DNA of 64,000 bases from Aphrocallistes beatrix (taxonomy: Eukaryota; Porifera; Hexactinellida; Sceptrulophora; Aphrocallistidae). This document shows, in pieces, positions 1-64,000 of the stretch. Each line of letters opens with the position of its first letter. Position 1 is the first letter of the stretch. Made by a program: the position numbers and the translations under genes. Under the pieces are notes generated by a model. That model was not told the DNA's origin, ran no database searches, and worked only from the letters and a program-made list of their open reading frames with translations. The DNA is taken from positions 2,108,001 through 2,172,000 of the forward strand of contig OY725505.1 of the NCBI GenBank assembly GCA_963281255.1, in the 5' to 3' direction.

Positions 1-806
1 TTTTCTAATATTTTCTCTATTTCCCTATCATTTCGCTTGCATTTATGGCTTGGAAGTGTATGGGAATATTCTACCCTGTTCCCTCCTAGATTTCACCCCT
101 TCCCCACTGGATATTGCACTTTTAGTTCTTTCCATCTCTTTCCTGATCTCGTTAACTCTACTAAGAGTTATAAAAAAGTTATTTTCCAATCAAAACGAAT
201 CTTATAAGCAAGCTAATAAATAATACTTACTAAAATGTTATACACTGAAAAAAATCTATCTGTAACGAGTTATATTTTACTGAAAGAGCCCATGATTTTT
301 TTCAATTCGGTAAATTTGTTTTGTTTTGAAAAAAGCCTCGTTTTGGGCATAGAACTTGGGGGTTTTGGGGTTCTAGTGAATAATAACGTGATTTAACAAG
401 TTCTTTGCCCAAAAACCGACGTTTTTTTGCGATGTTAAATTTTGTCCATTTTACCAAATTTTCACCTTTAATTAATTAATAGTTAAGTTCAACAAAATGT
501 TATAATCCTGCAAATGGTGAACATAATTAGTCAAAAGGCATAAAAATTCACCTGCATATTATTTTGGCCTTTACTATCTATTTTTTTAAGAAACATTTCT
601 TGAAAATATATAATGACAACCAGGTGGCCCTGATTGCATGCTGGGCTATTATACTATATACACACTTTCTAAGGTGGATATATTACAAACAACTTCCTTA
701 CCTAAGCCTCAGTAACTACCTTTAAATTGATTGTTATTCTTCTTTAGAATTTAAATTTACACCGCATACCCATTTTTTAAATTTTAATACTGTTTATTTT
801 ATCTAG
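1..806. other. Intronic DNA upstream of first visible RNF213-like exon
   Basis: No coding exon is seen here. The next upstream exon expected from the paralogous gene at 13-28 kb (a 314-nt exon ending in a VCVHNSFIHEYE-like sequence) was looked for and not found, so it lies left of the window. The stretch is AT-rich and ends in a good splice acceptor (tttatctag) at 797-806. Confidence 0.5.
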
Positions 807-3800
807 CTTTAAAGCGAAGAAATTAAGTGTTCTGAACATCCGAAATAATCATTTAATTAACTTTCAAGACTCTTTTCACTCTCTTCTATTGTCTCAAATC
901 AATTACCGGCTTCCATTATCACAGGATAATTCAGTTACTTATGACTTTAAAAAAATTGAGGAAGAGTTTGCCGAGCGATATTTGAGAATGAGTCCAATTC
1001 TTATTTACGAGAGGTCATTATTTGAGTTTAAGAGAGAAGCTTATGATCCAATTGTTTTCCAAAAAGTGAAAGAAAAAGTCCAACAGGTAATTGTTGAATA
1101 TTATCTAATAACTTTAATGACTACAAAGCAAAACTGGTACATCATAGTAATAGTTATTTTGTTTTGAGAAATGTATTGTAGTATCTTTACAGGATAGCAT
1201 GTATGGGAAATCGATCCATCACTTTGATTCTTTAGTACATTGTTTATTCTCCTAGTTATGAATACAAAACACATTAATAGAATAATAACTCTTGAAGTTT
1301 AATAATACACAATTAAACACATGTTTCTAGGCCTTACATTGTAAATAATGTCTGTCTATCAATGACCTACTATTGGTATATATCTAAGTTGACTTACTCA
1401 GTGAAAAATAGTAAGAATTATTAATTATTCAATTAATTAACTATTCAAATCTCAAATAATAGTGTGCAGATTCTATGCCTAATATACTTCAAATATTGCT
1501 TAGAGTCCTGATTCCTGCAGCGAAATAGCAAATAGTTTTTTAGTGCAGTTCCTAGTATAGGAGATACCTTATGTCATGATCAGCATGCGACGTCCGTCTG
1601 CTCGCTCCTGGAAATTCTATTGAACCAAATTGCACCAAATTTGGACCATACATTTTTTATATGGTGGAGATTTGACTCCAAATTCGAGTTTTTCAATTTT
1701 GTTTTTACAATTTTTCACAAAAGATATCAAAACATATTAGCCAATCATAATCCAAAATGTGACAAAATGTGCTACTCCAATGAAATTGTAGGGTTTTAAT
1801 AATTTTACACTATACAATTCAATATAACAACTGATTAATATGGATTATACCTGGATAATAGTAACTTATGAATGTAAACAAGTCATACTTACAGCGTTTA
1901 ATTTTAGAGTTAATTTCATATGATTGGTTAATATCTATTATACCTAACTCAATGCACGTAAACAAGTTCTAATTACTCTCTAAACTTGAAATTTGATTGG
2001 TTCAAATGAAACCAGTTTCTCTCCATCTTTATCAAGCAGTCATCACCAAGAGATCCCGCAAAGGCGCCGGGATACCAAGTGAGTATCGTCTAGCACAGTG
2101 GGACTTATTTGAGCAATAACTGATCCAGACTATACTCGCTCAATTAAGGATGTATATTATGCAAATGCCCTACGAGCCACTGATGGAGCTGCACTATCAG
2201 CCTGTCTACTGACATTTTCCTTACTATTTCAGAAAATGTTTGCTATTCATTAATAATCCATGAATTAGTTAACTTAGGTTGATAGTCTAATATTTTGGAA
2301 CTCTTAGTGTCAATGGGTCTAGATGCTAGTTACACACAGAAATTAATGCATTTAGTACTGTTTTTGGTATGTTGTAATAATAGTTTTATAACATGGGGTG
2401 CGGCACGCTTATCTTTTTTTTCGAGTATGCGTTTCGTGAGTATTTGAATAGTGTATTTATTGACCGTGTCATGATTGCCTGTATTTGTCATCTCGAAGTT
2501 TTGCAACATTATTGTTCTTTTGACACATAAAACGCGTCCAGAGAGGCACATGCGGTGCGCTGGCGCGGTAAGCGCCCTACAACCTCCTAGAGTGGTCCGG
2601 CTCTGCCGCAACACTTTGTCGTGAATCTCCTATGTTGGGAGATAACTATCAGTAGTGGACACTTTGGGAATTATTGAGGGTGCTGTCCTATGTATTTTTG
2701 ATGAGTACCTACCTAGATACCTTGCCCCCAAGCCACTGTCCCCCAAAATACCAATAAATAGTAGCATACGCATTTTTTAAAAATCTGAATATTGTTCCCG
2801 CGTACCACTTTTCGAATGGATGTGCCATGCCTGCCTTCCGTACACATCGTAGTCAAACATCCTAAAATATTGAGAATTAAAGAAATAATGCTATATCATA
2901 GCCTACTTAATATAAGGCCTGGTATCAACCTCAAAATTTTGGATTAGGGATGAAGTAGTGGATGGGAACTTTCAATCAACCTTTTGTTTAATATTTGATT
3001 ATTTATTTCATAAATATTTGACCCTAACCCACTAAAAAGCAGTTCTCTATACCTTTTTGACTTATAACTATATCTTTTGATTTAATATTAGCTGCTTTTA
3101 CTATCTATTTTCACGATATCCACTGTTCTCTTTCCGGGTGTTGAGTAAATATTCCTCAGATCGTGTAAATTATGAACCTGTTCCAGTAGTCAGACGAGAT
3201 TTTATATTTTCACAAATTGATGATTTTGAGAATATGAAGAAAAACAGTTGGAACGGGACGGGACAGCTCTTTCAAGAAGGCTCTTCGATCCTGTTACGAG
3301 TTCACACTCAGAAAAGTGATGTTCTAGAGCTTAGTAAAACCTGCCCCTGGACGATGAATGAAACCTTAAAACATACCCTGGAAACGAATGCCAGTCAACT
3401 CGTACCACATACCAACTCTTACCAAGTCAACAGAAAACCCTGCTTTTCGCTGTGTTCTTACAGATATCTCATCCAAAATACTATAGAAATCGTACATTCT
3501 ACTTTGGTAGTTGGTACAAGTTGACTGATTCCCTTGGAAATCACTGAAAGAATTTACTTCCCGAAGATTTTATCCGGTGAAGTCATAGCAATTGATGATA
3601 TACTCTCTATGAGAAGATGACTACGATATCTTGTATATTTCGATTATCTACAAGCAAACAGGCTTATACGTAAGAAGGGAAAAGATCATAGTAAAACATG
3701 TGGCAAGATCTCTAATACTTAATATAGTGAGGACTCTATTTCATATATTATTCTACTGAAATCATATTGAAAACTCGGGAATCTCAGTTCATCTCTTGGT

Positions 3801-6800
3801 GATAAGTTGGTAAAACTTTTCTCTACTGTAGAAATAGTTATGTCTAGTACGGTGTGGGAAGAGTGAAGACATCACAGCAACACAGTAGTCTCTGGAGAAA
3901 AGAATCCACACAGCTTGGCGCGCACGAAAAGTACCATATTAAAAGAAATCGATGCTGGAGAGGCATTAGCCGACTACTTATAAAGTCGATTTTGTACTCG
4001 AAAGTAACGTTTTGAACGCAGGCTACTCACTCATCTAAAAGTTAGCGTCTTGTCAACTGATCGAAGCCACATCGAGGTCGTCATACCAACGAAAAAGTAC
4101 CGGGGGTACATACCAACGAAAAATATTGAAGACTAAGAGATCGAGAGTAGAATACGAGGATAGAAAGAGATGAGAGCGAGCTATCACGAACATCATCTAT
4201 TTACTATTATTTTATTTGTTAAAAATAAAACAAAATATTGTTGTTCTGAATGATATTGAAAATTAAGTTGAATTCAATTACATTGTTAGATTTATGAGTA
4301 GATAATATCAGGAAATGGAAGTCTTGAGGACATTAAATAGTTTATGAGCTAAGCTGATAGATTTTTAAGAATGTAAATTCCCATCCTCTACTTCATCCAT
4401 GGTACATTTGATACCAGGCCTTATATAGAGTAGGCTATGGCTATAGTAATTATGAAACAAACTGCAATTCACATGGATCATTTAATTAATTTCAAATTTC
4501 TTACACTTTTTAGGAAAATATTGGAGCTGATAGTCTCAAACAAATTGTAGATTCTCTCGAATCTATCGATGTTATCTCGGAAATACTCTTAATTGTTGAT
4601 GTAATCATTGGATTTGTAGCTTCAGCTGGAGGAGATCCTAACTGTAACCTGCTTACATATATTACAGATATACTCTGTTATGATGTGACAAATATAGCTA
4701 AAATTAGAGAGGTATTTTTATTTACACTAAGTGTCTGCAAGCCTCGCAGCGCAAGTAAGCGAAGCGCGCTTGTATTAATTAAGAATTAATCATTTTTATA
4801 ATAACATTAACAGACTATCAGAATATTATTATCACCCGTGAATAAAATTTCTAACTCCATAGCAAAACGATCTCCTGAGCTATACAATGGACAAATCGAA
4901 AATAGTATATTTTCACTAACTTCTGAATACAGATCGCGGCTCAGTACTTATGAAATGACCTAAGTAGTATCTACGATCTATAGTACCTTTTGAGTTATGA
5001 CTTATAACCCTCGCCTGGCTAGGTCTCAAAAGTATAAATAGAGAAAACCCCACTTTCATTTTCACTTTCAGTTCACTTTCAATGTACTTTCATTTTCACT
5101 TTCAACATTCCTAGCCAGCCGCGGGTTAATTAAACATTCGATTTTTTGCCTCCATAGCACTGACGAATACATAGACATCCCATTTAAGATTTTCAGATTT
5201 TTTGGATGAAGGCATTAGAAATTCAGACAACGATTTTTAATATGATCTAGAACTGCAGCATTTTCTCTCTAAAAAGAGCATATTTCGCAATCACATGATG
5301 ACATAACAACTTTTTAATTGCCATACTCTGATATGATGTTTGTATATGGTAATAATACATTTCAATCGTCTATCGTATACTTTTTTTTGCATTTAGATTG
5401 CTAGCGTTATATATCTTAAACATCTCCTCAATTTCTGGAATGTTCTATCCTTTGAAAAAGCTAAAGAAATGGCTCTTAAACGTCAGGTTAGTTGTTCATG
5501 ATATTTACACTTTCATATAATATTTTTTTCCTTTTGAAAGATATGCATTATACTTTGTTAGGAAACATCTTGTATATTAAAACGCCCGGATTTTTTTTAT
5601 TGAATTGATTGAAGAACTGGCAAGTCATCGAGGTATGAAAATTGGCATGTAGGTGTCAAATAATGAGTCGACGATTAAGTTCGAAGATCTAAGCAAAATT
5701 TCCACACCTCTGTAAAAAATAGACCACATACCACTGAAGGGAAGCCAATTTCCTCTTTTTTAGTGCAGCTCCTATAGGGAGATGCCCTTATGGCATGGAC
5801 GGAGTATCTCGTCCGTCCGTATGTATGTATGTATGTATGTATGTCCGTACCCGCGCTACTGCGAAATCTAGCAGTCCGAATTTTACCAAATTTCGCATGT
5901 AGGATCTCTTTATGGTGTAGATGTGCACCGTCAACTTTTTATCGCAAAATCTAATCACTTCCGGTTTTTATGAGTATATATTCGTATTTTAACACCTCCA
6001 CTGTAAAACTTTGTTTAACCCGAGGATTACTTGGGGTCAAAGGTATAAATAGAAATGACCCAGCTTTCACTTTCATTTTCAGTTTACTTTCAATTAACTT
6101 TCACTTTCAATTCAACATTCCTGGACGTGCTCGGGTTAAAGATATAAGCAATATCTCAACGGCTAATATGGGATATTTTAATATGTAGATTCCGATTTTA
6201 GCACTTTGAAGGTAATAATATGAATATTTTATGAGTTTTTAACATATGTATATACGTATTTTCACACCTTTTTATAAAAAACTTATTTTGAGCTAAAAGC
6301 GAGTTTTCAACGGCTAATATAGGATATTTTAATTTGTAGATTCCTATTTTAACACTTTGAAAGTGGTCATCTAAGTATTTTGATTTTCTAACATATATAT
6401 ATATATACATATTTTCACACATTTTTATAAAAAACTTATTTTGAGCTAAAAGCTAGCTCTCAATGGCAAATATAGGGTACAGTAGAGTTCGCTTATTAGC
6501 AAGTCGGGTTTTGCACGAGAAAAACTGCTAATAAGCGAACTTGCTAATAAGGCAATTGCTAAAAAGCGAACTCTACTGTACATATAATACTTACGAAACT
6601 TTCTACTCTATTCAAAAGCAACCACAAAATCCTCCAAATTGAAGAATGTAAATTAATTAATACATAATACAGAATAATCTCTATAAGCAAGTTCTGTTGC
6701 ATAGATTTCTTAGTCATTAGTATAAGCGAACCATGGATGACAGATTTCTTAACCATCGTAGATTTCTCAGTCATTTCTATACGAGATGTATATACAGGGT

Positions 6801-9684
6801 GACCCATAAGTTCTGTTACAAGCTTCATTAAGTATAAAATTTATTATACTCAAACGATCTTAGTTATTATGGTCCTTAGAGATTGTAATTCGAATATTTT
6901 CAATGATTTTAAAAGATTTTTCGATTCTAAGACTTAGAAATGTGTTTTGTATGGCGAGTTTGAAGAAAAAAAAATGTGTCCTGGCCCACTGCTTCTGTAA
7001 AAAATGTCTTCATAATCGATGTTCCATGACGATTTAGCACCAGATACCTTTCATTCACCATATAAATATTTCATAAATCCACTGAATTGATTATCAGAAA
7101 CGAGAAAAAGTTATTCATTCGCAGTTCAAATTAGGTACATTTTGCAAAATTCCCCAAAATTGCACTAAGGGCCAGAATAACTAAGATCGTTTGAGTATAA
7201 TAAATTTTATACCTAATGAAGCTTGTAACAGAACTTAATTGTCACCCTGTACAATCGTAGATTTCTTAGTCATTTCTATAGGAGATGCATATACAATCGT
7301 AGATTTCTCAGTCATTTCTATACGAGATGTATATACAATCGTAGATTTCTCAGTCATTTCTATACGAGATGCATATACATCTCGTATAGAAATGACTAAG
7401 AAATCTACGATTGTATATGCATCTCGTATAGAAATGACTGAGAAATCTACGATGGTTAAGAAATATATCATCCATGGTTCGCTTATACTAATGACTAAGA
7501 AATCTATGCAACAGTTCTTCCAAATAAACGAACTAAAAGTTCGTGTACGTATTAGCAAGTTTTTCTATAAACTTGCTTATAGGCGAACTTGCTAATAAAG
7601 GAACATAATTAATACATTTTGGTCCATTGGGACCTTAACAACTTGCAAATAAGCGAATCTTGCTAATAGGCGAACTTGCTAATAAGCGAACTTGTTTATA
7701 CATAAATCCCTATACCTTTGCTGTATGCACTGAAAAAACTTGCTAATAAGCGAATCTTGCTAATAAGGCAATTGCTAATAAACGAACTCTACTGTATTTT
7801 AATATGTAGATTCCAAATTTCACACTTAGAATGTCGTAAGATTAGTAATTCACGATGTAATCCGATATTTATATTCATGTTCCTTCGAGTCACTTCCTGG
7901 AGCTGCACTATCGGTCTGTCGACCGACATTTTTCCTATTTTGTTTAAATTAGTTATTTAAACTACGTATCGCTTTACTTTTTCCAACTTATATGAAAGTA
8001 TAGTCTTGCACGGTAACATATACTCACTTGGATCGAGGCGCCATTTTATTAAGTTAAGTGGAAAATTTTAGTGTTTTCTATATGGAAAACCATCACTCTT
8101 TTATATTTTAGGATCCTTTTGGATATTTGGATGATCTTTTCTTTCAACCGTTAGAACCATTAGTAGTGCAAGAAATCAGAAAAGGAATAAATAAATATCA
8201 TGTTGAAACTCTTCTTCATCAGCTACATGATTTTATTCAGTTTACAATGAGGACAATGGAGAATGAAATGCTTGAATACAGGTAAGTATCTATTCTATTA
8301 AAGATGAGGACACATAGTACAAATAAAAGAATTTAACTTCAGTTGTGTTGCGAATTGTTAGATAAGTTTTCGATTTTTATATCGAATATTTTTAATATAT
8401 TAAATTTTAATTTCGCTTTTTTCAAGGGTTCTGGGAATAATTCTGGATAAATAATAGTTAAAGAATCAATATGTATACAAATTTCTGCTTTTCGATGCCG
8501 TGTGATAATTTTAATGTGAATAAAATAAAAGCATGATAGTATACCAAAAAGGCACTTGTGTGGATACGATAGGCTATTTTATTGTTAAAGACTCATTTAA
8601 TTTAAACTCGAGGGTACTGAACTGTTGTTGATTTATAATAATGCTATTTCTATATTTTCATATCTAAACAATTGAGCATGATAATGGTTCCAATCCTTAA
8701 TGACTTCCTATACACTACTAATTGTATAGGACGGCTATTGAAATAAGTGCTGGTGACCCGTAGGCCGGTCACTCTCCTGAAAAGAATTTATAAGATAATG
8801 ACTTGAAATGTTTTGTGGATACGACTATATATATCCTTACTATTAAAACTCGATTAATGTATATGTATATATATACAAGCGCGCTTCGCTTGCTTGCGCT
8901 GCGCTGGCTGGCGGACACTTTGTGCCCGCCAGAGGTGCCCTGCGGGCGCCTAGGGTCACATTGATAGTCACATTGATGATCCTAGAGTATTTAATTTCGA
9001 AAATAGAAGAATTCTTCTAAAAAATTAATTTCTACAGAAATACATTTATGGATTTCTTGAATTGAGCATAAATTACTAGAGCCATTTAAAGTGGTTAAAA
9101 TGAGTTTGACAAGCTACAGTATGTGCCCAAAACAAGACATTTTATGAAATTTTCAAAATCGACCAATTTTACCGAATATTACTAAATAACCTTAAACGAG
9201 GCATTAAATTATCAAAATTTATTCTTAAGATTCAATATTTTGTTCAAAGGTTCAATCGATGTATTGTTGATAACAATTATGATCCCAATTACTAAATCAA
9301 ATCAGAGAGAAAATTGATGAGGTATCATACAACAAATTTATGGTGAAAAACCCCCACATAGAAGGATGTGAGTGTATGTCCACAATTTCTTCAAAATCTG
9401 ATCATTGCACCGACAAGAAAAAGAAAATTCATCAATTTTATTCAAAAATGCTTGTTTCGTCTTAAAATGTTTATATACGTATATTCACAAATTTAACGAT
9501 ACTTATTTCAACAAATAATTTATTTTTGTGTAGCCTCAGAGATAGTATACAGATATATACAGAAGACAATGATATAATGTTGCCTAAAGGTTTTATAGAT
9601 TTCTTTCCTGAAGCACCTAAGATTTCTCAAACGATAGCAGTATGGACTCTATTAACATCATATGAATCCGAATCAAAGAAATAA
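807..9684 (+). CDS. RNF213 (mysterin)-like E3 ubiquitin ligase, C-terminal exons (gene A, 5' partial)
   Basis: Five exons are visible: 807-1086, 4514-4711, 5397-5486, 8112-8281 and 9534-9684 (stop TAA 9682-9684). Every junction is GT-AG and phases agree (0, 0, 0, 2). The protein reads ...KKLSVLNIRNNHLINFQ..., then EEEFAERYLRMSPILIYE, SIDVISEIL...GFVASAGGDP, LKHLLNFWNVLSFEKAKEMALKRQ, DPFGYLDD...LLHQLHDFIQF, and SLRDSIQIYTEDND...SYESESKK. This order of motifs matches what I recall of the RNF213 C-terminal region beyond the RING (E3 shell/C-terminal domain). RNF213 is a giant cytosolic AAA+ E3 ligase acting on lipid droplets and intracellular pathogens. The AAA+, RING and RZ parts would lie upstream of the window. 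It is paralogous to the minus-strand gene at 13385-28302, about half identical in the best-aligned exon. Introns carry many MITEs; none hits coding sequence. Confidence 0.8.
1542..2215. mobile_element. Non-autonomous element, AGTGCAGCTCC family, copy 1
   Basis: The left end reads TAGTGCAGTTCC and the right end GGAGCTGCACTATC, followed by a small hairpin and GACATTTTCC. The same termini bound copies at 5762-7930 and 9830-11256. It lies in the first visible intron of gene A. No ORF of note. Inside it, 2076-2150 is a copy of the CCAAGTGAGTAT hairpin repeat. Confidence 0.5.
2076..2150. repeat. CCAAGTGAGTAT hairpin repeat, copy 1
   Basis: A short imperfect inverted repeat: ACCAAGTGAGTATCGTCTAG facing GACTATACTCGCTC. 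Related copies lie at 35309-35392 and 62085-62140, with a fragment near 7995-8030. All read toward a GTATAGTC core with CACAGT near the loop. Confidence 0.4.
2897..4439. mobile_element. Non-autonomous element with P-type CATAGCCTACT terminal inverted repeats
   Basis: The left end is CATAGCCTACTTAATATAAG and the right end, read inward, is CATAGCCTACTCTATATAAG. Both continue into GGCCTGGTATCAA. These ends resemble those of the THAP/P-type transposon at 28303-31848 (CATGGCCTACTTAATATA). Flanks show only an imperfect duplication around GCTATA. A 128-codon open frame at 3138-3524 has no recognisable domain, so I do not call it a gene. The element sits in gene A's intron. Confidence 0.55.
4733..4778 (-). 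repeat. GC-rich hairpin repeat, truncated copy
   Basis: A short GC-rich patch (GCAGCGCAAGTAAGCGAAGC then GCGCTTGTA) is the reverse complement of the first part of the repeats at 8876, 11691 and 63859. Only the ACAAGCGCGCTTCGC end is present. Intronic in gene A. Confidence 0.5.
4860..4964. repeat. Solo end of the CTTAGGTCATTTCAT MITE family
   Basis: The sequence from CTGAGCTATACAATGGACAA to GAAATGACCTAAG matches the right end of the complete MITE at 19041-19811. It is followed by TA. No left partner was found nearby. Intronic. Confidence 0.45.
4996..5131. mobile_element. TTAA-type MITE with GAAANN repeats, copy 1
   Basis: The ends are AACCCTCGCCTGGCTAGG and CCTAGCCAGCCGCGGGTTAA, an inverted repeat abutting TTAA as in piggyBac-type elements; the left TTAA is degraded. 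The interior has GTATAAATAG followed by a run of CTTTCA/TTTTCA units. On the minus strand these contain GAAAGTGAAAATGAAA. Related copies are at 6013-6136 and 60095-60216. Intronic in gene A. Confidence 0.5.
5577..5720. repeat. Dispersed repeat (AAAACGC...GTTCGAAGATCTAA)
   Basis: The block from ATTAAAACGC through GAATTGATTGAAGAA, TGAAAATTGGCATGT and AAGTTCGAAGATCTAAG recurs at 25395-25600 and 34325-34460. In the latter two it belongs to an element that also carries the GC-rich hairpin end. Not coding. Confidence 0.45.
5816..5846. repeat. (GTAT)n microsatellite
   Basis: A run of GTAT units following GTCCGTCC, inside the AGTGCAGCTCC element. Confidence 0.7.
6013..6136. mobile_element. TTAA-type MITE with GAAANN repeats, copy 2
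   Basis: It is bounded by TTAA on both sides (TTAACCCGAGGATTACTTGG and CTCGGGTTAA). The interior has GGTATAAATAG and CTTTCA-type repeats. On the minus strand it contains GAAAATGAAAGTGAAA, three GAAA cores spaced by two bases. It sits inside an AGTGCAGCTCC element in a gene A intron. Confidence 0.55.
6795..7249. mobile_element. CAGGGTG-type foldback MITE, copy 1
   Basis: CAGGGTGACCCATAAGTTCT at the left faces GAACTTAATTGTCACCCTG at the right, with TA on each side. The arms continue as a long inverted repeat (AAGCTTCATTAAGTATAAAA...). Copies: 17361-18555 and 27295-28066. Confidence 0.65.
7252..7515. repeat. Tandem and inverted array of a ~42-bp unit
   Basis: The unit ACAATCGTAGATTTCTCAGT...CATTTCTATACGAGATG appears three times head to tail, then twice or more in reverse complement, giving a hairpin centred near 7378. 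A further half unit lies at 6700-6790 on the other side of the inserted MITE. Open frames here on both strands are only a by-product of the repeat. Confidence 0.7.
8876..8965 (+). repeat. GC-rich multi-hairpin repeat, copy A
   Basis: It starts ACAAGCGCGCTTCGCTTGC and then forms two clear stems: GGCGGACAC TTT GTGCCCGCC, and GGTGCCC TGC GGGCGCC. The surroundings are AT-rich. Copies at 11691, 25300 (minus), 34945 (minus) and 63859 keep the stems with different bases. Intronic in gene A. Confidence 0.65.
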
Positions 9685-9685
9685 A
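9680..9685 (+). promoter_or_regulatory. Possible polyadenylation signal AATAAA overlapping the stop of gene A
   Basis: AATAAA overlaps the TAA stop codon of the RNF213-like gene. The minus-strand paralogue also has AATAAA over its stop (AAT AAA TAA). A position this close to the stop would give a very short 3' UTR, so an unseen downstream signal may be used instead. Confidence 0.3.
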
Positions 9686-9829
9686 CATAATTCAATTATT
9701 TCTGCTAATTTAATTAAATACTTTTGTTCTATTTTACTAGGATTTTTGGATCAACATTGGGATGCTTTTGTTAGATCCTAATTTTTGCTTTTTAGAATAT
9801 TACTGCATATTTATTACATCTCTATTTTT

Positions 9830-11256
9830 AGTGCAGCTCCGGTAAGGAGATGCCCCTATGGCTTGGACGGTGTACCACTTAGGTCCGTATGTCACGTGCT
9901 ACTGCAAATATCTAACAGCCCGATTTTTACTAAATTATAAGATTTCTTTATGATGTAGATGTGCACTGATGAAATCCCATAATTTCCAGTTTTTAAAATA
10001 TAACATGTATATTCATATTTTAACACCTCATGCATAGCTCAATTTAAAGATAGTGAGATCGCAACAACTAATGTAGAGTATTTCACTATGTAGAATCTGA
10101 TTGAGCAATTCTATAAATATTTTACGAGTTATTAATATACTTAGGGCGTTCAATATGTTCCAAGCCCAACTTTATAATTCGAAAGGCACTGAAACAATGT
10201 ATTTTAAATTCTTTTATTGTATTCGTTAGAGGATTATCTTTCTACTGTCAATTTGATTTGCCGTGATAATATAATTATTGTGGTTAGCACACACGATTTA
10301 TACACCCGGTTTACGGTCCTTGTACTTATGGAGTTTTAGCTTAATATTTGATGTATTTCAGTTCTGAGCAAACTTAGATGAAAACTAACCTCTCCATTGA
10401 ATTCTGCAAATAAAATAACATAGAGATTGACTTCTTTGAACTCTTCTAATTTTAAGCTGGGGGAATAATGTTTTTTTTTTCAATTCACTAACACTTTTGT
10501 CCCACTTTTAAGTGGCAAAAAATTGGGAAAAATCCACTATAATTAGTATAACATCTTTTTATCACAAAATATTCAACTGAACCTCCCGTTTGCATCTCCT
10601 CCATGCCTTCTTGATTATTTTACATTTCAACGATATTATTTAACAATTTTGAGGAATTTTATCCATACAAATTGTTTTCCAGTCTTTTTCAATGGCAAAA
10701 TTGAAATTTTTTATAAGGACAATCGTGTGTGCTAACCAGTAATTATATTAATAACACAGCAACCAACATACCAGTCGAAGCATAATCCTGCAACGAATTC
10801 ATTAAACGAATTGAAAATACTTTGTCTTTGTTACCTTTTGACATATAAAGTTGGGCCTGGAACATTTGAACGCCCTAAGTAGTATGCACGTATACTGTAT
10901 ATACATATTTTTGACATCTTTTAAAAAGTTCTATTTTAAGCTAAAAGCGAGCTCTCAGCAGCTAATATAGGGAGGTTAATTTTAATATGAAATCTGATTT
11001 CGCACTTTTTGTAATAATGTTAAAAAATTTGTTATTAACAAATGTATATCTACGTATATATTTTCACGCATTTAAAAAAATCTTGGTTCAAGCTTGAAGC
11101 GAGTTCTCAATAGCTAATATAGGGTATTTCAATTTGTAGATTTCAACTTAGAATGCTCTAAAATGAGTATTTCTCGATGTATTTTGAAATTCACATTTCA
11201 CGTTCCTTCGAGTCACTTACTGGAGCTGCACTATCGGTCTGTAGACCGACATTTTA
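9830..11256. mobile_element. AGTGCAGCTCC-family element, copy 3
   Basis: AGTGCAGCTCCGGTAAGGAG at the left; GGAGCTGCACTATCGGTCTG and GACCGACATTTT at the right. It begins just after gene A's stop. It contains the same ~165-bp internal units as copy 2 and a nested mariner-type MITE at 10140-10879. Confidence 0.55.
10140..10879. mobile_element. Non-autonomous mariner-type MITE (CTTAGGGCGTTCAA ends)
   Basis: The left end CTTAGGGCGTTCAATATGTT and the right end, read inward, CTTAGGGCGTTCAAATGTTC are flanked by TA. The arms continue into CCCAACTTTATA. The terminal GGGCGTTCAA is shared with the complete mariner at 37580-38919. Interior sequence is homologous to the interior of the differently ended MITE at 19041-19811. 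No ORF. Confidence 0.65.
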
Positions 11257-11393
11257 GTCATATTTGTTATTAATATTAAATTACATTATTAAAATATGGT
11301 TCTATATGCACATTTCAGATCTGGGGATGTCTTAACATAAAGCCTTTGCATGTTCGAATATTAGATCCTTGTACTAAGAACTTTAAATTAGAG

Positions 11394-11640
11394 CATAGCC
11401 TACTCAATATAGGGCCTGGTATCAAATGTACCATGGATGAAGTAGAGGGTGGAATTTTAAATTCTTAAAAATATATCTGCATTTTTTTAATCTATTTAAA
11501 GACTTCCATTCCTGACATTATCTACTCTTAAATCTAACAATGTAATGAATTCAACTTTATTAATTTTACAATTCAAAATAACAATATTTTGTTTCATTTG
11601 TAACAAACTACAGTAGATATTGGATATAGTGATAATTTGT
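11394..11640. repeat. Solo end of the P-type CATAGCCTACT family
   Basis: CATAGCCTACTCAATATAGG followed by GCCTGGTATCAAATGTACCATGG... matches the right end of the 2897-4439 element read inward. Sequence similarity continues through CATTCCTGACATTATCTACT. No partner end is seen, so this looks like a fragment. Confidence 0.5.
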
Positions 11641-11690
11641 TGGGTTTGAGGTGGCCCAATCGATGACATTCCATACCAATTTTATTTGAT

Positions 11691-11775
11691 ACAAGCGCGC
11701 TTCGCTTGCTTGCGCTGCGTGGCTGGCTGACACTTTGTGCCAGCCAGAGGCGCCCTTTGGGCGCTTGGGGTCACA
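11691..11775 (+). repeat. GC-rich multi-hairpin repeat, copy B
   Basis: ACAAGCGCGCTTCGCTTGC, then the stem GGCTGACAC TTT GTGCCAGCC and a second stem GGCGCCC TTT GGGCGC. Compared with copy A, the G-C pair at the third stem position is T-A, a paired change. Confidence 0.65.
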
Positions 11776-12227
11776 TTAATTAATTATAAGGGAAATAACA
11801 TCTTTAAATACGTCTGTCTTACTGCTAAAATCGATATCACTCGAAAAATCATCAAATTCGTCAATTTTTGATGCGTAGTGATGACGTCATAACAGTGATG
11901 AGTCAGATTTTTTGATAATAGTTATATCTCATGTGAAGAATATTAATATACACATTCTATTAAAATTTCAGTCTTCTATGACCTAAAATGGCTGTGTTAT
12001 AGTCGAGAAACTGAAATTTTTCATTATAAAAAAGGTGACAATGGGAAACCCATGGGAATTCCCACGTGGAAAAATCATTTCCCATCCCATTCCCATTCCC
12101 ATGGGAAAACCCATTCCCACGGCAACCCTGCAGTAGCCATCCCCTCAGGGCTAGTACCTCCCTGAAAATATTCTATGCCTTCTTAGCCCCCTCTGAGATC
12201 CAGGACTGAATACAACCCTGGTGACGA

Positions 12228-12485
12228 GTAAGTAAAATGTATTTATTGACTTACAATTAGTAACCGAAATACCGATACGTATTTGGTTTGGTTTTTCGGT
12301 CGAAATTCAGTATCGGTAAATTCCTGGTTTCGATCGTTCACTATTACAATATAAATAAGATACAATGTGGACCTAACTCCGATAGTACTCAGCTTTGCTC
12401 CGCTACATTATCGCGTAGTAAACACCAAAACAATTGAGGATACGAACTACAAAGTTGGCCGTCCCTGTCCGATTATGTAGTTTGT
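12228..12485. repeat. Dispersed repeat shared with 41603-41862
   Basis: The blocks TTATTGACTTA...TTAGTAACCGAAAT, TCACTATTACAATATAAATA, CTAACTCCGATAGTACTCA and GATACGAACTACAAAGTTGG occur in the same order at 41603-41862. Not coding; family not recognised. Confidence 0.5.
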
Positions 12486-12599
12486 ATCCCATAGCTTCGA
12501 GGCTACAATTAATTCCCAGTCTTTGGTTAGACTTCTATTATTGTTCAAGGCTCTACCTCCTAATCAGTCAAATAGTGCTCCGCTAAGGCAACACTGAAT

Positions 12600-12975
12600 T
12601 TCTACATATGGGATTTTATATTCTGATGCATATACGTATATGTATACATATTTTATATCTAGATTCCGATTTAGTACTTGGAATTTTGTGATTATTTTAT
12701 GAGTTTTTAACATATGCATCTCTAAATTTGTTCACATCTTCACTTTCTTTTTGTTTTATACTTGAAACGAGTTCTAAACAGCTAATATAGAATATTTCAA
12801 TGTGTAGAATCATAATTTCATTCTTTGGACAAAAAATGTGAATATGTTAGTTTTCTTAAATTGAGTAGTTCCCGAGTATGATGTACAAGTATTACCATAT
12901 TCATATCTCACGTGCCAAGTCACTTAGATTTTGATCTCTGAGGGTTCGAGTTATCGGATGTTGACCGTATTTCTT
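12600..12975. repeat. Degraded internal units of the AGTGCAGCTCC family
   Basis: Phrases such as AGATTCCGATTTAGTACTTGG, GAGTTTTTAACATATGCAT and CTAATATAGAATATTTCAA match the ~165-bp internal units of the elements at 5762 and 9830. Neither terminus is intact. The rest of the gap between the two RNF213-like genes (11776-12227, 12486-12599) shows no gene; GGGTTGCCGTGGGAATGGG-like sequence near 12131 looks like one stray hAT end. Confidence 0.35.
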
Positions 12976-13067
12976 ATAATATGTCCCTATTAATCAATTT
13001 AAAGGAGCAAAGTGAGGTAATTGGACTTGTCTACTCCCATCACGTAGAAAACCCCTTGACTAATAAC

Positions 13068-13243
13068 CAGGGTTGCAACCGAATAGTTGATTATTCGGTT
13101 TAACCAAATTACGTATATTTGCAAATAGTTGATATTTGGTTTGTAACCAAATATCATTATTTGGTATTCGGTTGAGAACCAAATTATTTGGTCTGACCAT
13201 TATTCGGTCAAATTGTTATTTGGTTGAAGCGGTTTCAACCTTG
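13068..13243. mobile_element. hAT-type MITE with 8-bp duplication CTAATAAC
   Basis: CAGGGTTGCAACCGAATAG at the left faces CGGTTTCAACCTTG at the right. CTAATAAC flanks both sides (13060-13067 and 13244-13251). The interior is ATTCGGTT/ACCAAATA repeats. It lies about 140 bp past the stop of gene B. A related element is at 40715-41126. Confidence 0.75.
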
Positions 13244-13384
13244 CTAATAACACAATAAATTATTTCTAAGTTTATTAATCTTACTCATAATTAATAACGG
13301 CCTAGCTGTAAAAAATAAAACACTGAGATAAACAAAATAAAAGAAATCAATGTGTAAAATTATTCAAAAATCAAATGATAAAAA

Positions 13385-16300
13385 TTATTTATTTAGAGAT
13401 TCGTGGATGGTTAGGTGTGTCCAAACTGAGATAGTTTGCGGTATCTTTGGTGAATCAGGGAAGAATTCTATAAATCCATGAGGAAGCTGGATATCATTAT
13501 CTTCTGCATAAGCCACAATAGAAGACTTGATGCTAAACAAAATAAAAGTAAATTCCTGAATAAAAAGATATAATATAGCAATCGGGTGAAAGAGTGTGCA
13601 CTTTGAGATAAAATCAGAAAGTTTGGCACGTTAGTAGTATACAACATATTAATCGACTTTAACTATGGGACCACTTGAACTTCTGTAAGGATGAAAATTT
13701 TTAGGGGTCAAATATTTGGTTCCTGATCATAGGCGTCGGACCCACCCGGCTACCCGGCATCGTTGGTTATGGGCCGGATAGGCCCAGAGGGCCTAGCTGG
13801 CTAGGTACAAGCTTACCTAATACATTCCCAAAGTCCTAGAACCGTGTAGTATGCAGTTTAATTACTGTATCCACTAAAACATAGCAACACATTATGACAG
13901 ATGACCGGAGAAAGCAGAAAGGATAGTCGATTTCTATAGAGTTTTAGTTATGTTAGTGAATTGTAAGTGTGATATTTATTTATACCGTGGATGTAGCGGC
14001 CCCGGAATCGATTGGGCCGACCCCGGAGTCTTTGGGCCGGGCGGCCCGAAGGGCCAGCGGGTCCATTTCCGACGCCTATGTTCCTGATAGAAGTCACCGA
14101 TTTGTAAATTGTCACATTCCGATGTTACTATGGTGTTTCCAGGAGCTAAAGTGCTCCCAACGTGACAATGCGACACCTTCAAATTGCTCGAAACTTTTCT
14201 CCGCATACGCCTGAATGAAACATTGGGCACAATCGCCTACTCCTCAATGGTATCGGATCTCGGCACGGAGTTTTGAGGTACTATAAATTCCTATTGGAAA
14301 ATTTTATATGAATCAGAGTGGAATAAGTAAACGTCCGTTAACTATGAATCTATCTGGTGAGAAATATTTATCCAGGATTACTAAATTGAGACGCAAATCA
14401 TCATTTGTGTACTTCTATGTAGTTGTTTTGGACTATTACGTACAATTTTAATTAAGCCTATTGGTTAGTGTACGCCGAAGCTCCAGTTTTAAGCCATGAA
14501 AGCCTTTAGCAACAAAAATTATTAAAGAAGTGGATAATTCAGGATTATTAATAGTAAAAAGGAGTATGCGAGTAACGATGATGGATGCTTATGGAGCTTG
14601 CCCTCCTAAACAGATTTAGACGTATCTATCCCTCGATTCATACTTGTATAGTATTCCAGTCTGAGTTGGTCAAAAGTTAAATATTCGACTGGGTTACATT
14701 GCATCGCTGCATGTTTTGAAACAACCCTACTCATGCGGTCATCTCCAGTCAATATGTAACTTAATGACGACTTTCACTAGTGGGTAACCGAGCTTTGCTA
14801 CTGCTTGGTGCAGTGGTAACATCCGCCGTTTCTCTCCAGTTCCAAATTGTTGCCATAATTCTTTTAATCCCAATGCTTGCAGACCAGGTGCATAGTAATG
14901 GTAGCAGTCAAGCTGTAGTGTCAGTATCGTTGGAAGGCGCAACAATTTTTTTTCACATTCCTCAAAAGGAACTGCCCAATCCACATGCAAATTATTCGAG
15001 CATCAGCTTCCTCAATCCAGCTTGACAGATCAGGGATTTCAACTGAATTTGATGGACGGTGAAGTTTGACTGGGAGTACTCCATCATTATTACGTAACAA
15101 CAGAGCTCACCAAATACTAACGATATCAAGACTCGAGACAATGTCACTAACTAAGAGCTGTAGACCTTATTTGTTGCTGATGCCCAAAATGTATCAAGAT
15201 GTTGAGGGATTGGTGTATATTTTAGGATAGTAACGAGATCAATATGTTTGACGTCTGAGCGACGCAAACGCTCCACTTCCATCAGAGAATGTTTGAAATA
15301 TGAGTCAAGGATAATATGTAGCAGATCTGGTTCTTGGCATACATTCATAGTTGATATAATGGTGGTTGTAACTGCATCACCTAATGTAGCAAATTTTGAG
15401 GTATCTGCCGAATTTTTGACATAAAGTCAAGGATAACATGTGTTCTCAATTGTGATTCTAGGTTCCAGAGATGAGGATTTAAAGATGGCTCAATTTCATC
15501 CATCAGCTTTGACTTTTCCGCATTTTTTGGAAGATCTCCATCAAATAGGAGTGAGATGGTAATTACATCATCGATAATATTTCAGGGAGACTCATATCCC
15601 TCTCTTCTGCTATCTCGACGTTCCTAAGTGCATCGTTAGTTTCTCGAGCTAGCTTTCCCAACATGTTGGGCAAGGTACTTATACGTATGACTTGTAACAG
15701 CTGTTAGTTACATGATATATAAAACGATACGAGGCAGTAAATCGTTTCGTAACTATGTCTTGTCGGATAGAGGCTGCCCGCTTAATTTACTCACGACCAT
15801 TTTCCGTTCCAACTAATTTCCCTCCTGTTTTGCAACAAATTATGCATTTTCCTGGTTCATATTCATCATCAGGAGTCCTAGACTTTAGATGAACTCCAGA
15901 AAAACTCAACTTTGAAGATTCTGCCATTTATCAAATGGGATAATATTTTGCTATTTGGAACTTTGCAACTAGTGCAGTGGAATGTTATCATTAAGTGAAA
16001 TAGTATACTATCAAGACAGATGGAGATGGCCTAAGGTATGACGCAAATATGACATAATAGGAATAATATATGCACTAACTTGACCTAATAGCAACTAGTA
16101 TTTTGAAGCTTCACACTACCCCAATCCAAATCAGAAGTAAAACCTTGTGTACAGCTTAGTACAAGTATATAAGCACCTTCCCTGAGGGAGTAGGAAAATT
16201 CCAATATACCCACCGGTAATGGTTAAAATGGCCTCTTACACATTCGCTCCCAGGTTTCCAGAAGTCTATCCAATTTTTTTCTCTTTTCTAGTATATACTC

Positions 16301-19300
16301 GGGAACTATTCCAGTGTCAAAACCTCTGCCTCAAACAATGTAAGCGGGGCCATAACCAGGGACTGGAATAATAGCTAAAGCGATTAATGTGTCATATACT
16401 ACTAGCATGCCTAACCTTTTGATTTTATCTCAAAGTGCACAATTCGGGAATTTTTTGAAGATAAAGCTGAACAACATTTGCGTAAAAGATATTATCAATT
16501 TGACCCAAATAAAAAGCAATAACTACTATCACGCAGTTCACTAATAATGAAATTGTAAAACTGAAACAAATACTAAATATTCAAAATAAATAAAGCAAAT
16601 ATTTAAAAAACCCCGATTATTTAGAATGTTTTGTATCGATAGCATTAGCATTAAACAGATCAACACAATTTTTTATTAAGAAATTTGTCATTTATACAAT
16701 AAAAAACATATAAACAGTATTTCAAACTTTTTACAAAGAGCATACAACTTACTCATAGTTAAGCATTGTTTTATCCATCTTCCTCATTTTGAATTGGATG
16801 AAATCGTGAAGTTGATGCAAAAAAGTACCAATGTGATATTTATTTATTCCATTATTGATTTCATCAATCTGTTCCTGCTCCAATTGTTCAAAGAATTCAT
16901 TTTCCAAATATGCAAATGGATCCTAGAATTTTAAATAGTTCATTAATTTATTAAACCATAGCAACCAGAAACGCATTATTTCTGATATGGAAAAATATTT
17001 GACATTAATTTTATCAAAATTTCCAATAGTGCAGCTCCAGGAAGTGACTCGAAGGAACATGAAATGTGAATATAAGAATACTTCGGGAAATACTCATTTT
17101 AGGGCATTCCAAGTGTGAAATTTGGAATCTACATATCAAAATTCCCTGTGTTGAGAGCTCGCTTTTGAATTAAATAATAATTTTTTCAAAAGGTGTGAAA
17201 ATATGTATCTATCAATATGTTAATAACTCTTAAAATGTTCATATTATTACTTTCAAAGCGCGAAAATCGGATCCTACATAGTGAAAAACCCTACATTAGT
17301 CATTGAGAACTTATATCTTTAAACAAAGCTTTGCAGTGGTGGTGTTAAAATATGAATATACATGGTGACTTTTAAGTTATTTCCCAAGCTTCATTAGGTA
17401 TAAAATTTCTTATACTCAAACAATCTCAGTTATTATGGTCTTTAGAGATTGTAATTCAAATATTCTCAATGATTTTAAAATATTTTTCGTGTCTAAGACC
17501 TAGAACTTTGTGGTGAGTTTTGTGAAGAAAATATGTCCTGGCGCGCAGAGAAATTCGAAAATCAGGGCCCACTGCTTTTCAAATTATCTTTCTAGAGCAA
17601 GGGTTCTCAACCTTTTACGAACTGCGTACCCCCTGAGGCGAAAGGAAAAGTCCAGGTACCCTCAATTCAAATCTAGTAAGATTCCGCTTAAATGTTATAT
17701 GCTGATATAATTTGTAATATGATGAACACAACATATTTAAATTTTAAATTGATCTGAAATTATGTGAAATAACAATTTAATTTTAGAATTTATATCTAGA
17801 AATTGAAACCCTAAAATGGTATAGTCAAATGAAGTTCATAAATTCGTGTCAAAATATATACTGGTAATTAGCAACCTTACATGATTAACCAAAGAATACG
17901 TACTGCCATAATTACGGTCTACTTTTGACAGGTCTCGAATCAGAATTACCAGACATAATTTCATATTACTTCTAGACATTTAGAGTTAGTTCAGCATACC
18001 CCTCGAAAAACACCTGGCATACCCCAGGTTGAGAACCCCTGTTCTAGAGTCTTCAAATTCTAGGACAAATTAGCTCTCACATTTTCCTTGAACACTCTAA
18101 ATTTGTAGAAATATAGGATATTTAGATCAGTGTATATTGAGAACCATTTGGATCAGATTTTTGGTGATGTGCCATTTTGGGTGATTTTACAAAATGTGCC
18201 TAATTAGAACTCATTAAATAATAACTTTATCTCGTTTCTGATAATGGATTCAATGGATTTGTGAAATATTTTCATGGTGAATAAAAGGTATCTGGTGCTC
18301 AATCGTCATGGAACATCGATTATAGAGACATTTCTTTTACAGAAGCAGACCCTGATTCTCGAATTTTCAGCGCGCCAGGACACATATTTTCTCCACAAAA
18401 CTCACCGTACAAAACACAGTTCTAGGTCTTAGAAACGAAAAATCTTTTAAAATCATTGAGAATATTTAAATTACAATCTCTAAAGACCATAATAACTAAG
18501 ATTGCTTGAGTATAAGAAATTTTACATCTAATGAAGCTTGGGAAAGAACTTTCGCAGTAGCGCGGGTAACAAGTTGTCTAGCAGGTCTTCGATACCAAGA
18601 TATATAGTATAGCAGATAAAGATAGTTTAAATATACTCTCTTGGCTCGGAGCAAAGGCGTAGCCAGCACAATTTTAAGGTGCGGCAATTCCAGTCTATTG
18701 CGGCACCCAATGCTAATTTGTGAAATTTTAGTGGGCACAGCCTTTGAGGTTGCGGCCTAGGCCCCATGTGCCGCACCCTGGCTACGCCTCTGGCTCGGAG
18801 TACCAAATATACAAGCAATTAAGAGTTTTGATCAATCATTAAATACGAGTTTTTTATTGGTAAGAGTAACCATCTTAGATAGTAAAAATAAATAATTATA
18901 CACTGAATTCATATAACTGACTAACCTGTCTGTTTAACGCCAACCTTTTGGCCTTTTCAAAAGAAATAATATTCCAGAATTGGAGAAGATTCTTTAGTTG
19001 AACAACTTTAACAATCTATTGATATATAAAAACATGAATACTTAGGTCATTTCATTAGTACTGAGCCGTCATCTGTATTGAGAAGTTTGTAGAATTATCC
19101 TATTTTCGATTTGTCTATTGTATAGCTCAGGGTATCAGCTTTCGATTTGCCTACATAATTACTGTGATAGGACAATTCTTGTGGTTCCTACATCCGATTT
19201 AAGTACATCAGTTTAGGATACTGCCTTCAAACGTGATTTTTGAGTTTCCTAAGGCTGTATTTCATTTCTAAGCAAATTTAGATTAAAACTGATCCTTCCA

Positions 19301-22300
19301 TTAAATTACACATAAAAACAACAACACAAATATTGATTTATTTGTAGCATTATGGTTTTAGGCTGGGTAATAAATTTTTATGAAATGGTATACTACCACT
19401 TTTGTCCAATTTTTAGAGGGAGGAAATTGGGAAAAAATCCACGTAAAGTTGCTTAATTACTTTTTATCACAGGTTATTGTACTGAACACCTCCCGTTTAC
19501 TTCATCACACATATGTTCTTAATTATTTGACCTTGTAATGATCCTATTCCACGAATTTAAAAAAAACAAAAAAACGAATTTAAAAAAAAACACCAAATTC
19601 ATTTTTAAGCCATTTTCAATGGGGAGATTCCAATTTTTTAACAGTCACCTAAACCACGTATATATATCGAACGTATCAATCACCACAATTGTTCTATCAC
19701 AACAATCCTATATGCAAATCGAAAGCTGATCCCCTGAGCTATACAATGGAAAGATCGAAAATAGTATATTTTCACTAACTTCTGAATACAGATCACGGCT
19801 CAGTACCTAAGTAGTATATAGTATAGCCTTATAATTATATAAAATATGATGTTAGGGTGGCCAAAAAAGCACGAATTATTCAATATATATTAATTAAGCT
19901 ACATTATGTTGTAAAAAAAATATTTAACGTTTGAAAGGTTGCGTTTTATTTAATTTGTAGCTTGGCACAAGGCCGATTCTTTTGGGTCAGAAAAAAATAT
20001 AGGATAAAGCACTAAAACTTGAGAAAATAACGCGCATAGGACATTTCTCATAGACACCCTATACATCTGATTACAAAGGCGCAACTAGGCTCTGATCCCC
20101 GATGGCATATTTCTTAACAGGGTAGGTGCGCCCTATACTTTTGTATTATCGGTTGACAAATTCTGGGTGGACACTCACTAAACCAGGCAGGCGTTTGTCC
20201 ACCAATATCAAAATGACATTTATCATTCTTCAATTAGTCAACTTAGGAGCTAAGATGAAAACAAGAATAAACTAAATAAATCCTCGCAATTTTCTATTTC
20301 GATGATTTATTTAGTTTGTTCTTGTTTTCATCTTTTTAATTATACAGATTTGAAGGAAGATGGGAAAATCGATACACTTCATTAACGGAAGTGGCAAGGT
20401 TAAGATGACAGAAATACCACACTATCTATTATAAGAGAAACACACTAAAAATGAGATAGTTTATGCTATTACCTCTTTCACTTTAGAACTATATGTATCT
20501 TCATAACAAAGTACTTCGGTAATATACTTGAAGAGATTATAATTAGGATTTGCTCCTGCTGAAGCTAAAAATCCAATCACGACATCAATAAGAGATAATA
20601 TTTCTGAAATAGTATCAATAGAATCCAGATTTTCTAGAATAAATTTGACGTCCAATTCATCGATACATTCCTAAATAAACAGAAAAAATAGAACATCTCA
20701 AAGTACTAAATAAAAAAACAACAACAACAACAACAACAAAACGTTAAAATGTAATATCCTGCGGTCATAAATAAATAGTAGTCGCGACGATAAATAATTT
20801 AAAGTTAGGATAAAACCCTTTTTAGCGCGATGAAAAAAATATTGTTGAGAAAAAGAAATAAAATTACAAACTAAATATTTGTTCATTATATCAAGGTTTA
20901 TTAAAAATATCCTTCGATGCATTTGGGAATTTTCTATTTATAGTAATAACCCCAAATTTATATGGTTTCCCGTTAAAATGGCTTAAACCGGGAATGACGC
21001 AACACATTCCTGTGGCAAGCGTGGGTAATTAAGACTTTTGAAGTGTTGCGGTTTGTACAAATCACCAGTGACTACTTTTTCTGTCAAATTTACAAAAAAA
21101 AAGAAAAAAGTCAAGATAGAAAACCTTCACAGGGATGGGAGTGAGCTTCCAACTTATCGTAAGGATACACATGTGAAAGGTTATGCTATTGAGTCACTGA
21201 CCCCGATTTGAGATTTTTTTTTTTGCTGACCCATCATGACGTCATCATGATAACGTTAGTATAATACGGTAGAGATATCTATACTAAAAACTTCATGAAA
21301 TGTTCACTTCTATCCCTCCTACTCGCGAGATATTAAAATATTGTCAGGGGAGGCATTACGGCCTGACATCAACACTCATTTTAAAACTGTACTTGTAGTA
21401 CTACCTACACTATTATATAGGATCCTAGAGAATAGATCCTATATGAAGCATAAGAAGCACATTAAAAATAGTCATTCTTCAGTGAAGTGGTTCATTAAAC
21501 AGTATAAAAATGTTTACTGGGGAAAGTTATTTGAAATCCAAATTGGGGGGTCTCAGGAAATTATAATAATTTATTAGAAATAAAATGATTATTTCAATAA
21601 ATACAAGCTGAACATTATATACCTATGTCTATAAAATAATTAATCTATATAACTAATATAGTATATACAGGGAGGGGCAGGTTATCAGAGGGGGACGTTT
21701 GTCCGAACTTTGATAAATTAGATTTATAACTCAAGAATAGATCGTCCGATATGAATTTTCTTTCTTCGAAATCGCTCAAAATTATTGTGATCAATTGAAA
21801 TAGGAATAGAAATATCCAAAATATAATCATTTCAATAGAAAAATGCAGAAATTGAAATCTTAAATATATTTACTTACTTGTGTAATGTTTTGTTTCACTT
21901 TGTTTAGCATTATCGGATCATATGCTTCTCTTTTATATTGGAAAAGTTCAACTTCATATAGAATAATGGGAGCCATTCTGATAAATCTTTCTCCGAATTC
22001 CTCCTCTATATTCTCAAACCTATATGCAATCGTGTTTCCATCGACTAAAGTTAATGGATATTTAACATGTGAAAGAATGAGAGAGAGATAATATTCTTGA
22101 AAATTGATCATGTGTTGATCTTGGATGTTAAGTAGATTAATCTTCTGAGCTCTGTAACTAAAAATAAGTTATAAATTAAGTCTTTTAGGTTATTAAGTTA
22201 AATTTAGCCCAATGTCCAACTTAAATGGTTTCGTAAACCTTTTTTGTACGTGATGGAGAAAATGATACATTCATCAGAATTTTAAAACATACTACTCTAC

Positions 22301-25300
22301 CAGAGGTCTAAACAGTATATGTAGAGTCTATAATGTCTGAATATAGGGCGTTAAGAAATCGATGCCCTCTTTAAATCTTGAAATATAATTTCCTATAGTA
22401 CAGTAGAACTCGTCTAGAACGTACTCGGAAACAACGTACTTCGGCTTAGTACGTCTCATTTCTGTGAACAGGAATTCATTTATTATATAAATTCTTATGT
22501 ACAAGTATTATCAACTCGGTTAGTACGTACTTACGGATAGTACGTACTTTTTCCCGCTTCCCGGAGGGGTACGTACTAACCGAGCTCTACTGTATTAAGT
22601 CTTATAGTTTTAAAAATACTCTCTTTAGAACATATAAAGGGGAAGAGATTATCGTAAATACAATACTAACACTATTGCATCGGCTTGGAGTATACTTTCA
22701 CTATCTGGACCAAAACTATTTCAAAACATGTCAGTTTTGTCTTTTTACAATAAATCGCCACTGTACCTTCGCCTAAAAGTAATCCAAAAGGAACGCATTA
22801 ACAACTTTTGGACTAAAGATATTTGACCTGCCAACTCTCCGAACCTGAACAACGACAAAATCCTTGGACAATCTTAAAATACACCATTTATTCATAGCAA
22901 CGGAAAACCTTCTCAACGCCCCCCCCCCCCCCCCCGAAAAATTACTAATTTCAGTTATAGAGATCTTTCACTACACATCTTTGACATAGTAATCCCAATT
23001 ATGGTATTTCGCATTATAAATGCATCCAGTTAATGTGTAGATTTATTAGTAAGATTATTAAGGGTTTAGCGTTGATTTAGCAATTGAGCTTAGCGGTAGT
23101 ATTAGGAGGGCATCAATTTCTTAACACCCTGTATATTCAGTTTATTACTTATTTTTCCTACTCACTTTGTTTCTTTCTTTTCGTATTCGTGTATGAAAGA
23201 ATTGTGGACACAGACAAGCAAGTTAATCAGGGAAGATAATAATGAGCTTTCTTTTGAAGAAGTAGAAATGAAATAGATCAGCGAAGTTTTTTTGCTTAAA
23301 TGTAAAAAATCATCTCTATCAATTGGAATTCTACCATGATTATACACGTCTTCTTTAGTTTGTTCTAGCACTTCAAATAATGAATTAGCACATTGAGCAT
23401 ATTCACCCATAACTGATTTCTTTTCTAAAAAATCAAAATTTATCAGTACTCGTACTAATTCCACTTTTATTCGTTGCTCCTAAGGTATAGGAAATATCAT
23501 ATCCGTATTCTCAGCGATTTATCAACTTGTTATGATACGTTCATTCGCATTATTTACTAGATTACACTATCAATAATAACATTTACGGATGGGAGAAAAT
23601 TGAGACGAGAGATTGATAAACACTTCATCTGTTTCATATTATTAATCAATGATCTCTCCATATTACCTACTACTCTAGGGGTGTATATCCATTTTAGACA
23701 TAATTTTTGTAATTTATAAATTTTATCGTTTGTAGCAACACATAAAATAACCTGCCATATCACAAATGTATATTTTACTTGAACATACCTGCAGGAAATG
23801 AATGAATCAATTCTTCCAGAGGTGTCTTCTTTGCATATTCTTTATCAATTCTATATCCAAAATCCTTCATTAACATCTCTCGCAATCTAATTATTTTAGG
23901 TAAATGCTTGGTTGCTAGCAAAAGATGATCTTGCTTCATCAATTTATTCTGAACAGGAAATGTCTGTCTCAAATCGGATGATTGAGAGAGAAAAGCTAGT
24001 TTATAATTCTCAATACTAATGAAAGCTCGATTTTCCCAAAAAGGTGAATCTGTCTCTGATCTAAAGGATTTGAATCTAGTCAATAGCTAAGACATCATTG
24101 TATGACAGTTTGGGTTGCTAACTGGAATAAAATATAGATGTACAGTTGATATATTGGATATAGTGATAGTTTTGTTGGGTTTGAGGGTGACAGGATGACA
24201 TTCTATACTAATTTTATTGGATATATTAGTGATAATTTGACCAATAATTCCCTGTCCCCAACACTATCACTATATTTACTATATAATATACGTATACTGT
24301 AGTTTCAATTTCAGTATAAGAAACAGTTTACTTGTCAGCGCCAGTTTCAATTTCATTTGAAAAATTGCGATATTGTAATAATTATTTGTAATTACTTGTG
24401 TAAGATAAATGAATTTAGATTTACGGTAGGGCCTCTTAACTTTTTCTGGTTCGCGTACTCCTTGGACTAAGAGGAAGGTATAACGTACTCTATCGATTTT
24501 GGTTGATTTATTTAATGATAATGAATAAAGCAAAGACAGTCAGACATGAGTGGCCATGGCTATCACTCCTTGGCATGAGTGGATATTCAGTAAGCAGGAG
24601 CGGCTGGATGAGCTGGGGGGACTGGGGTAGTTTAGGGAAACTAATATACCACTCCAATCTACGTTATTCATCTCTTTACAGATTTCTGATCTTGTACAGC
24701 CTTATGTTAACAACTGAAGCGTCATGTTTCCGGCAGTACAATATTTTACTGATTCTTAAAAGTTTTTAAAAGTTAATTTTTTATTGTTTCATTATCAAAT
24801 ATTAAAATGAGCATTCCAGGGCTAATTCTTGCACAAAGAAGTATATAATTATCACAATTAAAATAATCTAATTCTAACCTTGGTTTGTTGAACTTCATAT
24901 ACAATTGGGTTTCAGGGTCCTTGGGATCATTTACCTCTCTCAGAGCTGGTAGAATAATTTGTTCATAGAATTTCTGCTCCCAAATTGTTCTATCTTCAAC
25001 AGTATCATTCAACAAAATTGATTCAAATTCTATATAACAATATATTACAATATAAATGAGATGATTAAAATTTTCTGAATCAAAAGTGATGCACATATTA
25101 AATAATAACTAATATTAACAGGTCTTTTACATTTTAAGCGTATTCCTAAACTAATACAGTCGAACCTGTCTATAATAGGTATAGATACCAAATATCGTAT
25201 TTTCAATCTCTGATTGAAAATTTTGACAATATATTCATAAAGTGAACAAATTTGAAATGGATTAGTGAAAATATTAATATTTAGAACCTATGGGGGCTTC

Positions 25301-28300
25301 TGTATTTACCTATACTCCCAGGAGGCCGTAGGGCGACTCTGCGAACACGAAAGTGTTTGCTAGCCGCGCTATGTAAGTGCGCAAAGCCCGCTTGTATATA
25401 TTAAAACGCTAGGATTTGTTTTATGTTTTGTTTTTATTTTGTTTGTCCGAATTGATTGAACATTTGGCAAGTCATAGATATATGAAAATTGGTATGTATG
25501 TGTCAAATGATGTGTCTATGATTGAGTTCGAAGATCTAAGGAAAATTTTCGCACCTCTGCAAAAAATTGGAAAACAAATTTTCATACCTTTTCTATATAC
25601 AATATACATGTGACTCCGCTTAATCAGGACATTTTTTATGTATGGGAACCATTCCGTTGCTGGATACTTGTCCCGATTAAGCGGAGTTGACTGTATATGA
25701 CTTCACTCTCACAATAGAAATCATTGTACGGCACTACAATAGGATGTCATTGTAAATAATACTCAAAACACTAACTTATATAAGTATCTTAACCTTATTA
25801 TAGTGTATAGCAAAAAAGGATATGTGTATATTTTCACGCATTTATATACATATTTTCACACCTTTTGACGAAATTCGAAAATTATGCTAGAGACTAGGTT
25901 CCAATGGCTAATATGGATTTTTTTAGGTGTGTATATTTCGAATATCGTGTTTTTGAATCTATATGATTAATTATTTGTTTACTTTCGTTTACAATGGTTA
26001 GATAAAATAAATAACTTCTAAAAAATGAACTAGAGACTAACTTTCAATGGTGACCTGGGGTTTTTAGGGGTGAAGATTCCAAATGTTTTCGATCTTATAT
26101 GGATACTTCTTTTGTTTATAATACATTCGTAAAACAAATAAATTATCACGGCAGTAGAAATTTCATGCAATAGATCAGTATTTGCTCTGCTCCGAAACAA
26201 AATTGGTGCAAATAAAAAGATATTTGTGCACTGAATTGTACAGTGAACATAATTAATTATGGGCTTAATAAATAAATTCATATTATTATACATCAATTCA
26301 ATTAAACAAAAAATACACCAATACCATAGCCTACTCTAATAATGCCTCACAGTAGACTGAAAATCATGGACTAGGGATGAAGTAGTAGCCGAATGGATTA
26401 ATACACGATTAGCCTAAAATCGTTAACAATGTAGAATAGGCATTAAGAATGTATTACCAGCATATATAAACATGGTACCAAAGTACATATATCCGTTGGT
26501 AAAATTTCGATTAGTCATCATATCATTGCGCAACAGGTCATTTCAAGGACAATTTTAGCGATTTTCTAAGCTGTTTTAACCCTATTTCTAAATGCTATTA
26601 AGGTGTGATTTTTGTGTAGAACCAAGATTAGTACGAGTTGATTTGAAAAATTTAGAATTTTTCAATAGAATGTTGTTACATTCCTGCGTTGCTATGGTAA
26701 AGCATTTTGGTCAGTTTGGGCCATTTCATGCAAACTGTAATGACTAGAGCTTCAAATTTGATTGTGTTTGATAGGTAATGGACTACTTCCTATTAGGTGA
26801 TAATACAACTTGAACTTCTAAATTCAACGAGTTTTGAGTTATGGGTTGATTTTAAGAATGTGACCAAAACACTAAATTGTCGCATAACTCTGTAATCTGT
26901 GAATTTAGAGGTAAAATTTGTATTATTACCTAATAGGAAGTAGCTAATTGCCTATCAAATACGATCAAATTTGAAGATCTAGCTCTTGCAGTTTGCAGGA
27001 TATGGCTCAAACTGATCAAAATGCTTTACCATAGCAACGTAGGAATGTAACAACATTCCATTGAAAAATTCTAAATTTTTCAAATCAACTCGTACTAATC
27101 TTAGTTCTACACAAAAATCACACCTTAATACCATTTAGAAATAGGGTTAAGACAGCTTAGAAAATTGCCAAAATTATCCTCAGAATGACCTGTTGCGCAA
27201 TGATATGATGACTAATCGAAATTTTACCAACGGATATATGTACTTTGATACCATGTTTATATATGCTGGTAATACATTCTTAATGCCTATTCTACAGGGT
27301 GGCTTTTAAGTTCTTTCCCAAGCTTGATTAGGTATAAAATTCCTTATACTCAAACAATCTTAGTTATTATGATCTTTAGAGATTGTAATTCAAATATTCT
27401 CAATGATTTTAAAAGATTTTTCGAGTCTAAGACCTAGAACTGTGTTTTGTATGGTGAGTTTTGTGGAGAAAATATGTGTCCTGGTGCGCAGCTAAATTCG
27501 AGAATTAGGGCCACTGCTTCTATAAAAAATGTCTCTATAATCAATGTTCCATGACGATTTAGCACCAGATACCTTTCAGTCACCATGGAAATATTTCACA
27601 AATCCATTGAATTCATTATCAGAAACGAGATAAAGTTATTATTTCACGTGTTCAAATTAGGTATATTTTGCAAAATCACCCAAAATGGCACTTTTTTTCA
27701 CATCACCAAAAATCTGATCCAAATGTTTCTCAATATATACTGATCTAAACATCCTATATTTCTACAAATTTAGAATGTTCGAGGAAAATGTGAGAGCTAA
27801 TTTGTCCTAGAATTTGAAGACTCTAGAATGATAATTTTAAAAGCAGTGGGCCCTGATTCTCGAATTTCTCTGCGCGCCAGGACACATATTTTCTCCACAA
27901 AACTCACCATACAAAACACAGTTCTAGGTCTTAGACTCGAAAAATCTTTTAAAATCATTGAGAATATTTGAATTACAATCTCTAAAGACCATAATAACTA
28001 AGATTGTTTGAGCATAAGAAATTTTATACCTAATCAAGCTTGGGAAAGAACTTAAAAGCCACCCTGTACATTGTTAACGATTTTAGGCTAATCGTGTATT
28101 AATCCATTCGGCTATTACTGCATCCTTGGTTATTTTACTGTGAGGCATTATTAGAGTAGGCTATGGCAATACATATTTCAAACTCACCATTATAGTTGAC
28201 CTTAGGTGAATTAAGAAAATTTCTCAAAATTAAATGAATACAAAGAAGAGCTTCATCACAATTTTTATGTGTTAGGGTCATTAAATGCGAAATATCTTGA

Positions 28301-28302
28301 GA
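13385..28302 (-). CDS. RNF213-like E3 ubiquitin ligase, C-terminal exons (gene B), interrupted upstream by a P element
   Basis: Exons in coding order: 28302-28188 (cut by the transposon at its upstream side), 25029-24935, 24086-23789, 23479-23166, 22157-21878, 20670-20473, 19015-18926, 16922-16753 and 13532-13385 (stop TAA). Readable motifs include SQDISHLMTLTHKNCDEALL, FESILLND...WEQKFYEQIILPAL, HLPKIIRLREMLMKDFGYRI, NHGRIPIDRDDFLHL, INLLVCVHNSFIHEYE, EEEFGERFIRMAPIILYE, GFLASAGANP, NLLQFWNIISFEKAK and LLHQ-like FLHQLHDFIQF. Their order matches the RNF213 C-terminal region as I know it. Exons of 280, 198, 90 and 170 nt equal those of gene A, and the last coding exon (148 nt) corresponds to A's 151-nt last exon. 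All junctions agree in phase except 23789 to 23479, where one base is out; either a tiny exon is missed or the gene is damaged. With the P-element hit this suggests a truncated gene or pseudogene. Confidence 0.75.
13728..14080. mobile_element. hAT-type MITE with 8-bp duplication TTCCTGAT
   Basis: CATAGGCGTCGGACCCACCC at the left faces GGTCCATTTCCGACGCCTATG-type sequence at the right. TTCCTGAT is duplicated at 13720-13727 and 14081-14088. The interior is GC-rich (GGGCCGG, GGGCGGCCC). It lies in the last intron of gene B. Open frames here are not genes. Confidence 0.75.
14700..15935 (-). pseudogene. Broken transposon-type gene (CIIC zinc region / EEADARI family)
   Basis: The minus strand holds a readable start region with KCIICCKTGGKLVG, then IRQDIVTKRF and YHVTNSCYKSY, a pattern I associate with uncharacterised transposon-derived proteins in invertebrates. 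Further down are a stretch at 15348-15151 and a WIEEADARI motif near 15000. The copy is broken in several places and has no recognisable catalytic core. It lies in the last intron of gene B, in the same orientation. The exact superfamily is not recognised. Confidence 0.4.
17028..17360 (-). mobile_element. AGTGCAGCTCC-family element, truncated, reversed
   Basis: AGTGCAGCTCCAGGAAGTGAC at the left is the reverse complement of the right ends at 7909 and 11231. The ~165-bp internal units follow in reverse. It stops where the CAGGGTG-type MITE at 17361 begins. Intronic in gene B. Confidence 0.5.
17361..18555. mobile_element. CAGGGTG-type foldback MITE, copy 2 (with an inserted hAT MITE)
   Basis: CATGGTGACTTTTAAGTTAT at the left faces AAGCTTGGGAAAGAACTTTC at the right. 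The arms are a long inverted repeat (TTAGGTATAAAATTTC, TAGAGATTGTAATTCAAATA). The interior is split by the hAT MITE at 17598-18041. Intronic in gene B. Confidence 0.6.
17598..18041. mobile_element. hAT-type MITE with 8-bp duplication TTCTAGAG
   Basis: CAAGGGTTCTCAACCTTTTA at the left, CAGGTTGAGAACCCCTG at the right. TTCTAGAG is found at 17590-17597 and 18042-18049. It is inserted in the CAGGGTG-type MITE, so it is the younger of the two. No coding. Confidence 0.8.
18652..18792. mobile_element. hAT-type MITE (141 bp) with 8-bp duplication GCTCGGAG
   Basis: CAAAGGCGTAGCCAGCAC at the left, CTGGCTACGCCTCTG at the right, GCTCGGAG on both sides. Ends match the larger hAT relic at 39676-40590 (GGCGTAGCTAG). 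Intronic in gene B, about 130 bp from an exon. Confidence 0.8.
19041..19811. mobile_element. TA-flanked MITE, CTTAGGTCATTTCAT ends
   Basis: CTTAGGTCATTTCATTAGTA at the left; TACCTAAG and GGCTCAGTA at the right; TA on both sides. The arms (CTGAGCCGTCATCTGTATT..., CGATTTG, GTATAGCTCAGG) pair over about 150 bp. The interior resembles that of the MITE at 10140-10879. It begins 26 bp from a gene B exon boundary. Confidence 0.6.
20251..20337. repeat. Near-perfect palindrome, ~87 bp
   Basis: AAGATGAAAACAAGAATAAA faces GTTTGTTCTTGTTTTCATCTT with a short loop. It would form a hairpin in gene B intron RNA. No homologue was seen elsewhere in the window. Confidence 0.65.
20716..20740. repeat. (CAA)n microsatellite
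   Basis: A run of ACA/CAA triplets in a gene B intron. Confidence 0.8.
22401..22592. mobile_element. Pogo/Tigger-like MITE (192 bp)
   Basis: CAGTAGAACTCGTCTAGAAC at the left faces CTAACCGAGCTCTACTG at the right, flanked by TA. GTACGTACT phrases repeat inside. It has no coding capacity. Intronic in gene B. Confidence 0.7.
22919..22935. repeat. Poly-C tract
   Basis: About 17 consecutive C in a gene B intron. Its length is likely unreliable in sequencing. Confidence 0.8.
25300..25600 (-). repeat. GC-rich multi-hairpin repeat (minus) joined to the AAAACGC dispersed repeat
   Basis: At 25315-25392 the hairpin repeat is on the minus strand (GCGAACAC GAAA GTGTTTGC stem; GCCCGCTTGT end). It abuts ATTAAAACGCTAGGATTTG, the start of the dispersed repeat also found at 5577 and 34325. 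The GC patch is therefore probably the terminus of a larger element. Between exons of gene B. Confidence 0.5.
25607..25693. mobile_element. Pogo/Tigger-like MITE (~87 bp)
   Basis: CATGTGACTCCGCTTAATCA at the left faces CGATTAAGCGGAGTTGACTG at the right, flanked by TA. No coding. Confidence 0.65.
25700..26060. repeat. Tandem ~170-bp units shared with 34.5-34.9 and 62.15-62.45 kb
   Basis: Units contain CTCACAATAGAAATCATTGTA, TTCACACCTTTTGACGAA, GCTAGAGACTAG and AATATCGTATTTT..., and recur at 34500-34850 and 62155-62460. They look related to, but distinct from, the AGTGCAGCTCC internal units. Intronic, no coding. Confidence 0.4.
26325..28165. mobile_element. Foldback element with P-type CATAGCCTACT ends
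   Basis: CATAGCCTACTCTAATAATG at the left; the right end mirrors it (CATTATTAGAGTAGGCTATG). The arms are inverted repeats of roughly 480 bp with only a short spacer near 26.82-26.86 kb, so the element is nearly one hairpin. A CAGGGTG-type MITE (27295-28066) sits in the right arm. No ORF. It ends about 22 bp from the donor side of a gene B exon. Confidence 0.65.
27295..28066. mobile_element. CAGGGTG-type foldback MITE, copy 3
   Basis: CAGGGTGGCTTTTAAGTTCT at the left and AACTTAAAAGCCACCCTG at the right, TA on both sides. The empty site can be read in the host element's other arm (GTAGAAT...ATTCTACA), confirming a TA target. Confidence 0.75.
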
Positions 28303-31300
28303 CATGGCCTACTTAATATACGGCTAAATATGTCACCGAGAAGGCCATGAAACGAGAAGGCCACATCGCTTTCCCAATTTTTGGGAAAAGTATCCATTGG
28401 GACCATTTTTGAGGTCGACAGACTTGTGGTTTTGGCGCCATTTAAAAATGACGTCAGCATAATTATATATAATATAATATAATATTACGAGTATATACTT
28501 ACTAATACGTATTTCATTTTGCATTACGAATTGACAGTATTTTACACAGGTTTTAAGAAAATAAGCAATAGGTATGTCAGTGTGAGTGATGATTCCAAGT
28601 TTCAAACCACAAATTATTGAATTGATTGAAAGGAATGTATACAAACTAATATAATATTACATGTGTTTTGATAATAGCAATGAAACCATTCATATAATTA
28701 ATTCCATGTACACAGTTCTATATCTTGAAGTCTGAGTATACTGATTACTGAAGTATAAATTGAATCTGTATCTTGAATTAATAATAATAACAATCTTCAT
28801 CGTCGCCAAACAAAAGCAATTGTTCCTATGCAAAACAAGTGTGCAGTAACAGGTTGTTACACGAACTTTAATGAAGGTCCTAAGAAAACAGTCTTCAAGT
28901 TTCCAGGTGATCCAGGTGATCCAGGTTTGTCCCAAAAATGGTTAGTTTTTGAGAGTTTTTGAATCGAATAGATTACGAGATCACTAAATATTCAGTCATA
29001 TGCATCGACCATTTCGAAGAGAGATTCATTATTCAGCATGAAACTAGAGCGGCTCTCAATTATTCTATGAATCCGATCCCAACGATTCATCCTAGCTTCA
29101 TGCCTGTAAGTCTAGCTCCAGTGCCAAGTTGTTCGAGAAAAACTCCTACAATTAGAATATTTCGACCAGATGAACTTCCGACCTATAAAGCAAAGTATGA
29201 AATAAAATCTTTCTCAGATGTAGTCAAATTTATCAAAGATTCTGAAGAATACATAGATTTTCACTTTGATGTTACAGATAACAATATTACGGCTTACCGG
29301 GTTGTAATATGTCTGGGATTGCAACAGTGAAAGAATGCATTCACATTGATCATAACTTGAACGTCAAACTCAGTTATGAAGGTTGTCATATTCCTCCTCC
29401 GAGCTATATTCATCTAGCAGAAGGATCCAGGCTCACCTCACTGGATATGCTTACAAATCTACTAGTCTACTGCAGGAATGCTGAAGGGTCCTGTGAAACA
29501 AATGTAATTAAAGAACTGTTACAAATACAATATTACAATCCAAAAGGAAGACCGCCATATTCCACATCAGTATTAAGATTTGCACTTATCATGCGATACA
29601 CATCAAACTCCGCATATCAATACTTGAAAAATTCCCCTTCCCAGTAATTCTCTCTTATGCAAGTTAAAGTCACAAACTAATGACACAACCAAAGGTTTGG
29701 TTATGTTGAGGGATAACTTGTTATTCAGCGACGATGCTGTCCTAATGTTAGATGAAATGTACATACAGCAACAAGTACAATACGATGGCCGTGACTTAAC
29801 TGGGTGCAATTCGGAACTTCAAATGTATAAAAGCATACTTTGCTTTATGGTAGTCTCTTTAAAACAGTCGACACCTTACATTCTTAAAGCCTTTCCCCTC
29901 ACGAAAATTAACCACCAAATTGTTCAGGATGGTGTCCTAAGTTGCTTATCCATACTCACCAAAGAGAAATTTACGATTAGAGCCGTAGTTTGTGATAACC
30001 ACTCAACTAACGTTAGTGCTTACAAACACCTAAAGGAATTATACCCATGCTCAATACGTGATAATGCGATAACAAACCCGTACAACCCAGATAAATACAC
30101 ATACCTAATATTTGACAGCGTACACCTAATTAAAAACATTCGCAACAATCTACTAGGCAACAAATTTTTCCAGGTGCCAGCGTTTGAATTCACTCTCATG
30201 GATGTAGACATAAATATCCCATTAGGAACTATCCAATGGTCCACTTTCCATCGTGTCCATGAAAAAGATTTAGAGATCGGGTGTCATGTAAAAAAAGCTC
30301 CTAAAATTTCGTATCAATCCTTGCATCGGGGAAATAATAAACAGTCCGTCCCCCTTGCTCTGGCAATATTTGATCTCACAACTATATCAGCTATTAGACA
30401 GTATTTCCCTGAAGACAAAACGACATTTTCCTTTCTCAATTTAATCTACAACTGGTGGTTAGTGGTCAATGCTAAAGAAAGGTTCCACCCTAATATAGTT
30501 GGTATTGCACTAACGGCAGTTGATGGTAAAATTGGATTTTTATGCATTATGAGCGATTGGTTGGCTAAATGGAGAGATTCGACAAAACTTGGTCTTTCAA
30601 AACAAACTTTTAATGCTCTCATCAATACAAATCGAGCAATAGCTGACCTGAGTACAGATTTACTTAACGAAGGATATAAGTATGTTCTTACTGGACGATT
30701 GCAAACCGATCCTCTAGAGAGAAGATTTTCACAATATCGGCAAATATCAGGGGGTAGATTTTTAGTGAGTCTAAAAGAGATCTATCAATCCGAATATATT
30801 GTTAAGTTGAAATCATTTCTAAATAAGAATGTCGAACTCACCGCAATCACTTGTCCTGTAACAGATGAGGAATCATCCACTCTACACTCCTTCATTCAAG
30901 AAATCGTCAACGAAGACTTGAGTCACATAACAATCAGTCAGGACGCAGTTGAAGTCGTTACCTTCCTTTCTGGATACATATCTCGCGCATTACTTAAGAA
31001 TATCGATTGTGAAGAATGCAAAATAGCTCTAGGTTCGGATCCAGTTTCCAGTTCCTATCTTGATGAATACAATTAAGGTGGACTCAAGCTACCAACATCT
31101 TCACTAAATAACTACACGCAGTGTGCATTTACTACACTTGAATATCTGGAACAAAGAATTTTAGAAGCAGAACTTCCCTCTAAAGTTTTAGCTCAAAGTA
31201 TCCTGGATTGTTTATCGTCAGATTGGGATGATTCTTTCATTTGTCCGCAACATTCATTGATTGGTCGTCGAAAAGTAAATTCAATAGTTTCAAATTGCTA

Positions 31301-31848
31301 CTTAAATAATTTAGCTAGGGATGTTAGTGAAACAAGGAGGAGGGACCAGGTTAGAGAATTCAAAAAAATCAAGATCAGCCAAAATAAAGAATAGAACAAT
31401 GCATAAAATAGAATAGGTATTATACTTGTATAATGAATAACATTAGTATTATGTATAAACTAAGAAATGCAACGATTATGGGTGCGTATGATGAGTTTTC
31501 AAAATTATAAATAGTTTAATATTTAGCTAGTCAAATTTAAAATATATCCATTATAGATGTGATCAACTGGTATAATAAATAAAAAAGAGTATATAACAAT
31601 AAAAACAGCAGGAAAAATTAATTTGAATTCTTGTAATTTATTAAGTATACAATTTTGCTGACGTCATATTTAAATGGCGCCAAAACCGCAAGTCTGTCGA
31701 CCTCAAAAATGGTCCCAATGGATTCCCCATATCTGAATACCCTAATAAAGCATAAATTGTAAAAATATAATGGATACTTTTCCCAAAAATTGGGAAAGCG
31801 AAGTGGCCTTCTCGGTGACATATTTAGCCGTATATTAAGTAGGCCATG
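28303..31848 (+). mobile_element. P-element/THAP9-like DNA transposon
   Basis: Terminal inverted repeats of about 150 bp: CATGGCCTACTTAATATACG then GCTAAATATGTCACCGAGAA at both ends. They continue through CCCAATTTTTGGGAAAAGTA and GGTCGACAGACTTG to TGACGTCA. The right arm has an extra ~55 bp. It encodes a THAP-type transposase (28828-31394). The flanking 8-mers (TCTTGAGA, GGGGGCCT) do not match, so no target duplication is seen. It interrupts an RNF213-like exon. Confidence 0.8.
28828..31394 (+). pseudogene. THAP-domain P-element transposase, disrupted
   Basis: From ATG 28828 the protein starts MQNKCAVTGCYTNFNEGPKK, with VFKFP and QKWLVF; ICIDHFEERF follows in another frame. Together these are the C2CH THAP zinc finger (CxxxC...CxxH) that binds the transposon ends. 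Downstream are RPPYSTSVLRFALIMRY, then the catalytic region LMLDEMYIQQQVQYDG, VVCDNHSTN and LQTDPLERRFSQYR, as in THAP9/P transposases (RNase H-like, DDE/D type). The open frames 28959-29330, 29309-29647 and 29697-31076 lie in different frames, and one in-frame TAA at 31074-31076 precedes a further 106 codons. A near repeat of AGTTTTTGA at ~28950 looks like the cause of the first shift. Introns could explain some breaks, but as it stands this copy is probably inactive. Confidence 0.75.
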
Positions 31849-32118
31849 GGGGGCCTTAAATTAGTAAAAATTCTGGAATTTCAGTTTAGCTATAAATAGA
31901 TTAAGTAATTTTCTGTTTGCCGAATACTAAGCAATACTTAACTAATAAATGAAGACTACTAATGGTTATAATACAATAGTATGACTACTTAGGCAATAAT
32001 TAAACTACCCGTCAACACATGCATGACACACCCAGTATAGCTAGTAGCGAGCGTTCGTTTATTCCACAGCGGCGCCTGATTAGCATCGTTGGATTGTTGG
32101 CTGCTTCTTCTGGTGATT
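31849..32118. other. No gene seen; possible remnant of gene B upstream sequence
   Basis: Just outside the P element, the minus strand shows TTTTACTAATTTAAG as a possible weak acceptor before GCCCCC. This could be the other side of the interrupted gene B exon. No further RNF213-like exon was recognised up to 43 kb on the minus strand. Confidence 0.3.
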
Positions 32119-32340
32119 CTAGGATATGAAGTAAGTTCGGAACTCTGCAATTTTCAGATGGCATTTCCGACAATGAATAACGAAATAAGCTTGCATTCCG
32201 TTAGAATACTTATACTGGTGCAGGAGGAGAGTTCCATTACACCCAACACAATAACCCAAAAACTGGGACAAGTTGTTCATATTTATCAACTTTGCACCAT
32301 GAGGAACAGACATCTCTCTTGTGTAGCTTTACCACGTTGT
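32119..32340 (-). pseudogene. Fragment of a Mutator-like transposase N-terminal domain
   Basis: The minus-strand frame reads KLINMNNLSQFLGYCVGCNG, then LLLHQYKYSNGMQAYFVIHC and RKCHLKIAEFRTYFIS. A paired CxxC...CxxC zinc pattern with leading INMNNLSQF and trailing F.TYFIS fits the Mutator-like (MULE) N-terminal domain common in invertebrate genomes. Only about 64-70 codons survive; no catalytic part is nearby, and terminal repeats were not found. The sequence 32341-32811 around it shows nothing else. Confidence 0.45.
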
Positions 32341-32811
32341 TTCAAAATAATATGATCGGTACAAGTGCGTTCGGAAAGTCTTTCGAAAGTAGTTCATCAG
32401 TGGATGAGCTAGAGAAAATAGTTTTTGCGGTGAGGAAAGCATGAAAAAGTTTCTCCTTGGTCCCACTGTGTTCTTATTGAATAGATATGGAATCTTTTTT
32501 TTGTATGTGACCTTTGAAGAAGGGGAGATTTATGAGGTAGAGATATTTTCAAGTCAAACACTGATATAGTTGGCTGTGAAGCTGGAGTTTGGGGAATTGA
32601 AGTAGTTCTTCCACAAAGGATTGGGAGAATTCCTCGTTATCAGAAGCTAATAATAATAATAAGGAAAATTAAAAGTTGTACTAAAACGCATTACAGATTG
32701 GTCCATATGTATCTCAATGAGAATTGTTTTGATAGATGTTTCGTATAGGAAATTCGAGAAACAAACAATCACAATTCTGAAAATAGAGGTGTGGAGTGCT
32801 TGCCCCATACT

Positions 32812-33628
32812 CAGGGTTGCCATCTCCTCAGTCATAAAAAAAAGGACACTCAGGGATAGATCGAAGATTTAGAAAAACGTGAAGAGAGAGCGTAGCGAAC
32901 GACAATAATGGCTGTCTGGGTGCTAGCACCCCAAGGAATTGTTTTGAATGTTTTTAGTGTGCTTCTATATCATTATATTGGATCTCTGATCCAATATAAT
33001 GTTATAGTAGCACAGTTCTAAAATGAGTGCTGGTGTCCGGCCGTATGTGGTGTACAGACCTGAGTTTAAGAGATATCGGTTTGAATTTTTTTGTGAAGCT
33101 GCGGACATATGTGTAAATTCTCACCTAGGGTTTCGATTTCCAAAATATGCTAAATCAGGGCTGTCCGACTATATTTATTTCGGGCCGCAACTGCTTCATA
33201 CCATTTAGTGGCGGGCCGAAATACAGGGGCGTGCACTCGGGATGGGTATGGATAGAGGCATTTTGGACAATTTGTATCGTGAATAATAGAAGCTGATATC
33301 TATTGAAAAGAATTGGTAGGACCATGGTCTATCAGTCCTATGTCCCTACCAATGAGAAAACGAGATGCATGATATGGAAGAATTTGGAGAATTTGTCTAA
33401 AAGTGGGTAAAAAGGGGGAGATTGAAGCAGGCAACGCGGGCCGCCTGTTGGACAGCGCTGTGCTAAATCATCATGATAGCCATTCTAGTATATAATCTAC
33501 AAGTAAAACGTAAAAGGACAAGAATGAGTTTATAAGAACAAAAAGGACAAAAAGGACAGCATATTTTAAAAAGGACAGGTAGCAAAAAAGAAGGACTGTC
33601 CTTTCTAAAAAAGGACGTATGGTAACCC
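32812..33628. mobile_element. hAT-like non-autonomous element
   Basis: CAGGGTTGCCATCTCCTCAG at the left; GTATGGTAACCCTG at the right; AAAAAGGAC phrases near both ends. Flanks share CCATAC (an imperfect duplication). It contains the hAT MITE at 33156-33460. Confidence 0.6.
33156..33460. mobile_element. hAT-type MITE with 8-bp duplication TGCTAAAT
   Basis: CAGGGCTGTCCGACTATATT at the left, CCTGTTGGACAGCGCTG at the right, with GGGCCGC phrases inside each end. TGCTAAAT is found at 33148-33155 and 33461-33468. Nested inside 32812-33628. Confidence 0.8.
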
Positions 33629-34319
33629 TGCCATACATGCCAACTTGACCCTTGGTAAAAGCACGACGAGGCGTTCAATTTCGTGGAATATCATTGAGAG
33701 CCCTAGCCTTGGACTGTCAGGCCAAAATTGGTCCGGGGGACCAGTTTTGGCCCCGGACCATTTCTTTCGTGACAGGACATGGCGGGACGCAATATAAAGT
33801 ATTATATATGGAATAAAACAACGGAACATAATGGAGAAATTTCATGTAAAACGTAACACTCAATCATGAAAACTAGCTCAATAGAAAAGTGAAAACGATC
33901 GACATGTATGTATGTATGTTTATTAAATCATGATGGAATTAGGAAATATTATCAAAAAGAAATAAAATATTACCAGGGCATTGCCCCAGAGCAAAAAAAT
34001 TCCCAGGGGGCATTTTCCTTCCCATCCCGTGGACATTCCAGTCTAGGAATTCAGACCAAATTTATAGTATATTGCAGTGTTCCCTCTATGAATCCGTCTA
34101 AGGATCCGTGACTTCAATTTAATTTCCGTGACGACACTTCCGGTAGGAGAAAAGATCCGTGCGACTTCATACTAACCGTACTTGGGCAATATGGACGATC
34201 CATGAACATGATTGCCAAGGGTCGCGACTAGAACTACCACGCTAGAAGACTAGAGTGAGAGTGAATAGACTTTTTCGAACATGTACACATGATCTTTTCA
34301 TTACATCAATAATAATCCT
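33629..34319. other. No gene recognised
   Basis: A GC-richer patch (GGCCAAAATTGGTCCGGGGG facing CAGTTTTGGCCCCGGACC) forms an inverted repeat near 33720-33765. A (TATG)n run lies near 33906-33920. Short open frames here show no domain. Confidence 0.4.
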
Positions 34320-35012
34320 TATTTTATATAGTAAAACGCGAGGAATCTTTTTGTTTGTTCGAATTAATTGAAGAATAATCATAGAGATATGGAAATTGCC
34401 ATGCCAGGAGTCAAATGATGAATCTATGATTAAGTTCGAAGATCTAATAGGCGAAATTTTCAAGGAAGTTAGCCAATCAAATTGGTTTGGTAGTGAAATA
34501 TCGGCATCCGTTTTTGGGAATGTAGATTTCGAATATCATATTTTAGAATATATATTATAAATGTTTTGCTTACTTTATTTTTTTGTCAACAATAGTTACA
34601 TAAAGTAAGCAAATTCAAAAAATAGGCTAGAGACTAGCTTCCAAAGGTTGAGAGGGGGGGGGCTAATTAGGGGCATCGATTTCGAATATCATATTTTCAT
34701 ATCTCTATGATAAATTATTTGTTTACTTTTGTTTACAATAGATAAAGTAAACAAATTTCAATGATAGTTTAGAAACTTACTTTCAGCTGTTAATATTTTT
34801 ATGGGTGTAGATTTCGAATTCCATTTATCATGGACATAATTTTTCTTCTACAGCTCTGAATTCATGATTCACCCTAGATAAATGACGTTTGATTTTTTAG
34901 TGGAGAATTATAAAGCAATCAACCGTTTCTTTGATATCTCAAGGTGGCCGCAGGACAGTTCTGTGGACACAGTGTCCGCACAACCCAAGAAAGCGAAGCG
35001 CGCTTGTACTAT
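34320..35012. mobile_element. Non-autonomous element ending in the GC-rich hairpin repeat
   Basis: It starts TATATAGTAAAACGCGAGG (as at 5577 and 25395), continues through ~170-bp units (GCTAGAGACTAGCTTCCAAA, TTTCGAATATCATATTTT), and ends with the hairpin repeat on the minus strand (GTGGACACAGTGTCCGC stem; AAGCGAAGCGCGCTTGTA). This copy suggests the hairpins are one terminus of a ~0.7-kb element. Confidence 0.45.
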
Positions 35013-35308
35013 AATAATCCTTAAAATCCTGTATGTAAATTTTCTGAGAAGGCTCCGAAATTAAGTAAGGTTGTCGTAAAGTGTCTTCGATGTAAAGTGA
35101 ATAATCAAATAGTAAGTTTTTATCTAAATTGTAGAGACTAGAGGTTGCTTTGTAGATTGTGTCATGTCTTGCGATAACAATAATATTATACTGTACTACC
35201 GTTACTACCATATATACGTAATGACGCAAATTTATTAATTTAGGAAAGGGCCCGTATACATGTCAGTCCTGGGTCCGGGTTTTGCTCCTCTCGCAGGCCC
35301 AGTCTAGA

Positions 35309-35392
35309 CATCCCACAAATGCGTCGCAAATCTAAGTGAGCTTAGTCTGGCACAGTAAACCCAAACCACTTTGCCAGACTATACTCACTTGG
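35309..35392. repeat. CCAAGTGAGTAT hairpin repeat, copy 2
   Basis: AAGTGAGCTTAGTCTGGCAC faces TTGCCAGACTATACTCACTT, with GCGTCGCAAAT and GGCGTATTTG outside. An 84-bp inverted repeat without coding. Confidence 0.6.
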
Positions 35393-35518
35393 CATCGTGG
35401 CGTATTTGTGTAATTTCTGGATTGGTAACTGCTTGGAATGAGGCAAATTGCTGCAATTACATAAACTTTTCAATTTAAGACAGTACGTATTTGAATTTTA
35501 GCATTAAAATTTGTGATA

Positions 35519-35601
35519 CAGTGAAACCTCCAATAGTGAACACCTCGATATAGTGAACAAAAACTCTGGTCACAAAGGTGTTCAGCATAGAGGTATGACT
35601 G
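35519..35601. mobile_element. Pogo/Tigger-like MITE (83 bp)
   Basis: CAGTGAAACCTCCAATAGTG at the left, AGCATAGAGGTATGACTG at the right, TA on both sides. Confidence 0.6.
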
Positions 35602-36177
35602 TACATAATTTAATAGCAATCCCAATTCTCAAATAATTATTCAAGCAGTCTACTTGATAACTGCTAGAAAATAATTGCCGTACCTTAATTAAGTTATTTT
35701 GCACTAATCGAGTAATGAATGGATTTCCATTTTCACACCCTTTATAATTGATAATATGATTATGTATAAAAAAATACCACTACAAGTAACGATAGAAATA
35801 AGTTTGTCAAGTAACGAACGTTGAGTCACGAATTGATATTCCTGTTAGTTTTTGGATCATGGATATCCTCAGAATTACCAACTACTCTAGGGGTCCGAAT
35901 AAACGCGCCCCCCCCGCTTAATAATTTATGGATTTCCTTCTGACGCCCCAGCGCTTATTCCAACCCCTCGTTTATTAGATAAATTGACTTTGAGTTGTAT
36001 CCAAATACATATTTTCATCGTATGTCTTGCATCAATTTTCTTCTGAATTCTATATATAATATTTTATTCTTATTCTAGATAATATGATACGTATTACTAT
36101 GCAATACATCAATTGATTTCAATTCAACCCCCCATATAATTCAACGCTCCCGTTTATTCGGGCCCCTAGAGCAGGGG
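35602..36177. other. No gene seen
   Basis: AT-rich DNA. TCTAGGGGTCCGAATAAACG near 35887 faces CGTTTATTCGGGCCCCTAGA at ~36150-36170, so 35885-36172 may be another MITE. A C-run lies at 35907-35916. Confidence 0.4.
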
Positions 36178-36606
36178 TGCTCCGCTCCCTTTTTTTCAGC
36201 CTGTGAAGAGGGTGCGATCTGGGACATTCCTGGGATGTAGCTACGGTAGTAATTTACACTCCCCAAGAACCCTTTTAGCTCTCACACGGAGTTGGGCTGG
36301 GGAAATAGTTGTGTAGGTTTTTCTTAATCGACCACAGGGATCTTCGTCTTTCTGCAAAAATCTTGTGGCCCAAGAAATTCACTTCCTGGTAACCAGGCTT
36401 GCCGTGGATGGGAAAATCCCATCCATATCCATGTCATTTTTGCGTGGATATCCATGGATATCCATGAATATTTCAAAGACCTAGAACAACTTTGGTGGCT
36501 AGTAGTGTCTATTACTAGTATGTACAGGTAACCGCTATGTAGTAGTAGATGTAGATTACTAATGAAAATCTATTCATATACTAAATGTTATACTGAAGCT
36601 CTAGAT

Positions 36607-37057
36607 CAGTGTTTCTCAAACTGGGGGTCGCGGAACAATTTCTAGGGGGTCGCGAGATACAATTCATCTTTGAAAGTACACGTCGATGTTTACTCAAATT
36701 TATTATCAAGTTCTGATTCAAGTTTATTCTTCACTCCTTTTAGTTAAAAGTGTAAAAGATAAACTAGTTTATCTCATTTCAATAGATACGCCTTGAGTTT
36801 ATTCTTTCACCTACGTTGTAATTACCCGACTTCTTGATCAATATGTACATCTTTAATACCTTCAGTATCATGTTTATATTTTAATTACATTCAAATCTAA
36901 AATTCTAAATAGTCAAAAGTTATGGCCACAGAAGCCAAAAAGCGAAAATATATGGACAGCTATATTGAATATGGGTTTACTGTGGTAAAAATTAGGGTCG
37001 TTAATTCATTTGACAATTGTTAGGGGGGTCGCCAGGGAAAAAGTTTGAGAACCACTG
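36607..37057 (+). mobile_element. hAT-type element (451 bp) with 8-bp duplication CTCTAGAT and a transposase start remnant
   Basis: CAGTGTTTCTCAAACTGGGG at the left, GTTTGAGAACCACTG at the right. CTCTAGAT is found at 36599-36606 and 37058-37065. Near its right end a short frame reads MATEAKKRKYMDSYIEYGFT, like the first residues of Charlie/ZBED-type hAT transposases (KRKY..SY..FGFT). The element therefore appears to be an internal-deletion derivative. Confidence 0.8.
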
Positions 37058-37579
37058 CTCTAGATATTATGTAAACTGTCATTCGTAAACTCGTCGATAT
37101 CACTATCGTCTTCAAATGACAAGGACATGGGCTCATTGTTGATGACCTTCGCAACTTCCTCAGGCTCGATTACAATTCCCAGCTTCTTGATTATTGTGAT
37201 ATACTTTTCTCTGGTTTACCCATTTTCCTTTACTGAATTTGTACCACACGAATGTTTTAGTACAATATCCACACGAGAGATACGGCGCGTATTTCTTTTC
37301 CTCAGTGAGGTAGATCGCTTTGGCATTCACGTTGTTCATGTTGTGAGATGCCGGTACACCTTTGTAGCTAACCGAGTTATCCCTAAGTCTTCCATTAATG
37401 CAATCGCGACTGATTTCTTGAAATTCCATAAGTAAAGTTGGTTATCATTGACAAGTTTATATACTTATACACGCATATGCGACTTCATAACATTGTTGTG
37501 GTTATTCTTGCAAGTTTTCAACAATCACAATATATATGTCTTCAACAACAACACTAGTACGTGTACTTAGTACTATATA

Positions 37580-38919
37580 CTACGGGCGTTCAATAAGTTC
37601 TGATCATAAAGAGATAACATGACTAGATTGTACAAGTACCATAATTCGCTCATAGAATATGTTTATTCTATCAATTACCTAAAAGTCAGTTTTTATTTCA
37701 TCTTGATATTACATTTACTTATTGATTTACCCATTATTTTGTAAAACCGATTTTGCATACTAATCAATTATGGCGTCATCAAAGAAGAATTCTTATATTG
37801 AGCAGAGATCATACGTTAAGATTCGTACTCTGCTCGGGAAATCTGAGCACGATATACATGTTGACTTGGTGCAAGTCTACGGTATGAAAGGTGCTCTATC
37901 TTATCCTGGAGTCAGACGATGGGCCCAGCGCTTTAGGGTAGGTAGAGAGTCTGTGGAAGATGACCCTCGGGCTGGAGCACCTGTTACGGCGGTTGTCCCC
38001 AAGTATTCCAGTGCTGTTAAGGAACTCGTTGATTCAGATCCTCATATCACCGTTAAAGAGTTAGCTCATATTATTGGGATCTCAACGGGAAGTGTTGATC
38101 ACATTCTGAAGTCAAAACTAAATCTATCAAAGGTTTGTGCCCGATGGGTCCCTCGTTGCTTAACAAAGGCCCAAATGGCAACCAGGGTTAGATGTTGCCG
38201 AAACCTCTTAAAATTGTATAAAGGAGCTGACCCTCGCCGTTTATTTGAAGTAGTGACTGGTGATGAAACGTGGGTACTGTATAGCACACCTCTATCTAAA
38301 GAAGCGAACAAGGTGTGGAAGGAGAGTCACTCGGATCCACCAATGATCCCTAGGCCCGATTTCAGGTCATCCAAGGTGATGTACTGTATATTCTTTGATG
38401 GATATGGCCCAGTTGCTCAGATAATAGTTCCAAAAGGACAAACCATTACAGGGAATTTCTATACTAGCCAGTGTCTTCGTGAAGTTGAACAAATACTTTT
38501 TAAACGAAGACCTAGTACTGGAGCGAAGGGGTTAAAATTATTGCACGATAATGCCCGCCCTCACAAAACCAAGCAGGTCAAAGCCAAAATTGCAAGCATG
38601 GGGATGGTTGAGCTTGAGCATCCACCCTACAGTCCAGACCTAGCTCCTTGTGACTTTTATTTATTCCCGAAGCTAAAAGAGTACCTTTCTGGCCGCCATT
38701 TCGACACAAATGCAGCACTGGGTTCGGCGATTTTCCAGTATCTAAACCTTATACCTCCAGAGGACTATAAAAAAGTATTTGAACAATGGTTAGAACGTTT
38801 ACAACGCTGTATCAATAATCGTGGGGAGTATTTTGAAAAAATAAAACATTAACAACTTGTTTATTGTGTATTTTAAATGTTTTACAGTGTACTGATCAGA
38901 CCTTATTGAACGCCCGTAG
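37580..38919 (+). mobile_element. Mariner transposon, apparently complete
   Basis: CTACGGGCGTTCAATAAG at both ends (right end in reverse complement), with TTCTGATCA against GTCTGATCA next to it, so about 27 bp with one mismatch. TA on both sides (37578-37579, 38920-38921). Length is 1340 bp. One uninterrupted transposase (37770-38852). It is inserted within the hAT element 36394-39143. Confidence 0.9.
37770..38852 (+). CDS. Mariner (DD34D) transposase, intact 360 aa
   Basis: Cut-and-paste transposase. The N-terminal half has two helix-turn-helix regions (EQRSYVKIRTLLGKSEHDIH; HITVKELAHIIGISTGSVDH) that bind the terminal repeats. The catalytic core shows TGDETWV (first Asp), LLHDNARPHKT (second Asp) and YSPDLAPCDFYLFPKLKEYL (third Asp). 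Exactly 34 residues lie between the second and third Asp, so it is DD34D. The length is typical for the family and there is no internal stop. The start ATG 37770 is the first in frame. It lies 190 bp inside the left terminal repeat and ends 67 bp before the right one. With matching ends, this copy could be functional, which is rare among the transposons in this window. Confidence 0.9.
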   Translation: MASSKKNSYIEQRSYVKIRTLLGKSEHDIHVDLVQVYGMKGALSYPGVRRWAQRFRVGRESVEDDPRAGAPVTAVVPKYSSAVKELVDSDPHITVKELAHIIGISTGSVDHILKSKLNLSKVCARWVPRCLTKAQMATRVRCCRNLLKLYKGADPRRLFEVVTGDETWVLYSTPLSKEANKVWKESHSDPPMIPRPDFRSSKVMYCIFFDGYGPVAQIIVPKGQTITGNFYTSQCLREVEQILFKRRPSTGAKGLKLLHDNARPHKTKQVKAKIASMGMVELEHPPYSPDLAPCDFYLFPKLKEYLSGRHFDTNAALGSAIFQYLNLIPPEDYKKVFEQWLERLQRCINNRGEYFEKIKH

Positions 38920-39490
38920 TATATATATGTATATTGCTAATTTAATTATAACAGTATCCCTATTGTTTATCCTTTAGCAACAATAATTCCTACAACAACC
39001 ATTCACTGTCGAAATATTCTTATTAATACAACCATACAGAGGACATCCAGAACATCCTATGGATATCCACGATATCCATGGATATATCCATATGGATATC
39101 CATGGATATATCCATATGGATATCCATATCCACGGCAAGTCTGCTGGTAACCCAAGTGACATTTGTCTGCCTTTAATTGAATGTTTGATCTCTTTAATCT
39201 CTCAAAAGCTGTCCCGACATCCTCTAAATGCTCTTCATATGTCTTAGAGTAAATCAAACAATCATCCACAAAGCACTGGACCTGTTCCACTCCCTGGAAT
39301 GTCGTATCCATAAGTCTCTGTCGCCTGGGAGTTCCATAGCTCAAGTGGCATGACCATCATTTCGAACTGGCCCCGTGGTGTGTGAAACGCAGTCTTCTCT
39401 ATATCCTGTGTTCATGTACTGCACACATGAGTATGCCGACGCGACGTCTAAGGAGGTGAAGTACCTTGCCAGTAAAATATCGAAATGTGA

Positions 39491-39675
39491 AATTTGGCCC
39501 ACAATTGAAAACATTAGAGCCCCTGCCCTAGAGTAATAATTATGTACAGTTAGTTTCTACCAATACACAAAGCGGACAAAAGTATTTGCGCATTTTTTCC
39601 TACTTGTACAATGTGATGGTTAATCATACTTTACCCCAACGGAAATGTGAACTTTGATGCAATGTTTGTATGAGG
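39491..39675. other. No gene seen; stray Tc1-type end
   Basis: AGCGGACAAAAGTATTTGCG near 39572 resembles the termini of the MITE at 42921-43407, suggesting a lone element end. Nothing else is recognised. Confidence 0.3.
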
Positions 39676-40590
39676 CAGGAGCGTAGCTAGATATTTTAAA
39701 TTATTAAGCACTCCTCGAAATTGGCGCCCCACTTCCACCTGAAAATAAAATTTTGATAGCTATTTTTTCTGAATGTACTAATCAATTGTTCAATTATAAT
39801 TGATTAATCAAATGCGAGGAGAATGCGCCTATCACTCAGTGGATCAAAGTCGCGTAGAACACGTTCGACATCAACATCAACATTCCGGTGTAGATGCATC
39901 AGTGCTAATCCGGTCAAACGGCTTTGACACATTGTGTTCCGCAACCATGTTTTCAGCCTTTTCAGTGTGCTAAAAGACCGTTCTGCAGTTGCAGTGGATA
40001 CAGGCATTGTTGCCAAAATAGTAAGTGCACTGTAGATGTTTGGGAATGTGTCCTTAGACATACAAACTAGAGTTTCACACGCAGTTTTTGGTTTATCTTT
40101 CTCTGAAATTGTGCACCACTTACTTCTCCAAATTTTCAATTCCTTTTCATCATACTCACAATCTGATCTATAGGCATCGAATATATTTTTCTCTGCAATT
40201 TGAGATAGCTGCGACAAACGGCTTGGAATAAGGTACTGTGCAACAAGGCGTGGTCTCACTCTCTTTCTTCTTCTACACGTCTGGCTTTGGACATCTTGTA
40301 ATGGTAGCCAGACATCTTTCGCTTCTTTCCACTGTTTCTCGAGGCATCCATTTTATAATTATAGAAGCTAAATATCTAATTTACGAAACTGCTTATAAAC
40401 TAGTGATCATTAATTACATTTGTCTGTCGAACTCTGATATAATAAGGAAAATGTATGTGGTTCATTAATTCTACTGAAAAAGACAGGTTCAAAAAATCGA
40501 GTTTTGTTACCATGATTCATATTCTGCGCCCCTAGCTTCATAATTTTAGTACGCACGTGCGTACTGTGCGTAATGCTAGCTACGCCACTG
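39676..40590 (-). mobile_element. hAT transposon relic with perfect 8-bp duplication GTATGAGG
   Basis: CAGGAGCGTAGCTAG at the left; CTAGCTACGCCACTG at the right. GTATGAGG is found at 39668-39675 and 40591-40598. It encodes the C-terminal part of a hAT transposase on the minus strand (39804-40259). At 915 bp it is an internal-deletion copy; the N-terminal transposase region is gone. The 141-bp MITE at 18652-18792 shares its ends. Confidence 0.85.
39804..40259 (-). pseudogene. hAT transposase C-terminal fragment (dimerisation domain)
   Basis: About 150 codons: RPRLVAQYLIPSRLSQLSQI..., then FPNIYSALTILATMPVSTAT, AERSFSTLKRLKTWLRNTM and LTGLALMHLHRNVDVDVERV. The ATAERSFSTLKRLKTWLRN motif is diagnostic of the hAT C-terminal (hATC) dimerisation region, close to the THAP12/ZMYM-like transposase group. 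The catalytic domain is missing, so it cannot transpose on its own. The frame is open to the right but has lost its start. Confidence 0.85.
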
Positions 40591-40714
40591 GTATGAGGTG
40601 TTAAATGTTGCTGTCTGTATGAAATGTTCGTATTTCGTCTGCAAAACCATCCATTTTTATTTAATCTAATATTATATCGATCCTCAATAATTCAACATTA
40701 GTATCATTTTATAG

Positions 40715-41126
40715 CAAGGTTGAAACCGATTGGACCGAATATCAGTATTCATGAATAGTTCCTGAACCGAATACGAATACTGATAATATTCGGGTACTAC
40801 ATAAATCCTAATACTGTGCAGCTGAAATAAATAATCTTTAATAAAGGACTGTGAATTGTTATAGTACTGTATATGTTGACTTATTTTACAGATAGTGACT
40901 GGATATGATAGGTAAATTAGTTCGAAAATATATTATAACCAAGGTTGAGACCGATTGAACCGGATATAAATATTCATGAATATTTCCTAACCGAATACGA
41001 ATACTGATAATATTCGGTTAGTTCAACCGAATACGAATACTGATACTCGGTTCCCAATCGAATATCAGCTATTTGCCAAATAGTATTTGGTCTAACCGAA
41101 TATTGAACTATTCGGTTGCAGCCTTG
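40715..41126. mobile_element. hAT-type element with 8-bp duplication TTTTATAG, ATTCGGTT-rich
   Basis: CAAGGTTGAAACCGATTGG at the left; CGGTTGCAGCCTTG at the right; TTTTATAG at 40707-40714 and 41127-41134. A second left end (CAAGGTTGAGACCGATTGAA) lies at about 40943, so one copy seems inserted in or fused with another. Related to 13068-13243. Confidence 0.7.
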
Positions 41127-41407
41127 TTTTATAGTGAGTATGCAAGTCTAATGCAGCGGTTCTTAGCCTGGGGTACGTGATGCATGCACAGTGATGATTA
41201 TTAAGGTACTAACTAGTGAACGACCGAAATTGATTTCGGTTCGGTTTCGTCCGAATTTTGATATCGGTGGGTTTACCAAAATCATGTCAATAATGTAATA
41301 CAAAAACCACCTTTAGTGGCGTTCACTATTTCCAGCACAAAAGGCACCCTTAAACACCTTGCTCGTACATCATTCTCAACCTAAATGTCGGTAATGATGC
41401 ATTAGGT

Positions 41408-41579
41408 CAGTGGTTCCCAACTTGGGATCCATGGACCCCTTAGTGATCCACAGAAGATATCAGGGGATCTACAGGATTCGAAATTTTGTATTACGGTTAA
41501 TGGGAAGGAGTCCACACTCCACATAATATAGGAAAATTGCTTTAGGGGGTCCACAGCCAAAAAAGGTTGAGAACCGCTG
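41408..41579. mobile_element. hAT-type MITE with 8-bp duplication CATTAGGT
   Basis: CAGTGGTTCCCAACTTGGG at the left, GGTTGAGAACCGCTG at the right; CATTAGGT on both sides (41400-41407, 41580-41587). 172 bp, non-coding. A stray related end (GCAGCGGTTCTTAGCCTGGG) is at about 41154. Confidence 0.8.
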
Positions 41580-41602
41580 CATTAGGTTAATATAACAGTG
41601 AT

Positions 41603-41862
41603 TAGTAAATGAAATGGCATTTATTGACTTAAAAATTAGTAACCGAAATCCGGTTTCAGTATTTCGGTGAATTATAATTTCTGTCGAAATTCGGGATATC
41701 GATAAAATCCTAGTTTCGTTCGTTCACTATTACAATATAAATAAGATAAAATGTTGACCTAACTCCGATAGTACTCAAGTTTGCTCATCGTGTAGTAAAC
41801 ACCAAAACAATTGGGGATACGAACTACAAAGTTGGCCATCCCTGTCCGATTATGTAGTTCAT
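41603..41862. repeat. Dispersed repeat shared with 12228-12485
   Basis: Same block order as the copy at 12.2 kb (TTATTGACTTA, CACTATTACAATATAAATA, GATACGAACTACAAAGTTGG). The following 41863-42210 shows no gene. Confidence 0.5.
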
Positions 41863-42217
41863 TTCAAGGTTCATCCAGGCGTATGCAGCGCGACTACAGA
41901 ACAAGCAAAAATTTCATAAAACATTTCCAAAACTCCTATATCGTGATATTAAAAGCATAGGCTAGGCGTATGGAAATAATCAGAGGGATGTTTAAGGGTA
42001 TATTCTTGGAAATTCTGTGTCGGGGGTGTGACGAGACCAGGGTGCACTTACATACATTAACCCTATTTAATGCTAGATTCAATTAATAACCGGTTAAACG
42101 GTTGATGACAACATTTGTATTGTACGGTTATACGAAGGGTTGATATTTATGTGAAATAGATATTTAGTCCCATTAATATGAAATTCAAAGGCTCACCAAC
42201 TTTAAAAGTACAGCATA

Positions 42218-42660
42218 CAGGGTGTTTCACAATTGATGTCGTATTACATAATTACATGTAACTTTAAAAATAATTGGAATACAGCTACAATTATTTACCA
42301 ATATATCCACCTTTGAGTTCAATACACGTTTTAATGCGATTTGGCATCCAATCTATTAATTTTCCCAAAAGGTCAGGTGAAATATTGGACCATGCAGTTT
42401 TTAGTTGATTCTCCAGCATTTTTAAATCTTTTGACTCACCCATTGAATCCAGATCATTTTTCAAATTCGACCATATATTCTCGATAGGATTCAAGTCTGG
42501 AGAGTTCGCTGGCCAGGTCCCCTTCGCCCCAAACCTGTTTATCCTTCCTCTTAACCAACATCGAGTAATTTTTGCGTTGTGAGCTGGGGCACCATCTTGT
42601 TGAAATATCGCACTTGACATACTTTTTAACATTTTCCGTTGCAAAACTATTTTTAGCCAT
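42218..42660 (-). pseudogene. Tc1-like transposase C-terminal fragment
   Basis: The minus-strand frame 42644-42291 reads FQQDGAPAHNAKITRCWLRG, then GTWPANSPDLNPIENIWSNL and MPNRIKTCIELKGGYIGK. It has the second catalytic Asp (QQDGAPAH) and the final Glu (SPDLNPIEN) of DD34E Tc1 transposases. The first Asp and DNA-binding region are absent. CAGGGTGTTTCACAATTGA at 42219 could be its terminal repeat. It is truncated on the upstream side near 42660. Confidence 0.8.
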
Positions 42661-42757
42661 ATTTCGTATAGAATATATAAACAGTGGAAGTGGAAAAGTT
42701 ATATTTATTGCACTATGTTGATACCTTTAGGCGATTAAGACAATCACATGTATATAT

Positions 42758-42829
42758 ATAACGGTCACCTGTGTATAACGGCCAATTTTGTCCAGTCCCT
42801 TGGGTGGCCGTTATATACAGGTTCCACTG
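42758..42829. mobile_element. Pogo/Tigger-like MITE (~72 bp)
   Basis: ACGGTCACCTGTGTATAACG at the left faces GGCCGTTATATACAGGTTCC then ACTG at the right; TA-rich flanks. Confidence 0.55.
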
Positions 42830-42920
42830 TATATGTAAAATATTTTAATTGCGCGTGTAGCGAACTGACAAAACTTTGATTTGTAGTTAGTTGTTGTGCA
42901 TTATTTTGCCATAGATATAC

Positions 42921-43407
42921 AGTGCCCGGACAAAAGTATTCGACCACCACAGAAACCGCCATACAAATAGTATTAAAGTGGGTCTATTCATAAAGGAATA
43001 TGTACTCAAACTGTAAGGAATACTCCATTTTTTATTTCAAATTCGTAAACTACACATTCTAATTACTCATAATTGATAGCAACAGCTTAATTACTAACTC
43101 CCAAGATGATAAATATCAACATTTGATACTTGATGCTACTTGTCCCAAGTCACAGCCATTATATATGATGGCGTTTAGTGACACAAAGTGGCATAGGTTG
43201 ATAATTTTTTACATAAGAATAAGTAATTGAGTTGAAACTGTCAATTATGAGTAATTAGAATGTGTAGATTACGAATTTGAACTAAAAATGTATTTTCTAC
43301 TGTTTAAGGACATGTTCCTTTTTTAATACGTAGATCTAATTTGATACTATTTGTATGGAAGTTTTCGTGGTGGTCGAATACTTTTGTCCGGGCAGTTGTC
43401 CGGGCAG
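42921..43407. mobile_element. Tc1-type MITE (~487 bp)
   Basis: CAGTGCCCGGACAAAAGTAT at the left; ATACTTTTGTCCGGGCAG at the right, where the last 12 bases are repeated once more. The arms pair over about 60 bp (TCGACCACCAC, CATACAAATAGTAT). TA on both sides. No ORF. Confidence 0.65.
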
Positions 43408-43594
43408 TATGAAATGCTGTCTTCTCAGTGATTTTAAATTTATAATAAATATCGAGATATGAAAATTTGTTTTAAGCCCCTCCCTATCCAGGTCAAATAC
43501 TCGTATACTCTTTGGGTGTAAATTATTCTCCAGATAATCCTGGCTTTGCATACTTCCCCATACGAATGTAAGTTGTAATGCATTTTCAATATAT

Positions 43595-43600
43595 TTTAAT
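43595..43600 (-). promoter_or_regulatory. Possible polyadenylation signal ATTAAA of the giant gene
   Basis: ATTAAA on the minus strand, about 190 bp past the stop codon at 43788. It is the only near-canonical signal noticed in that stretch; use is not proven. Confidence 0.3.
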
Positions 43601-43787
43601 ATATACAAAAGAAAATGTATAAACAGGGAAAAAGATGGTATTTACTAACAAATGTATACCAAACTAATTGTACATACTTTAGCTAATCTAAAGAGTCTAA
43701 ACAGATAGTTCTATTAACATCTAACTAAATACATAAGGGGGATGGATACTTATAACACATATAAAGTTTCAGATTAGTAGAGTCAGG

Positions 43788-46700
43788 CTAATCCATGAAC
43801 TCTGGTTCGTCCGAATCAATGATTATTTTCCCACAATCATCACTTAAGACCTCATCATTCACAATGGCCACATCTCCAAGAAGCTCAATGCTCAGTTCGT
43901 CGTTAACATCTCCACAGGTTTCCTTGTTTGCGATGACTAGCTCCCCAGGTAGCGTCTTAACGGTTTCCGAGGGACTTGTACAATACTTGTCTTCGATTTC
44001 AGAGGAGTTATTATCACTGAAAAGAGAGGGTCGTTTCTCTACAGGATATTGTTTGCTCATAGAATCAGATGTTTCGTCCATTTCTGAAAGGAAAGGATTG
44101 TCAACTTTTGACTCAAGGAAGTTGAGCTCTTCGTAAACATTCTCGCAAGCTCTGTTGATATGACCCAGTACTGGTTGCTTTGGTACTACTACGTCGGAGA
44201 GTTTGTCTTGTTGATAGGGGGTGGCTCCTTCGCAACGATCTTCTTTAACTTCTTCATCATAAATAGGATTTGAAAAACCTATGTTGCTATTAATAGGTTC
44301 CGGTTTTGCGGACGGATGCAGGGGAAGGGGGATTTCTTCCAAATCAGGGTCATTTTCGCCATCTTTCGGTTTGCGATTCTTGCAATTACGCAGTTGAGTT
44401 CGAATTGTACTGTTACGAATGGCGTAGAGGAAAAGAAAGAGGATGCCCTGAAGTGCTATCAAGCTAGAATAGCCCCACCTATAGTATGGAATTTCTACAT
44501 AGATATCGATTATAGTGAGAGCCCAAGGAGCCAAAATGAACGGAGCTAGCATCATATGTCCTGATAGGGCGAAACGTGCGATGCGTACTTGTTCGATTTT
44601 TCGGATTGAACAACATCTGAAGATTGAGACTAACATACCGATTAATGCTACAAAGAAGATAACGGCAATAGGTTCAGTCATAGACCAGATGACGGAGCTT
44701 TTACTGGAGAACCAACAGTACTTATCTTGAATTCCAAGATCTTTCAAATCTAACACTCCGCGGAAAACAGCTAGAGGGATGGGTACAACCCAACCGAGTG
44801 CAAATAGAAGGATATGAATCCGTCTTTTCACCTTAATTAACACAAACCTGAAGCAGATGGCTGCACCTTCAGCCAGGAAACAAGTGGACGAAACGATTGA
44901 AAAGAAGTACACAATCTCAGCTATGATATTGCAATTGTCTCGAATCGGTTGATAGTTTATCAGTCCTATTAGATGGATAGTTACAGAGAGAGTGATGGCA
45001 AAACCCAAGCTGAACTGAGCAATGTAGATGTCGCTCTCTACTAATTTCTTCCCTAGCGAAATGATCAGGATGATGGCCAACGTCAAACAAAGCAGAGATA
45101 TTCCATACACTATATATATGATGTAGGTGAGAATGGGGTCAACCAGATTTGAATCCAGAATAACATCTTCAAACAGTACCATGAAGGTAGAGAGATGCGT
45201 ACTGGAGCAGGTGATGGAGTCGTGTGTCATGTTATAGACACTCAGTCCTTGTTCGCTCCATCCCTGCGTGGCGCTATCCCAATAAACACAGTATGGATTC
45301 AAATTGCTCTGTTCGGTGTTTAGAATGGAAAAGTTGAGGCGAATGGGGTCTTTGAGTTGATTCGGTAAGTTAGTGGCTAGTTCCACCATGGCTAGTGTGC
45401 TGGCTGGTTCGTATTCAGCATATGGCCCTGAGGAAGATTTGGTTAAAATTTGACCGAGCGTCTTGCTGTACAATACTGACACACCAAGTTTTGATTTGCT
45501 GTTGATAAGGGCGTTGATCAGTGATGGTGGGAACAAGATGCTATTCTCCTCGGAGGTGATATTCGTTTGATCGCAATCAGAGAGAACATTAATGGATGTT
45601 TTGCTGGTATCAATGTCGATTTCCTTCACCGTGAAATTGATGTTACTATTTATGAGGGAATCGCACGTGTTATTAGGTGTTTTAATGAAAGTTTGAGCAC
45701 TCAACGTTGAAAATAAGTTCAAGTTTCTGAAAAGGCTATTTGTCATATTCTGATAATTGCCTGAGAAGAATTCGACATTGTTGGGGCAAACGATTGTAGA
45801 GAATATGCAGAGGAATCTTTTAAAGGATGAACGAATTAGGTTAGATTTGTCTTCAGGATTCAATTTGCTTATCGAATGGAAGGCATATTCTGTAAGGTTC
45901 AGAGACAACATAATCTCTTGGGGACTCATAATCGATCTTCCACACACAATGTATGCAACATTTCTTAGCATCTCTGTGATATTCTGCGCATCTATCTGAG
46001 TTTGTTCCCCAAATATGTCATCATATTGATGTAGATAAATAAATAGAGCATCAAATGGTTCCCTCTGACACTCTGTCATATCGGGTGACTTCCAAACTCC
46101 GGATTGGGAACATTTGCGAGTTGTGTTTCCGATTACAAAGGTTGGATCTATGTATTGGCAAGGCATTACTGAGGTTTTGGAATATTCTGTGGCAGGCCAT
46201 TTTATTAGAAATATGGTTTCGCTTTCACATGTCAACTCCTTGGCTGGATATTGACAGTACCTACCCTTATACCCAAAGTAACAGGTGCAATCGAATTTGG
46301 TGATTCCATCAAGACACTTTCCTCCGTTCTCACACACAACGTCTGCACAGTCATTGATATTCACTTCACAGTTCTCCCCATTATATCCGTTTTCACATGA
46401 GCATGCATACTTATCTTGGACTGGATGACATGTTCCATGCTGACATGGTTTCTCGAGGCACTTGTTCGGGTATTCGCAATCAGGACCCAAATACTCACTA
46501 GTGCAGAAACATTCATAACTATCTAAGTGATCGATGCACGTTCCTCCATTTTGACAAGGGCCTGATGAACACTCATTCAACTCAAATTCGCAGAATCGAC
46601 CTGAATATCCTGCGTAACAGTTGCAAGTAAAGTTGTTAATCTGGTCAATGCATGTGCCATGCTCGCACTCAAGTGATAAGCATTCGTTAATCTCATTCTC

Positions 46701-49700
46701 GCAAATGATGCCCTCGTAGCCAGGTGAACACTCACACGTGAAGTCATTTGTATTTTCAGGTTTGCAAACTGCTCCGTTCTGGCATGGATCTTGTTCGTAG
46801 AGACTGAAGTATCCAAAGCATTCGAGTCCCCTTGGAGCTGTTAGAGCTGCGAAAAGTTGGGAGTATGGTCCATAACCAGCACTTGTCATAGCTCGCACTT
46901 GAATGCTGTAGAGAGTTGATGCTGTGAGGTTAGTGAGTTCTATCTCAGTGTTGGTACTGTTGTACAACATGCTGCTTGATTTGGTATTGCTGTCATTAGA
47001 TACAGTCATGAGGGATATTTCGTATTGTATTATCACACCATTTCTAGACGCTAATGGTAGTTCATTCCATTCCACATGAAACCCAGTTTCGATGTTAACT
47101 ATCTGTACATATTCGGGAGCAGCTGTTGGATTCGCTTCTGGCATTGTGATGGTAGCATATGATCTCGGACCGTTTCCCACAATAGTGGACTGATGAAGAC
47201 TGAAGTTGTATGTTACGCTAGGATGGAGGTCTGTGAATGTGTATTTTGTCCTATTGCTCTCAATATTAATAGCGTGTTTGTCAGTGTCTATCTTGGAACC
47301 TTGAAAAGTAATCGTTTGGTGTATTAAAATGCCGTTCCTTTCAACTAGAGGGATTTGAGACCATGTTAGCTGGACCGAAGAAGGAGACACAACTTCAACA
47401 GAAAAATCGCCTGGTGGTACAGTCGGAATATCTTCCCAAGTTTTAACAGTAAGCAAATTGCACTTCGGACTATTTCCAACTACATTAACTGCAAATAAAA
47501 CAATTGTGTATGCAGTATTTGGTTCTAGAAAATCAAGCGTGACTTCTGTAGTATTAATGGAAATTATTCTAAGTGAATTATTCAAATTGCGTACCCAGTA
47601 GTGAAGGATGTAATGGAGAATGTTCCCGTTTTGTTCCAGGATTGGAATGGGTTTCCATGTGACACGAATTTCGTCAGATGCAATAGCCGTCGCATTGACA
47701 TCTTGAGGAGGAGCAGTGGGAGCTATTGGGAGTGTGGTGACATTGATCGCAGTGCTGAAAGGTCCAATACCAACTATCGTCACAGCTGCTAACTGAATAA
47801 CATAAGGCATCGCCTCTTCCAAGTTTTGGAATGTATACTCGGTCACGTTGGTAGTCACTGTCATGTCGTTGATGTGTATTATGTAGCCAGTTATTATTCC
47901 GTTCTGATCTTGTTCATTCGGGGCAAACCAGTTCAGTTCAATCGAGGTTGTATTCGAGATGGAAGATATATACAATGGGGGACTCGTGGGGTTACTTTGT
48001 GCTGTTTCAACAGAGAAAACACTACTCGGACTGGAACCAGCACTATTGATGGCTTTCATACTGGCTCTGTAACGTGTGTATTCATTCAAGTCACTCACAG
48101 TTATCCCAGTATCGCTAGCACCACTGACCCTGTCAAACACAATGACACCTGTTGACTCCTCGGAAACGCTTATCTCATAGCCTGTTAAGGCCCCGTTCCG
48201 GACAGATTCTGGTGTGGCAGACCAGACAATGACGAAGGAAGTAGAGGTGATGGAGTTCACAGAGTGAATGCTTGGACCTTCCGAGGGTGCTGCCTCCAGG
48301 GTGGTGAAGTTGAGCGGGGAGGTGTAGGGACCAGTGCCTGGAGAGGTTTCAGCTGCGATCTTGACTGAGTAACGAGTGTTCGGCATCAATCCCAGTAGTG
48401 TGTAGCTGGTCAGTTCAGGGACTATTTTGATTGTGGAATGGAATGCAGAGGTGACCAACTCGTAGTGCTGAAGGATACCATTGATTGCATCTTCATTCAC
48501 AGGAGTCCATCCGAGAGTCACAGAAAGTGCAGTTGCATTCCTGATATGCAGTGAACTGGGCGCAACTTCTGGGATATCTTGTAAGGTTTGTTCCGTAATA
48601 GGCTGGCTTGCTGGACCAACACCAGCCTGTGTTTTCGCAGCAACTCGTAGGTTATACTGTCGGTATGGTTCCAAGTTAGTGAATGTAAACATGTCTATGT
48701 TCTGTCCGACTGACTGCATTGCAGTATAATTACTGGACACAGCTGCTATTTCAACATCGTACCCAGTGATAACTCCGTTCTGTCCCTGCCTCACAGGAGT
48801 CTTCCACATCACTTCAATCGCCGTTGAGGAATGTGCTATGGTCGTGACATCAGTTGGCGGGCTCGTCGGTGCATCTTCCATAGTTCGAATGGCTATCCAG
48901 TTGGTGTATGGCCCAGCTCCAACTGAAGTATAGACACGGACTTGAATTAGGTATGTTTCATCCGCTTCCAGGTTAGACACGCGGTACTGTGTGACATTGC
49001 CCACCTGCATAGTTCTATTGCTTCTATCTTCAAGAGTTCCAGCATAGTGTAACTCATAGGTAGTTATCTGTCCATTGATATCTGCTGCTATTGGAGCATT
49101 CCATGTCACCAGAATGGCTTCCTTGAAGACAGTAGCTTGCAGGTTTCTTGGCGCTCTATTAGGAACATCTTCATGTGTTCTTACCTCTACAGCAATGCTA
49201 TAGGGTCCCGCACCAATGGTATTATTTGCACGTACTTTGACTAAGTACCTTTCGAACTCTTCCAAGTTATTGACTGTTATAATAGTTTCGTTTGTTGAAT
49301 AGAGATGCGTTTGACTGTCGTGTTGTGTACCCTTCACACTGACTTCATATCTGAGGATGGCTCCGTTTGCTTGGTTCACCAAAAGAGGATTCCAGAATAT
49401 TCTTATACCAGTGTCATGAAGCGCAATAGCGTTGACAGATTGAGGATATCCAGTTGGTAAATCTTCTTGCGTTTGTTCCTCAATTGCCTCACATGGTCCA
49501 TCCCCCTCACTGTTAGAAGTACAGACGACAACCGTGTACACCTCTCCTTCCTCTAAACCAGTTAAGACAATGTTGGTATTAGTTGTTGTTGCGTTACGTA
49601 CACGAGTATCGAAATTATTCCCATAATACTGCAGCTTATATGTGACTGAGTCGCTATTCTGTTCTCGTATTAGTGGTGGATCCCAACTCAATGATAGAGA

Positions 49701-52700
49701 GGTAGTCTGTACGGAATCAATTGTCAGATCGATAGGTGCACCTGAAGGAACAGAGGGTAGTGTCTTCCGGATGATATCAACTGAATAAGGCCCTGATCCT
49801 ATCTTCGTCAAAATCCTTGATTTTATATGATATACGACGTTCTCTTGTAATTGAGTTAAGTTTGCGTTGACGCTACTAATCCAATTGGTGTCTGGCAGCA
49901 CATCTATTGTGTTGACAGTTTGGTCGATAGACTCCCCATAATACACGACTTGGTATTCAGTTAGTATTCCGTTAATACCATCAATAACAGGTGGAGTCAG
50001 GCTAATGCTAATTTCATTGGCTCCGACATTTGTGACTTGTATTTGTGGGGGACTAATTGGCCTTGATTCATTCGTCGTTGCGACTATCACGTCACTGTAT
50101 GGACCTACCCCGTGGGATGTAGATGCGGCTACTTTAACCTGATACTCTGTGAATTCATTCAAACTCACTATGCTGGCTAGCGTTGCTGTTGTAGGAGAGA
50201 GGGTAGTGTAAGAAGACGCGCTCTCCATTCGGTACTGCAGGGTGTAGCTGGTTATGATCCCATTACGATCAGTCGATGGCGGTGCTGCCCATTCAACCCT
50301 GAGAGTGGTCGCTGTGGAAGCCGTGACTCGTACATTACTCGGGGGAGCACTGGGGCGGTTGGTGGCTGTTCTTAAAGTGTAATTATTTGAATTGACTGAA
50401 TAGAGTGTACCAGTGGTCGTTACGTAGAATCGATACAAGCGGTAGGGCTTCAAGCTGGTGCTAGTAGGGTAGTTACTGGTAGTCGGTGAATTCACTTCAT
50501 ATTTCCCATTTCCAAAGCTCAAGTCTAATGCGTGTATCTGATTCGTCACATTCACACTATATGTGGTAGGATCGAATTGGATTCTGGTCCGGAATTGTGC
50601 ATAACTAGAACTGTAACTATTGAGTGAAATGGATGTCGTAAATGTAATTATTTCGCAGGAGTAATTACTGGAGGGATAATAGTTGGTACCACAACTGCAG
50701 TCATAACTTCCAACCGTATTTGTACACGTTTGTTCACACAAATGGGTTCCTGATGAGCATTCGTCGATGTCAACGCATCTCTCTGGGTTCTGTAGCTTTT
50801 GGTATCCGGGCAAACAGTCACATCTGTATGTTCCTGGTTGATTGACGCACTTCTTTGGAGATGGACATAAGTTCGAATTTTCAGTACATTCGTCTACATC
50901 GAGGCAAGTTGAATGATCGGAATCAAGTCGATACCCAGAAATACATCCACATGTGTAACTTCCTTCGCTATTGGTGCATACTTGGTTGCATAACCTTGGC
51001 ACCTGTTCACACTCATTGATATCTTCACATGCTTTTCCGTCAGAAGCAAGAGTGTATCCCGTGCTACAGCGACATGAGTAAGTGCCAACACTATTCTCAC
51101 AGTAATGCTCACAACCATGCGAGCTTGACGTACATTCATTGATGTCATCACATGAATGTAGATTCCCAGAAAGGTAGTAGCCGCTTCGACAGGAGCAACT
51201 GAAGGATCCAGCTGTATTCGTGCAGTCATGTTCACACCCGCCATTATTAGAAGCGCACTCGTTGGTATCGAGACATGACCTTCGATTGGACGAGAGATAG
51301 TAACCCGTGTTACAGGTACACGTGAACGAACCAGCATTGTTTGTACAAGTGTGAGCACAGCCTCCGTTACTACTGGAGCACTCGTTGATATCGTTACAGT
51401 ATCTTCCGCTCGACAATGTATACCCAGTGTTACAACTACATGTGAAGGATCCTACAGTGTTCCTACAAATTTGGGCGCAGTTGTCTGTGTTACGTGTGCA
51501 CTCATTGATATCGACACAAGTTTTTCTATTCGAAGATAGATCATAGCCAGCATTACACCTGCAATAATACGAGCCAGCAGTGTTATAGCATAAATGGTTG
51601 CAGCCATGACTGCTCGTAGAGCACTCATTGCTATCGTAGCATGACTTCCCATTAGACCCTAGGGAGTATCCGGTTCTACAAGTGCAATAATATGATCCAA
51701 TCGTGTTTGTACAACTGTGATCACACCCATCTGTGTTCCGAGAGCATTCATTAATATCATTCTCGCAAATGATACCGTCATAACCAGGTGAACACTCACA
51801 CGCGAAGTTATCTGTTGTATTTTCAGGTTTGCAAACTGCTCCGTTCTGGCATGGATCTTGTTCGTAGAGACTGAAGTATCCAAAGCATTCGAGTCCTTTT
51901 GGAGCTGTTAGAGCTACAAAGAGTTGGGAGTGTGGTCCATAGCCAGCACTTGTCATAGCTCGCACTTGAATGCTGTAGAGAGTTGATGCTGTGAGGTTAG
52001 TGAGTCCTATCTCAGTGTTGGTACTGTTGAACAACATGCTGCTTACATTGGTATTGCTGTCATTAGACACAGTCATGAGGGATATTTCGTATTGTATTAT
52101 CACACCATTTCTAGACGCTAATGGTAGTTCATTCCATTCCACATGAAACCCAGTTTCGATGTTAACTATCTGTACATATTCGGGAGCAGCTGTTGGATTC
52201 GCTTCTGGCATTGTGATGGTAGCATATGATCTCGGACCGTTTCCCACAATAGTGGACTGATGAAGACTGAAGTTGTATGTTACGCTAGGATGGAGGTCTG
52301 TGAATGTGTATTTTGTCCTATTGCTCTCAATATTAATAGCGTGTTTGTCAGTGTCTATCTTGGAACCTTGAAAAGTAATCGTTTGGTGTATTAAAATGCC
52401 GTTCCTTTCAACTAGAGGGATTTGAGACCATGTTAGCTGGACCGAAGAAGGAGACACAACTTCAACAGAAAAATCGCCTGGTGGTACAGTCGGAATATCT
52501 TCCCAAGTTTTAACAGTAAGCAAATTGCACTTCGGACTATTTCCAACTACATTAACTGCAAATAAAACAATTGTGTATGCAGTATTTGGTTCTAGAAAAT
52601 CAAGCGTGACTTCTGTAGTATTAATGGAAATTATTCTAAGTGAATTATTCAAATTGCGTACCCAGTAGTGAAGGATGTAATGGAGAATGTTCCCGTTTTG

Positions 52701-55700
52701 TTCCAGGATTGGAATGGGTTTCCATGTGACACGAATTTCGTCAGATGCAATAGCCGTCGCATTGACATCTTGAGGAGGAGCAGTGGGAGCTATTGGGAGT
52801 GTGGTGACATTGATCGCAGTGCTGAAAGGTCCAATACCAACTATCGTCACAGCTGCTAACTGAATAACATAAGGCATCGCCTCTTCCAAGTTTTGGAATG
52901 TATACTCGGTCACGTTGGTAGTCACTGTCATGTCGTTGATGTGTATTATGTAGCCAGTTATTATTCCGTTCTGATCTTGTTCATTCGGGGCAAACCAGTT
53001 CAGTTCAATCGAGGTTGTATTCGAGATGGAAGATATATACAATGGGGGACTCGTGGGGTTACTTTGTGCTGTTTCAACAGAGAAAACACTACTCGGACTG
53101 GAACCAGCATTATTGATGGCTTTCACACTGGCTCTGTAACGTGTGTATTCATTCAAGTCACTAACAGTTATCCTAGTATCGTTAGCACCACTAACACTGT
53201 CAAACACAATGACACCTGTTGACTGCTCGGAAACGCTTATCTCATAGCCTGTTAAGGCCCCGTTCCGGACAGATTCTGGCGTGGCAGACCAGACAATGAC
53301 GAAGGAAGTAGAGGTGATGGAGTTCACAGAGTGAATGCTTGGACCTTCCGAGGGTGCTGCCTCCAGGGTGGTGAAGTTGAGCGGGGAGGTGTAGGGACCA
53401 GTGCCTGGAGAGGTTTCAGCTGCGATCTTGACTGAGTAACGAGTGTTCGGCATCAATCCCAGTAGTGTGTAGCTGGTCAGTTCAGGGTCTACTTTGATTG
53501 TGGAATGGGATGCAGAGGTGACCAACTCGTAGTGCTGAAGGATACCATTGATTGCATCTTCATTCACAGGAGTCCATCCGAGAGTCACAGAAAGTGCAGT
53601 TGCATTCCTGATATGCAGTGAGCTGGGCGCAACTTCTGGGATATCTTGTAAGGTTTGTTTCGTAATAGGCTGGCTTGCTGGACCAACACCAGCCTGTGTT
53701 TTCGCAGCAACTCGTAGGCTATACTGTCGGTATGGTTCCAAGTTAGTGAATGTAACCATGTCTATGTTCTGTCCGACTGACTGCATTGCAGTATAATTAC
53801 TGGACACAGCTGCTATTTCAACATCGTACCCAGTGATAACTCCGTTCTGTCCCTGCCTCACAGGAGTCTTCCACATCACTTCAATCGCCGTTGAGGAATG
53901 TGCTATGGTCGTGACATCAGTTGGCGGACTTGTCGGTGCATCTTCCATAGTTCGAATGGCTATCCAGTTGGTGTATGGCCCAGCTCCAACTGAAGTATAG
54001 ACACGGACTTGAATTAGGTATGTTTCATCCGCTTCCAGGTTAGACACGCGGTACTGTGTGACATTGCCCACCTGCATAGTTCTATTGCTTCTATCTTCAA
54101 GAGTTCCAGCATAGTGTAACTCATAGGTAGTTATCTGTCCATTGATATCTGCTGCTATTGGAGCATTCCATGTCACCAGAATGGCTTCCTTGAAGACAGT
54201 AGCTTGCAGGTTTCTTGGCGCTCCATTAGGAACATCTTCATGTGTTCTTACCTCTACAGCAATGCTATAGGGTCCCGCACCAATGGTATTATTTGCACGT
54301 ACTTTGACTAAGTACCTTTCGTACTCTTCCAAGTTATTGACTGTTATCATAGTTTCGTTTGTTGAATAGAGATGCGTTTGACTGTCGTGTTGTGTACCCT
54401 TCACACTGACTTCATATCTGAGGATGGCTCCGTTTGCTTGGTTCGCCAAAAGAGGATTCCAGAATATTCTTATACCAGTGTCATGAAGCGCAGTAGCGTT
54501 GACAGATTGAGGATATCCAGTTGGTAAATCTTCTTGCGTTTGTTCCTCAATTGCCTCACATGGTCCATCCCCCTCACTGTTAGAAGTACAGACGACAACC
54601 GTGTACACCTCTCCTTCCTCTAAACCAGTTAAGACAATGTTGGTATTAGTTGTTGTTGCGTTACGTACACGAGTATCGAAATTATTCCCATAATACTGCA
54701 GCTTATATGTGACTGAGTCGCTATTCTGTTCTCGTATTAGTGGTGGATCCCAACTCAATGATAGAGAGGTAGTCTGTACGGAATCAATTGTCAGATCGAT
54801 AGGTGCACCTGAAGGAACAGAGGGTAGTGTCTTCCGGATGATATCAACTGAATAAGGCCCTGATCCTATCTTCGTCAAAATCCTTGATTTTATATGATAT
54901 ACGACGTTCTCTTGTAATTGAGTTAAGTTTGCGTTGACGCTACTAATCCAATTGGTGTCTGGCAGCACATCTATTGTGTTGACAGTTTGGTCGATAGACT
55001 CCCCATAATACACGACTTGGTATTCAGTTAGTATTCCGTTAATACCATCAATAACAGGTGGAGTCAGGCTAATGCTAATTTCATTGGCTCCGACATTTGT
55101 GACTTGTATTTGTGGGGGACTAATTGGCCTTGATTCATTCGTCGTTGCGACTATCACGTCACTGTATGGACCTACCCCGTGGGATGTAGATGCGGCTACT
55201 TTAACCTGATACTCTGTGAATTCATTCAAACTCACTATGCTGGCTAGCGTTGCTGTTGTAGGAGAGAGGGTAGTGTAAGAAGACGCGCTCTCCATTCGGT
55301 ACTGCAGGGTGTAGCTGGTTATGATCCCATTACGATCAGTCGATGGCGGTGTTGCCCATTCAACCCTGAGAGTGGTCGCTGTGGAAGCCGTGACTCGTAC
55401 ATTACTCGGGGGAGCACTGGGGCGGTTGGTGGCTGTTCTTAAAGTGTAATTATTTGAATTGACTGAATAGAGTGTACCAGTGGTCGTTACGTAGAATCGA
55501 TACAAGCGGTAGGGCTTCAAGCTGGTGCTAGTAGGGTAGTTACTGGTAGTCGGTGAATTCACTTCATATTTCCCATTTCCAAAGCTCAAGTCTAATGCGT
55601 GTATCTGATTCGTCACATTCACACTATATGTGGTAGGATCGAATTGGATTCTGGTCCGGAATTGTGCATAACTAGAACTGTAACTATTGAGTGAAATGGA

Positions 55701-58700
55701 TGTCGTAAATGTAATTATTTCGCAGGAGTAATTACTGGAGGGATAATAGTTGGTACCACAACTGCAGTCATAACTTCCAACCGTATTTGTACACGTTTGT
55801 TCACACAAATGGGTTCCTGATGAGCATTCGTCGATGTCAACGCATCTCTCTGGGTTCTGTAGCTTTTGGTATCCGGGCAAACAGTCACATCTGTATGTTC
55901 CTGGTTGATTGACGCACTTCTTTGGAGATGGACATAAGTTCGAATTTTCAGTACATTCGTCTACATCGAGGCAAGTTGAATTATCGGAATCAAATCTATA
56001 CCCAGAAGTACATCCACATGTGTAACTTCCTTCGCTATTGGTGCATACTTGGTTGCATAAACTTGGCACCTGTTCACACTCATTGATATCTTCACATGCT
56101 TTTCCGTCAGAAGCAAGAGTGTATCCTGTGCTACAGCGACATGAGTAAGTGCCAACACTATTCTCACAGTAATGCTCACAACCATGCGAGTTTGACGTAC
56201 ATTCATTGATGTCATTACATGAATGTAGATTCCCAGAAAGGTAGTAGCCGCTTCGACAGGAGCAACTGAAGGATCCAGCTGTATTCGTGCAGTTGTGTTC
56301 ACACCCACCATTATTAGACGCACATTCGTTGGTATCGAGACATGACCTTCGATTGGAAGCGAGATAGTAACCTGTATTACAGGTACACGTGAATGAACCA
56401 GCATTGTTTGTACAAGTGTGAGCACAGCCTCCGTTACTACTGGAGCACTCATTGACATCTTCACATGCTTTTCCGTCAGAAGCAAGAGTGTATCCCGTGC
56501 TACAGCGACATGAGTAAGTGCCAACACTATTCTCACAGTAATGCTCACAACCATGCGAGTTTGACGTACATTCATTGATGTCATTACATGAATGTAGATT
56601 CCCAGAAAGGTAGTAGCCGCTTCGACAGGAGCAACTGAAGGATCCAGCTGTATTCGTGCAGTTGTGTTCACACCCACCATTATTAGACGCACATTCGTTG
56701 GTATCGAGACATGACCTTCGATTGGAAGCGAGATAGTAACCTGTATTACAGGTACACGTGAATGAACCAGCATTGTTTGTACAAGTGTGAGCACAGCCTC
56801 CGTTACTACTGGAGCACTCATTGACATCTTCACATGCTTTTCCGTCAGAAGCAAGAGTGTATCCCGTGCTACAGCGACATGAGTAAGTGCCAACACTATT
56901 CTCACAGTAATGCTCACAACCATGCGAGTTTGACGTACATTCATTGATGTCATTACATGAATGTAGATTCCCAGAAAGGTAGTAGCCGCTTTGACAGGAG
57001 CAACTGAAGGATCCAGCTGTATTCGTGCAGTTGTGTTCACACCCACCATTATTAGACGCACATTCGTTGGTATCGAGACATGACCTTCGATTGGAAGCGA
57101 GATAGTAACCTGTATTACAGGTACACGTGAATGAACCAGCATTGTTTGTACAAGTGTGAGCACAGCCTCCGTTACTACTGGAGCACTCATTGACATCTTC
57201 ACATGCTTTTCCGTCAGAAGCAAGAGTGTATCCCGTGCTACAGCGACATGAGTAAGTGCCAACACTATTCTCACAGTAATGCTCACAACCATGCGAGTTT
57301 GACGTACATTCATTGATGTCATTACATGAATGTAGATTCCCAGAAAGGTAGTAGCCGCTTCGACAGGAGCAACTGAAAGATCCAGCTGTATTTGTGCAGT
57401 TGTGTTCACACCCACCATTATTAGACGCACATTCGTTGGTATCGAGACATGACCTTCGATTGGAAGCGAGATAGTAACCTGTATTACAGGTACACGTGAA
57501 AGAACCAACATTGTTTGTACAAGTGTGAGCACAGCCTCCGTTACTGCTGGAGCACTCATTGACATCTTCACACGCTTTCCCGTCAGAAGCAAGAGTGTAT
57601 CCCGTGCTACAGCGACATGAGTAAGTGCCAACACTATTCTCACAGTAATGCTCACAACCATGCGAGCTTGAGGTACATTCATTGATGTCATTACATGAAT
57701 ATAGATTCCTAGAAAGGTAGTAGCCGCTTCGACAGGAGCAACTGAAGGATCCAGCTGTATTCGTGCAGTTGTGTTCACACCCACCATTATTAGACGCACA
57801 TTCGTTGGTATCGAGACATGACCTTCGATTGGAAGCGAGATAGTAACCTGTATTACAGGTACACGTGAACGAACCAACATTGTTTGTACAAGTGTGAGCA
57901 CAGCCTCCGTTACTACTGGAGCACTCATTGACATCTTCACACGCTTTTCCGTCAGAAGCAAGAGTGTATCCCGTGCTACAGCGACATGAGTAAGTGCCAA
58001 CACTATTCTCACAGTAATGCTCACAACCATGCGAGCTTGAGGTACATTCATTGATGTCATTACATGAATATAGATTCCTAGAAAGGTAGTAGCCGCTTCG
58101 ACAGGAGCAACTGAAGGATCCAGCTGTATTCGTGCAGTCGTGTTCACACCCGCCATTATTAGACGCACATTCGTTGGTATCGAGACATGACCTTCGATTG
58201 GAAGCGAGATAGTAACCTGTATTACAGGTACACGTGAACGAACCAACATTGTTTGTACAAGTGTGAGCACAGCCTCCGTTACTGCTGGAGCACTCATTGA
58301 TATCTTCACATGCTTTTCCATCAGAAGCAAGAGTGTATCCCGTGCTACAGCGACATGAGTAAGTGCCAACACTATTCTCACAGTAATGCTCACAACCATG
58401 CGAGCTTGAGCTACATTCATTGATGTCATTACATGAATGTAGATTCCCAGAAAGGTAGTAGCCGCTTCGACAGAAGCAACTGAAGGATCCAGCTGTATTC
58501 GTGCAGTCGTGTTCACACCCGCCATTATTAGACGCACATTCGTTGGTATCGAGACATAACCTTCGATTGGACGAGAGATAGTAACCCGTGTTACAGGTAC
58601 ACGTGAATGAACCAACATTGTTTGTACAAGTGTGAGCACAGCCTCCGTTACTACTGGAGCACTCGTTGATATCGTTACAGTATCTTCCGCTCGACAATGT

Positions 58701-61700
58701 ATACCCAGTGTTACAACTACATGTGAAGGATCCTGCAGTGTTCCGACAAATTTGGGCGCAGTTGTCTGTGTCACGTGAGCACTCATTGATATCGACACAT
58801 GTTTTTCTATCCGAAGATAGTTCATAGCCAGCATTACACCTGCAATAATACGAGCCAGCAGTGTTATAGCATAAATGGTTGCAGCCATGACTGCTCGTAG
58901 AGCACTCATTGCTATCGTAGCATGACTTCCCATTAGACCCTAGGGAGTATCCGGTTCTACAAGTGCAATAATATGATCCAATCGTGTTTGTACAACTGTG
59001 ATCACACCCATCTGTGTTCCGAGAGCATTCATTAATATCATTGCAACTCTTCCTATTAGAACTCAGGTCATAACCTGTTCTGCAACTACAGCTGTATGAC
59101 CCTTGCGTGTTTGTACAATAGTGGGCACACCCATCGGTATTATAATAACATTCGTTATAATCATAGCATGAAGAACCTGATCTGTAGTAACCAGTTTTGC
59201 AAGAACATGTATATCCTCCTCCGTTGATAACATTATTGCAGTTCTGCGTCGCTGAATTACAACTGTGTTGGCCACTTGTACATTCGTTCAGATCTAAATA
59301 TATTATCTCAATTAATAAATATAAGAGAATGTCTTTCTTCGTCGTGAATTAATTTGCTTTCATTTCATGACATCTAAACAATGAATAAATACGTAAATAA
59401 GTGATTGAATATATCATGTTCGGATATAGTCGTTGAAATCAAGTTGCTGCCGCGGCGACAATTTTTCAAATTTGTTTATTTTTTGATACATATAAACACC
59501 AAATTGCTAAATACCGTATAAGGCGTATATCTTCGAATAGTAGCCGGGGTTATTAATTGTTACCACCTGAAGGAAAATTAATATTTCGGATATTTTGAGA
59601 CTTTTCAATGAATATAACCACATGAGTGAATCAAGAAATGGTAGAAGGGAATAATTTAATGTTAATTTAATGTTAATCTTTTTTCTATTTATGTACAAAA
59701 AAGGTTTAGCACCCACTTTGGGGGGGGGGGCGATTATTCGAGGGCAGGCTACTATACCTACTATTCAAGTATATACAGCATGCATATATGATGATTTTGA
59801 TGATATCAAATTCGAATCAGCACATTTAAATATCCCTAAAGTCGTTGCAACCATATTATTATTATTACCATTATTCTTATCATCCTCAAAGTTGTAGATT
59901 TAAATTTGGACAACAGACAAGCAAACAAACATACAAATGGACAAATCATTGAGATTTAATAATTACGGTGTAGATAATAAAGAGATTGAAATGGCTTACT
60001 AGTTGTATGTTAATAATTATGCTAATTACAGTATGTCCCATAATTATTTAGAATTTTGCTTGATTCAATCTTTTTCGATATCTGACTAGATTAATTAAAA
60101 CCCTACTTGGACTCGGAATGTTGAAGTGAAAGTGAAAGTTAATTGAAAGTGAATTGAAAGTGAAAACGAAAGTGGGATTTTTCTATTTAGACTACCCCAA
60201 GTCCAAGTAGGGTTAAGCTCTAATACTGGTACTTTTATTAATCAACCTTATGTCAATAATCGTTGATAATGTAGTAATACACTAAAACCTATTCTAAAAT
60301 GGATTTTTCCAATTTTTATATAATGATGACGTCATGATGATGCGACCAAAATTGCATAGTTTCTTAATCTGTATTTAACTATTCATATATTAGGTCCATA
60401 TAATTGTAATGACTCAAACTGAGAAGAGAGCTCGGATTAGAGTGCTATTAGACGCTAAAAAACATACACCTAGAGAAATTTCTGATCTTATTGGTGTTTC
60501 TCTTGCTACAGTCTACAACGTTAAATCCAGGATTCAGGCGATATCTCAATGAAACATCGCAAGGGAGGTGGCAGACCCTCTAAATTGGCTCCACTTCTAC
60601 GAAACAGCATTGCACAACAAATACGAAGGACGCCATATATTTCTTTAAGATCTATGGCAAGCAAATGTCCAGTTGATGTGTCAAAAAATACCGTAGCTCG
60701 ATGTTTAATAAAATTAAACTACACTAAGCCGTACCCCACCCCAGTTCCGATGTTATCTGAAAAAAATCGTTCTAATAGGGTTGAATGGGCTTGCAGGAAT
60801 ATCAGAAACTTCTGGCAAGACGCAATCTTCGCTGATGAAGCATCCATCTGGATAAATAGAGGTCGTGTTCGCATGTGGACCAAAAATGGCACCAGCAGAA
60901 CTACACCAACAGTTAAACATACCCAGAAAATCCATATTTGGGCCGCATTTTCGTCAGCTGGGACATTCCCACTATATATTTTTAGGGAGAATCTAACTGC
61001 CCAGATATTTTGCGAGATTTTAAATGGACATTTGTTACAACAGGCACGTGTTTTACATGGAGAGAAGTGGTTTCTCGGCCAAGATAATGACCTGAAACAT
61101 ACTGCTAAGATAACCAAGGCTTGGATGGAAGAGAATATGCCACAAAATACCATAGACTGGCCCCAGTCAGAGTCCAGATGTCAACCCCATCGAGAACTTG
61201 TTTGCGTGGTTGAAACAGGAATTGATTAAAAGAGGTCCAGCTACTTTAAAAGCTCTCAAGGATGATGTTGTTGCTATATGGGAAAGTATAGATGTATTTT
61301 TTCTCGAGCCATATTGGAGTTCGATGCCAAAGAGGTGCTAACTATTGATAGATAACAATGGCTCTAAAATAAAATATTAAACTACACAATATCAGTTATC
61401 TTATAAAAGCAGGCGAACAATGTTACTAATTAACAAAAAAAATTCTGAGTCATTATTAAAATTCTAAATAATTATGGGACATACTGTATGTTGTTGACAA
61501 TCAGGGTTGTTTTGATTTAAATCATTTGATTTAAATCATTGATTTAAATCATGATTTAAATCACTTAAAAAAATCAAAATCCTGTTATTTGATTTTTTTG
61601 GAATATATTTCCTTTTAGAAATTTCTTCAATGTTTCTTATTTGATAAAAGTGTGATGGCTTTTGTACATTAAAAAGTTAGGAATAGATTAGGTATAGTTA

Positions 61701-63747
61701 AAGCAGGAAAATTAGTATTTATATACAAGCTGCTGAATACTCATAAATAATTTCTTCTAGTTCTACGTACATTAATACATAGGTACTCTAATTTTTTCGC
61801 TTTCTTCATTAATATTTATTCTAATTTTTCGTTTTCTTTCATTAAAACATTCTATTATACGTAGATAATGTTAAATTTATTCTAGAATTCTACTTGATTA
61901 TGAGTAGATAAAAATAAACAGAAGACTAAATGATTATAGATAAAAATATATAAAAATCTAATTAAAATCAAAAAATCTGATTTAAATCAAATAAATCATG
62001 ATTTTTGATTTTTTTTAAAAAATCATGATTTTTTTCCAACCCTGCCGCGGGCGGCGGGCGGCAGTGAATGACAATGGATACTTCCAAATGAGTATAGTCG
62101 AGCACAGTTATTGCTTAATGCAATTAGCTCGACTATACTCACTTGGCAATTTATACGGCTTCACTCTCTCAATAGAAATCATTGTACTACAGCACAATAG
62201 ACTCATTATTATTATTAATATTTCAAAACTATAAAAAAGATTATCTGTTATCTTCACACATTTTGATGAATTTTGAAAAATTTGCTAAAGACTAGCTATC
62301 AACAGTTGATATAGCGTTTTTAGACATGTAGATTCTGAATATCGTATTTTCGAATCTAAGTATGTATACGATAAATATTTGATTTGCTATTGTTTACAAC
62401 GGATGCATAGGGTAAACAAATATCAAAAATGTGTTGTCTCGACAATTTAAATTTAGTAAGTTGATTCGGACAAAAGAACTCAAAAATTATTTAATCTGGA
62501 ATGACTGCTAGTATATTAATCGATTCAGTATCGTTTAGGGCAGTGGTTCCCAACCTTTATGAGCCCAAGATTACCTTCTGAATCTAAATGCATCACAAGA
62601 TCTACTCGGCAAGCGCATCTGATCGATCGGTTGGGAACCCTGCCGGCCTGCCCTATTCACACTTCACAACAATTTACATATGAGTAGCCTTATTTGTAGA
62701 CAGTTTACAAAACGAAAAATGAGACGTAATAGAAACTAATAATATTTCATAAACTGTCTATACAGGTTTCCTATAGTTGATTGCGATTGACAGGTTGGGG
62801 ACCCCTGGTTTAGGCTATCTTTGAAACATCAAATATGATAAATATCATGCAAATTGAATGTGATATTAAATATCTAAAAAATCATTATATGATACTTGGT
62901 CATAAATTATCATTGTCCCCGAAAGCTCCCTCTAAACTGTTTGAAATCAATTATTTAGTATTAGTTGTGGTGGGTTTTTTAAATTCATACATATGTAGTT
63001 ATCTATTCATTTGATTTCAACTCGGATAAGAATCATTGTCAAAATGACCTGGGGGATTATACGAGTATGGCGCCCCAATACAACTAGTTTAGATTTAATA
63101 TAAGAATCAAAATTTAATTAAATATACTTACCGTTATTGCAATTCGTTCCTGTCCATCCGCTATTGCAAACCTTGCTTCCAGAACTAGAGCAAGTGTAGT
63201 GTCCATAGTAGTCATTACGTGCCCTGCAATATACGGTGCATAGGTTGCCATAGTAATTAGTATTGCACGTGAACCGATATTTTATTTCAAAATAGCGACC
63301 GCTGCCACTAAGTGTGTGTCTCAATGTTGCCCAAGTACTCGATGTCCAATATCCATCATACTGCAAGGCTCCTAGGTAATCATCTGCATTCGAATCATCA
63401 TCCCATCCTATCATATCCACTCTAAACCGCCCCTAGTAGAAATAATATATTTGTCAAAACAAATTTGAGAGTCGGAAATGAAGTCTATCACTTACCGAAA
63501 AACTACTAGAAGTCGTATAATTATACACCTGGTTCATTGTTTGCGAATTTCCGCTCGCCCTGTAATAGTTAGTGGTATAACTACCACAACTGCTGTAGCT
63601 GCTGTAGCACTCTTTCCATTTGAAAAAGAAAAAAACATCACATTCACCTCCGAACCATCCATCACAATTGCTTCCATCGTCGAGCTTTCCCCGCACATCA
63701 TACTTGTAATAATTCACAGAAAATGTCCCTGCGTTCTCTACTACCAC
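43788..63747 (-). CDS. Delta-like / adhesion-GPCR fusion protein (MNNL-DSL-EGF-FN3-HormR-GAIN/GPS-7TM), 5' partial
   Basis: Three exons: 63747-63496, 63432-63132 and 59293-43788 (stop TAG). Splices are GT-AG and phases fit (0, then 1: G|AT gives the Asp of DLNEC). More than 5,300 residues are seen. In order: MNNL, DSL, 29 EGF-type repeats (to ~55,735), a beta-rich linker, 12 FN3 (55,430-51,900), 10 EGF (to ~50,670), the linker again, 12 FN3 (50,363-46,833), 5 EGF (to ~46,255), a hormone-receptor motif (~46,245-46,065, PCQYIDP...CSQSGVWKSPDMTEC), GAIN with GPS (~46,060-45,165) and seven helices (~45,155-44,380). The helices show FLAEGAAICFRFV (TM3), GWVVPIPLAV (TM4), YCWFS (ECL2) and LQGILFLFLY (TM7), all adhesion-GPCR marks. 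A ~200-residue acidic tail follows. The head resembles Notch ligands, so cell-cell signalling at the plasma membrane is inferred. The signal-peptide exon is not resolved. Confidence 0.85.
46682..59030 (-). repeat. Tandem duplication of a ~5.06-kb EGF+FN3 unit inside the giant exon
   Basis: Copy 2 is 46,682-51,745 and copy 1 51,746-~59,030. Landmarks are offset by 5,067 bp (TTTCGCAGGA at 50,651 and 55,718; TTCGAGTCC at 46,821 and 51,888). Each unit runs: three EGFs (SRNTDGC, STSSHGC, TDNC), a three-EGF trio, three more EGFs, a linker, 12 FN3, and one EGF (EQDPCQNGAVC). The FN3 blocks differ at only about two dozen residues by eye. Copy 1 is longer because its trio is present seven times. The unit length keeps the reading frame. 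Confidence 0.9.
56090..58673 (-). repeat. Seven tandem copies of a 369-bp (123-codon, three-EGF) unit
   Basis: The unit encodes three calcium-binding EGF repeats beginning NECSSSNGGC, NECASNNGGC and NEC(T/S)S(S/N)SHGC, each 41 residues. The span is close to 7 x 369. Neighbouring units are almost identical, and C-terminal units share NNAGSF where the others have NNVGSF, a sign of recent spread. Because the length is a multiple of three, the alternative frame also stays open for 990 codons (58933-55961); that frame is not a gene. Confidence 0.9.
60095..60216. mobile_element. TTAA-type MITE with GAAANN repeats, copy 3 (nested in Tc1)
   Basis: TTAAAACCCTACTTGGACTC at the left; AAGTCCAAGTAGGGTTAA at the right. 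The interior plus strand has GAAAGTGAAAGT and GAAAGTGAAAACGAAA. It is in the opposite orientation to the copies at 5.0 and 6.0 kb and lies inside the Tc1 element. Confidence 0.6.
60409..61341 (+). pseudogene. Tc1-like DD34E transposase, two frame breaks
   Basis: The start ATG 60409 gives TEKRARIRVLLDAKKHTPRE and ISDLIGVSLATVYNVKSRIQ, the first helix-turn-helix. The frame ends TGA at 60550-60552, overlapping ATG 60549, where the GRPSKL AT-hook-like linker and second HTH continue (frame to 61229). IFADEASIW (first Asp) and FLGQDNDLKHTAK (second Asp) follow. Near 61163 the reading moves again to give SPDVNPIENLFAWLKQELI (final Glu) and the end SSMPKRC. All catalytic residues are present, but two single-base shifts make this copy inactive unless frameshifting occurs. 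Confidence 0.8.
61502..62044. mobile_element. hAT-like element with GATTTAAATCAT arrays
   Basis: CAGGGTTGTTTTGATTTAAA at the left, ATGATTTTTTTCCAACCCTG at the right. Self-complementary GATTTAAATC units lie near each end. No matching 8-bp flanks, so the duplication is lost or one side was rearranged. No ORF. Confidence 0.5.
62085..62140. repeat. CCAAGTGAGTAT hairpin repeat, copy 3
   Basis: CCAAATGAGTATAGTCGAGC faces AGCTCGACTATACTCACTTGG-type sequence with a ~16-bp loop; a strong hairpin. A short GC-rich patch (GCGGGCGGCGGGCGGC) precedes it at 62045-62060. Confidence 0.65.
62541..62807. mobile_element. hAT-type MITE with near-perfect 8-bp duplication GTTTAGG(G/C)
   Basis: CAGTGGTTCCCAACCTTTAT at the left, CAGGTTGGGGACCCCTG at the right; flanks GTTTAGGG (62533-62540) and GTTTAGGC (62808-62815). 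Ends are close to those of 41408-41579. Confidence 0.75.
63132..63432 (-). other. Exon encoding the end of MNNL and a canonical DSL domain
   Basis: 301 nt, phase 0 in, phase 1 out (donor GTAAGT at 63131-63126). The DSL part reads FTCNTNYYGNLCTVYC, then RARNDYYGHYTC and SGSKVCNSGWTGTNC. All six cysteines, the RND.YGHY core and the GWxGxxC end agree with the DSL consensus that contacts Notch in Delta, Serrate and LAG-2. It is followed directly by an EGF repeat after splicing, as in Notch ligands. Confidence 0.85.
63496..63747 (-). other. Exon encoding MNNL (Notch-ligand N-terminal, C2-like) domain
   Basis: 252 nt, phase 0 at both ends (acceptor tttgatttag, donor GTAAGTG). It reads ENAGTFSVNYYKYDVRGKLD, then GECDVFFFFKWKEC and SQTMNQVYNYTTSSSFS. 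The GxFxxxxxxYxxxxGxxxxGxxCD...FFxxxxxxC pattern is that of the MNNL domain at the N terminus of Delta/Jagged proteins; the domain runs on into the next exon (GRFRVDMIGWDDD). A possible 30-nt upstream microexon (63845-63816, followed by GTAAGACC) is in phase, but too short to be confident about. Confidence 0.75.
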
Positions 63748-63858
63748 CTAAATCAAATTAATCCAATAATAAGTAAAGGTATTGACTTATATTGCAAAAA
63801 TTTTACAGGTCTTACCAAATACTTGAAATTAAAATCATTTGTGTGCTAATAATACATA

Positions 63859-63935
63859 ACAAGCGCGCTTCATGCACGTAGCGCGCGGCTTAGCGAACAC
63901 TTCGTGTTCGCAGAATGGCCCTGAGGGCACCCGTA
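63859..63935 (+). repeat. GC-rich multi-hairpin repeat, copy near the 5' end of the giant gene
   Basis: ACAAGCGCGCTTCATGCACG, then the stem GCGAACAC TTC GTGTTCGC and a short GGCCC TGA GGGC-type stem. It lies just upstream of the first resolved exon of the giant gene. The remainder to 64000 shows nothing recognisable. Confidence 0.6.
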
Positions 63936-64000
63936 TACGTATATCAACAAATTCAGAACTCCGCACGGATGCCAATTATTAATTAATTTCAAACTTGCTA

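Follow-up and report, generated by a model that had tools for sequence, protein, structure and literature searches.

Structure of gene W

The window, a 64,000-nucleotide stretch of contig OY725505.1 of the glass sponge Aphrocallistes beatrix, carries on its minus strand three of the four exons of a gene that we call W; the first exon lies beyond the window's end. Spliced at GT-AG sites, the four-exon model gives a stop-free product of 5369 amino acids (aa), which runs from a signal peptide through a C2/MNNL-like domain, a DSL domain, EGF and FN3 repeats, a hormone-receptor motif (HRM) and a GAIN region to a GPS, seven helices and a tail. Every intron is GT-AG and the junction phases are 0, 0 and 1, in agreement with an original prediction from the sequence of the window that the MNNL and DSL exons join one large exon in phases 0 and 1 (63747-63496, 63432-63132 and 59293-43788). 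These three exons stand as predicted, and the gene is longer than had been claimed by the signal-peptide exon, which sits in a block aligning 84% with a paralogous gene, P. The introns measure 2940, 63 and 3838 bp in W and 4848, 75 and 3269 bp in P. By eye, the Tc1-type transposase within intron 3 of W has no look-alike among the open reading frames (ORFs) listed for the 3269-bp intron 3 of P.

Table: Exons, domains and intron 3 of gene W (window numbering unless stated otherwise)
Feature	Position	Strand	Remarks
Exon 1, signal peptide MVLSIGLILSFLSLQFL	G000:C19:2174738-2174688 (66738-66688 in continued window numbering)	-	17 codons; phase-0 donor GTAAGT; beyond window end, 2940 bp upstream of exon 2
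Exon 2, N-terminal half of C2/MNNL-like domain	63496..63747	-	Phase 0 at both ends
Exon 3 (63432-63132), first part, second half of C2	63268..63432	-	Acidic loop GWDDDSNADD
Exon 3, second part, DSL	63133..63267	-	Exon end 63132; phase-1 donor GTAAGT
Intron 3, 3838 bp	59294..63131	-	Tc1-type transposase ORF inside, 60525-61229, + strand
Exon 4, 15.5 kb, EGF-FN3-HRM-GAIN-GPS-7TM-tail	59293-43788	-	Single exon
First EGF block, mostly calcium-binding EGF	55722..59293	-	369-bp tandem array, 7 copies, 56077-58673
First FN3 block	51897..55721	-	Exon 4
Second EGF block	50655..51896	-	Exon 4
Second FN3 block	46830..50654	-	Near-identical to first FN3 block: 1314 codons, dS 0.012
Third EGF block	46239..46829	-	Exon 4
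HRM	46062..46235	-	Pfam 24.4 bits, slightly under cut-off 26.2
GAIN region including GPS	45174..46061 (GPS 45296-45174)	-	Predicted cleavage HL/S between 45192 and 45191
Seven helices, 7tm_2	44418..45113	-	Pfam 49.2 bits, cut-off 20.6; 7 hydrophobic segments by hydropathy
Cytoplasmic tail and stop codon	43788..44417	-	Contains SNPIYDEE; NPIY found in Oopsacas P0010 too

That W encodes one protein, an adhesion GPCR bearing the head of a Notch ligand, as had been predicted, is well supported by the gene structure and by its relatives P, a gene on contig C1 and the Oopsacas minuta protein P0010 (described below). Exon 4 lies in an open frame of 5186 codons on the minus strand (59348 to 43788), in which 19 open codons, none of them ATG, separate the upstream stop from the acceptor and the first in-frame ATG comes 1332 codons inside the exon. 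It must therefore follow another coding exon that ends in a phase-1 donor, as the DSL exon does. The rival reading, in which a small C2-DSL protein, secreted or membrane-bound, is encoded next to a separate EGF-FN3 adhesion GPCR, could draw on the 3.8-kb intron 3 with its transposase ORF. It could also draw on the early stop that retention of this intron would produce, which makes a short soluble protein conceivable: beyond the donor, the frame of the DSL exon continues as NNGKYI* and stops after four more codons, and that of P likewise ends RYGKYI. Such a gene pair is nevertheless highly improbable, given that exon 4 lacks an initiation codon close to its 5′ end, that the phase-1 donor and acceptor fit each other, that the same order recurs in P and in the C1 gene, and that DSL and seven helices lie within one Oopsacas protein model. 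In the C1 copy, an 82-bp intron after DSL leaves hardly any space for a gene boundary. Misassembly as the origin of the fusion is unsupported, as P, the C1 gene and the model of the second species agree.

Ligand head and receptor body

In the spliced head of W, the DSL domain scores 60.1 bits against a Pfam cut-off of 24.2. A six-frame search of the genome (100.5 Mb, 28 contigs) placed it first, at 63.3 bits, among 6 DSL places with E up to 0.001, with P second at 60.6 bits; a seventh, weak place lies on contig C11. Jagged-2 matches W residues 104-200, that is, the second half of C2 and the DSL, with an E value of 1.4e-16. The more N-terminal domain is less clear-cut. Pfam calls no MNNL in W, P or the C1 gene, and profile comparison (hhalign) of their C2 region with three Delta-like C2 regions from this genome gives a moderate 83% probability; for these two reasons we use the name C2/MNNL-like. 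This tentative assignment draws on the cysteine pattern, the position of the exons, the Jagged-2 match and the resemblance to the sponge's own Delta-like genes, as well as on a related C2 region on contig C10 that scores 20.4 bits for MNNL, below the cut-off of 22.5. Of the predicted domain content as a whole, EGF and FN3 are present, DSL, GPS and 7tm_2 lie above their Pfam cut-offs, the HRM falls just under its own, and MNNL and GAIN go uncalled in W.

The Notch-binding face of Jagged-1 is reported to comprise F199, R201, R203, D205 and F207 (PMC3415683). By alignment, W and P carry Y, R, R, D and Y at these positions and so keep three of the five residues, the other two being Phe-to-Tyr changes. 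Among the five sponge DSLs compared (the Delta-like pair at C19:3.42 Mb, apparently split by an intron, was left out), Oopsacas minuta reads Y K R D Y, the C1 gene Y L R D S, with two of the five residues changed non-conservatively, and a Delta-like gene on contig C13 F I Q S Q. The residue of W aligned to F207 is Tyr; an F207A change in Jagged-1 is described as lowering Notch binding to background (PMC3888931). The same source includes D140 and D144 in the calcium loop through which Jagged-1 recognizes lipid, and on our alignment the acidic loop GWDDDSNADD of W would occupy the place of this loop. Directly after the DSL, W has an ordinary calcium-binding EGF (DLNECTSG), and the atypical EGF1/EGF2 of vertebrate ligands is absent there (PF21700, 13 bits, cut-off 27).

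In the receptor part of W, the GPS scores 34.8 bits (Pfam cut-off 22.5) and bears the motif CSSTHLSTFMVL, which reads CASTHLSTFMVL in P and CSSAHLSTFMVL in P0010. The best PDB matches of the 834-aa C-terminal piece are ADGRD1 (E 1.2e-18 over GPS-7TM) and ADGRL3 (E 9.7e-18), and the latrophilin-3 chain 6vhh_B aligns to residues 13-379 of this piece (E 1.9e-5). The consensus for GPS cleavage is HL/S-T; W, P and Oopsacas have HL/S at the predicted site, and the C1 gene and C1b, its inverted 7TM neighbour, have HA/T. We take SNPIYDEE in the tail of W to be an NPxY motif. The near-identical internal duplication that spans the FN3 blocks could be a recent event or an assembly effect.

Relatives in two glass sponges

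Paralog P lies at C19:2403453-2386547, about 227 kb from W between matching exons, and encodes a product of 2904 aa. Its signal, C2, DSL and large exons have the same phases as those of W, and its signal exon, MILPIGLILSFLFLHFL, ends in the donor GTAAGTTT, as in W. The gene on contig C1 (C1:753121-760453), a diverged copy, shows the order signal peptide, C2, DSL, EGF, FN3, EGF, HRM, GAIN and GPS, followed by one helix; here Pfam calls GAIN, GPS and HRM. Its introns measure 68, 151 and 82 bp, the last of them following the DSL, and the phase of its signal exon is that of W. In a search with the C1 head, C1b gave no head match. In the stretches compared, which in many cases end 1.5 kb beyond a 7tm_2 match, the C1 gene ranks second only to P in likeness to W over HRM-GAIN-GPS and FN3, and C1 and C13 are about level as matches to the head of W. 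C2/MNNL-like exons with no DSL match occur three times on contig C10 and also on contig C3, and on contig C4 a C2-like head with no DSL match stands in front of GAIN-7TM exons. C2-bearing receptors may therefore form a wider class in this genome.

A protein-database query comprising the HRM-GAIN-7TM part retrieved 10 proteins among 3079 candidates. One of them, P0010, is deposited at NCBI as an 'EGF-like domain-containing protein' of 2788 aa from the glass sponge Oopsacas minuta, the genes of which are reported to have been predicted by Braker/Augustus with mapped RNA-seq reads (PMC10280926). It is 55% identical over the 601-aa query, which spans mid-HRM to just beyond the helices, and unites within one chain a signal-like start (MRISIGILFSCIFLLNV), the second half of C2, DSL, EGF, FN3 and 7tm_2 (39.6 bits). 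Relative to W, it has just one EGF block and one FN3 block ahead of the EGFs proximal to the 7TM part, and its model lacks the MNNL-N exon, which is skipped, lost or missed; skipping would keep the frame, as this exon is phase 0 at both ends in W, P and the C1 gene. The combination of MNNL and DSL with 7tm_2 in one chain, to which the original prediction had pointed, is thus present in P0010 as regards DSL and 7tm_2 and incomplete as regards MNNL. Pfam reports no DSL, GPS, GAIN or HRM on full-length P0010, and yet gives DSL 60.7 bits when residues 1-134 are scanned, so a whole-protein domain table can overlook a DSL; its HRM-GAIN-GPS is seen by alignment to W (57.1%) and by the GPS motif given above. 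Of the other proteins retrieved, P0001 appears to be the open frame of P from the same animal, with matching ends, and P0002-P0009 are unnamed ENA open frames that start in EGF or FN3 and do not show the heads. With residues 1-215 of P as a head query, none was found among 555 candidates; P0010, at 2788 aa and with a strong DSL match, probably should have appeared there, so this is likely a false negative, to which we give no weight. Residues 1-140 of P0010 returned nothing except P0010 itself among 23 candidates.

Between P and P0010, the DSL is the most conserved segment (75.6% identity), followed by the first EGF block (71.8%), the post-FN3 EGFs (67.0%), HRM-GAIN (59.1%), FN3 (57.3%), the helices (56.4%), the second C2 half (52.7%), the signal exon (35.3%) and the tail (32.8%). 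The same holds among the segments compared for W (DSL 71.1%, post-FN3 EGFs 67.5%, helices 56.8%), the first EGF block having been compared for P only. That the DSL is the best conserved speaks for a function. The domain order is beyond chance, to judge from its repetition in P and from that of DSL together with EGF-FN3-7TM in a second species. The best explanation of these sequence comparisons is that the gene family predates the split from Oopsacas minuta, with a Notch-ligand head already on an adhesion-GPCR body.

The 5′ part of the gene probably derives from a Delta: read by eye, the Delta-like gene on C13 has the same boundaries flanking the DSL exon as W, with phase 0 at the C2/DSL junction and a phase-1 donor on the other side of the DSL. 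In the ancestral gene, the 5′ exons of a Delta would have been joined, at a phase-1 EGF boundary, to an EGF-FN3 adhesion GPCR, and the C1 gene would have lost helices later.

Between W and P, the 183 codons of the head exons have a dN/dS of 0.75, with 0.61 for the DSL core (7 changes) and 0.73 for the second C2 half (63% identical); the signal exon, of 17 codons, reaches 1.48. Values for the body are 0.28 for the first EGFs, 0.12 for the post-FN3 EGF, 0.29-0.30 for FN3, 0.46 for HRM-GAIN, 0.69 for the helices and 0.44 for the tail. The head, mainly its C2, changes faster than the body, which fits diversification or relaxed constraint and goes against a strongly constrained head. This bears on a rival reading that accepts the fusion and holds that the head is no longer a Notch ligand, its C2-DSL being a tip for general adhesion or for lipid binding on an ordinary adhesion GPCR. 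Along with the head dN/dS between the paralogs, the missing atypical EGF1/EGF2 after the DSL, the C2/MNNL-like exons devoid of DSL on C10 and C3, the C2-like head of the C4 GAIN-7TM receptor and the phospholipid binding reported for the Jagged C2 (PMC3888931) all favour it. However, the DSL ranks first in conservation between P and Oopsacas, W and P hold the two top DSL scores of the six in the genome, and their Notch-binding face is better kept than that of C1 or C13. We regard a general adhesion tip as possible but rather unlikely.

A proposed force-sensitive ligand-receptor and its nearest precedents

The reading that we favour, and to which we give somewhat better than even chances that do not exclude its rivals, is that W and its relatives form a sponge fusion family acting as force-sensitive ligand-receptors that report their own engagement. 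In this mechanism, a signal-peptided, calcium-stiffened ectodomain would display the DSL at the cell surface, where it could engage the Notch receptor of an adjacent cell. GAIN would cut itself at HL/S, leaving the ligand-bearing fragment held to the seven helices only non-covalently. Pull on bound Notch would then load this same linkage, and could either activate Notch or part the two fragments. Separation would expose the tethered agonist STFMVLFED and trigger G-protein signalling in the cell that presents the ligand. For W, the originally proposed presentation of a Notch ligand, coupling to G proteins and release of the ligand by GPS cleavage are suggested here by conserved residues alone. 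Counting against this explanation are the Oopsacas model that has no MNNL-N, the Pfam-negative MNNL and GAIN, the ordinary EGF after the DSL, the Tyr at F207, the fast head, and the single helix and altered face of C1.

Another possible arrangement is that the aGPCR-borne DSL acts as a decoy or cis-modulator: it would bind a canonical Delta or Notch of the same cell and tune signalling by the ectodomain only, with no G-protein output. C. elegans LAT-1 is reported to work in this way, via its N terminus alone, in cis and independently of G proteins (PMC12255766); separate Delta-like genes are present in the sponge genome; and the C1 gene keeps head, GAIN and GPS with one helix, so that, if it is functional, an ectodomain works without seven helices. 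Against this, HL/S is retained and the helices are 56-57% identical to those of Oopsacas, similar to the 57-59% of the GAIN region, which suggests that the receptor part still signals. A purely cis-acting role is in our view improbable.

Under the force-sensitive reading, a cell might use one and the same molecule to display the ligand and to receive a signal in return. A bidirectional contact receptor of this kind, in which the force of Notch engagement on a self-cleaved GAIN would send a G-protein signal back, and which would possibly be part of glass-sponge contact signalling after Wnt loss, is a tentative proposal. Studies of two glass sponges report that Notch is present and Wnt lost (PMC5684314, PMC10280926). 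In the genome analysed here, Notch-type LNR repeats occur at two places, and Wnt gave no match in a search of a kind that is no proof of absence. Notch ligands and adhesion GPCRs both act at cell contacts, and a natural chain holding both, in two sponges, is what would be expected if they function together. W thus provides a concrete protein for asking, in animals reported to have no Wnt genes, whether engagement of Notch is sensed via a GPCR by the cell that presents the ligand.

The literature searched, which excludes most subscription papers and preprints, yielded no description of an adhesion GPCR with a DSL domain, in agreement with the original claim that the full order was undescribed. 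The main text of an adhesion-GPCR survey (PMC12716839) has 0 occurrences of DSL, MNNL and Notch; in the accessible portions of two further papers, DSL occurs only for LAT-1/LAG-2 (PMC13197933) or 0 times (PMC4302439). As far as we found, then, a homolog is public as the Oopsacas sequence but undescribed.

With the canonical Notch ligands (Delta, Serrate/Jagged and LAG-2), W has in common the signal peptide, the C2/MNNL-like domain, a six-cysteine DSL, most of the Notch-binding face and EGF repeats next to it. It differs from them in having seven helices instead of one, a GPS and GAIN region, FN3 blocks, an ordinary calcium-binding EGF and an MNNL under the Pfam threshold. With EGF/FN3 adhesion GPCRs, including those reported from sponges (PMC4302439), it shares the HRM-like motif, the GPS with HL/S and 7tm_2, to which it adds the C2-DSL head. 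The nearest precedent is the C. elegans latrophilin LAT-1, which is reported to bind the DSL ligand LAG-2 in cis and to raise Notch activity (PMC12255766). There, as in W, an adhesion GPCR and a DSL ligand are linked on the same cell, but as separate proteins that bind each other.

Repeat and duplication structure of the receptor gene

The tandem array of 369-bp units in the window's C2/MNNL-DSL-headed receptor gene encodes calcium-binding EGF triplets, and EGF-like regular-expression matches number 39 in this gene versus 11 in its paralog about 227 kb away. The gene also contains an in-frame EGF–FN3 duplication. Because its two FN3 blocks differ at a dS of only 0.012 (1314 codons compared), the duplication is either very recent or an assembly effect.

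Feature coordinates (window, or genome contig C1–C11)
Feature	Position	Strand	Details
369-bp tandem array	window 56077-58673		7 copies, 98% match
EGF–FN3 duplication, in frame	window 46830-55721
Transposase remnant	window 60525-61229	+
Transposase remnant	window 37764-38852	+
Transposase remnant	window 29628-31076	+
Transposase remnant	window 39804-40352	-
Transposase remnant	window 42291-42698	-
C2-DSL-headed gene	C1:753121-760453		FN3, HRM, GAIN, GPS, one helix
Further adhesion GPCR	C4:5889801-5894300		read by eye
C2/MNNL-like exons, no DSL match	C10:4126601-4129600
C2/MNNL-like exons, no DSL match	C10:3486-3538 kb
C2/MNNL-like exons, no DSL match	C3:6009-6018 kb
Possible DSL-like stretch	C11:3496534-3496668		46% identical, query 151-191, E 3.7e-4

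Related heads elsewhere in the genome

The GPS of the C1 gene reads HA/T; its product thus combines DSL and GAIN domains but lacks the seven helices. By-eye reading of the C4 receptor gave a signal peptide, C2/MNNL-like exons, on which Pfam made no call, a short EGF-like remnant in the DSL position, a GPS reading HL/T and 7TM. A large cluster of 7tm_2 exons also lies on C4. In the C10 copy that was read, Ser-rich sequence and a hydrophobic segment follow the C2/MNNL-like exons.

Pathway components and transposase remnants

Delta-like genes and Notch LNR repeats were found in the same genome. The whole-genome search returned no match for Wnt, a missing match that does not prove absence; Notch parts without a Wnt match are the pattern reported for glass sponges. 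The transposase remnants tabulated for the window comprise Tc1/mariner types, a TNP-like RNase H domain as well as a hAT dimerisation region.
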